Shown here: piece by piece, positions 1 through 34,376 of the stretch | Layout: every line of letters begins with the position of its first letter | Numbering within the stretch: the first letter of the stretch is position 1 | Origin: a virus | Reading direction: 5' to 3' (one strand) | Virus record (IMG/VR): IMGVR_UViG_3300024264_000100 | Location: 1-34,376 of that record | Length of the DNA: 34,376 nt | Notes under the pieces: model-generated | What the model was told of the DNA's origin: nothing | What the model saw: the letters and a program-made list of their open reading frames with translations, nothing else | The model's database searches: none | Program-made: the position numbers and the translations under genes

Positions 1-1194
1 GATAATTTTAAGAAATTATATAGTAACTCTGATGTTACAAAAAGAAATAGAAACGGACAAACAGCTTCTGGTTTATATTCTTTATTCATTCCGATGGAAT
101 GGAATTACGAAGGATTTATTGATGAGTATGGGCATCCTGTATTTAACACGCCGGAAGGGCACGTTATAGGTCCATATGGAGACGTTATAGACGTTGGAGT
201 TATCGAGCACTGGAATAATGAAGCTGAAGGTTTAAAGTCTGATCAAGACGCTTTAAATGAATTCTATAGACAGTTCCCGAGAACAGAGGAGCACGCTTTT
301 AGAGATGAAACAAAAAATAGTATATTTAATTTAGTTAAAATATACGAACAAATAGATTACAACGAGGATTTAGGTAATACAAATGTATTAACAAGAGGCA
401 GCTTTCAATGGGTAAATGGAATAAAAGATTCTACGGTTAAATTTTCACCTAATCCATCTGGAAGATTTTTAGTATCTTGGGTTCCTGGTGGACATTTACA
501 AAACAAGCAAGTTATTAATAAAGGGTTAAAAGCTCCAGGTAACGAACATATGGGAGCCTTTGGCTGTGATAGTTATGATATATCAGGAACAACAGACGGA
601 CACGGATCTAAAGGGGCTTTACATGGTTTAACAAAATTCAGTTTAGAAGATGCTCCCGCTAATACGTTCTTTTTAGAATATATAGCTAGACCGCAAACCG
701 CAGAGATATTTTTTGAAGATGTATTAATGGCTTGTATATTTTATGGAATGCCTTTATTATGTGAAAACAATAAACCTAGATTATTGTATTATTTTAAAAG
801 AAGAGGATACAGAGGGTATTCAATGAATAGACCTGACAAAGTGTGGAACAAATTATCTGTAACTGAAAGAGAAATTGGTGGAATGCCTAACTCTAGTGAA
901 GATATAAAACAAGCACACGCGGCAGCTATCGAAACATATATAGACAAACACGTAGGTTTACGTGAAGATGGTCAGTACGGTGCAATGTATTTTAATACTA
1001 CTTTAAATGATTGGGCTGGTTTTGATATAAATAAAAGAACAAAGTTTGATGCGGCCATAAGTTCTGGCTTAGCTATAATGGCTTGTAATAGACATTTATA
1101 TTATCCCAGACCTCAAGTACAAAAAGAAATAATAAGTTTAAAAATAGCTAAATACACCAACCAAGGTGGTTTATCAAAATTAATAGAAAAATAA
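1..1194 (+). CDS. terL: Terminase large subunit, C-terminal part (5' end outside window)
   Basis: The frame is open from the first base, so the 397 visible residues are the C-terminal part of a longer protein; the first in-frame ATG at 94 is internal. The visible part fits the RNase H-like nuclease domain of phage large terminases, which cuts concatemeric DNA during packaging. Candidate metal-binding acids, counted from the window edge, are Asp190 (in FGCDSYDIS), Glu255 (in LLCENNKPR) and Asp350 (in TKFDAAIS). Their order and spacing resemble the D-E-D triad of T4 gp17. The Walker A and B motifs of the ATPase domain must lie upstream of the window. The portal gene follows after 4 bases, the usual terL-portal order. 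Identity rests on the triad and the context. Confidence 0.88.
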   Translation, partial: DNFKKLYSNSDVTKRNRNGQTASGLYSLFIPMEWNYEGFIDEYGHPVFNTPEGHVIGPYGDVIDVGVIEHWNNEAEGLKSDQDALNEFYRQFPRTEEHAFRDETKNSIFNLVKIYEQIDYNEDLGNTNVLTRGSFQWVNGIKDSTVKFSPNPSGRFLVSWVPGGHLQNKQVINKGLKAPGNEHMGAFGCDSYDISGTTDGHGSKGALHGLTKFSLEDAPANTFFLEYIARPQTAEIFFEDVLMACIFYGMPLLCENNKPRLLYYFKRRGYRGYSMNRPDKVWNKLSVTEREIGGMPNSSEDIKQAHAAAIETYIDKHVGLREDGQYGAMYFNTTLNDWAGFDINKRTKFDAAISSGLAIMACNRHLYYPRPQVQKEIISLKIAKYTNQGGLSKLIEK

Positions 1195-1198
1195 AAAT

Positions 1199-3631
1199 AT
1201 GGCTGAGTCAGTTATAACAAGTTATTTTCCAAGCCAAGTAGCTAGCGATGCGGAGAAGATGTCCATGGATTATGGTACTACTGTAGGTAGAGCTATAGAA
1301 AGTGAGTGGTTCAATAATACCAATGGAGGTAATAGCAGTAGGTTTCAAAGCAACCAAGTTACTTTTCACAATTTAAGATTATACGCTAGAGGCGAACAGC
1401 CTATACAAAAATATAAAGATGAGTTATCTATAAACGGTGATTTATCTTATTTGAATTTGGATTGGAAACCTGTGCCTATTATACCTAAATTTGTAGATAT
1501 AGTAGTTAACGGTATTTCTGATAGACTATTTGATATAAGAGCTTATTCACAGGATCCTTATGGAGTGGATAAACGTACAAGATACATGGAGTCTTTAATA
1601 AGAGACATGCAAACTAAAGAGCTTAATGAATTTGCTTCTGCTGAGTTTGGTGTTAACTTATTTGAAAATGATCCTGAAACATTACCTAAAAATAAAGAAG
1701 AGTTAGATCTTCATATGCAACTTACTTATAAACAACAAGTTGAGATTGCAGAAGAGCAAGCAATCAAAGTCTTATTAGATGGTAATAATTATGACTTAAT
1801 AAAAAGACGTTGTAATTATGATTTAACCACTATAGGTATTGGTGCTGTAAAAAATGTTTTTACAAAATCAGAAGGTGCTAAAGTAGAATATGTGGACCCT
1901 GTTAATTTAGTTTGGTCATATACAGATTCACCTTACTTTGATGATATATATTATGTAGGAGAAGTAAGATCAGTACACTTAAATGAACTTAAAAAAGAAT
2001 TCCCTTGGCTTACCAATGAGGAATTAAAAGATATTGCCGGGCAGTCGGTTAGTAACAACGGTTTTTACAATAGATCTATTAGTAATGTTAATCAAGATGA
2101 TTCTAATACAGTACAAGTAATGTATTTTAATTACAAAACATTTACTAATGAGGTTTATAAAGTAAAAGAAACTGCGACAGGAGCTGCAAAAATAATACCT
2201 AAAGATGATCAATTCAATCCACCACCTGAATTATATGAAGAGTATGGTATTGAAAAGCTATCTAAGTCTCTTGAAGTATTATATGAGGGGGTAAAAATTG
2301 TTGGCGGAAGAATGCTTAAATGGGAACTGGCTAAGAATATGATTAGACCAAAGAGTGACTACTCTAAAGTCAAAATGAATTATAGCATGGTTGCTCCTAG
2401 AATGTATCGAGGTAGAATAGAATCTATAGTAAGTCGTATAACGGGATTTGCGGATATGATTCAATTAACTCATTTAAAATTACAGCAAGTAATGTCAAGA
2501 ATGGTTCCGGACGGAGTTTATCTTGATGCAGACGGCTTGGCTGAAGTTGATTTAGGTAACGGTACAAATTACAATCCGCAAGAAGCACTTAATATGTTTT
2601 TTCAAACAGGTTCTGTAATTGGTAGATCGTTTACTCAAGATGGTGATATGAATCCTGGTAAAGTTCCTATTCAAGAAATAACTACAGGAGCTGGAGGCGG
2701 TAAAATGCAATCACTAATTGGCAATTACAATTATTACATGCAAATGATCCGTGACGTAACCGGATTGAATGAAGCTAGAGATGGAAGTACTCCTGATTCT
2801 AGAGCATTAGTTGGCGTACAAAAAATGGCAGCAGCAAATTCAAATGTAGCAACAAGACATATATTAGATGGAAGTTTGTTTTTAACATCGGACTTATGCG
2901 AAGGTTTATCATTAAGAATTTCAGATATATTAGAATATTCTCCAACAAGAGAAGCTTTTATCCATAAAATAGGTAATCAAAATGTAGCTGTATTAGAAGA
3001 AATGAAAGATTTGTATCTTTATGATTTTGGTATATTTATTGAGTTGCAACCAGACGAAGAAGAAAGAGCTGTGTTAGAAAACAATATACAAGCAGCTGTA
3101 CAAAGTGGATTAATTGATTTATCAGATGCTATTGATCTTAGAGAAATTAAAAATCTTAAGTTGGCTAATCAATTATTAAAAATAAGAAGAATAGACAAAC
3201 AGAAGAAAGACCAAGAAATACAACAACAAAATATACAAGCTCAAGCCCAAGCTAATGCACAAGCACAGCAAGTAGCAGCTCAAGCAGAGGTTCAAAAGGG
3301 TCAGGCTTTAATACAACAAAAAATAGAGTTAGCAAACGCTCAAGCTCAAATTGATACACAAAAACTAATGCAAGAAGCTACTTTAAAGAAAGAGCTAATG
3401 CAATTAGAATTTGAAATGAATTTACAGCTTAAAGGTTTAGAGGTTCAAGGTCGTAAGTCTGAGATAGTAGACAAAGAAGATAGAAAAGACGACAGAACTA
3501 AATTACAAGCTACACAACAAAGTGAATTAATACAACAAAGACAAAACAATTTGCCAGCACAAGACTTCGAGTCAAGTGGGTTCGATACAATGGGCGGTGG
3601 ATTTAACTTAGGTTCGTCAGACCCTAGGTAA
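1199..3631 (+). CDS. Portal protein
   Basis: This 810-residue protein sits directly after the terminase and before the scaffold and capsid genes, the standard position for the dodecameric portal through which DNA is packaged and ejected. Residues of about 40-640 look like a mixed alpha/beta portal core, with a DVTGLNEARDGSTPDSRALVG-type segment near residue 520 typical of podovirus-like portals. From about residue 665 to 790 the chain becomes a long Gln/Ala-rich helical tail (QAQAQANAQAQQVAAQ and similar), probably a coiled coil or the portal barrel, and it ends in a Gly-rich segment. It starts at ATG 1199 after the A-rich leader taaaaat. The length is at the upper end for portals, consistent with the extended C-terminus. 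No specific family was assigned. Confidence 0.82.
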   Translation: MAESVITSYFPSQVASDAEKMSMDYGTTVGRAIESEWFNNTNGGNSSRFQSNQVTFHNLRLYARGEQPIQKYKDELSINGDLSYLNLDWKPVPIIPKFVDIVVNGISDRLFDIRAYSQDPYGVDKRTRYMESLIRDMQTKELNEFASAEFGVNLFENDPETLPKNKEELDLHMQLTYKQQVEIAEEQAIKVLLDGNNYDLIKRRCNYDLTTIGIGAVKNVFTKSEGAKVEYVDPVNLVWSYTDSPYFDDIYYVGEVRSVHLNELKKEFPWLTNEELKDIAGQSVSNNGFYNRSISNVNQDDSNTVQVMYFNYKTFTNEVYKVKETATGAAKIIPKDDQFNPPPELYEEYGIEKLSKSLEVLYEGVKIVGGRMLKWELAKNMIRPKSDYSKVKMNYSMVAPRMYRGRIESIVSRITGFADMIQLTHLKLQQVMSRMVPDGVYLDADGLAEVDLGNGTNYNPQEALNMFFQTGSVIGRSFTQDGDMNPGKVPIQEITTGAGGGKMQSLIGNYNYYMQMIRDVTGLNEARDGSTPDSRALVGVQKMAAANSNVATRHILDGSLFLTSDLCEGLSLRISDILEYSPTREAFIHKIGNQNVAVLEEMKDLYLYDFGIFIELQPDEEERAVLENNIQAAVQSGLIDLSDAIDLREIKNLKLANQLLKIRRIDKQKKDQEIQQQNIQAQAQANAQAQQVAAQAEVQKGQALIQQKIELANAQAQIDTQKLMQEATLKKELMQLEFEMNLQLKGLEVQGRKSEIVDKEDRKDDRTKLQATQQSELIQQRQNNLPAQDFESSGFDTMGGGFNLGSSDPR

Positions 3632-3663
3632 TAATAATAGTAACAATTATATAATATTTTATC

Positions 3664-4830
3664 ATGTCAGAAGAATTAGAACAAGAATTACCTACCGTTG
3701 AGGAAGTCAAGGTAGAAGAATCTAAACCTGTGTCAGTTGACGACGGGGTTATTAAGGTTGACTTAGGATTATTAAACAAACCAGAAACTGATGCCATTCC
3801 AGAGCAAGAAACAAATGCAGTGGATGATGATCAACCGGCCGCAATTAGCGAAGAAGTGGTTGAAGAAATACCACAACAACAAGAGCCCGTTCAAGATGAA
3901 CAACCCGTTCTTGAAGAAATAGTAAACGAAGAAGTAGCTGAACAAGTTGAAGAACTTAACGAACAAGTTGAGCAAGCCATAGTTAAAGCGGATGCTGGTA
4001 TTGCATTACCGGATAATATTCAAAAAGTGGTTGAGTTTATGAATGAGACCGGAGGAAGTTTACAAGATTACGTAAAGCTTAACACCGATTATGCCTCATT
4101 AAATGAAACACAATTACTAAGAGAATTTTATGAAACTACTAAACCTCATTTAGATAGGGAAGAAATTGATTTTATAATGGAAGACAATTTTTCTTACGAC
4201 GAAGAGGTTGATGAAGATAGAGACATTCGAAGAAAAAAGTTAGCTAGAAAAGAAGAGCTAGCAAAAGCTAAAAATCACTTAGATGGATTAAAATCTAGGT
4301 ATTACGAAGAAATAAAAGCTGGGTCTAATTTAAACCCAGAAACAAAAAAAGCGGTTGACTTTTTCAATCGTTATAAAAAAGAAAACGAAGAAGCGAGTAA
4401 AGTAGCTGAAAACCAGGTATCTGTATTTAACAGTAAAACAGAAAAGCTTTTTTCCAATGATTTCAAAGGTTTTGATTTCAATGTTGGTGAAAAGAAATTT
4501 CGTTACAGAGTTAAAAATGCGGATCAGGTTAAAGACACTCAAGGCGATATCAATAATTTTGTCAAGAAGTTCTTGAACGATAAAAATGAAATGAGCGACG
4601 CCGCGGGATATCACAAGTCTTTATTTACAGCTATGAATGCAGATGCAATTGCAAATCACTTTTATGAGCAAGGTAAAACCGATGCTATGAAAGCAAGTGT
4701 ACAAAAATCGAAGAATATTGATATGGACCCAAGGGGTGTTCATGAAAACGTCAAGCCGACTTCGGGAATGTCATTTAAGTCAATTAAGTCTGGTGGAACT
4801 TCTAAGTTTGGAGTAAAAACAAGAAATTAA
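3664..4830 (+). CDS. Probable capsid scaffolding protein
   Basis: This is a 388-residue protein between portal and major capsid protein, where scaffolds are normally encoded. The first 130 residues are extremely acidic and low in complexity (many Glu, Val, Pro and Gln). A charged helical stretch at about residues 195-260 could form a coiled coil. The C-terminus (about 355-388) is basic and Gly/Ser/Lys-rich, ending KFGVKTRN; basic C-termini are what scaffolds of P22 and phi29 type use to touch the capsid protein. No protease motif is visible, so it is probably not a protease-scaffold fusion. The assignment comes from composition and position, not a recognised domain. A minor capsid protein would be the alternative. 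Confidence 0.6.
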   Translation: MSEELEQELPTVEEVKVEESKPVSVDDGVIKVDLGLLNKPETDAIPEQETNAVDDDQPAAISEEVVEEIPQQQEPVQDEQPVLEEIVNEEVAEQVEELNEQVEQAIVKADAGIALPDNIQKVVEFMNETGGSLQDYVKLNTDYASLNETQLLREFYETTKPHLDREEIDFIMEDNFSYDEEVDEDRDIRRKKLARKEELAKAKNHLDGLKSRYYEEIKAGSNLNPETKKAVDFFNRYKKENEEASKVAENQVSVFNSKTEKLFSNDFKGFDFNVGEKKFRYRVKNADQVKDTQGDINNFVKKFLNDKNEMSDAAGYHKSLFTAMNADAIANHFYEQGKTDAMKASVQKSKNIDMDPRGVHENVKPTSGMSFKSIKSGGTSKFGVKTRN

Positions 4831-4849
4831 AATTTAAAAATTAAAAATT

Positions 4850-6274
4850 ATGGCATTAGGATCATTTACAGGAAGTGCTGGCGCATTAGCGCATTTAACA
4901 CCACGACCTACACAAACGTTGTTTAACGACAACTACCTGTCTTTATCAGACATGGATTTTACACAACAGTTCTTACCAGAAGTATATGAGAAAGAAGTAG
5001 AAAGATACGGAAACCGTACTATCTCTGGATTCTTACGTATGGTAGGGGCAGAAATGCCTATGGCTTCAGACGTAGTAGTATGGTCTGAACAAGGTAGATT
5101 ACACGCAGCTTACGATCCAGTGGAGACTACAGCTACTACAGTTATTATTCCAGCTAACGCAGCAGGAGCTTCTCAAAACGTTATTGGCCCAGGTGCTACT
5201 ATCGTTATTGCTTCAGCAAATGGTTTAGTTGTGGAGAAAGCTTATGTATCTGCAGTATCTGCACCGGTAGCAGGTGTTGTTACATTAACTGTAGCTGGGT
5301 ATCAAGGAGCTATTACTGTTCACGCAGCAGCTAAGATATTTGTATACGGTTCTGAATATGCAAAAGGTACTTCTAACGCAGGAACTTCTGTTGATGCAGC
5401 TTTTGAGCAATTCAACAACAAACCAATTATCTTAAGAGATAAATACAATGTGAACGGTTCTGATACTGCTCAAATTGGATGGGTTGAAGTTACTACTGAG
5501 GCTGGAACTTCTGGGTACTTATGGTACTTGAAATCTGAGCACGAAGCTAGAATTCGTTTTGAAGATCAATTAGAAATGAGTATGTTAGAAGCTGAAAAAG
5601 CAGCGGCACCAATTACGCCAGCTGACTTTGGAACTGCAGCAGGAACTCAACTTACTGGTTCTGACGGATTATTCTCTGCTCTAGAAGATAGAGGATTAGT
5701 TTATTCAGACACTGATTTTGGTGGAGCAGATGGACTTAACGATTTTGACGTTATTTTACAAGAACTAGACAAGCAAGGATCAATTGAAGAGAACATGATG
5801 TTCTTAAATAGATCAGCTTCTTTAGGAATTGACAATATGTTAGCATCTGTTAATTCAGCTTACGCAACAGGATCTTCTTATGGAGTATTTAATAACAGCT
5901 CTGAAATGGCATTGAACTTAGGGTTCTCTGGATTCAGAAGAGGTTCTTACGATTTCTATAAGACTGACTGGAAATACTTAAACGACGCTACTACTCGTGG
6001 ATTAGTTGGAGATATTGAAGGTGTATTGGTACCAGCAGGAACTTCTACAGTTTACGATCAGCAATTAGGACAGAACATTTCAAGACCATTCTTACACGTA
6101 CGTTACAGAGCTTCTGAAGCGGATGATAGAAAGATGAAATCTTGGATCACTGGATCTGTTGGTGGAAACTTTACAAGCGACGAGGATGCAATGAACGTTC
6201 ACTTCTTATCAGAAAGATGTTTATGCGTACAAGCGGCAAATAACTTCGTGTTATTCAAGAAAATCGCAGCATAG
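4850..6274 (+). CDS. Major capsid protein (HK97-fold expected)
   Basis: This 474-residue protein follows the scaffold by 19 bases. It carries features I associate with capsid proteins of flavobacterial and marine podovirus-like phages: an N-terminal segment with LFNDNYLSLSDMDFTQQFLP, then SDVVVWSEQGRLHAAYDP at about residues 74-91. A beta-rich insertion (about residues 95-170) rich in Ala, Val and Thr could be a surface domain, followed by a long helix-rich P-domain-like part. Its codons are more uniform than its neighbours (GCA/GCT, AGA, TCT dominate), as expected for a highly expressed gene. A strong hairpin follows the stop codon (6291-6317), another common mark of capsid genes. No cleavage site can be deduced from sequence alone. 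Confidence 0.82.
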   Translation: MALGSFTGSAGALAHLTPRPTQTLFNDNYLSLSDMDFTQQFLPEVYEKEVERYGNRTISGFLRMVGAEMPMASDVVVWSEQGRLHAAYDPVETTATTVIIPANAAGASQNVIGPGATIVIASANGLVVEKAYVSAVSAPVAGVVTLTVAGYQGAITVHAAAKIFVYGSEYAKGTSNAGTSVDAAFEQFNNKPIILRDKYNVNGSDTAQIGWVEVTTEAGTSGYLWYLKSEHEARIRFEDQLEMSMLEAEKAAAPITPADFGTAAGTQLTGSDGLFSALEDRGLVYSDTDFGGADGLNDFDVILQELDKQGSIEENMMFLNRSASLGIDNMLASVNSAYATGSSYGVFNNSSEMALNLGFSGFRRGSYDFYKTDWKYLNDATTRGLVGDIEGVLVPAGTSTVYDQQLGQNISRPFLHVRYRASEADDRKMKSWITGSVGGNFTSDEDAMNVHFLSERCLCVQAANNFVLFKKIAA

Positions 6275-6290
6275 TAAATTAATGTAATCT

Positions 6291-6317
6291 TTACCCTCGT
6301 TGTATTGACGAGGGTAA
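6291..6317 (+). terminator. Hairpin terminator after major capsid gene
   Basis: A perfect 10-bp stem (TTACCCTCGT with ACGAGGGTAA) closes a 7-base loop (TGTATTG), 17 bases after the capsid stop codon. A long T tract does not follow directly; the next bases are CTATTACTCTTATAAA. It may be a partial terminator that lowers read-through after the capsid gene, or a 3' stabilising structure on the capsid mRNA. The stem is certain; the function is inferred. Confidence 0.7.
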
Positions 6318-6354
6318 CTATTACTCTTATAAAATTATTTAATCATATTATATC

Positions 6355-7167
6355 ATGGCTACAAAAGCACAAGCAAAGCAAGTTGAGGTTGCTCCTCAAG
6401 TAAAAGCAGAACCAAAAAAAGCTGCACAACCACAATGGGAATTTAAAGACAGAACGTACTTTTTAACAACGGGCAAGTCTCCATTAATTTTTACAATACC
6501 TTCTAAGCATTCAAGAAACAAACCTTTATTATATTTTGATAAAAAGTCTGGTTATCAAAGAGAGCTTAGGTATGCTACAAACCAAAAGTCACCATTTGCT
6601 GACGAACAAAAAGGTGAAGCAACATTAGGTAGAATTGTAATGAAAAACGGAACACTTACTGTTCCTAAAGAACAAGTTGCACTGCAACAATTATTATCAA
6701 TATATCATCCATTAAAAGATAAAATATATAAAGAGCTTAATAAGGAGCAAGATTCTGTAAATCAAATTGATTGGATTGAATTAGAATTAGAAGCCCTTAC
6801 AGAAGCTAAAAACTTAGATGTGGAGCACGCAGAAGCTATATTAAGATCTGAATTCGGAGAAAAAGTTACACAACTTTCATCTAACGAATTAAAAAGAGAT
6901 TTAATGATTTTTGCTAAAAGAAATCCAATATTATTTTTAGAGCTAGCGGCTGACGATCATATTCAATTAAGAAATGTAGGAGCTAAAGCTGTAGAAGCGG
7001 GTATTTTAAGTTTATCTTCTGATCAACGTACATTTACATATGGACAAGGTGGTAGAAAGTTAATGACAATACCTTTTGATGAACACCCTTACTCTGCATT
7101 AGCGGCTTACTTTAAGACTGATGACGGTATGGAGGTTTACAAAGCAATATTAAAGAAACTTAAATAA
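6355..7167 (+). CDS. Unknown 270-aa virion-module protein
   Basis: I do not recognise a family. The first 28 residues are Ala/Lys/Gln-rich and probably disordered. The rest is mixed alpha/beta: a beta-rich part at about 30-110 (WEFKDRTYFLTTGKSPLIFTIPSK) and a helical Glu/Leu/Lys-rich part at about 115-200 with a linker-like charged character, then a short C-terminal domain. There is no signal peptide or membrane segment. It lies between the capsid gene and the connector genes and is bracketed by two hairpins (6291-6317 and 7182-7208), so its mRNA level may be set separately from its neighbours. Capsid decoration or a head-completion role is possible from position alone. Confidence 0.7.
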   Translation: MATKAQAKQVEVAPQVKAEPKKAAQPQWEFKDRTYFLTTGKSPLIFTIPSKHSRNKPLLYFDKKSGYQRELRYATNQKSPFADEQKGEATLGRIVMKNGTLTVPKEQVALQQLLSIYHPLKDKIYKELNKEQDSVNQIDWIELELEALTEAKNLDVEHAEAILRSEFGEKVTQLSSNELKRDLMIFAKRNPILFLELAADDHIQLRNVGAKAVEAGILSLSSDQRTFTYGQGGRKLMTIPFDEHPYSALAAYFKTDDGMEVYKAILKKLK

Positions 7168-7181
7168 GTTACCTTATAGTG

Positions 7182-7208
7182 GTTAGGCTGCTGTAATCGT
7201 AGCCTAAC
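7182..7208 (+). terminator. Hairpin, possible terminator or RNA-processing structure
   Basis: A 10-bp stem (GTTAGGCTGC with GTAGCCTAAC, one G-U pair) closes a 7-base loop, TGTAATC. It begins 14 bases after the stop codon of the 270-aa gene and is followed by A/T-rich sequence (TATTATAACAATAAAAAAAA) before the next start at 7236. Stem length and loop length match the hairpin at 6291-6317. There is no clean T tract, so attenuation or mRNA end protection is as likely as full termination. Confidence 0.6.
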
Positions 7209-7235
7209 TATTATAACAATAAAAAAAATACAACA

Positions 7236-7967
7236 ATGGCAATAAGCGTAAATACTGTTTATCAAAGAGTACTTGGTGTGCTTAATAAAGAACAAAGAGG
7301 TTATGTAACTGCTCAAGAATTTAACTTATTCGCTAATCAAGCGCAACAAGATTTATTTGAACAATACTTTTACGACATAAACCAATTTGGTAGAGTACCT
7401 GGTAATAATACTGAGTATTCCGATATGCTTACATTGCTTAATGAAAAAATAAATATATTTGAAACTATTTCTGCACCTACTAGACCTGCTAATTATTTTA
7501 TAGCACCATCTGATATGTATAGACTAGGGTCTATTGTTTATAAAAACACTACAACAAACTCATTTGGAACATCTTCTACAGAGCAAATAGAAGCAGAGCG
7601 AATCAATGCTAATGAGTTTTTATATATTAATTCTTCTCCTTTAACTAAACCTACAAACACTCGACCTGTATTTATTTCAAATGCAAGCGGTATAAAAATA
7701 TATGCAAATTCAGAGGTTACTGATGTTGCTTTAGTGGATTACCAATACATAAAAAAGCCTGCAACAGTAAAATGGGCATATCAAATTGTATTTAATGAAC
7801 CATTATACGACGCAAACAATTCTGTAAACTTTGAATTACACCCAGCGGATGAAGCTGACTTGGTTATAAAAATATTAGAATTAGCAGGTATATTAATAAA
7901 AGATTTAAACTTGTATCAAGTTATGAATCAAGAAGAACAAGAAACTATTCAACAAGAAAAAGCATAA
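7236..7967 (+). CDS. Probable head-tail connector or neck protein (243 aa)
   Basis: This 243-residue protein opens with MAISVNTVYQRVLGVLNKEQRGYVTAQEFNLFANQAQQDLFEQYF, a helical beginning like that of small adaptor proteins, followed by a beta-rich middle and a helical C-terminus ending in a Gln/Glu-rich tail (MNQEEQETIQQEKA). It lies directly upstream of another connector-like gene, with 3 bases between stop and start. I know similar proteins from phages of marine Bacteroidota, usually labelled as structural. Connector is inferred from order (capsid, then small proteins, then tail hub) and from the helical start; no catalytic motif is visible. Confidence 0.6.
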   Translation: MAISVNTVYQRVLGVLNKEQRGYVTAQEFNLFANQAQQDLFEQYFYDINQFGRVPGNNTEYSDMLTLLNEKINIFETISAPTRPANYFIAPSDMYRLGSIVYKNTTTNSFGTSSTEQIEAERINANEFLYINSSPLTKPTNTRPVFISNASGIKIYANSEVTDVALVDYQYIKKPATVKWAYQIVFNEPLYDANNSVNFELHPADEADLVIKILELAGILIKDLNLYQVMNQEEQETIQQEKA

Positions 7968-7970
7968 CAT

Positions 7971-8882
7971 ATGGCCTTACCTTTACAAACAGATGAACAA
8001 TATTATTTAGGTCCCGATGGTATTTGGAATAGCTGGGATGAGGACTACGGCAATTATCAATTCACCAGTATAAAAGATATTATAAACAACTTTATTATAT
8101 CTTATGTAGGTGAAGAAAAAATTATACCTAAAGCTAAAAGAACAGATGTTGCTTTTCATGCTCAACGAGGTGTGCAAGAGTTTAGCTTTGATATACTTCC
8201 CTCAGTTAAGAGTCAAGAAATTGAAATTGGACCTAACTTAAATTTTATATTACCAAAAGATTATGTTAACTATGTAAAAATTACATGGACAGATTCTAAT
8301 GGTATAGAAAGAGTAGTGTATCCTGCTATTAATACAAGCAATCCATTTCCAATACTTCAAGATAATAACTATGAGTATTTATTTGACGAACAAGATGAAG
8401 AAATTATATCTGCTCAGTCATCAGATACTCAAAAAAGATTTCAAAACCCAATACAACCAGGTGAAACCGCTAGAGATGTTATTCCTACGGATGTAACATT
8501 CTTAAATGGTTACGGTAGAAAATATGGGTTATCACCGCAGCAAGCTCAGGTTAATGGAGTATTCTATATAGATCAATTACAAGGTATTATATTTTTTGAT
8601 TCTTCATTTGTTAATAGAATAGTTACTTTAAAATATATTTCAGATGGCATAGGAGGATCAGATGAAGATATGACCGTACATAAATTTGCTGAAGAAGCTT
8701 TATATAAGTATATAGCTTACGCAATATTATCTACGAGAGCCAACACTCCTGAGTATTTAGTATCTAGATTTAAAAGAGAACGATCAGCTGCGAAAAGAAA
8801 TGCAAAATTAAGATTATCTAACATTAAGATCGAAGAAATTACGCAAGTTATGCGTAACAAATCTAAGATTATAAAACACTAG
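7971..8882 (+). CDS. Probable neck or tail-tubular adaptor protein (303 aa)
   Basis: The protein begins MALPLQTDEQYYLGPDGIWNSWDEDYGNYQFTSIKDIINNFIISYVG; the stretch at residues 25-75 (KDIINNFIISYVGEEKIIPKAKRTDVAFHAQRGVQEFSFDIL) is helical, then a beta part follows (LNFILPKDYVNYVKITW). This pattern, helices that recognise the portal followed by a beta domain, resembles the P22 gp4/T7 gp11 adaptor group. A late helical segment at about 240-280 (FAEEALYKYIAYAILSTRAN, then FKRERSAAKRNAKLRLS) is basic. It is tightly spaced with neighbours (3 bases on each side), consistent with one translational unit of neck and tail proteins. The exact counterpart cannot be decided from sequence alone. Confidence 0.6.
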   Translation: MALPLQTDEQYYLGPDGIWNSWDEDYGNYQFTSIKDIINNFIISYVGEEKIIPKAKRTDVAFHAQRGVQEFSFDILPSVKSQEIEIGPNLNFILPKDYVNYVKITWTDSNGIERVVYPAINTSNPFPILQDNNYEYLFDEQDEEIISAQSSDTQKRFQNPIQPGETARDVIPTDVTFLNGYGRKYGLSPQQAQVNGVFYIDQLQGIIFFDSSFVNRIVTLKYISDGIGGSDEDMTVHKFAEEALYKYIAYAILSTRANTPEYLVSRFKRERSAAKRNAKLRLSNIKIEEITQVMRNKSKIIKH

Positions 8883-8885
8883 TAT

Positions 8886-11800
8886 ATGGCAGAGTTTGTT
8901 AGAGTTTTCCAATCAGGGAGAATGAACAAAGACCTAGACGAACGTTTAGTTCCGAATGGAGAATATAGAGATGCTTTAAACTTAGATTTAGCTAATTCCG
9001 ATGCAAGCGATGTTGGAGCTTTACAAAACATACAAGGTAATACAGAGCTTCGTCTTCAAGTAGCAAGTGGTAAAAATACTGCATGGACAACAAACTATAT
9101 AGATGACTTACCTAATGCTGAATGCATAGGTACGTATAGAGATGATGCTAATGAAAAAATATACTGGTTTATTGCAAGTGATACTACAAGTGCAATTGCT
9201 GAATATGATCAAACTTCAAATACAGTATCTCCTATACTAGTTGATACGCAAGACATATTAAAATTTTCAACAGATTATCGTATAACTGGTATTAATATAA
9301 TCGATGGATTACTATTTTGGACTGATGATCAAACAGAACCAAAGAAAATTAATGTTGACAAATTTAAAACTGGATCTGTAGATTTTGTTACTCAAACAAA
9401 AATACCTTTATGGATACCCTCTCAAAATACATATTCAAACAATTTAACTGGACAACCAGATTTTACGGAAGCAGATGTTACTGTAATTAAAAAATCCCCT
9501 ACTACATCTTTAGGGTTGAACATGTCTCCCTCATTGTTTGGGGCTAACGAGCCTGGTACAGGAACAACACCTGTATCTACAACATATACAGCAAGTGGTT
9601 CAACTGGTACTTTAGAAAACTTTACATATGTTCCTGATGTTTCAGCTGCACCTGGGGATACAGAATCATTACCTACATTTGGCCAATGGTCTGATAATGT
9701 TGCATTAGATCCTAATTATTATGCAAACAGTAACTTGCCTACAAATTACAACGGTACAAATCAAATAGTTATAAGTCAACTTGCTCCAGCTTGGTCACAA
9801 GAGCCTAATTCTATAATTGTATTATCAGGATCATATACTAATGAATACAATGAAGTATTCAATTACAACCTAAGAGCTTTAATAGTATCGGTAAACAACA
9901 CTACAGTTACTATAAAGATATTATCAATAACAAATGAAATACAAGTATTTGCAAGCCCTGTAGTATGGGATTGTTTAATTGTAGAAAAAGAACCGTTATT
10001 TGAATATGTTTTTCCAAGGTTTGCATATAGATGGAAGTACATAGATAATGAGTATTCTTGCTTTTCACCATTTACAGAAGTTGCTTTTTTGGGAAGTGAA
10101 TTTGAATATCTTTCTTCTGACGGTCATAATACCGGTATGGTAAACAATCTTAGAAAACTTATAATCGAAAACATTACTTGGGGATCTGAAGAGGTTAGCG
10201 AAGTTGATTTATTATATAAAGAATCTAATAGCCAAGCAGTATATACCGTTGAGACATTAAAAAGAGCAGATTACACTGTTAATGGGGTATTAACTACTTC
10301 TTTTGAAATTGAAAACGAAATTCTTGGTGGTGTTGTAGAATCAAATCAAATATTACGACCTTGGGATAATGTGCCTAGAGCAGCAAAGTCTCAAGAAATA
10401 ACTGGTAATAGATTGGTGTATGGCAATTACTTGCAGAATTATGACGTAAGTGGTGTATCTTTAAATACCGCAGCTTTTAGTCAACCTCATCCAAATTCTG
10501 ATGATGATTCTACTACAAACTTACCTATAGCTTCCGTTAAATCTTTAAGAACATATCAAGCTGGTGTTGTATTCAAAGATAATTACGGAAGAGAAACGCC
10601 TGTGTTTACTAATAAGACAGCGGCTGTTACTTTTCCTATACAAAATTCAAATTCAGTAAACAAATTAAGTATTACGCCTACCGGAGATGCTCCAACTTGG
10701 GCTTCATCTTATAAGGTATTTATAAAAGAGGGCGCTACGGAATACTACAATATAGCTTTAGATAGATATTACAATGCCGACGATGGTAATGTATGGCTAT
10801 CTTTCCCGTCTTCAGAAAGAAACAAAGTAGATGATGAAACTTATTTAATACTAAAAAAACAACACGCATCTTCTAAAGCTGTAGATGCATTATATAAATA
10901 TAAAGTATTAGCAATAGAAAATGAAGCTCCTAGTTTTATTAAAATTAACAATAAATCAATAGGTAGAGCAGAATGTGAAATTTTAAACAATTCTCAACCT
11001 CAGCTTGACAGTATATTTTTTAAATTTGATGGCCCTAGTACAGATAGTAATCCAAACTTTAGAGATGGGTTTAATTCAAATTCATCATTAAGAATATCTG
11101 TAAGTAATTTTTCAACGAAAACTTATAAAATTGCATCAGGTGGCCCAACAGGCACAGGTAATGAATACTCTGTACAATTAGATGAGCCTTTAGGTAATGA
11201 GGCTTTTTGGTTAAACAATTTAGGAGATGGAGATAAAATAATAATAACCTTATTTGAACAAGAATCTCAGGATTTACCTGAATTTGCAGGTAGATTTTTT
11301 GTAAAAATCAATAGAGATTATGGTTTTGATACCAATATAATTGACACATTTCCTATACAACAAACAGATTATGCAATAAAAAATTCTTTTGACGTATTGC
11401 CACAAAAAAATCAAGGGAATGAAACAACACATGATGCGGTTTGGTATGATAAGGGTAATACTAGAGGTTTGACAAGAAATAGAAACCCTCACGGAGGTAA
11501 TTGCCCTTGGAAATACCCTGGTGAATGCTCAGATAACACCAAGTTCACTGTTATGGTGCATGGTCTTTATAGAGAGGATAGGAATGACCCTCTTAAATGG
11601 CTAGGGGGATCTATGGCCGACATTGATAAAATAGGTACTATAATTAGATTTGCGGATGCTTCAGGAGTTTTTGGTAAACCTTATGTAATAAAAGCTACCA
11701 CTCGTGAATTCAAAAGGAGAGGTATGAGCCGGACTAATGCTAATTACACAAATTTTGGTAATGGTAGAAACCAATGGAACATCGAATTGGAAGAGCCTTA

Positions 11801-13316
11801 CTCTGATCAAGATTTGTTTACAAATAGATTAGGAGCAAACCCTATTACTCAAATACAAATTTTAGAAAAAGTACAAAAAGACGGTAACAAAACTTTAAGC
11901 ACTAATAATCCTGCAATATTTGAAACAGAGCCTAAAGAAGGTGCTGATTTAGATTTTTACTATGAAGCTTCTAGCTCTTTTAATATAGCGGATTATAACA
12001 CTACAAAAATTATTGATTGGTTTAATGTATTTGCTTTTGGTAACGGTGTAGAATCTAATAGGATTAGAGATGACTACAACGCAGTTACTATAGACAAAGG
12101 ACCTAAGATATCTACTGTACTAGATGAACCTTATGCTGCGGAAAGACGTGGTAATGGAATGATATTTTCACAAATATATAATTCTACATCGGGAATAAAT
12201 AGATTAAATCAATTCGTACAGGCATTACCTATAACGAAAGACTTAAATCCTATTTATGGTACAATACAAAAACTTCACTCTAGAGACACCGATTTAATAT
12301 CTTTGTGTGAAGATAAGTGTTTAAGAATATTGGCTAATAAGGACGCTCTATACAACGCTGACGGCAACGCAAATGTAACGTCTAACAGCAATGTGTTAGG
12401 ACAAGCTGTTCCTTACGCAGGGGAATTTGGTATATCTAAAAATCCGGAGTCATTTGCATCTTATGGGTTTAGGACTTATTTTACAGATAAAAACAGGGGA
12501 GCAGTAATAAGATTATCAAGAGACGGAATTACTAATATAGCTTCTAACGGCATGAGTAGTTTCTTTGCGGATAACTTAAGAACTTCTACTACAGCTATTG
12601 GTAGCTATGATGATGACAAAGATCTATATAATTTAACATTAAATAATTTATCTCCTTATTGGAAGTCTAAATTAAGCAGTGACGCAGATTATCAATTAAA
12701 TGATAATTGCTCTACAGCAAGCCCACTTGTTTTAAATACTACTATATCTTTTATGGAAGGTGTTGGAGGCTGGACAAGTAGAAAAGATTTTATAAAAGAG
12801 GCGGGTATTACTTTAAATAATATTTATTATACTTTCAAAAACGGACTCTTATGGGAACATGGAAGCAATTCTTTGTATAATAATTTTTATAATGTACAAT
12901 ATATTAGCTCATTTAATGCTATTGTAAACGAGATGCCACAAGTGGTTAAAGGATTTAGTACTTTAAACTATACAGGTACACAATCTAGGCTTGTTGAATA
13001 TGAGAGTAATTCTAAATGGTATTCTATAGCTGAAGTTAATGCTAATCAAATTATACCTACAGCTACTCAGCAGCAAAAAGCTGGGTGGTTTGTGAATTAC
13101 GTAAAAACAGATTTAGAAGGAGGAGAAATTAAAGAGTTTCAAAAGAAAGAAGGTAAATACTTTAATTATATAAAACCTTTAAGTATCTTTAATGACTGCG
13201 ACATTGTGGGAGATGGTATAGGTAGTCCTATAAGCAGTTCAAGCGATGCTCAAGATTATTTCCTTACTATAAAGATAGATACTACTTGTAGTACACCAAA
13301 TTTAATACAACCATAA
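8886..13316 (+). CDS. Large tail hub/stabilisation protein (1476 aa, P22 gp10/T7 gp12-like role)
   Basis: The protein starts MAEFVRVFQSGRMNKDLDERLVPNGEYRDALNLDLANS, a start I associate with large structural proteins of many marine and Bacteroidota phages, here thought to be the tail nozzle or stabilisation protein. Residues 1-180 show repeated short beta strands with aromatic residues (IYWFIASD, LLFWTDDQTEPKKI) that look like blades of a beta-propeller, as in P22 gp10 and T7 gp12. The middle contains several Ig-like or beta-sandwich stretches. A second propeller-like part follows at about 1080-1240 (LISLCEDKCLRILANKDAL and AVIRLSRDGITNIASNG). There is no signal peptide. It is twice the size of T7 gp12 (794 aa), so extra surface domains are likely. 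The role is inferred from the start motif, strand pattern and gene order. Confidence 0.6.
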   Translation: MAEFVRVFQSGRMNKDLDERLVPNGEYRDALNLDLANSDASDVGALQNIQGNTELRLQVASGKNTAWTTNYIDDLPNAECIGTYRDDANEKIYWFIASDTTSAIAEYDQTSNTVSPILVDTQDILKFSTDYRITGINIIDGLLFWTDDQTEPKKINVDKFKTGSVDFVTQTKIPLWIPSQNTYSNNLTGQPDFTEADVTVIKKSPTTSLGLNMSPSLFGANEPGTGTTPVSTTYTASGSTGTLENFTYVPDVSAAPGDTESLPTFGQWSDNVALDPNYYANSNLPTNYNGTNQIVISQLAPAWSQEPNSIIVLSGSYTNEYNEVFNYNLRALIVSVNNTTVTIKILSITNEIQVFASPVVWDCLIVEKEPLFEYVFPRFAYRWKYIDNEYSCFSPFTEVAFLGSEFEYLSSDGHNTGMVNNLRKLIIENITWGSEEVSEVDLLYKESNSQAVYTVETLKRADYTVNGVLTTSFEIENEILGGVVESNQILRPWDNVPRAAKSQEITGNRLVYGNYLQNYDVSGVSLNTAAFSQPHPNSDDDSTTNLPIASVKSLRTYQAGVVFKDNYGRETPVFTNKTAAVTFPIQNSNSVNKLSITPTGDAPTWASSYKVFIKEGATEYYNIALDRYYNADDGNVWLSFPSSERNKVDDETYLILKKQHASSKAVDALYKYKVLAIENEAPSFIKINNKSIGRAECEILNNSQPQLDSIFFKFDGPSTDSNPNFRDGFNSNSSLRISVSNFSTKTYKIASGGPTGTGNEYSVQLDEPLGNEAFWLNNLGDGDKIIITLFEQESQDLPEFAGRFFVKINRDYGFDTNIIDTFPIQQTDYAIKNSFDVLPQKNQGNETTHDAVWYDKGNTRGLTRNRNPHGGNCPWKYPGECSDNTKFTVMVHGLYREDRNDPLKWLGGSMADIDKIGTIIRFADASGVFGKPYVIKATTREFKRRGMSRTNANYTNFGNGRNQWNIELEEPYSDQDLFTNRLGANPITQIQILEKVQKDGNKTLSTNNPAIFETEPKEGADLDFYYEASSSFNIADYNTTKIIDWFNVFAFGNGVESNRIRDDYNAVTIDKGPKISTVLDEPYAAERRGNGMIFSQIYNSTSGINRLNQFVQALPITKDLNPIYGTIQKLHSRDTDLISLCEDKCLRILANKDALYNADGNANVTSNSNVLGQAVPYAGEFGISKNPESFASYGFRTYFTDKNRGAVIRLSRDGITNIASNGMSSFFADNLRTSTTAIGSYDDDKDLYNLTLNNLSPYWKSKLSSDADYQLNDNCSTASPLVLNTTISFMEGVGGWTSRKDFIKEAGITLNNIYYTFKNGLLWEHGSNSLYNNFYNVQYISSFNAIVNEMPQVVKGFSTLNYTGTQSRLVEYESNSKWYSIAEVNANQIIPTATQQQKAGWFVNYVKTDLEGGEIKEFQKKEGKYFNYIKPLSIFNDCDIVGDGIGSPISSSSDAQDYFLTIKIDTTCSTPNLIQP

Positions 13317-13327
13317 AATACAATTAC

Positions 13328-15901
13328 ATGCCTGTAACTAATAATAACTACAATTTTACAAATATTGTATATGAAATACCGGAAGATGCAATCATATCAG
13401 GACTGCATCCTACAGCAGTTATTACAATAGTACCTAATTCTGGGTATAATGCTACTGCATCTAATTTTTCTATGGATCCCTCTTTCTCAGATCCCTTAGT
13501 TCTTTCTGTGGTGTTTACTCAGGATGGATTAAATGTGTTATGTACAGTAACATTTGTGACTAATTTTGTTATGCCATCAAGCAATTACACTATAAACTTA
13601 TGTGTTATAGGAGATGCTGATGTAAATTTAATTACTATAGCAGGAACTATAAACGCAACCGTTACTAGTAATATTAATGGTAATGGCTCTGAAACAAATA
13701 CACCTTATTCTAATTCAGGTGTATATCAAGAAATTGAAAGCTTATTTGTAAGAACATATAATGCAGACACTGGCTATTACTTAGAAGCTCCTACAGCAAA
13801 CATTGTTACAGGTAATCAATCAAATTATACGATTGCTCAAACTCCTACGTATGATTCAAATAATAATTTAACTAATATTTCTTATAATGTAAATTATGTT
13901 TACCCGTTGCAAAATGTAGCCGGGGATTCAATTTCATTTCAAGTAGCAGCTAAAGCGATATTTACACAGACCGTAGAAATTACAGCAATACCTTATAGTG
14001 GTTGGTTTGTTCCTCAACTAGGAATAACTAAAACTTTAGAAATTTTTGGTATTGAAGGAGCTGTGTATAGCATTACAGCGACAGACGGTACAACCACTTT
14101 AAACGTAGCTACTAATGTAACTATGGATGCTTCTGGATATCAACAACAATTGGTAGAATTTCCAGCAACAGTATCTGCTAAAACATGGACATTCACATAC
14201 AGTGGGGATATTGGATCTAGTGTTGCGCCTAACCCATTGGTAGTTACTCAGTTAGGCTTAAGAGAAATAATATTTGAACCAAAACCTTCTAGTATATTTA
14301 ACGGAGGCTTTGATGTTATTCAACAATTCACTAGCATTTCGGAGCCTAACCCAGGTTCTTCTAGCTCTATAGCTACTCTTCAGTGGATTATTTCTTCCGT
14401 TAGTGGTGATCCTTTAAGTATATTTAATTCTTTAGCAAATGTGGTTTGGGAAGGGAATGAGTCTATAACGCAACAAGTTACTAGCGCTTCAGGAACTTCT
14501 ATGACTTTAGATAGCACAACAGGTATAACTGCTGGTATGAGATTTAATTTAGATGGGTCAACGCAATCAATACTAGCGTACACTGTTGTTTCTGTTGATT
14601 CAGCCACAGCGCTTACCGTAACTCCTAATTTAACAATATCTGATCCTATAGGTATAACTTTTACAAATGACAATGGATTTGATGTTGACACTACCGGTTT
14701 AAATGCTGTATATACCAACACAGATCAAAGCTCTATAACTATAAGTGGTGATATAATAATAAGTAATTACGGAGATACAGACACCGCTATGTTATTAGAC
14801 TTTAGTGACTGGATTAGTGTTGCAGTATCAATACCTTGTAGTTCATCAGTAACATCAGGAGGCATGGGTATAACAGATAATAATATTGATTTAGACCCAG
14901 CAGGTGGTTTAATAGCATTCTTAGTAGGCGCATATAGTGTACCTGATAAATTTGAAATAATTCACAATACTACTAAAAGAGCTACTTCTGGTATGTCGGT
15001 GTTAAACAGCGGTACTTATGACAATGTGTACGGCACATCACCATCAAACACAATACCAACGTATTCACAAACAATAGCTACAGATCAATTTATTGGAACC
15101 GCTAAAGGAACAATACCTACAAGGCAAGCAGCTTTTACAGCAGCTACTAGCAACACTGTACCTTCTATGACGGTTAACAGCGTTGCTTATCAACAAATAA
15201 TTTGGTTTGAATATACTACAGCAGATTATCTTGCAAGTCCTTTTGCACAATTAAGAACCACTGGTCCATCAGGAACTGCTTGGGGTGTATTAAGACTTTG
15301 TTGTCCAGATATAAATTGTACAGGATCATCTTCTTCTGCTCCAACTATAACTACTAGCGGGAATATTGCAACAGGTACTTCTACTGCTACTGTTAGCGGT
15401 GTTTTAATTAGCGACAATGGATCTGCAATTACAGCTAGAGGTATTCAATACGATACAGATAAAACTTTTAGCTCCCCTCAAACAGTTATTGATGCTGCTA
15501 CAGGTACTGCTGATTTCAGCGCAACTATAACAGGCTTAACGGCATGTACCACCTATTGGTTTAGAGCATATGCCACGAATAGTATAGGTACTACTTATGC
15601 AAATAAAGTATCAGCTACAACAACAGGGTGTGTTGCGGCTCCTTTCCCAATAACAACAGATAGTTATACTTCATCAAGTAGCGCATGCTTGCAAGGAACC
15701 TTACAGTCCACTGTTTATTTTGAAGGAGATACTTTTGCTACAGGTAAAGTAGCTTATACAGATGTCAATTTATCAAATCCTTTTATAGGCGATGGTGATT
15801 GGTATAATATAAATACAGCAACTAATGGAGCAACGGCTACTAGAGTATCTTCTACAGGAGTAGTTGGTCCGATTGCGAGTATATGTTCAATACAACCTTA
15901 A
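13328..15901 (+). CDS. Fibre-like tail protein with FN3-type domain (857 aa), possible receptor-binding
   Basis: The whole protein is Thr/Ser/Asn-rich and beta-dominated, as in tail fibres and adhesins. At about residues 380-450 there is a small beta module (GTSMTLDSTTGITAGMRF, later VVSVDSATALTV) of the kind repeated in virion surface proteins. At about 672-768 there is an FN3/Ig-like domain whose end reads TGLTACTTYWFRAYATN, the typical FN3 closing strands. The last 85 residues form another module (STVYFEGDTFATGKVAYTDV and FIGDGDWYNIN) that I have seen at the C-termini of Bacteroidota phage surface proteins. No catalytic residues for depolymerase activity are recognisable. It follows the tail hub by 11 bases. 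Receptor binding is inferred from composition and position. Confidence 0.6.
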   Translation: MPVTNNNYNFTNIVYEIPEDAIISGLHPTAVITIVPNSGYNATASNFSMDPSFSDPLVLSVVFTQDGLNVLCTVTFVTNFVMPSSNYTINLCVIGDADVNLITIAGTINATVTSNINGNGSETNTPYSNSGVYQEIESLFVRTYNADTGYYLEAPTANIVTGNQSNYTIAQTPTYDSNNNLTNISYNVNYVYPLQNVAGDSISFQVAAKAIFTQTVEITAIPYSGWFVPQLGITKTLEIFGIEGAVYSITATDGTTTLNVATNVTMDASGYQQQLVEFPATVSAKTWTFTYSGDIGSSVAPNPLVVTQLGLREIIFEPKPSSIFNGGFDVIQQFTSISEPNPGSSSSIATLQWIISSVSGDPLSIFNSLANVVWEGNESITQQVTSASGTSMTLDSTTGITAGMRFNLDGSTQSILAYTVVSVDSATALTVTPNLTISDPIGITFTNDNGFDVDTTGLNAVYTNTDQSSITISGDIIISNYGDTDTAMLLDFSDWISVAVSIPCSSSVTSGGMGITDNNIDLDPAGGLIAFLVGAYSVPDKFEIIHNTTKRATSGMSVLNSGTYDNVYGTSPSNTIPTYSQTIATDQFIGTAKGTIPTRQAAFTAATSNTVPSMTVNSVAYQQIIWFEYTTADYLASPFAQLRTTGPSGTAWGVLRLCCPDINCTGSSSSAPTITTSGNIATGTSTATVSGVLISDNGSAITARGIQYDTDKTFSSPQTVIDAATGTADFSATITGLTACTTYWFRAYATNSIGTTYANKVSATTTGCVAAPFPITTDSYTSSSSACLQGTLQSTVYFEGDTFATGKVAYTDVNLSNPFIGDGDWYNINTATNGATATRVSSTGVVGPIASICSIQP

Positions 15902-15913
15902 TAAAAATATATA

Positions 15914-16237
15914 ATGGCAAACATAACAATAACGTTTCCTAATGCTTTACCCGTAGGTATTCAAATAAGCGACATAGCCTGGTACGTAGATACTTCAGCT
16001 AGTACTCAAATAAGAATGGGACCTATTACAGCAATAGCAGGGCTTAGCATCGTAGTGAATGCATCGGCAGGAGTATCTCCTCCTACTACAGAAGATTTTG
16101 TATTTTACGCTAAAGATCCTATGACGGTTGTTGGAGCTTTAAAAGGATACTACGCGGAAGCTCAATTTGTAAATAACTCTACATCATACGGGGAACTGTT
16201 TTCTGTTGGCACAGAGATATTTGAGAGCAGTAAATAA
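15914..16237 (+). CDS. Small beta-rich structural protein (107 aa), unknown
   Basis: This 107-residue protein of mostly beta propensity begins MANITITFPNALPVGIQISDIAWYVDTS and ends EIFESSK. It has no Cys, no signal peptide and no membrane segment. The gene begins 12 bases after the fibre-like gene in the same transcription direction, after the leader ataaaaatatata. It may be a tail accessory or a fibre-associated cap; nothing in the sequence decides this. It is considered real because it is in tight operon spacing and has protein-like composition with a good start context. Confidence 0.65.
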   Translation: MANITITFPNALPVGIQISDIAWYVDTSASTQIRMGPITAIAGLSIVVNASAGVSPPTTEDFVFYAKDPMTVVGALKGYYAEAQFVNNSTSYGELFSVGTEIFESSK

Positions 16238-16268
16238 CACGTAATAATAAAACTATAAAATAAATCAA

Positions 16269-16922
16269 ATGATAGGACAAGTAGTTGGCGGGCTTACAGG
16301 AATAGCCAGCGGTATAATAGGCGGTAAAAAAAGAAGAAGAGAACAAGCTCAAGCTCAAAACGAGTTTAATAAAAATAAAGCGTCTTTTGAAAACTTAGAT
16401 ACATCTAATGTATATAAAGATATGGAAAACACCATGGAGGACTTAACAGTCAATCAAGGTGCGGCTAACTTTGCTGCTGAGCAATCTAATCAAGGACTAG
16501 CTAATACTATGAATACAATGAGCGGTGCGGCAGGTGGTTCTGGGATAGCGGCTATGGCACAGGCTTTAGCAGGGCAACAACAAAATCAAACTAGGCAAGC
16601 TTCATTAGACATAGGAAGACAAGAGCAAGCAAATCAAGCAGCGGAAAGAAAGCAAGCTGGTAATTTACAATTATACGAAAGAAAAGGAGAATTAATATCT
16701 AGAGATGCTGAAAATGAAAAAGTTTCTACATTATTAGGTATGTCTCAACAAAGATTAGGAGCAGCAAACCAAGCCAGGCAAGATGCTACTAATGCAATAG
16801 TAGGTGGTGTTGGAAGTTTAGCTTCTGTCGCTGGCACAGCTGCTGCAGGAATGGGTTCTGTTACAGGTAATTCAGAAGATCCTGGTTTTATGGGTAGTCT
16901 TATGAAAACTTTAGGAGCATAA
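16269..16922 (+). CDS. Probable internal virion/ejection protein with Gly-zipper segments (217 aa)
   Basis: Residues 1-19 are hydrophobic and Gly-rich (MIGQVVGGLTGIASGIIGG) and run straight into a basic patch (KKRRRE, 20-25). The middle (about 30-165) is helical and rich in Gln, Ala and Asn. A second Gly/Ala-zipper lies at about 176-200 (VGGVGSLASVAGTAAAGMG). This arrangement fits small ejection proteins such as P22 gp7 or T7 gp14, which leave the capsid and insert into the host envelope to help DNA cross. It stands first in a series of three genes that end with the giant 2174-aa virion protein, the same sort of order as the T7 and P22 ejection genes. The function is inferred from segment pattern and context. 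Confidence 0.6.
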   Translation: MIGQVVGGLTGIASGIIGGKKRRREQAQAQNEFNKNKASFENLDTSNVYKDMENTMEDLTVNQGAANFAAEQSNQGLANTMNTMSGAAGGSGIAAMAQALAGQQQNQTRQASLDIGRQEQANQAAERKQAGNLQLYERKGELISRDAENEKVSTLLGMSQQRLGAANQARQDATNAIVGGVGSLASVAGTAAAGMGSVTGNSEDPGFMGSLMKTLGA

Positions 16923-16933
16923 AGCAAAAAAAT

Positions 16934-18337
16934 ATGGATATAAATTTAGTAAAAGGAGCAGCTTTATTAGGGCAGAGTAAAAGATCAACTTATGCTGATG
17001 CAATGCAAAAGAGTCTTCAATCTGCTTCTCAAGCGTCAGCTATAGTCAATGCTAGGCGTCAAGCTGAAAAACAACAAATTAATACTAAGGTTGGTAATTA
17101 TATAGATAACTTAAACTCAGAGGTGGATTTAACTCAATTAAGTTCTACCCAACAATTAGCTGTTACTAATTTTTTAGTAGAGAATAAAAACATATATGCT
17201 AACGCGGCTTCTGAAATAGCTAGAATTGATGATCCTGCAGATCCTAGATATATGGAATTGCGAGAAAAAATGAATGGAGTACAAAATTCATTTACAAATT
17301 TGGCTAGACAAGTGAACGGCTATAAAGAAGATAAAATAGCATACTTAAAAGACTTTGATGATAGAAGATTATCCGATGGTAATAATATAGGTACATTGAG
17401 CGAAGCTTCTAAAATATACACTGACGAAGGTGATTTTGGTATTCAAGAAGGAGGTAATTTAAGTTTCTGGAATGATAATAAAAGCGAATATGAAAGCTAC
17501 ACTGATATTCAAAAACCTTTTTTAAAGGATTTTAAATCTGCAGACAATATATTAAAACTTAATGAATCTGTATACAGTGCTGGTTCATCCCTTAGTGGTG
17601 CAAGGCAAAATATGATACGTAACAAATTAAAGAACATGATTAGTTCAGGCGGCCGAGATACTTTGCTATCTTTAGCTTCTGATGATTTTTTAATTGAAGG
17701 TGGTTTAAATTTACAAGATCCATCTTTATTTGATCCTGCTAATCAAGATTTACTGCAAGACGCAGTGTTGAATAGTTATATGGACGCTTTAATCGATACC
17801 GCTGCTCAAGGAGCTAGAGATAAAAAGCCGTCAAGAGGAAGAGGTAGTGGTGGATTTAGCGGTGCATTACAAGATGAAATTAATTTATCTGGACCAGTTG
17901 TTGAGGAAGCAATGCAATTTGCTAGTTTAGGACAAATGCAAGAAGAAGGTAAAGCTACAGCTATTGCTCAGTATATAAACGGTACAAACTTATCTTCTAA
18001 GTCAATGCCTTACATTTCAAGAGCTGAATTCTTTGAAGACTATATGAGCGCAAATGATTATGACGATGACGAAGTAGGAGAAGCGGAAAAAGCATTCACA
18101 AAAGAATATGGTAATTATCAAATATTCAAATTTAATGGCTCAAATCCAGGGGAATCAAGAGGTATCAATGTAGATATAAATAACCCTCAATCCTTATATA
18201 AGTTTTACTTACAAAATTCAAACTTAGGTAGCAAGGCTACAAACTATCACTTAGGTAATTGGGATAAGTATTCAGGTTCAACAAAACCTACAAAGGAAGT
18301 AAAAGAAGAAAAAGAAAGCACTGGTAACTTCGGTTAA
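16934..18337 (+). CDS. Probable internal virion protein (467 aa)
   Basis: This is a mostly helical, Gln/Asn/Ser-rich protein with no recognisable enzyme motif. The N-terminus (MDINLVKGAALLGQSKRSTYADAMQKSLQSASQASAIVNA) is a long amphipathic helix, and residues 40-115 could form coiled coil. There is a flexible Arg/Gly/Ser stretch at about 298-311 (KKPSRGRGSGGFSGALQ). The C-terminus is Lys/Glu/Ser-rich (KPTKEVKEEKESTGNFG) and probably disordered. It lies 11 bases after the Gly-zipper protein and 10 bases before the giant protein, matching the middle position of the ejection protein trio (P22 gp7-gp20-gp16, T7 gp14-gp15-gp16). Assigned from position and helical character only. Confidence 0.55.
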   Translation: MDINLVKGAALLGQSKRSTYADAMQKSLQSASQASAIVNARRQAEKQQINTKVGNYIDNLNSEVDLTQLSSTQQLAVTNFLVENKNIYANAASEIARIDDPADPRYMELREKMNGVQNSFTNLARQVNGYKEDKIAYLKDFDDRRLSDGNNIGTLSEASKIYTDEGDFGIQEGGNLSFWNDNKSEYESYTDIQKPFLKDFKSADNILKLNESVYSAGSSLSGARQNMIRNKLKNMISSGGRDTLLSLASDDFLIEGGLNLQDPSLFDPANQDLLQDAVLNSYMDALIDTAAQGARDKKPSRGRGSGGFSGALQDEINLSGPVVEEAMQFASLGQMQEEGKATAIAQYINGTNLSSKSMPYISRAEFFEDYMSANDYDDDEVGEAEKAFTKEYGNYQIFKFNGSNPGESRGINVDINNPQSLYKFYLQNSNLGSKATNYHLGNWDKYSGSTKPTKEVKEEKESTGNFG

Positions 18338-18347
18338 ATCAAATCTT

Positions 18348-21300
18348 ATGGCAGACGATATATTAAAAAACATATGGAATGAGTTATCTTCAAAAGGTAA
18401 AACTAATTCCGAATTTGACACATGGAAAACTAATGTGTATAGCAATGAAGAAGTTCAAAATAATGTATACGGTTATTTAAAAGATAACGGTTATACAAAC
18501 AGTGAATTTAGTGATTGGAAAACAAACGTTTTACCAGCAAAGACAAACGACTCTGCAAGTGCAGATCCAGCTGTGGAGTCACAAAGCGATACGGGATCAC
18601 AATCGGAAGAACCTTTATCGGCTTGGCAATCAATTAAAAATTCTTTCTCTAATGTAGGTGAACAAGTTGGGGATGTATTTGAATTTTGGTTTGATACAAA
18701 CGAAGAAGAAGGAGGCGGAGCAAGATCTGCTTTAGATATAGCTACTAATACTGTATACGCTGGAATATTCGGTCAAGACAAGGTAGATCAATTTGTTAAA
18801 GAACAAGGTGAAGATTCTTGGATATCTGGAGGTATTGGAACTAAAGGCACTTTAGAATCTATTGAGAAATTTAAAAAAGAACAACTTGAAAGTAAAGAAA
18901 CACTTGGTATAATAGAAAGTGTAAAAAACGGAGATATTGGTGGTGCTCTTGCAGGAGGTGTAAATGCTATAACTTCTATGCTGGGTAGTGTTATTTATGG
19001 AGCGGGTACGTTGGGTACTGGGTTTTTTATGGACTACACGGCTGAAAACTTTGTAGAGTATAATAAATTAAAAGCTGAAAACTTAGGAGTTAGCTTTGAT
19101 GAACTATTAAAATCCGGAAAAGCAGATAATGCAATACCTATAGGCATGGGTGCTATTTCTACAGCATTAGAATTTATTGGACTAGGAGCTGTCGCTAAAG
19201 GAGCTAAAGGAGCTGTAAAAGGAACAGGATCCACAGGTTTAATAGGTATGGGTAGTAAGTATCTTGCTGAAAAACTAATATACAATAAAGGAGCTAGAGC
19301 TACTATGCGAATGCTTTCAACAGGAGCTACTGAATTTACTACAGAAATATTACAGCATGCTGCCGACCAAGTTAATGTTGAGCTAGGTAGTGTTGCTGGT
19401 ACAGATAAAGAATCAGAAATATTTAAAACAGTTATAGACGCTGTTACTAGCCAAGAAGGTTTAGAAGCAGGTCTTCAAGGATTTATTGGTGGTGGTGGAA
19501 TGGTTGCAGGCACTTATTCTGCAAAATCTATGAACACTATAAGAACAGTAGTGGACGGCGATAAAGTAAACAAAAATATAAATGATTTATCCGTACTTAG
19601 AAAAAAGTTTAATACTACTGATAATAAGTTAGTTAAAGAAGGTATACAAGCACAAATTAATGAAAAAGAATCTGAAATTGCAGACGCGGTTAGAAAAGGC
19701 AATGACATATACAATAGCTTAACTGATAAACAAATTAGCAAAATTGAAAGCTTAACTGATTTAGCAGACGCTGCTGCATTTAAAGTAACCGAGCTTAATA
19801 AGCAATTTAGAAAAAATGAGATTAGCGAAAGTCAATATACTTTAGCAATGGAAGGTTTTAAATCTGAATACGACAGCGCTAGGAAAGCTTTAACTGCAAT
19901 GGAGCTGGGGAAAAATTTAGAAACAGCAGAAACTATAGCTAAAGAAAAAGGGTTAGAATTAGACGTTAAAACCACAGCAGAAGTAGAAGCTTTAATTAAT
20001 AGCGATAAAATAAGTCCTGAAAATAGAGAAACTTACTATAAAGAAAGGAAAGAAGGAAAAGATATATCTGCTTTTGTAATTGGTAATAAATTAGTCATAG
20101 ATAAAGAAATTGCTGAAAGAACCGGGTCTATTAACGCGGGTATGCATGAAGTTTTACATCCTGTATTTAACAAACTTGTGGGTGATGCTAAAAAGCAAGG
20201 GAAAATGGTTAATCAATTCAGAAGAGCCATGACATCTTCTCAGAGAAGATTTGTTGATGCTCAAATGAAAAAAAGAGGATACACTGGAAAATCATATAAT
20301 ACCGAGTATGTAAATGTTTTTGCAGATGCTTTAAGAAAAAAACAAATAAACTATGACAAAACCGTTTTTGAAAAAATAGGTTCAGCTATTGTGTCTCCTT
20401 TTAAATCTGTTGGCTATAAAAACATAGGATTTGAAAAAGGGCAAGATGTATATAATTTTATAAAAGAATTTGATGCTAGTGCCGAGCAAGGTAAGTTAAC
20501 TGAAAAAGCTGCAAAAGCATTAGAAGGTGTTGATCTTTCAGATGCTGTCTTAAAAGAAGGTGTATCATTTTCAAAAACATTAACACCTGAACAAAATACA
20601 GAGTTTGCTGCAGATATATCTACTATAAAAAGTTTAGCTGCAGAGAATGCTGCGATAGCTAAGAAGTTTGGTAAAGAGCCTATCAAAGGCGCTAAGCAAT
20701 CTAGGTTAGAACAAAAAGTTTTAGCAGGCATTAAAACATTGGTAGACAAAGTAGTAACAAATAGAACAAAAGCATTATATGATCCTATAGCAGACGACGC
20801 TAAAAGAAATGTATCCAGACAAGAATTTAAAGATTCTATGAAGGTCGATATTGAAACGATGGCTTTAAATGAATACAACGGGTCGCAAGAGTTAGAAAAA
20901 TTCATTGTAAGTAGAGGATATTTAAGAGCAAACAACTTAGCTAAAAGATTAGGTATTGAATCACAAGAAGACGGAGGTATAAAAGCTGATGTTGATTCTG
21001 CTAAAAATATAACCAATACAAAAGACGAACAAACAATTGATCGTAGTGGGACTGTAGAGCGTGGCCAAGCGACGTTTGACGAGCTTGATATTGTAGATGA
21101 TAAGTTAATATCTGAAATAGAATCAGAGGTATCTAAAGAGCTTAGAATGCGTGCGCGAAAAGGCACACTTTCTGAAATGATTTCTGTTAAAAAAGGAAGA
21201 GATACTTATTTTGTGTCTTGGTTAGAAAACTTTGTAGATAAAACTTTATTTAAAAAGATATTAAAGAAGTGGGGAGCTATTGGAGAATCAAAAGGAGTCA

Positions 21301-24300
21301 CTGTTATACCTCCTGGTTATATAGATTTTTTAAATAGTAAAAAAGCTTTTGACATTGTTACTAAGGCTTTACCTGTAAAAACAATAAAGAAAAGTTACGC
21401 TAAGCTATTTAAAATAGAAAAAGTTGGTAGAGAATTAACACCTGAAGGCAATCCAATATATAAGATAGCGCCTATAGATAAAAAAACTTTTTTACAATAC
21501 TTTTTAGATGGTAAAAAGAATACTATATTAGAAAGACAAAAACAATTAGCTAGAGAAGTTATAACTCCTGTTGTAAAAACAGTAGTAGCTGACTATGCTA
21601 CTCCCGAAAATTTAGCTGCCTTAAAAGAGATAAACGAATTAGCTCCTGCGGAAGCTTTAGATGTTATAGGTAAAATATCAATAGATGCACAATTAAACGA
21701 ACTAGAATCTAAACTTGATAGGTACGAAGGCGAACAAAAAAGTTTTGATATTATACAATTTAGTTTCGATCAAGCACAAGATAACGGGCAAACACCTCTT
21801 GATGAGAAAAGACTTTTAGATCAAGCTAAAGCAATTGTACCTGCTATAAGAGATATTGCTAAAGATTTTGGATATAATTTTGAAAATGAAGAATTATTAT
21901 TATCTAACAAAGCTAAAGGAATTCAATTATTTAATTACGATAATACTTTAAAGTTTTATAAAACTAGGGAAAACCTTATGAAATTTATGCCTACAGAACT
22001 TACTAGGTTTAGAGGAACTATAGGTGCTTTGCTGGGTTTTATATATAGAGAAGACGGTTCTGCTTTTCCTTTTGATAAAAATAAGGTTAAAAAATTAATA
22101 AACAAAAATGGTAAAGAAATTACCAACGAAGCTACATTAAAGAAGTTTCAAGAAAAAAGTTATTCAAATTATAAAAATAGTCTTTACGATAAAAAAGGAA
22201 GTACTTCTAAGTATTCTAAAGAAACAAAAAATAAATTAAAAATATTTAATAAACTTTTATCAGAAGCTAATTTACCAAAACGTGAAGGGTTTACAACAAA
22301 TGCGTATCGAGTTAGAAAAGCAAAAGCTTTATTGAATAATAACAATTCACCTGAAACTGTTGCAGGTATATTAAAAGATTTATCTAAAACCAATGAATTA
22401 AAAACAGCAGCTGCTAAATTATATATAAGTCTTTTAAGGGATTTTGTAAATTCTTCACCAATAAATAAAAAAGAAGAAGCTGTTAAAGCTGTTGTCGTTA
22501 TGTTGGTAAGCAATAGAAATACAGTAAATGCTTTAAGATCTTTTTCAACTGTAGATAGAATTGTGTATGATTCTAAAAATGAAAAAACTAAATATCATTT
22601 TGAACACAACACAGCTATGGCTAGAATAATACCTCGTGTTTTTAGAATGATATTAGGAGATGGTCCTATAAGTTTTGATTCTAAAGCTACATTAATACCT
22701 AAGCAAATAGCTGATATTAGAGATTCAAACCCTAAAACTAAGACTAGCAACTCTGATGTTTTTATGACTTTATTAAAAACTGAGGTTGATAAAAACAAAT
22801 ATTCCACAGCTCTATTAGATTCTAATAACGATATAATACAATTTTCTAAAACATTAAACGAAGATTTTAATAATATAATAGAAGGGGCTACTGGTATAAA
22901 AGGATTTAAAGTATTCTCTGAAGCAAAAGGTAAGGTTAGAGGTAGAGACAAAGGTAAGTTTAAGTTTTTTATTCCGCCATCTGCAGATGACTTTGCAGGT
23001 TTAGTTAGTCGACTATTAGGAAAAGGGGAAGAAGGAAATAAAAATGCAGCCTGGTTTAAAGAAAACTTATTTAATCCGTTTGCTAAAGGCATTAGAGATT
23101 TTGAAACTTATAAAGAACAGACTACTCACATGGTCAAGGCTTTAAAGAAGCGTATTAAGAATGTACCTAACGGTTTAAACAAAATAAATGAAACTGGCTT
23201 TAGCAATGAAGCAGCAGTAAGAGTTTATCTTTGGGCTAAAAATGGTTATGATATTTCTGGTTTATCTAAAACTGATCAAAAAGATTTAATAAAAATAATT
23301 GAAGAGAACAAAGCTTTAAAAGAGTTTGCAGATGAATTAGATCAAACCTTTAATGGATATCCTGAACCTAATAATGATTGGTTGGCAGGCACAATTACTA
23401 CAGATGTAATTAATATGGTTAATACATCTAAGCGTGCAGAATTCTTAGAAGCTTGGCAAGAGAAATCAGATATTATTTTTTCTAAAGAAAACTTAAACAA
23501 ACTTAGAGCAGCTTACGGTGATAATTATGTGGAAGCATTACAAGACATGCTTTACAGAATGAAGACTGGTAGGAACAGACCTTCCGGAGCTAACAAGCTA
23601 ACTAATAAGTTTATGAACTGGGTTAACGATTCTGTAGGAACTATTATGTTCTTTAATACTAGATCAGCCTTACTACAAACATTGTCTATTGCAAACTTTA
23701 TTAACTGGGGTGATAACAATCCAGCTAAAGCAGCAATGGCTTTCGCAAATCAAAAACAATTTTGGGCAGACTTTGCGATGCTTTTTAATTCTAACTTCTT
23801 AAAACAAAGACGATCAGGATTAAAGAATGATGTGAATGCTGATGATATTGCAAACGCAGCAGAATCTGCAACTAATAAATCAAAGGCTGTATTAGCTTCT
23901 ATATTAAAAATGGGATTCCTACCTACACAAATGGCAGATAGTTTTGCTATAGCTATGGGTGGAGCTTCATTTATTAGAAATAGAATAAATAAATATGTTT
24001 CAGAGGGTATGGACACAAAAGCTGCTGAAGAGCAAGCGTTTTTAGATTTCCAAGAAGTAGCCGAAGAAACACAACAGTCTTCGAGGCCTGATAGAATATC
24101 TCAACAACAAGCAAGTCCATTAGGACGTATAATATTAGCTTTTGCGAATACGCCTATGCAATACATGAGATTAACTAAAAAGGCTTTCTTAGACCTTAAG
24201 AACAGGCGTGGCGATGCTAAGACTAATATATCTAAAATAGTGTATTATACTTTTGTGCAAAACATTATATTCTCTGCATTGCAATCAGCTTTATTCGCGG

Positions 24301-24872
24301 CAATGTTTGAAGATGATGATGAGGAAGCACTAAAGAATAAAGAAATAAGGATAGCTAACTCAATGCTGGACTCTATACTTAGAGGTGTAGGTATTTATGG
24401 GGCTATAGCTTCTACTGGTAAAAATATAATATTAGAAATTGACAAGCAAGCTAAAAAACCTAGACCTGATTTTACACAAGCTGCAATTAGATCTTTAGAT
24501 TTATCACCACCATTATCTTCTAAAGTTAGAAAATTAATGAGTGCAGGTAGAGCATTTAGTTATAGCAATGTTAGAGATAAAATGACTGGATACGGATTAG
24601 ATAATCCCGCTTTTTATGCAGGAGGACAAATAGTATCAGCTTTGACCAACGTACCTTTAGATAGAGCTGTTAAGAAAGCAGACAATATTCGTGTGGCAAT
24701 GGACAACGACACGAAGATGTGGCAATCTATAGCACTTTTATTAGGTTATAGTCAATGGGATCTTGGCTTAGTAGAAACTTCAGCTACTAAAAAGAAAAGT
24801 AAATGGGGGAGCACAGCTAAGTGGAAAAAAGCAAAAAATTGGAAAAAAGAATGGAAATCTAAAAACAAATAA
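18348..24872 (+). CDS. Giant internal virion protein (large polyvalent protein, 2174 aa) with zincin-like HExxH site
   Basis: This is the largest gene in the window. Residues about 9-64 hold two imperfect copies of a motif ending TNSEF(D/S)(T/D)WKTNV. A hydrophobic Gly/Ala segment lies at about 200-228 (SMLGSVIYGAGTLGTGFF). At 600-604 it has HEVLH, preceded by ERTGSINAGM, a typical zincin motif; Glu653 in NTEYVNVFADAL is a candidate third zinc ligand. Near the C-terminus are segments I recognise from large virion proteins of other phages, about 1767-1850 (FFNTRSALLQTLSIANFINW) and about 1909-1945 (LGRIILAFANTPMQYMRL), then hydrophobic helices at about 1964-1990 and 2010-2030. The tail is very basic (many Lys and Trp). 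Such proteins are packaged and injected with DNA. Protease activity, perhaps peptidoglycan or host-protein directed, is inferred only from the motif. Confidence 0.72.
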   Translation: MADDILKNIWNELSSKGKTNSEFDTWKTNVYSNEEVQNNVYGYLKDNGYTNSEFSDWKTNVLPAKTNDSASADPAVESQSDTGSQSEEPLSAWQSIKNSFSNVGEQVGDVFEFWFDTNEEEGGGARSALDIATNTVYAGIFGQDKVDQFVKEQGEDSWISGGIGTKGTLESIEKFKKEQLESKETLGIIESVKNGDIGGALAGGVNAITSMLGSVIYGAGTLGTGFFMDYTAENFVEYNKLKAENLGVSFDELLKSGKADNAIPIGMGAISTALEFIGLGAVAKGAKGAVKGTGSTGLIGMGSKYLAEKLIYNKGARATMRMLSTGATEFTTEILQHAADQVNVELGSVAGTDKESEIFKTVIDAVTSQEGLEAGLQGFIGGGGMVAGTYSAKSMNTIRTVVDGDKVNKNINDLSVLRKKFNTTDNKLVKEGIQAQINEKESEIADAVRKGNDIYNSLTDKQISKIESLTDLADAAAFKVTELNKQFRKNEISESQYTLAMEGFKSEYDSARKALTAMELGKNLETAETIAKEKGLELDVKTTAEVEALINSDKISPENRETYYKERKEGKDISAFVIGNKLVIDKEIAERTGSINAGMHEVLHPVFNKLVGDAKKQGKMVNQFRRAMTSSQRRFVDAQMKKRGYTGKSYNTEYVNVFADALRKKQINYDKTVFEKIGSAIVSPFKSVGYKNIGFEKGQDVYNFIKEFDASAEQGKLTEKAAKALEGVDLSDAVLKEGVSFSKTLTPEQNTEFAADISTIKSLAAENAAIAKKFGKEPIKGAKQSRLEQKVLAGIKTLVDKVVTNRTKALYDPIADDAKRNVSRQEFKDSMKVDIETMALNEYNGSQELEKFIVSRGYLRANNLAKRLGIESQEDGGIKADVDSAKNITNTKDEQTIDRSGTVERGQATFDELDIVDDKLISEIESEVSKELRMRARKGTLSEMISVKKGRDTYFVSWLENFVDKTLFKKILKKWGAIGESKGVTVIPPGYIDFLNSKKAFDIVTKALPVKTIKKSYAKLFKIEKVGRELTPEGNPIYKIAPIDKKTFLQYFLDGKKNTILERQKQLAREVITPVVKTVVADYATPENLAALKEINELAPAEALDVIGKISIDAQLNELESKLDRYEGEQKSFDIIQFSFDQAQDNGQTPLDEKRLLDQAKAIVPAIRDIAKDFGYNFENEELLLSNKAKGIQLFNYDNTLKFYKTRENLMKFMPTELTRFRGTIGALLGFIYREDGSAFPFDKNKVKKLINKNGKEITNEATLKKFQEKSYSNYKNSLYDKKGSTSKYSKETKNKLKIFNKLLSEANLPKREGFTTNAYRVRKAKALLNNNNSPETVAGILKDLSKTNELKTAAAKLYISLLRDFVNSSPINKKEEAVKAVVVMLVSNRNTVNALRSFSTVDRIVYDSKNEKTKYHFEHNTAMARIIPRVFRMILGDGPISFDSKATLIPKQIADIRDSNPKTKTSNSDVFMTLLKTEVDKNKYSTALLDSNNDIIQFSKTLNEDFNNIIEGATGIKGFKVFSEAKGKVRGRDKGKFKFFIPPSADDFAGLVSRLLGKGEEGNKNAAWFKENLFNPFAKGIRDFETYKEQTTHMVKALKKRIKNVPNGLNKINETGFSNEAAVRVYLWAKNGYDISGLSKTDQKDLIKIIEENKALKEFADELDQTFNGYPEPNNDWLAGTITTDVINMVNTSKRAEFLEAWQEKSDIIFSKENLNKLRAAYGDNYVEALQDMLYRMKTGRNRPSGANKLTNKFMNWVNDSVGTIMFFNTRSALLQTLSIANFINWGDNNPAKAAMAFANQKQFWADFAMLFNSNFLKQRRSGLKNDVNADDIANAAESATNKSKAVLASILKMGFLPTQMADSFAIAMGGASFIRNRINKYVSEGMDTKAAEEQAFLDFQEVAEETQQSSRPDRISQQQASPLGRIILAFANTPMQYMRLTKKAFLDLKNRRGDAKTNISKIVYYTFVQNIIFSALQSALFAAMFEDDDEEALKNKEIRIANSMLDSILRGVGIYGAIASTGKNIILEIDKQAKKPRPDFTQAAIRSLDLSPPLSSKVRKLMSAGRAFSYSNVRDKMTGYGLDNPAFYAGGQIVSALTNVPLDRAVKKADNIRVAMDNDTKMWQSIALLLGYSQWDLGLVETSATKKKSKWGSTAKWKKAKNWKKEWKSKNK

Positions 24873-24874
24873 AA

Positions 24875-25027
24875 ATGAGTGATTTGAAGTTATACATTAT
24901 AAATGGCAGCACAATAGGAGTTACCACAATAGCACCTATAGAAGATTGGCTAAAGATAATATTGTTGGTTGTAACTATAGGTTATACAATATCTAAATGG
25001 TCAAAAGTGAATGAGGAAGATAAATAA
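24875..25027 (+). CDS. Holin-like small membrane protein (50 aa)
   Basis: This 50-residue ORF begins 2 bases after the giant virion gene. It reads MSDLKLYIINGSTIGVTTIA at the start, has one clear membrane segment at about residues 25-42 (WLKIILLVVTIGYTISKW), and ends with a charged tail (SKVNEEDK). It overlaps the amidase start by 17 bases in another frame, the usual linkage of holin and endolysin. With a single predicted membrane helix it would be a class III-type or pinholin-like protein that lets the amidase reach the cell wall. Size, topology and position support it; lysis activity is inferred. A membrane anchor for another lysis component is an alternative. Confidence 0.6.
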   Translation: MSDLKLYIINGSTIGVTTIAPIEDWLKIILLVVTIGYTISKWSKVNEEDK

Positions 25028-25445
25028 AATAATAATACATTGCTCTGCCACACAAGAGGGTAGACACCTAGATGCTGCAGAAATAAATCGCTGGCATTTA
25101 AAAAGAGGCTGGAAAGGTATAGGCTATCACTATGTTGTTCTACTGGATGGAACTATAGAGTATGGTCGTAGCATATACGATCCTGGGGCTCATGTTAAAA
25201 ACCATAATAAAGATTCTATAGGAATTTGTTATATTGGAGGCGTAGAGTCAGAGAGAGGCTCAAACGGTAAGTGGATTGCTAAAGATACTAGAACGCCTGA
25301 GCAAAAAGAAAGCTTACTACTATTAATTAAAACATTAACAAAAATGCACCCCGAAGCTACGATACATGGGCACAATGAATTTGCTGCGAAAAGTTGCCCG
25401 TGCTTTGATGCTAATAAAGAATATTGTAATATAAAAAGTGTATAG
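25011..25445 (+). CDS. N-acetylmuramoyl-L-alanine amidase (T7 lysozyme-type endolysin)
   Basis: This is a 144-residue Amidase_2/PGRP-family enzyme that cleaves the amide bond between N-acetylmuramic acid and L-Ala in peptidoglycan. The zinc ligands fit T7 lysozyme (His17, His122, Cys130): His10 in IIIHCSAT, His121 in IHGHNEF and Cys129 in KSCPCFD. The catalytic Tyr46 and Lys128 correspond to Tyr39 in GYHY and Lys127. The length is close to T7 lysozyme (151 aa) and there is no cell-wall binding domain or signal peptide, so a holin would be required for export; a candidate overlaps it. The T7 enzyme also inhibits its RNA polymerase, but no such polymerase is seen here and that role is not claimed. 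Confidence 0.93.
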   Translation: MRKINKIIIHCSATQEGRHLDAAEINRWHLKRGWKGIGYHYVVLLDGTIEYGRSIYDPGAHVKNHNKDSIGICYIGGVESERGSNGKWIAKDTRTPEQKESLLLLIKTLTKMHPEATIHGHNEFAAKSCPCFDANKEYCNIKSV

Positions 25446-25448
25446 CAT

Positions 25449-25595
25449 ATGAGAACAAAAGGAACAGGTCCTCAAGGACTAGGAGTAAAAGGAAACAATG
25501 GATATCATATAGGATCGCCTGCTAAATGCTGGAAGACACATAAGCGAGTACCAGGTACTAAAAAAGGCGCTAAAGGTAGTTGTGAAAAGAAATAA
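25449..25595 (+). CDS. Small basic Gly/Lys-rich protein with two Cys (48 aa)
   Basis: This short ORF begins 3 bases after the amidase stop. It begins MRTKGTGPQGLGVKGNNGYH and ends PGTKKGAKGSCEKK, with a central SPAKCWKTHKRV. Nearly a third of residues are Lys or Arg and a quarter Gly, with two Cys and no membrane segment. Short basic proteins of this style occur late in structural blocks of marine phages and may bind nucleic acid or sit inside the virion, but I do not know a characterised relative. It is considered real because of tight spacing and phage-like composition. Its stop codon lies in the A-rich flank of the terminator hairpin for the opposing operon. Confidence 0.55.
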   Translation: MRTKGTGPQGLGVKGNNGYHIGSPAKCWKTHKRVPGTKKGAKGSCEKK

Positions 25596-25618
25596 AAAAA
25601 GGGATCATTTCTGACCCC
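25594..25618 (-). terminator. Rho-independent terminator of the minus-strand operon
   Basis: Read on the minus strand, GGGGTCA-GAAA-TGATCCC forms a 7-bp stem (one G-U pair) with a GNRA tetraloop, followed at once by seven T. It lies 66 bases beyond the nrdA stop codon and is a classic intrinsic terminator for the nucleotide/replication operon. In the plus direction the G-U pair becomes an A-C mismatch and no T tract follows, so it is predicted to work mainly in one direction. Confidence 0.8.
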
Positions 25619-25623
25619 CTCTT

Positions 25624-25648
25624 CTAACTAACTAACTAACTAACTAAC
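25624..25648. repeat. (CTAA)6 tetranucleotide repeat with stops in all six frames
   Basis: Six perfect tandem copies of CTAA plus one C stand between the two convergent gene blocks. Because the period is four, the plus strand has TAA in all three frames, and the complement (TTAG)6 has TAG in all three frames. It therefore ends translation of any read-through in either direction. Whether this is selected or a simple slippage repeat cannot be told from one genome. Confidence 0.9.
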
Positions 25649-25649
25649 C

Positions 25650-25685
25650 AAAAGTTATTATACTATCTAAATAGTTATAACTTTT
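25650..25685 (+). terminator. A/T-rich hairpin at the convergent junction, possible plus-strand terminator
   Basis: Outer arms AAAAGTTAT (25650-25658) and ATAACTTTT (25677-25685) pair over 9 bp, and inner arms ACTAT and ATAGT pair over 5 bp around a CTAA loop, with a small asymmetric bulge between. The 3' arm ends in four T on the plus strand. It overlaps the nrdA stop codon by two bases. As the only other structured element after the lysis genes it is the best candidate for ending plus-strand transcripts, but the stem is weak (few G-C pairs). Confidence 0.45.
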
Positions 25686-27402
25686 ATCCATCACACGCTA
25701 AGCAATCTTCATTCATCGCTGTAGCCGCAATATCTCCACGCAGAACACTCTCTGTTCTCGTATAATATAATGTTTTAACACCATTTTTCCATGCTTCCAT
25801 ATGCACTTTATTAAGCCATTTAGGTGTTGCTTCACTTGGAAAAGCTAAATTTAAACTTACCGACTGATCTACATATTGCTGTCTCAGTCCAGCCTGATTA
25901 ACTAATTCAAGTTGATTAATTTCCTTAAACGTTTTAAAAACTTCTTTAGCAGGTATGTCATGCCCCATAACAATATTATCAAGCTCAGATATATCCTGTA
26001 CAGAACCTCCATCAGCGAGTATCTTATCCCAAATTTCATTTGTATTTATTTTATGTTTCCTTAATAATTTAACTAAGGTAGGATTTTTTCTTATAAAAGT
26101 ACCTTTAGCTGATTGTTCTGTGAATACGTTAGCAGCCCACGGCTCTATACCTGGCGAAACATTTCCACTAAGTTTACTATTACTAACAGTGGGAGCAACA
26201 GCACGCAAGTGAGTATTGCGCATGCCAGTACCAGCACACCACAAAGGCTCGCCATAAATTTCAGAAAGATCCATAGAAGCCCTTTCGCTTTCGATTTTAA
26301 TTTGACTGAATATTTTCCTAGTTTCAAACTGAGCAAGTAAACCTTCAAAAGGAACACCTTTGTCTTGGAGATAGGTATGCCATCCGAGGACACCCAACCC
26401 AAGAGCTCTTCCTTTCTGAGCACTACGAACGGCATTTTCAAAACCTCTAAGTCCTTTTGCTCTTTGAATAAATTCCTCCATAACGCCGTCAAGAAACCAT
26501 ATGGCGTCGTATATAAGATTAGTATCCTTCCATTCTTCATACTTTGCTAGATTTAACGATGATAAACAACATACAAAACTATGGTTTTCATCTGTGTGTA
26601 ATGTAATTTCAGAACATATGTTTGTCATATGTACTTTTAAGCCGTTTTCTTTGTATGCTCTAGGATTTGATTTGTTAACGTTTCCTTTAAACATAATATA
26701 CGGTTCTCCAGTTGCTTTTCGTTTTCTAAGCAATTTACTCCACTTAGATCTTGCTCCTGCATCTCCTTGTTCAAGCTTTCGCATAAATTTATCACCAACA
26801 ACTGCGCACTGATGTAAGTTAAGCGATTGTCTATTAACGTCTCCTTTAGGTTCTCGTATTTCAAGCCACTGTTCAAAATCGTCATGATCAATGTTGATGT
26901 TGACGCTTGCAGCGCCCCGTCTAACTGATCCTTGATTTGTTGCAAGAATTGTTGAATCGTATATCTTGCAGAAGGGTACGACTCCGTCTGATGTTCCATT
27001 ACCTGTAATTTTAGCGCCAGCGGGTCTAATTTGATTTATACCGATACCAACTCCACCGCCGTGCTTAGCGAGTAGCATCATCTCTAAATTTTTACTTCCT
27101 ATATCCTGTATACTATCTGCTACGTCAATACCAAAGCAACTAATAGGGAGGCCACGGTCAGTACCAGTATTACTAAGTACAGGAGATGCCAAACATAACC
27201 AACCATTCCAAATATAATTGAAAAAGGTTTCAGCAAGTTCCGGTTTATAAAGCCTACGAGCAACAGTCTTAGAGACACGAAGGTATGCTTCTTTAGGTGT
27301 TTCTCCGTCAAATAAATATCCCCCGGATATAGTCTTCTTGTATACGTCGTTATTACCCCACGCAGGGTAATCTTCTCCTTTAATCCATTCATTGTTCCAC
27401 AT
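25684..27402 (-). CDS. nrdA: Ribonucleoside-diphosphate reductase large subunit (class I alpha)
   Basis: This catalytic subunit reduces NDPs to dNDPs with NrdB. Visible catalytic residues, compared with E. coli NrdA: Cys89 (in ISCFGI, for Cys225), Asn261-Cys263-Glu265 (in TNICSEITL, for Asn437, Cys439, Glu441) and Cys278 (in FVCCLSS, for Cys462). Tyr546-Tyr547 correspond to the Tyr730/731 radical relay, and Cys567/Cys570 form the C-terminal redox pair in CLACDG. At 572 residues it is much shorter than E. coli NrdA (761): the N-terminal ATP-cone is absent and the protein begins near the core, so overall inhibition by dATP through that domain is not expected. It is last in its operon and abuts the upstream gene with no gap. 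A terminator lies downstream. Confidence 0.95.
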   Translation of the reverse strand: MWNNEWIKGEDYPAWGNNDVYKKTISGGYLFDGETPKEAYLRVSKTVARRLYKPELAETFFNYIWNGWLCLASPVLSNTGTDRGLPISCFGIDVADSIQDIGSKNLEMMLLAKHGGGVGIGINQIRPAGAKITGNGTSDGVVPFCKIYDSTILATNQGSVRRGAASVNINIDHDDFEQWLEIREPKGDVNRQSLNLHQCAVVGDKFMRKLEQGDAGARSKWSKLLRKRKATGEPYIMFKGNVNKSNPRAYKENGLKVHMTNICSEITLHTDENHSFVCCLSSLNLAKYEEWKDTNLIYDAIWFLDGVMEEFIQRAKGLRGFENAVRSAQKGRALGLGVLGWHTYLQDKGVPFEGLLAQFETRKIFSQIKIESERASMDLSEIYGEPLWCAGTGMRNTHLRAVAPTVSNSKLSGNVSPGIEPWAANVFTEQSAKGTFIRKNPTLVKLLRKHKINTNEIWDKILADGGSVQDISELDNIVMGHDIPAKEVFKTFKEINQLELVNQAGLRQQYVDQSVSLNLAFPSEATPKWLNKVHMEAWKNGVKTLYYTRTESVLRGDIAATAMNEDCLACDG

Positions 27403-27666
27403 TTATATTAAATGATTTATCCAGGCTATAAGCCCATTAATATTTAAAGCAACTAAATTCCATTGCTTTCTTGATGCTGTTTGTACTACCACGAATATAA
27501 AACCTATTATGTATAATTCCGGTTGTATAGTCCACTGGGCAGCAATTAAAAATCCACTACCCATATATCCTATTCTACTCGATAATCTTTCCGCTGGTGT
27601 CAGCTTCCTTGGCCTTACCAGCGCTTTCAACCATTTTCTTTTTAAGCTCTTCAATTGCTTCTTCAT
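27403..27666 (-). CDS. Small membrane protein with two predicted helices (87 aa)
   Basis: The N-terminal 33 residues are basic and amphipathic (MKKQLKSLKRKWLKALVRPR), followed by hydrophobic segments at about 34-62 (GSGFLIAAQWTIQPELYIIG onward) and 70-85 (NLVALNINGLIAWINH). The pattern of two short helices with a WNLVALNINGLIAW ending resembles small phage membrane proteins I have seen near nucleotide genes; function unknown. Its 5' part overlaps the 76-aa ORF by 92 bases in another frame. If the overlap were not used, translation could begin at Met35 (53 aa), but the helical turn before it (TPAERLSSRIGY) looks like part of the protein. The stop codon touches the nrdA start, so translation of the two is probably coupled. 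Confidence 0.55.
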   Translation of the reverse strand: MKKQLKSLKRKWLKALVRPRKLTPAERLSSRIGYMGSGFLIAAQWTIQPELYIIGFIFVVVQTASRKQWNLVALNINGLIAWINHLI

Positions 27667-27805
27667 AATCAGGCATTTGTTTGATTGTTTCTAGTGTACC
27701 AACAGCAAGATCTTTTAGTTGAGGTACTTCTTGCATTAAAAACTGAACGGCTTTACCAAGCGTTTCAATTTTATTTTTCATTTCTATTATAGTTTGTTCT
27801 TTCAT
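27575..27805 (-). CDS. Small helical protein between nrdB and nrdA (76 aa)
   Basis: This 76-residue, all-helical, charged protein opens MKEQTIIEMKNKIETLGKAV and carries LAVGTLETIKQMPDYEEAIE in the middle, then a Lys/Glu-rich end. Heptad-like spacing of Ile, Leu and Val suggests a short coiled coil. There is no catalytic motif or membrane segment. It begins 15 bases downstream of the nrdB stop codon, in the same operon, and its last 31 codons overlap the following membrane-protein ORF. A role as a small accessory of the reductase is only a guess from position. Considered real because of ATG start, composition and spacing. Confidence 0.55.
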   Translation of the reverse strand: MKEQTIIEMKNKIETLGKAVQFLMQEVPQLKDLAVGTLETIKQMPDYEEAIEELKKKMVESAGKAKEADTSGKIIE

Positions 27806-27820
27806 ATATGTATTTATTTA

Positions 27821-28789
27821 TTACCACATGTCTTCAAAATCCTCTCCCTCGTTCGCTTTTGAGTAATCAGTTGACCTAATCGCAAAAAAGTCAGTATGGG
27901 TAACGCCCCCGGTAAGATGATAAAACCAATCAAGATTACCTGCTGCATTCTTGTCATAGGCAAAGTAATTCCCAAGGTCAATATAGCCAAGCTCCACAAG
28001 TTTTTCATTTGTTCTTTTCTTTATAAAATGTTTTAGATCATTAGCAGATATACCTTCTATATCTCCCATCTCAAACATTTTGTTAATGTAAATGGTTTCT
28101 AATTTAACCATCGCTTCAGCAGCTTTTATCACGTCTTCACGACATAAATTTAATAACTGACTGTTTTCACTGCACATATGGCGAAACAATGAGCAGCCCA
28201 TCTTACTATGCAATGATTCATCTCTAACAGACCACTTCATTTGTTGTCCAATACCTTTTAAAAGGTTTCTCATTTGAAAACTATATAATACAGCAAAAGC
28301 AGAATAAAGGCTAACCCCTTCAGCAAATGCACTAAATACAGCGAGAGACTTAGCAATGCCAATCTCAGAATTACCTTTATATGCAACGAGATTTTCAAAT
28401 CTTTTAGCCGTAGCAGGTTCATGTAAAAATGCTTCATAATCTTCTAATCCTAATGTTTCGTTCAAATAACTATAAGCAACAGCGTGAACTGTTTCTTGCG
28501 ATCCGAACATCATCGCCATTTGTTGTATCTCGTGTTTAGGAAACCACGATACGACGTTCTGGGTCCAGTAATCTGAAACGGCGCACTCGGTTTGCGCGAA
28601 TCCAAGAAGTATGTTCCCAACAAGGTTTTTTTCTTTTTCATCTAATTTTTCTTTCCAATCTTTAATATCACTTTGCATTGAGATTTCAGTGTGTAACCAA
28701 AATGCTTGAGCTTGTTTTAACCAACCCTCAGTATAATACTCTGGGTACTCAAAAGGTTTATATGCAATTCTTTCATCAAATAATCCCAT
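27821..28789 (-). CDS. nrdB: Ribonucleotide reductase small subunit (class I beta), Glu as first metal ligand
   Basis: This 322-residue ferritin-like subunit makes the oxidant that starts NrdA catalysis. Compared with E. coli NrdB (Asp84, Glu115, His118, Tyr122, Glu204, Glu238, His241), spacing is kept exactly: Glu68, Glu99, His102, Tyr106, Glu157, Glu191, His194. The first ligand is therefore Glu instead of Asp, while the radical-forming Tyr position is still Tyr. Glu at this site is known from subclass Ic (Chlamydia, with Phe at the Tyr position) and from subclass Id first described in Flavobacterium johnsoniae. The acidic C-terminus (NEGEDFEDMW) fits the tail that docks to NrdA. No NrdI or glutaredoxin gene is visible in the window. 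Confidence 0.95.
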   Translation of the reverse strand: MGLFDERIAYKPFEYPEYYTEGWLKQAQAFWLHTEISMQSDIKDWKEKLDEKEKNLVGNILLGFAQTECAVSDYWTQNVVSWFPKHEIQQMAMMFGSQETVHAVAYSYLNETLGLEDYEAFLHEPATAKRFENLVAYKGNSEIGIAKSLAVFSAFAEGVSLYSAFAVLYSFQMRNLLKGIGQQMKWSVRDESLHSKMGCSLFRHMCSENSQLLNLCREDVIKAAEAMVKLETIYINKMFEMGDIEGISANDLKHFIKKRTNEKLVELGYIDLGNYFAYDKNAAGNLDWFYHLTGGVTHTDFFAIRSTDYSKANEGEDFEDMW

Positions 28790-28801
28790 TATTTTTATTT
28801 A

Positions 28802-28954
28802 TTAATTATAAAATGTTAAAGCCAAATCAACAAAGGGTATGTATAGCACAACAGTTGTATGCTCAGGCTCTTCATAAGTTCTTATGCCAAACAATACGCC
28901 AGGATACGATCCTATTTCTAATGTCCATGCTGTCTTTGATTCATCTTCTTTCAT
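28802..28954 (-). CDS. Small conserved-looking phage protein upstream of nrdB (50 aa)
   Basis: This 50-residue ORF starts MKEDESKTAWTLEIGSYPGV and ends VVLYIPFVDLALTFYN. It is beta-like with alternating hydrophobic residues, no Cys and no membrane helix. Its ATG overlaps the TGA of the preceding ORF (ATGA), a sign of coupled translation, and it ends 12 bases before the nrdB start. I recall similar short proteins (TLEIGxYPGVLFG-type) in phages near reductase genes, but no function. The start and the ATGA coupling are visible in the sequence. Confidence 0.6.
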   Translation of the reverse strand: MKEDESKTAWTLEIGSYPGVLFGIRTYEEPEHTTVVLYIPFVDLALTFYN

Positions 28955-29115
28955 ATTATTCCGTATTTTTTTTGTAATTCAACAATATCTTTGTATTTAA
29001 TTTTACCTTTAACTTCCCAGCTCCATTTAACAAACTTATCAATTTGACGCTCAGCGTATTTCTGCCTAGCTATTCGCTTCGCCTGGAAAGGATTAACTTT
29101 ACTGTCTCTTCGCAT
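28951..29115 (-). CDS. Small basic ORF coupled to the next gene (54 aa)
   Basis: This 54-residue basic helical peptide begins MRRDSKVNPFQAKRIARQKY and ends DIVELQKKYGII. Its ATG lies inside the 3' end of the endonuclease I-like gene (46-base overlap in another frame) and its TGA forms ATGA with the following start. Without this ORF the minus strand would have a gap of about 115 bases in an otherwise gapless operon. Function unknown; the Arg/Lys-rich N-terminus could bind nucleic acid. Confidence 0.5.
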   Translation of the reverse strand: MRRDSKVNPFQAKRIARQKYAERQIDKFVKWSWEVKGKIKYKDIVELQKKYGII

Positions 29116-29528
29116 TCTTTTTGATTTTGTGGTTTGTATAATGTTACATTCGGAAATTGATTCATAACAAGTCTTTTAAACAACTTCCAACGCATTGGAA
29201 ATGATTCATTAGCTCTACCTTTAGTTTCAATTATAAAATCATCACCAATAAAATCAGGAGTATATTTAATTGGTAAGATTCTTTTCTCACCTCTATTTTT
29301 ATAATCTCCTTTACCATTAGCTTGTCTTTCATAAACTTTGTTTTCAAAATGAAAACCTGGTAGCAATACAAAGGTTTCACCTTCATACTTGTTTTTAATT
29401 TTAGCGTTTTTTAAAGCAACATACATATGCTTCTCAAGACCTGATGCAAAGTCGATACCATCATATGATACCTTCTTTGCTCTTACTGGTCCACGCTTTC
29501 CGCTTTTTCTTTTAAATTGTTTTCTCAT
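29070..29528 (-). CDS. T7 endonuclease I-like nuclease (152 aa), probable Holliday-junction resolvase
   Basis: The motif order matches T7 gp3 endonuclease I, a PD-(D/E)XK enzyme that resolves branched DNA before packaging. In T7 the catalytic residues are Glu20, Asp55, Glu65 and Lys67; here Glu32 stands in FASGLEKHMY, Asp92 in KYTPDFIGDD, and Glu101/Lys103 in FIIETKGRAN. The length, 152 residues, is almost that of T7 (149). The N-terminus is very basic (KQFKRKSGKRGPVRAKK). A VRR-NUC-like or other small PD-(D/E)XK nuclease is an alternative. It overlaps the upstream MazG-like gene by 17 bases and the downstream 54-aa ORF by 46. It belongs to the replication operon with primase-helicase and exonuclease. 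Confidence 0.72.
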   Translation of the reverse strand: MRKQFKRKSGKRGPVRAKKVSYDGIDFASGLEKHMYVALKNAKIKNKYEGETFVLLPGFHFENKVYERQANGKGDYKNRGEKRILPIKYTPDFIGDDFIIETKGRANESFPMRWKLFKRLVMNQFPNVTLYKPQNQKECEETVKLILSRRSE

Positions 29529-29772
29529 CTATAACTTCTAAGTCGGATAATAAATCTTCTTGAAGATCTTCTGTATATGTTTCTTTAGCTTTCTGAAGAT
29601 ACAATACAGCATCCATTAATTCTTCTTGTAAGTGATTAAGCCATTCAAACATTTTTGAAGGATCTTGCTCAAGAGTTACGCCATATTTTTTAAAGCCTAC
29701 ATCTGATCTAGATACAAATTTATTAACAACACGTTTGACTACTGGGTCTCTAAATTCTATTTCTTGTTTCAT
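29512..29772 (-). CDS. MazG-like NTP pyrophosphohydrolase-type protein (86 aa)
   Basis: This small helical protein has SRSDVGFKKYGVTLEQDPSK at about 21-40 and WLNHLQEELMDAVLYLQK at about 44-61. The EELMD stretch (Glu50, Glu51, Asp54) resembles half of the metal-binding EExxE motif of the all-alpha NTP pyrophosphohydrolases (MazG, dUTPase-2, dCTPase groups). The second ExxD motif is not clear, so it might need a partner or have lost activity. I have seen similar short proteins in many phages. It overlaps the upstream GIY-YIG/MazG gene by one base (TAATG). Substrate unknown; a dNTP-sanitising or dCTP-hydrolysing role is inference from the neighbourhood. Confidence 0.5.
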   Translation of the reverse strand: MKQEIEFRDPVVKRVVNKFVSRSDVGFKKYGVTLEQDPSKMFEWLNHLQEELMDAVLYLQKAKETYTEDLQEDLLSDLEVIDEKTI

Positions 29773-30524
29773 TATAATGTTTGTTTAACAAAGGTTCCAT
29801 TCTCCATCTTACCTGTACGATTTTTTATTACAGAATAAGCAGAGTCAATACAATCTTCAATAGTTAAGTTTTCTAATGCTGCTAAGTTAGTTAAAACTAC
29901 AACAATATCCCCTATAGCGTCAATAATTTCTGGTTTATCTTTAGTAAGTAATGCTTTTGCTAACTCACCAGTTTCTTCCATTAATTTAACATACTGTGTT
30001 TTGCTATCTCCTTTATCATATATGCCTTTAGCGTGAGCCCACTGTCTTATTAATTCAAATCTATCTTCTTTATTCCATGATTGACTAAATGCAGCAGCAA
30101 ATGCTTTATTATATATATAAGATCTATGGTCATTAAACATTGATCTTTTTGCGTTAGCCATAATCCATGTAATAGTCTCAGCAGTTAATTCAAAGTCACC
30201 GTGGTCTGTAGACCATTTAACCCCAACGTTATCCATTAAATTACCTTTTAATTTGTTTAATGGGAAGGGGAATGTGCTTGTCTGCTCTGTAGCGTTAATT
30301 TTCATTTTATTTGATTTGATTAAATTCTTATAAGACTGTCTATCAACCTTATAGCCATAAGACTTTTGAAGCTCTATTTCCTTATATGACACATAATCAA
30401 TGTCATCGCTAGTAAGTAGAACTTCGTATTCGTCTGAAGCATAGCCTTGCTGCTCCGTAACTCTACTATTAAGATTACGTGTAACTCCTATTTTTTTACC
30501 TGGAATGTGATAAATATAATACAT
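29772..30524 (-). CDS. Fusion of GIY-YIG nuclease-like and MazG pyrophosphohydrolase domains (250 aa)
   Basis: Residues 1-65 resemble a minimal GIY-YIG endonuclease domain: MYYIYHIPGKKIGVTRNLNSR has the YIY...KIGVT pair in place of GIY...YIG, Arg16 or Arg21 as the conserved arginine, and Glu51 in YKEIELQKSYGYKVD as a candidate catalytic Glu. Residues about 155-225 form a MazG domain with both metal motifs: Glu183-Glu184-x-x-Glu187 (KLMEETGELAK) and Glu199-x-x-Asp202 with Asp206 (PEIIDAIGDIVVV). The linker region (about 90-150) is unassigned. MazG enzymes convert NTPs or dNTPs to monophosphates and PPi. It sits between the ThyA-family gene and a second MazG-like gene. The MazG part is confident; nuclease activity is uncertain because the GIY motif is not canonical. 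Confidence 0.72.
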   Translation of the reverse strand: MYYIYHIPGKKIGVTRNLNSRVTEQQGYASDEYEVLLTSDDIDYVSYKEIELQKSYGYKVDRQSYKNLIKSNKMKINATEQTSTFPFPLNKLKGNLMDNVGVKWSTDHGDFELTAETITWIMANAKRSMFNDHRSYIYNKAFAAAFSQSWNKEDRFELIRQWAHAKGIYDKGDSKTQYVKLMEETGELAKALLTKDKPEIIDAIGDIVVVLTNLAALENLTIEDCIDSAYSVIKNRTGKMENGTFVKQTL

Positions 30525-30532
30525 ATTTTTAG

Positions 30533-31354
30533 TTATTTGCCAACACTTAACTCTGCTTTAATTGCAGGATAAGGATTGTAGTTAATTAATTTAATTTCAT
30601 TAGCTTTTGGAATTCTTACATTAGACATTTCAAGATCTATGCCTTTGTCTAGATGCAAAAACGGTAAAGGCCGTTTAGATCTATCTAAATACACTTCAGC
30701 TTGATCTAGGTGATTATTATATAAATGACAATCACCAAGTTGTCCAATTAATTGTCCAGGCTCTAATCCTGCACCTTTAGCCAACATTTCTAACAGTAAG
30801 CCATACATTGCAATATCATAAGGTAGTCCTAAAAATACGTCAGCAGATCTTTGTTGCCACATTAAATCCATTATACCGTTATTAATATAAACTTGAAAAG
30901 CGTAATGACACGGGGGTAATACCATTTCATTCATCTCATGTGGAGCCCACGCGCTAACCATAAGACGCCTAGAGTCTGGATTAGTATTAATGCTATACAC
31001 AAGATTTTGCAGCTGATCTACGCCGTTAAAATCACGCCATTGTTTTCCATATACTGGGCCTAATGTTTCATCAGTTCTACCTGAGCGTTCATAATCTGGG
31101 CGCCAATATTTTACTCCATTATCTTCTAAGTATTTAAGATCAGTTCTACCTTGTAATATCCAAAGCAATTCTGTTCTTGCTGCATTAAAAGAAATTTTCT
31201 TTCCAGTTAATAAGGGGAACCCCAAGGCCATCTGGTGTCGGATAGTTCTTCCGAAGATAGATCGCGTCCCAGTGCCTGTTCGGTCCTCCTTATGTAATCC
31301 TGTGTTGAGTATTTGTGATAATAATCCTCTGTATTCATTTTCTATGTTTGTCAT
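30533..31354 (-). CDS. Thymidylate-synthase-family enzyme, predicted dCMP (hydroxy)methylase
   Basis: This 273-residue ThyA-fold enzyme has DRTGTGT (Arg25), ELLWILQG (Glu62), DSRR (Arg129, Arg130), catalytic Cys149 in LPPCHYAFQVY, QRSADVFLGLP (Arg169, Asp172) and DCHLYNNH (His210, Tyr212), so folate-dependent transfer to C5 of a pyrimidine nucleotide is expected. The deciding difference is at residue 180: Asp (GLPYDIAMY), where E. coli ThyA has Asn177 (GLPFNIASY). This Asn binds the uracil ring; Asp is found in T4 dCMP hydroxymethylase, and Asn-to-Asp in L. casei ThyA is known to give dCMP methylation. The enzyme is therefore probably a dCMP methylase or hydroxymethylase. The start is the ATG at 31354 (20-base overlap with the upstream gene); a TTG at 31375 would only add seven residues beyond the usual ThyA start. 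Confidence 0.85.
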   Translation of the reverse strand: MTNIENEYRGLLSQILNTGLHKEDRTGTGTRSIFGRTIRHQMALGFPLLTGKKISFNAARTELLWILQGRTDLKYLEDNGVKYWRPDYERSGRTDETLGPVYGKQWRDFNGVDQLQNLVYSINTNPDSRRLMVSAWAPHEMNEMVLPPCHYAFQVYINNGIMDLMWQQRSADVFLGLPYDIAMYGLLLEMLAKGAGLEPGQLIGQLGDCHLYNNHLDQAEVYLDRSKRPLPFLHLDKGIDLEMSNVRIPKANEIKLINYNPYPAIKAELSVGK

Positions 31355-31598
31355 AATAATATTTACAAAATTCAAAGCATTTCTGCCATATAATAGTTTT
31401 TTCGTAAGCTTCAGGAGATACGTTAGTCTTACCTTTGTTTGTTATAGTTACATACCATTCAGTAGTTGACTTTGCTTTTGGTGAAATAGCTATGCCATTA
31501 TTTACGCACCATCTATAAGCTTCCCAGTCTTTTTCATTATAACCAGTTACGCCCATGTCTACAGAACCTTTACGTTTTTTTCCTAAGCCACTACCCAT
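31335..31598 (-). CDS. Unknown 87-aa protein between primase-helicase and ThyA-like genes
   Basis: The protein begins MGSGLGKKRKGSVDMGVTGY and continues with WEAYRWCVNNGIAISPKAKS, then a beta part (EWYVTITNKGKTNVSP), and ends in an aromatic-rich helix (IIWQKCFEFCKYYYDKHRK). It is basic at both ends with three Cys and many Trp/Tyr. It has no membrane helix or known catalytic motif. I have seen this type in phages of Bacteroidota beside replication genes but without a function. It abuts the primase-helicase stop codon and overlaps the ThyA-like start by 20 bases, which supports coupled translation. Confidence 0.6.
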   Translation of the reverse strand: MGSGLGKKRKGSVDMGVTGYNEKDWEAYRWCVNNGIAISPKAKSTTEWYVTITNKGKTNVSPEAYEKTIIWQKCFEFCKYYYDKHRK

Positions 31599-33308
31599 TT
31601 ATTCCCACGGCATTTTTTCGCCGGCTAAATTTAATTGTTCATGCGGTATAAAACAACCTGACTTTGGATCCCATTTAAAATGAGCTTCAGCTTGGTTAGT
31701 ACCTAAGTTTTGAAACTTAACTTTTAATACCTTAGCTTTAACAGTATTGTCTTCATAGTTTCTATGTACTAATATACCATGATAAGATGCATCATACCAT
31801 TCACCACCCCCTTTAATAGAATACATAGTTGGCTCATCTATTTGGCCACTTTGATTTTTATACATTTTAGTAGGGTGCGCTACGATAAACACTAGTACAT
31901 CATACTTCTTAGCAAAGATTTCAATCTTACTTAAGTATTCCATAGTATATCTATTTACGTCTTCGGTCTTAGCATCTACATCTCTAACCTTATTGAATGG
32001 ATCAATAACTAAACACTTAATACCTTTACGCTTAACAAGCTCTGCTCCTTTACGTAATACGGATTCTAAAGTATATCTTTCCATATCAATGTGAAAGTAA
32101 TTAGTGTTGCAATGATCAGCCACTTGATTCCAACGATCTCCGCCGATATCATCTCTAGTAGGCATACCTTGCCAAGTCTTACGCATTAATTTATGAGCGT
32201 GTAAATAAGTTGGTTGATTTTCTGGCGACGCGAACGCTGTCTTCCATCCATAGTTATTATTATATCCGACAACCATTTGATCGACGAAATCGCTCTTACC
32301 GGAACTAGGAATACCAGTAACAGTAATGAATTGACCAGTGTATGTTGAAAAGATATCATCGAAATTTTGCAACCCAACTTGAAATCCAGGTTTAAAGCCA
32401 TTGCGCACAAAGTCCGTAACCTCGTCTTCGATATCCCTGAATGTTGTAACATTCTCAAGCGGTACTGGTCTTGCTCCCGAAATACGCTCTGATAGTTTTT
32501 CTTTTCCATGTTTTTGTAAATATTCGTTTGCGTCCTTGCAATCATCGAATGAAACTAAATAACAAACTTCTGAACCTAATCTACGTATAAGTTCTGATTG
32601 TAAAGCTTGTCCTGCTTCATCATTATCTACTGCTAATATAATTTTATCTTTGTCTTCAAAGTAATCTATACAAGCATCTAAGTATTCAAGGTTATTTGTG
32701 TTAAGCGTAGCCCCATTAGGAACTGATATTGCATTTGGTATTCCAGCTTCGTGTAGTGCAAGCACGTCCATTTCACCTTCAACAATAACACAATACTCAT
32801 ATCCTATTATACTATTTATATTATAGAATACTTTTTCAGCGCCTTTGTATAATTTAAAGTTTTTTCTACCATCACGGTACTTAACGTTTATAAGCTGATC
32901 GCCCATAAAATAGTTAAACTTTATAACATTCTCGGTTTTACCGGTCTGTGGCATATACTCAGGACCTTCACTAATCCTTAGATCAGCTAAGGTCTCCTGA
33001 GAAATACCTCTTGTATTAAACCATTCAACCACCTTGCTCGCTGGAGGATTATGCTTAACCTCAGTAGGTCTTACATATACCTTTTCACTAGCTCCTTTAC
33101 GTTGGTACGTATGTAGTTGAAATGATGTATTACAATTATGACAAGTACCAAGACCACGTTCCCAATCATATGAAGCACATTTTGCTTTCACATTTTTAGG
33201 TTTTCTATCAGGAGAACAGTTAGGGCATATACCCTGTTTCTTTCCTTCTTCAAGCTTATGTTGATTGAACTCATCAATCAAAAATCCATTGATCTCTGTT
33301 GTCTGCAT
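31599..33308 (-). CDS. DNA primase-helicase (T7 gp4-type)
   Basis: This 569-residue bifunctional replication protein has the same domain order as T7 gp4 (566 aa). An N-terminal zinc ribbon is formed by Cys28, Cys31, Cys56 and Cys59. A TOPRIM primase core at about 170-235 has VIVEGEMD (Glu178, Asp181) and LAVDNDEAG (Asp228, Asp230). A RecA-like hexameric helicase domain spans about 300-545, with Walker A TGIPSSGKSD (Gly337, Lys338, Ser339), Walker B CLVID (Asp436) and the sensor-like His478 in VAHPTK. It unwinds the fork and makes RNA primers for lagging-strand synthesis. It ends in PWE, an acidic tip less extensive than that of T7 gp4. The matching DNA polymerase is not in the window. Confidence 0.93.
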   Translation of the reverse strand: MQTTEINGFLIDEFNQHKLEEGKKQGICPNCSPDRKPKNVKAKCASYDWERGLGTCHNCNTSFQLHTYQRKGASEKVYVRPTEVKHNPPASKVVEWFNTRGISQETLADLRISEGPEYMPQTGKTENVIKFNYFMGDQLINVKYRDGRKNFKLYKGAEKVFYNINSIIGYEYCVIVEGEMDVLALHEAGIPNAISVPNGATLNTNNLEYLDACIDYFEDKDKIILAVDNDEAGQALQSELIRRLGSEVCYLVSFDDCKDANEYLQKHGKEKLSERISGARPVPLENVTTFRDIEDEVTDFVRNGFKPGFQVGLQNFDDIFSTYTGQFITVTGIPSSGKSDFVDQMVVGYNNNYGWKTAFASPENQPTYLHAHKLMRKTWQGMPTRDDIGGDRWNQVADHCNTNYFHIDMERYTLESVLRKGAELVKRKGIKCLVIDPFNKVRDVDAKTEDVNRYTMEYLSKIEIFAKKYDVLVFIVAHPTKMYKNQSGQIDEPTMYSIKGGGEWYDASYHGILVHRNYEDNTVKAKVLKVKFQNLGTNQAEAHFKWDPKSGCFIPHEQLNLAGEKMPWE

Positions 33309-33362
33309 TTAATTTAATTTAATTATTAGTCTCCGTTTAAATAATCGGGAAATGTATAGCAT

Positions 33363-33668
33363 TTAAAAAGGTAAATCGTCAGCTGGCATTGGTGCTGCTG
33401 CTTGCTGAGGTTGATCTGTTCTAGGAGCTGCAGATACATTGTCTCCATTAGTCCACACCACTTTTACATTTCCTAAATAAACTTTAGCTACTTTAGCTTC
33501 ACGCTCTTCTTTAGATTGTTCTACTACTACTGGTCCTTGATTACCAAACTGATCTACTTCATCATTAATAGTAATTGTAATCGGTAAATACTTACCCTTC
33601 TTGCCCACGTAGATTTTGTCTTTTGGGATTTCATTTAAATTGATACTCGCTTTAATAATTGATGCCAT
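33363..33668 (-). CDS. Single-stranded-DNA-binding protein-like (101 aa)
   Basis: Residues 1-75 are beta-rich and could form a small OB fold (IIKASINLNEIPKDKIYVGK, YLPITITIND, VYLGNVKVVWTN). The last 25 residues are a flexible Pro/Ala/Gln linker ending in DDLPF, the acidic tip by which SSB proteins recruit partners (E. coli ends DDDIPF). It lies between the RecE-like exonuclease and the primase-helicase. At 101 residues it is shorter than bacterial SSB (178) and most T7 gp2.5-like proteins, so a compact phage SSB is the best reading. The identity is based on the C-terminal tip, fold propensity and location. Confidence 0.7.
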   Translation of the reverse strand: MASIIKASINLNEIPKDKIYVGKKGKYLPITITINDEVDQFGNQGPVVVEQSKEEREAKVAKVYLGNVKVVWTNGDNVSAAPRTDQPQQAAAPMPADDLPF

Positions 33669-33720
33669 TGTTTTTAATTTTAATTGTTATTCATATAAAT
33701 TATCTGTACTCTGTCGTATT

Positions 33721-33742
33721 ACGTTTGTAAATCTTACAACGT
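33721..33742 (-). repeat. Inverted repeat at the end of the exonuclease gene
   Basis: On the minus strand ACGTTGTAA and TTACAAACGT form a 9-bp stem (one bulged base) around the three-base loop GAT. It overlaps the stop codon of the exonuclease gene (33734-33736) and lies 53 bases before the SSB-like start. It could be a weak transcript-processing hairpin or an operator-like palindrome; no T tract follows. Confidence 0.4.
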
Positions 33743-34376
33743 CTGATTAATGAAATAATTCTCGGGTTTAAAATCCGGATTTTCATAGAACAGTTTGTAT
33801 GCTTCACAGGCTCTCTCAACCTTGTCTTTACCTTTAGCGTAAAATTCAGGTGAGCAATCGTATATGCCTATTTGATTAGTTGTTTTATCTATAGCTATAA
33901 ATACTAATTCATATCCGAACAACTCACGGTATATATAAGCTTGACTATTATAGTTATATTTCTGCGCTGAATAACGAAACTTTGTAATGTCTGCGGTAGT
34001 TTTAAGATCAATCACTAGTTTTTGACTGTGATTAACAATATCTGCTTTACCTTTCCATAATCTTCCGTTAATCTCCGCAATCCCAGGGACTTCGTATTCA
34101 ACAACACCTTCACGTATTAAATCAAGACACACTTCGTTTGACATCATAGTGTCAATCATTATCTCTAATTTATCTACTTCAGATTGCAATAAACACATTT
34201 CACCTCCTGAGATCTCTCTGTACGCTTTAGTATTCCTAGTTGATGCTTCTACTATCCTGAATTTCTTAAGCTTATCCGGCTCTAAAATTGCAGTGTGAAA
34301 GTAACCACCAACTAAGAATGCAGGGATTTGTTTTTGTGGATCCCTAAGCGCAAGAGGATTAGTTAACAGCGTAGAG
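33734..34376 (-). CDS. RecE-like PD-(D/E)XK exonuclease, N-terminus beyond window edge
   Basis: The frame stays open to the right edge, so the gene continues outside; the ATG at 34198 is internal. From the edge, residues of about 20-36 read FLVGGYFHTAILEPDKL, the GxxxHxxxLEP pattern of RecE/exonuclease VIII-type nucleases. Further on are the metal-binding motifs LWKGKADIVNH (Asp) and LVIDLKTTADITKF (Asp-x-Lys), then a helix typical for the family (YNYNSQAYIYRELFGY with the QAxxY pattern). It would degrade one strand of duplex DNA for recombination or host-DNA breakdown. It is the first gene seen of the minus-strand block and precedes the SSB-like gene, a pairing common in phage recombination modules. 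Confidence 0.82.
   Translation of the reverse strand, partial: STLLTNPLALRDPQKQIPAFLVGGYFHTAILEPDKLKKFRIVEASTRNTKAYREISGGEMCLLQSEVDKLEIMIDTMMSNEVCLDLIREGVVEYEVPGIAEINGRLWKGKADIVNHSQKLVIDLKTTADITKFRYSAQKYNYNSQAYIYRELFGYELVFIAIDKTTNQIGIYDCSPEFYAKGKDKVERACEAYKLFYENPDFKPENYFINQTL

Follow-up and report, generated by a model that had tools for sequence, protein, structure and literature searches.

Gene content of the locus

The window analyzed here is the whole 34,376-bp virus record IMGVR_UViG_3300024264_000100, which belongs to a marine phage. Six minus-strand genes follow each other with almost no gaps, in the order primase-helicase, an 87-aa open reading frame (ORF), a thymidylate synthase (ThyA) homologue, a MazG protein, an 86-aa ORF, and a DUF1064 gene (Table 1). 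The 87-aa ORF had no match among Pfam or PHROG profiles.

Table 1. Features of the locus in window coordinates
Feature	Coordinates	Strand	Evidence or remark
Primase-helicase	31599..33308	(-)	Toprim/DnaB_C and phrog_239; upstream flank of exchanged cassette
87-aa ORF	31335..31598	(-)	Between primase-helicase and ThyA; overlaps ThyA start
Asp-type thymidylate synthase homologue, predicted dCMP C5-(hydroxy)methylase	30533..31354	(-)	PF00303 2.5e-86, 289.5 bits
Codon of specificity Asp (E. coli TS Asn177 position)	30815..30817	(-)	Residue 179 of translated stretch
GIY-YIG-like/MazG fusion protein, 250 aa, predicted dCTP pyrophosphohydrolase	29772..30524	(-)	
N-terminal GIY-YIG-like domain, residues 1–72	30309..30524	(-)	T5orf172/MUG113 matches in homologues
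MazG domain, residues 154–250	29775..30065	(-)	PF03819/PF01503 above curated cut-offs; fold matches
EExxE motif of MazG domain, residues 183–187	29964..29978	(-)	
ExxD motif of MazG domain, residues 199–202	29919..29930	(-)	
Small two-helix protein, 86 aa, not MazG	29512..29772	(-)	
DUF1064 nuclease-like protein	29070..29528	(-)	PF06356, phrog_190; downstream flank of exchanged cassette
Ribonucleotide reductase small subunit	27821..28789	(-)	PF00268 1.6e-56
Ribonucleotide reductase large subunit	25684..27402	(-)	PF02867 5.8e-92

As proposed in the first-pass annotation of this DNA, the MazG gene lies directly behind a ThyA homologue that is predicted to modify dCMP. The ATG start codon of this gene at 31354 is identical to the end coordinate given there, and the protein matches PF00303 and passes the NCBI thymidylate synthase model TIGR03284. 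The catalytic Cys, Arg, Ser, Asp, His, and Tyr residues are all kept, and Asp replaces the Asn of dUMP enzymes at the Asn177 position. The reading of Asp at 177 as a mark of dCMP enzymes follows PMC8670742 and the mutagenesis cited there.

The MazG domain had been described as complete, with EExxE and ExxD motifs, and this description holds. Both motifs are present, and the domain scores above two curated Pfam cut-offs (PF03819 MazG, 27.1 bits, cut-off 22; PF01503 PRA-PH, 25.8 bits, cut-off 21.3). The acidic residues of the motifs are invariant across 24 diverse homologues, with the one exception of E199 (at least 90% conserved). The structural model of the protein (mean pLDDT 88.9) has two C-terminal beta strands and resembles MazG, human DCTPP1, and MazZ structures, and its best PDB matches are members of the MazG family (1vmg, 7mu5, and 7ody; TMt up to 0.76). 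Since the best Foldseek E value was only 0.014, the fold assignment relies on probability and TM-score in combination with the profile match. Pizza proteins retrieved in a PDB sequence search were taken as artefacts of designed repeats.

The 86-aa ORF had been put forward as a second MazG-like gene, and motif, profile, and model all speak against this. It carries one EExxD motif only and matches solely PHROGs of unknown function. None of 28 members of its family matched a MazG Pfam profile, and its model consists of two helices without a PDB match; the model and the missing profile match together rule it out as a second MazG. The family is also found in phages where neither a homologue of this MazG nor an Asp-type ThyA was found.

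Conservation and cassette exchange in the window lineage

Queries with ThyA and MazG retrieved ~200 IMG/VR loci, some of them overlapping on one contig. In the window lineage, every readable ThyA gene next to this MazG (203 of 203) has Asp at the specificity position, a figure exact to within one because one of the 203 Asp rows (L209, a Bacteroides phage) lies outside the lineage. The count also held one Asn row, a control from outside the lineage (L210), and one row truncated before the position.

The slot before MazG is filled by three very different enzyme classes, all of the Asp type: the window's own TS-like class, one marked by Tyr at position 147, and one that most resembles MilA and T4 dCMP hydroxymethylase. 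His147 and Trp80 are kept in the window class, and position 147 is Thr or Tyr in the other two. According to mutagenesis cited in PMC8670742, engineered Asp-type TS methylases also keep His147, which makes 5-methyl-dCMP a serious alternative to 5-hydroxymethyl-dCMP; for the TS-like class of the window, the two products are equally plausible. Each near-full relative carries exactly one PF00303 gene (48 of 48), and ThyX was detectable in 0 of 49 window-lineage records, so the window gene is unlikely to be an ordinary thymidylate synthase kept alongside a second one.

The ThyA class differs in 38 phage pairs, some of which repeat one contig, with at least 93% protein identity in both primase-helicase and NrdB. 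Around the exchanged cassette, the flanks have ~92% DNA identity, while ThyA is unalignable and MazG is kept. In one such pair (L088 and L177), the flanking genes have about 90%–93% DNA identity, ThyA shows no similarity at the DNA level, another ORF stands in for the small one, and MazG is 73% identical. In another (L015 and L121), ThyA is unalignable, both phages retain the small ORF, and their MazGs are 83% identical. When the T4-like ThyA class is exchanged, the 86-aa ORF goes with it. Across these exchanges of dCMP enzymes, MazG is the partner that remains. That near-identical phages can differ in which of the three classes fills this slot suggests an exchange of the modification itself, plausibly driven by pressure from host defences.

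It had also been suggested that a nucleotide kinase or glycosyltransferase be sought outside the window. A T4-type dNMP kinase (PF21448) and a GT2 glycosyltransferase (PF00535, the family through which glycosyltransferases were searched) were each found in 0 of 25 window-lineage records, several of them possibly fragments. A PF02543 carbamoyltransferase over cut-off, a dCMP deaminase, and PolA were each found in 0 of 49 such records, several again possibly fragments. With no T4-type dNMP kinase, GT2, or PF02543 match over cut-off in near-full relatives, the rest of a T4-like pathway was not seen. The annotated relatives with the most similar portal protein (MW202828, Maribacter phage Panino, Elemovirus) showed neither a homologue of this MazG nor a PF00303-type gene in the stretches fetched, and they therefore offer no cultured test case.

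Linkage beyond the window lineage

A Bacteroides-phage hydroxymethylase was used as a query and returned 80 loci, all with Asp. A MazG of the window subfamily was present in 55 of them, always within 1.5 kb and with E ~1e-40 in nearly all; the other 25 showed none. By contrast, an Asn-type ThyA query gave this MazG in 3 of 80 loci. An unbiased scan for the Asn motif, with 118 usable loci, yielded two MazG-like matches, a weak one (E ~1e-4) within 1.5 kb and another at a greater distance. Overall, this MazG stands beside about 1%–4% of Asn-type ThyA genes. Clustering at 90% left MazG in 33 of 47 Asp versus 3 of 163 Asn clusters, and clustering at 70% in 16 of 26 versus 2 of 114 (Fisher P = 1.6e-12), with P values that are not fully independent and limited phylogenetic independence, since only two Asp clusters remain at 50% and the Asp sample thus amounts to one broad enzyme family.

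The reverse search used a stand-alone MazG from one of the hydroxymethylase-query loci. An Asp-type gene lay within 1.5 kb in 74 of 80 loci; among the rest, two genes were unreadable as Asp or Asn, two were Asn type and more than 2.6 kb away, and two loci had no such gene (one near a contig end). GTDB contigs, mostly binned with Bacteroidota, agreed with the linkage in six of six cases. The proposed check, whether the MazG/ThyA-Asp pair is conserved in related phages and absent where ThyA has Asn, thus came out in favor of the interpretation within the lineage and in both search directions, with MazG all but missing beside the Asn type.

MazG is located upstream or downstream of the Asp enzyme, either adjacent to it or with genes between, and these varied gene orders argue against a single frozen arrangement. 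They also bear on whether the two genes are neighbors through common descent in one phage family, with no functional meaning to their association. The whole region is indeed common to the window-lineage loci, but elsewhere the two genes are found together in several gene orders and in differing phage backgrounds, and phages of the lineage have exchanged the enzyme for distant classes without losing MazG. The bidirectional searches have already largely refuted this explanation, and we regard it as very improbable.

A gene that lies between MazG and the hydroxymethylase most often encodes a dCMP deaminase (33 loci in one cluster; PF00383, 5.3e-24 in the example tested). Within 1.5 kb of the Asp enzyme, and with both sets counted, MazG and deaminase occur together in 43 loci, MazG only in 81, neither in 28, and a deaminase without MazG in 0. 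That two neighbors of this pyrophosphatase both consume dCMP suggests that dCMP is what MazG produces. A role for MazG in cleaning up pathway by-products, either modified dCTP or the 5-(hydroxy)methyl-dUTP that arises by deamination, is compatible with the linkage data, which fit any substrate of the pathway, and DCTPP1 also hydrolyzes C5-modified dCTP (PMC7162842). Hydrolysis of modified dCTP would nevertheless be self-defeating, and the neighborhood shared with dCMP deaminase fits dCMP as the product, so that we consider by-product cleaning highly unlikely compared with the hydrolysis of dCTP itself. A carbamoyltransferase was found in 7 of 50 other Asp or MazG records (raw count), none of which has this MazG in the fetched locus.

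Phylogeny of the MazG domains

A tree of 57 clusters of MazG domains places all 42 Asp-linked ones in a single clade (support 94/89), and the Asp-linked state changes once in 95% of bootstrap trees, although the tree is unrooted, is built from a short alignment with cluster-majority labels, and has many forks without resolution. The clade was sampled largely through environmental contigs. Each of R160, G172, T176, and N213 is shared by at least 98% of Asp-linked MazGs and by at most one third of unlinked ones. MazGs of cultured phages without the Asp enzyme fall outside the clade, and no Asp-type ThyA was found near similar MazG domains in cultured phages (Streptococcus, Staphylococcus, Riemerella, Nitratiruptor, Vibrio MJW, and LUZ100). 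The wider MazG family therefore has other uses.

These MazGs from phages without modifying enzymes are one reason to consider that the protein is a general house-cleaning or pool-balancing enzyme, acting on dUTP or several dNTPs, that merely neighbors the modifying enzyme. The RNR genes nearby in the window would suit such a role, as would the cyanophage MazG, which acts on many dNTPs with a preference for dGTP and dCTP (PMC6850273). Against it, MazG is linked specifically to Asp-type ThyA and hardly ever to the Asn type, and the Asp-linked MazGs form a separate clade. In addition, the other lineages have no RNR within 1.5 kb of the pair when searched with the window's own RNR, which weakens the reading of the region as a generic nucleotide module. 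On balance, general house-cleaning appears unlikely.

A model for cytosine replacement

Taken together, these patterns indicate that the cassette probably makes C5-modified dCMP and at the same time starves the phage of unmodified dCTP. MazG would hydrolyze dCTP to dCMP and pyrophosphate, and the Asp-type ThyA, judged by its Asp and its family, would then add a one-carbon group to C5 of dCMP. Phosphorylation of the modified dCMP would follow; as searches turned up no T4-type dNMP kinase, host kinases would probably carry it out. The resulting nucleotide would be polymerized into phage DNA in place of cytosine. The idea that a dCTPase feeds the modifying enzyme came from the first-pass annotation, where it rested on gene order in one contig. 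It is strengthened here by a recurrent and specific linkage to Asp-type enzymes, much stronger ground for proposing dCTP as the substrate than gene order in a single genome; the second MazG no longer forms part of it. Recurrence of the pair across many uncultured phages suggests a widespread way of replacing cytosine.

A role acting on (p)ppGpp or on the host stress response is often stated for marine phage MazG, an annotation tradition discussed, for example, in PMC9038755. The cyanophage enzyme neither binds nor hydrolyzes (p)ppGpp (PMC6850273), and such a role does not predict linkage to a dCMP enzyme; we consider it hardly credible for this MazG. If the cytosine-replacement model is true, it provides a concrete alternative to the stress-response role.

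Comparison with known systems

The proposed logic is that of T4 gp56, gp42, and dCMP deaminase, by which dCTP is converted to dCMP, dCMP to modified dCMP, and surplus dCMP to dUMP. A gp42-like enzyme fills the ThyA slot in relatives of the window, and a dCMP deaminase joins the pair in other lineages. The components differ, however. T4 gp56 matches dUTPase_2 (PF08761), whereas the window has a MazG; the window ThyA is TS-like rather than gp42-like; and the T4-type dNMP kinase and GT2 were not found in its relatives. Direct homology between this MazG and gp56 was considered, and profile comparison detected no relation.

MazZ of the Z-genome phages S-2L and phiVC8 is likewise a MazG-fold phage pyrophosphatase that feeds a base-modifying enzyme. 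The MazZ structure 7ody is among the fold matches of the window MazG, both have two C-terminal beta strands, and N-terminal fusions, as in the window protein, are known for MazZ-1 (PMC8342488). S-2L MazZ is (d)GTP-specific and lies beside purZ and datZ, whereas the partner in the window is an Asp-type ThyA and neither purZ nor datZ occurs among the window neighbors scanned. Human DCTPP1, also of the MazG superfamily, makes dCMP from dCTP (PMC7162842) and is represented among the fold matches by 7mu5. It differs in having a cellular house-cleaning and thymidylate-supply role, and PDB searches gave no sequence match between it and the window MazG.

Co-occurrence of PF01503, dCMP deaminase, and an Asp177 thymidylate synthase (PF00303) in cytosine-modified phage contigs was reported by MetaGPA (PMC8670742), and the window MazG matches the same PF01503 family above cut-off. 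That study centers on a carbamoyltransferase and does not mention MazG, and in the records searched here the carbamoyltransferase appears only where this MazG does not. The domain co-occurrence is thus already on record, MazZ is a functional precedent, and the strategy itself is known rather than a new kind of system. If the model is true, the approach of T4, in which the normal nucleotide is destroyed and a modified one made, has been assembled with a different dCTPase, in parallel to MazZ. A distinct MazG clade would then mark cytosine-replacing phages, and phages with modified DNA could be recognized from sequence alone, including many whose genes are otherwise named "thymidylate synthase" and "MazG."

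A GIY-YIG-like domain fused to MazG

The MazG protein also has an N-terminal GIY-YIG-like domain that the first-pass annotation missed. T5orf172 was matched by 17 of 22 homologues of the protein (best E value 6.5e-6) and MUG113 by 15 of 22; the window's own copy scores 18.4 against T5orf172, slightly under the curated cut-off of 20. Tyr, Lys, Gly, Thr, Arg, and Glu residues are invariant in the domain, among them Tyr5, Arg21, and Glu49, and the model has the order beta-beta-alpha-beta-alpha. A GIY-YIG profile search of PDB sequences gave no meaningful match. Lys replaces the Tyr of the YIG motif, which leaves nuclease activity uncertain. The fusion to MazG was also found in two loci of other lineages (L259 and L270).

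T4 endonuclease II attacks cytosine-containing DNA. It is a GIY-YIG nuclease, judging from titles cited in PMC11404850. That the domain in the window protein cuts unmodified DNA is speculative. A bifunctional anti-cytosine enzyme is a tentative and rather doubtful extension of the model: the MazG half would remove dCTP and the GIY-YIG half would cut DNA with unmodified cytosine, either that of the host or phage DNA that escapes modification, which would place the jobs of T4 gp56 and endonuclease II in one polypeptide, inside a cassette that is exchanged to switch cytosine modifications.

Host and gene content of the lineage

The closest annotated relatives of the portal protein of the window come from an uncultured Manatee Spring podovirus and from Flavobacteriia phages (Maribacter, Flavobacterium, Cellulophaga, and Tenacibaculum). 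Because these nearest relatives include Flavobacteriia phages, portal sequence similarity suggests a host in the Flavobacteriia. A search of 49 window-lineage records, several of which may be fragments, turned up no family A DNA polymerase; in contrast, relatives of the window do have a primase-helicase, a ligase, ERF, and a sigma factor. Relatives also apparently encode a phage GroEL, accompanied in G001 by GroES, with identity based on by-eye recognition for G001 and G004 and on annotation for Elemovirus. Neither GroEL nor GroES was seen in the window fragment.

Coordinates of features in the window and in related records
Record	Position	Feature
Window	1199-3631	Portal protein
Window	29512-29772	Small two-helix protein (alignment A3)
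G001 (relative)	11122-12932	Apparent GroEL, with GroES
G004 (relative)	56441-58006	Apparent GroEL
L597 (relative)	24233-26046	Apparent GroEL
L583 (relative)	14797-15516	239-aa ORF
L569 (Paenibacillus phage Diva)	6988-8342	DNA-cytosine methyltransferase, then MazG relative

Neighbors of ThyA and MazG

The small two-helix protein belongs to a widely found phage family, and its version switches along with the T4-like ThyA class. In L583, a relative carrying that class, an ORF flanked on both sides by RNR genes matches DUF6445 (weakly) and phrog_1644. Carbamoyltransferase and the MazG subfamily of the window may be alternative partners of the hydroxymethylase. Hydroxymethylase loci L213, L219, L223, L237, L238, L243, and L244 have a carbamoyltransferase in their records and are without this MazG. 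In Paenibacillus larvae phages, a DNA-cytosine methyltransferase is directly followed by an unlinked MazG relative (one not near an Asp-type ThyA), as in Diva.
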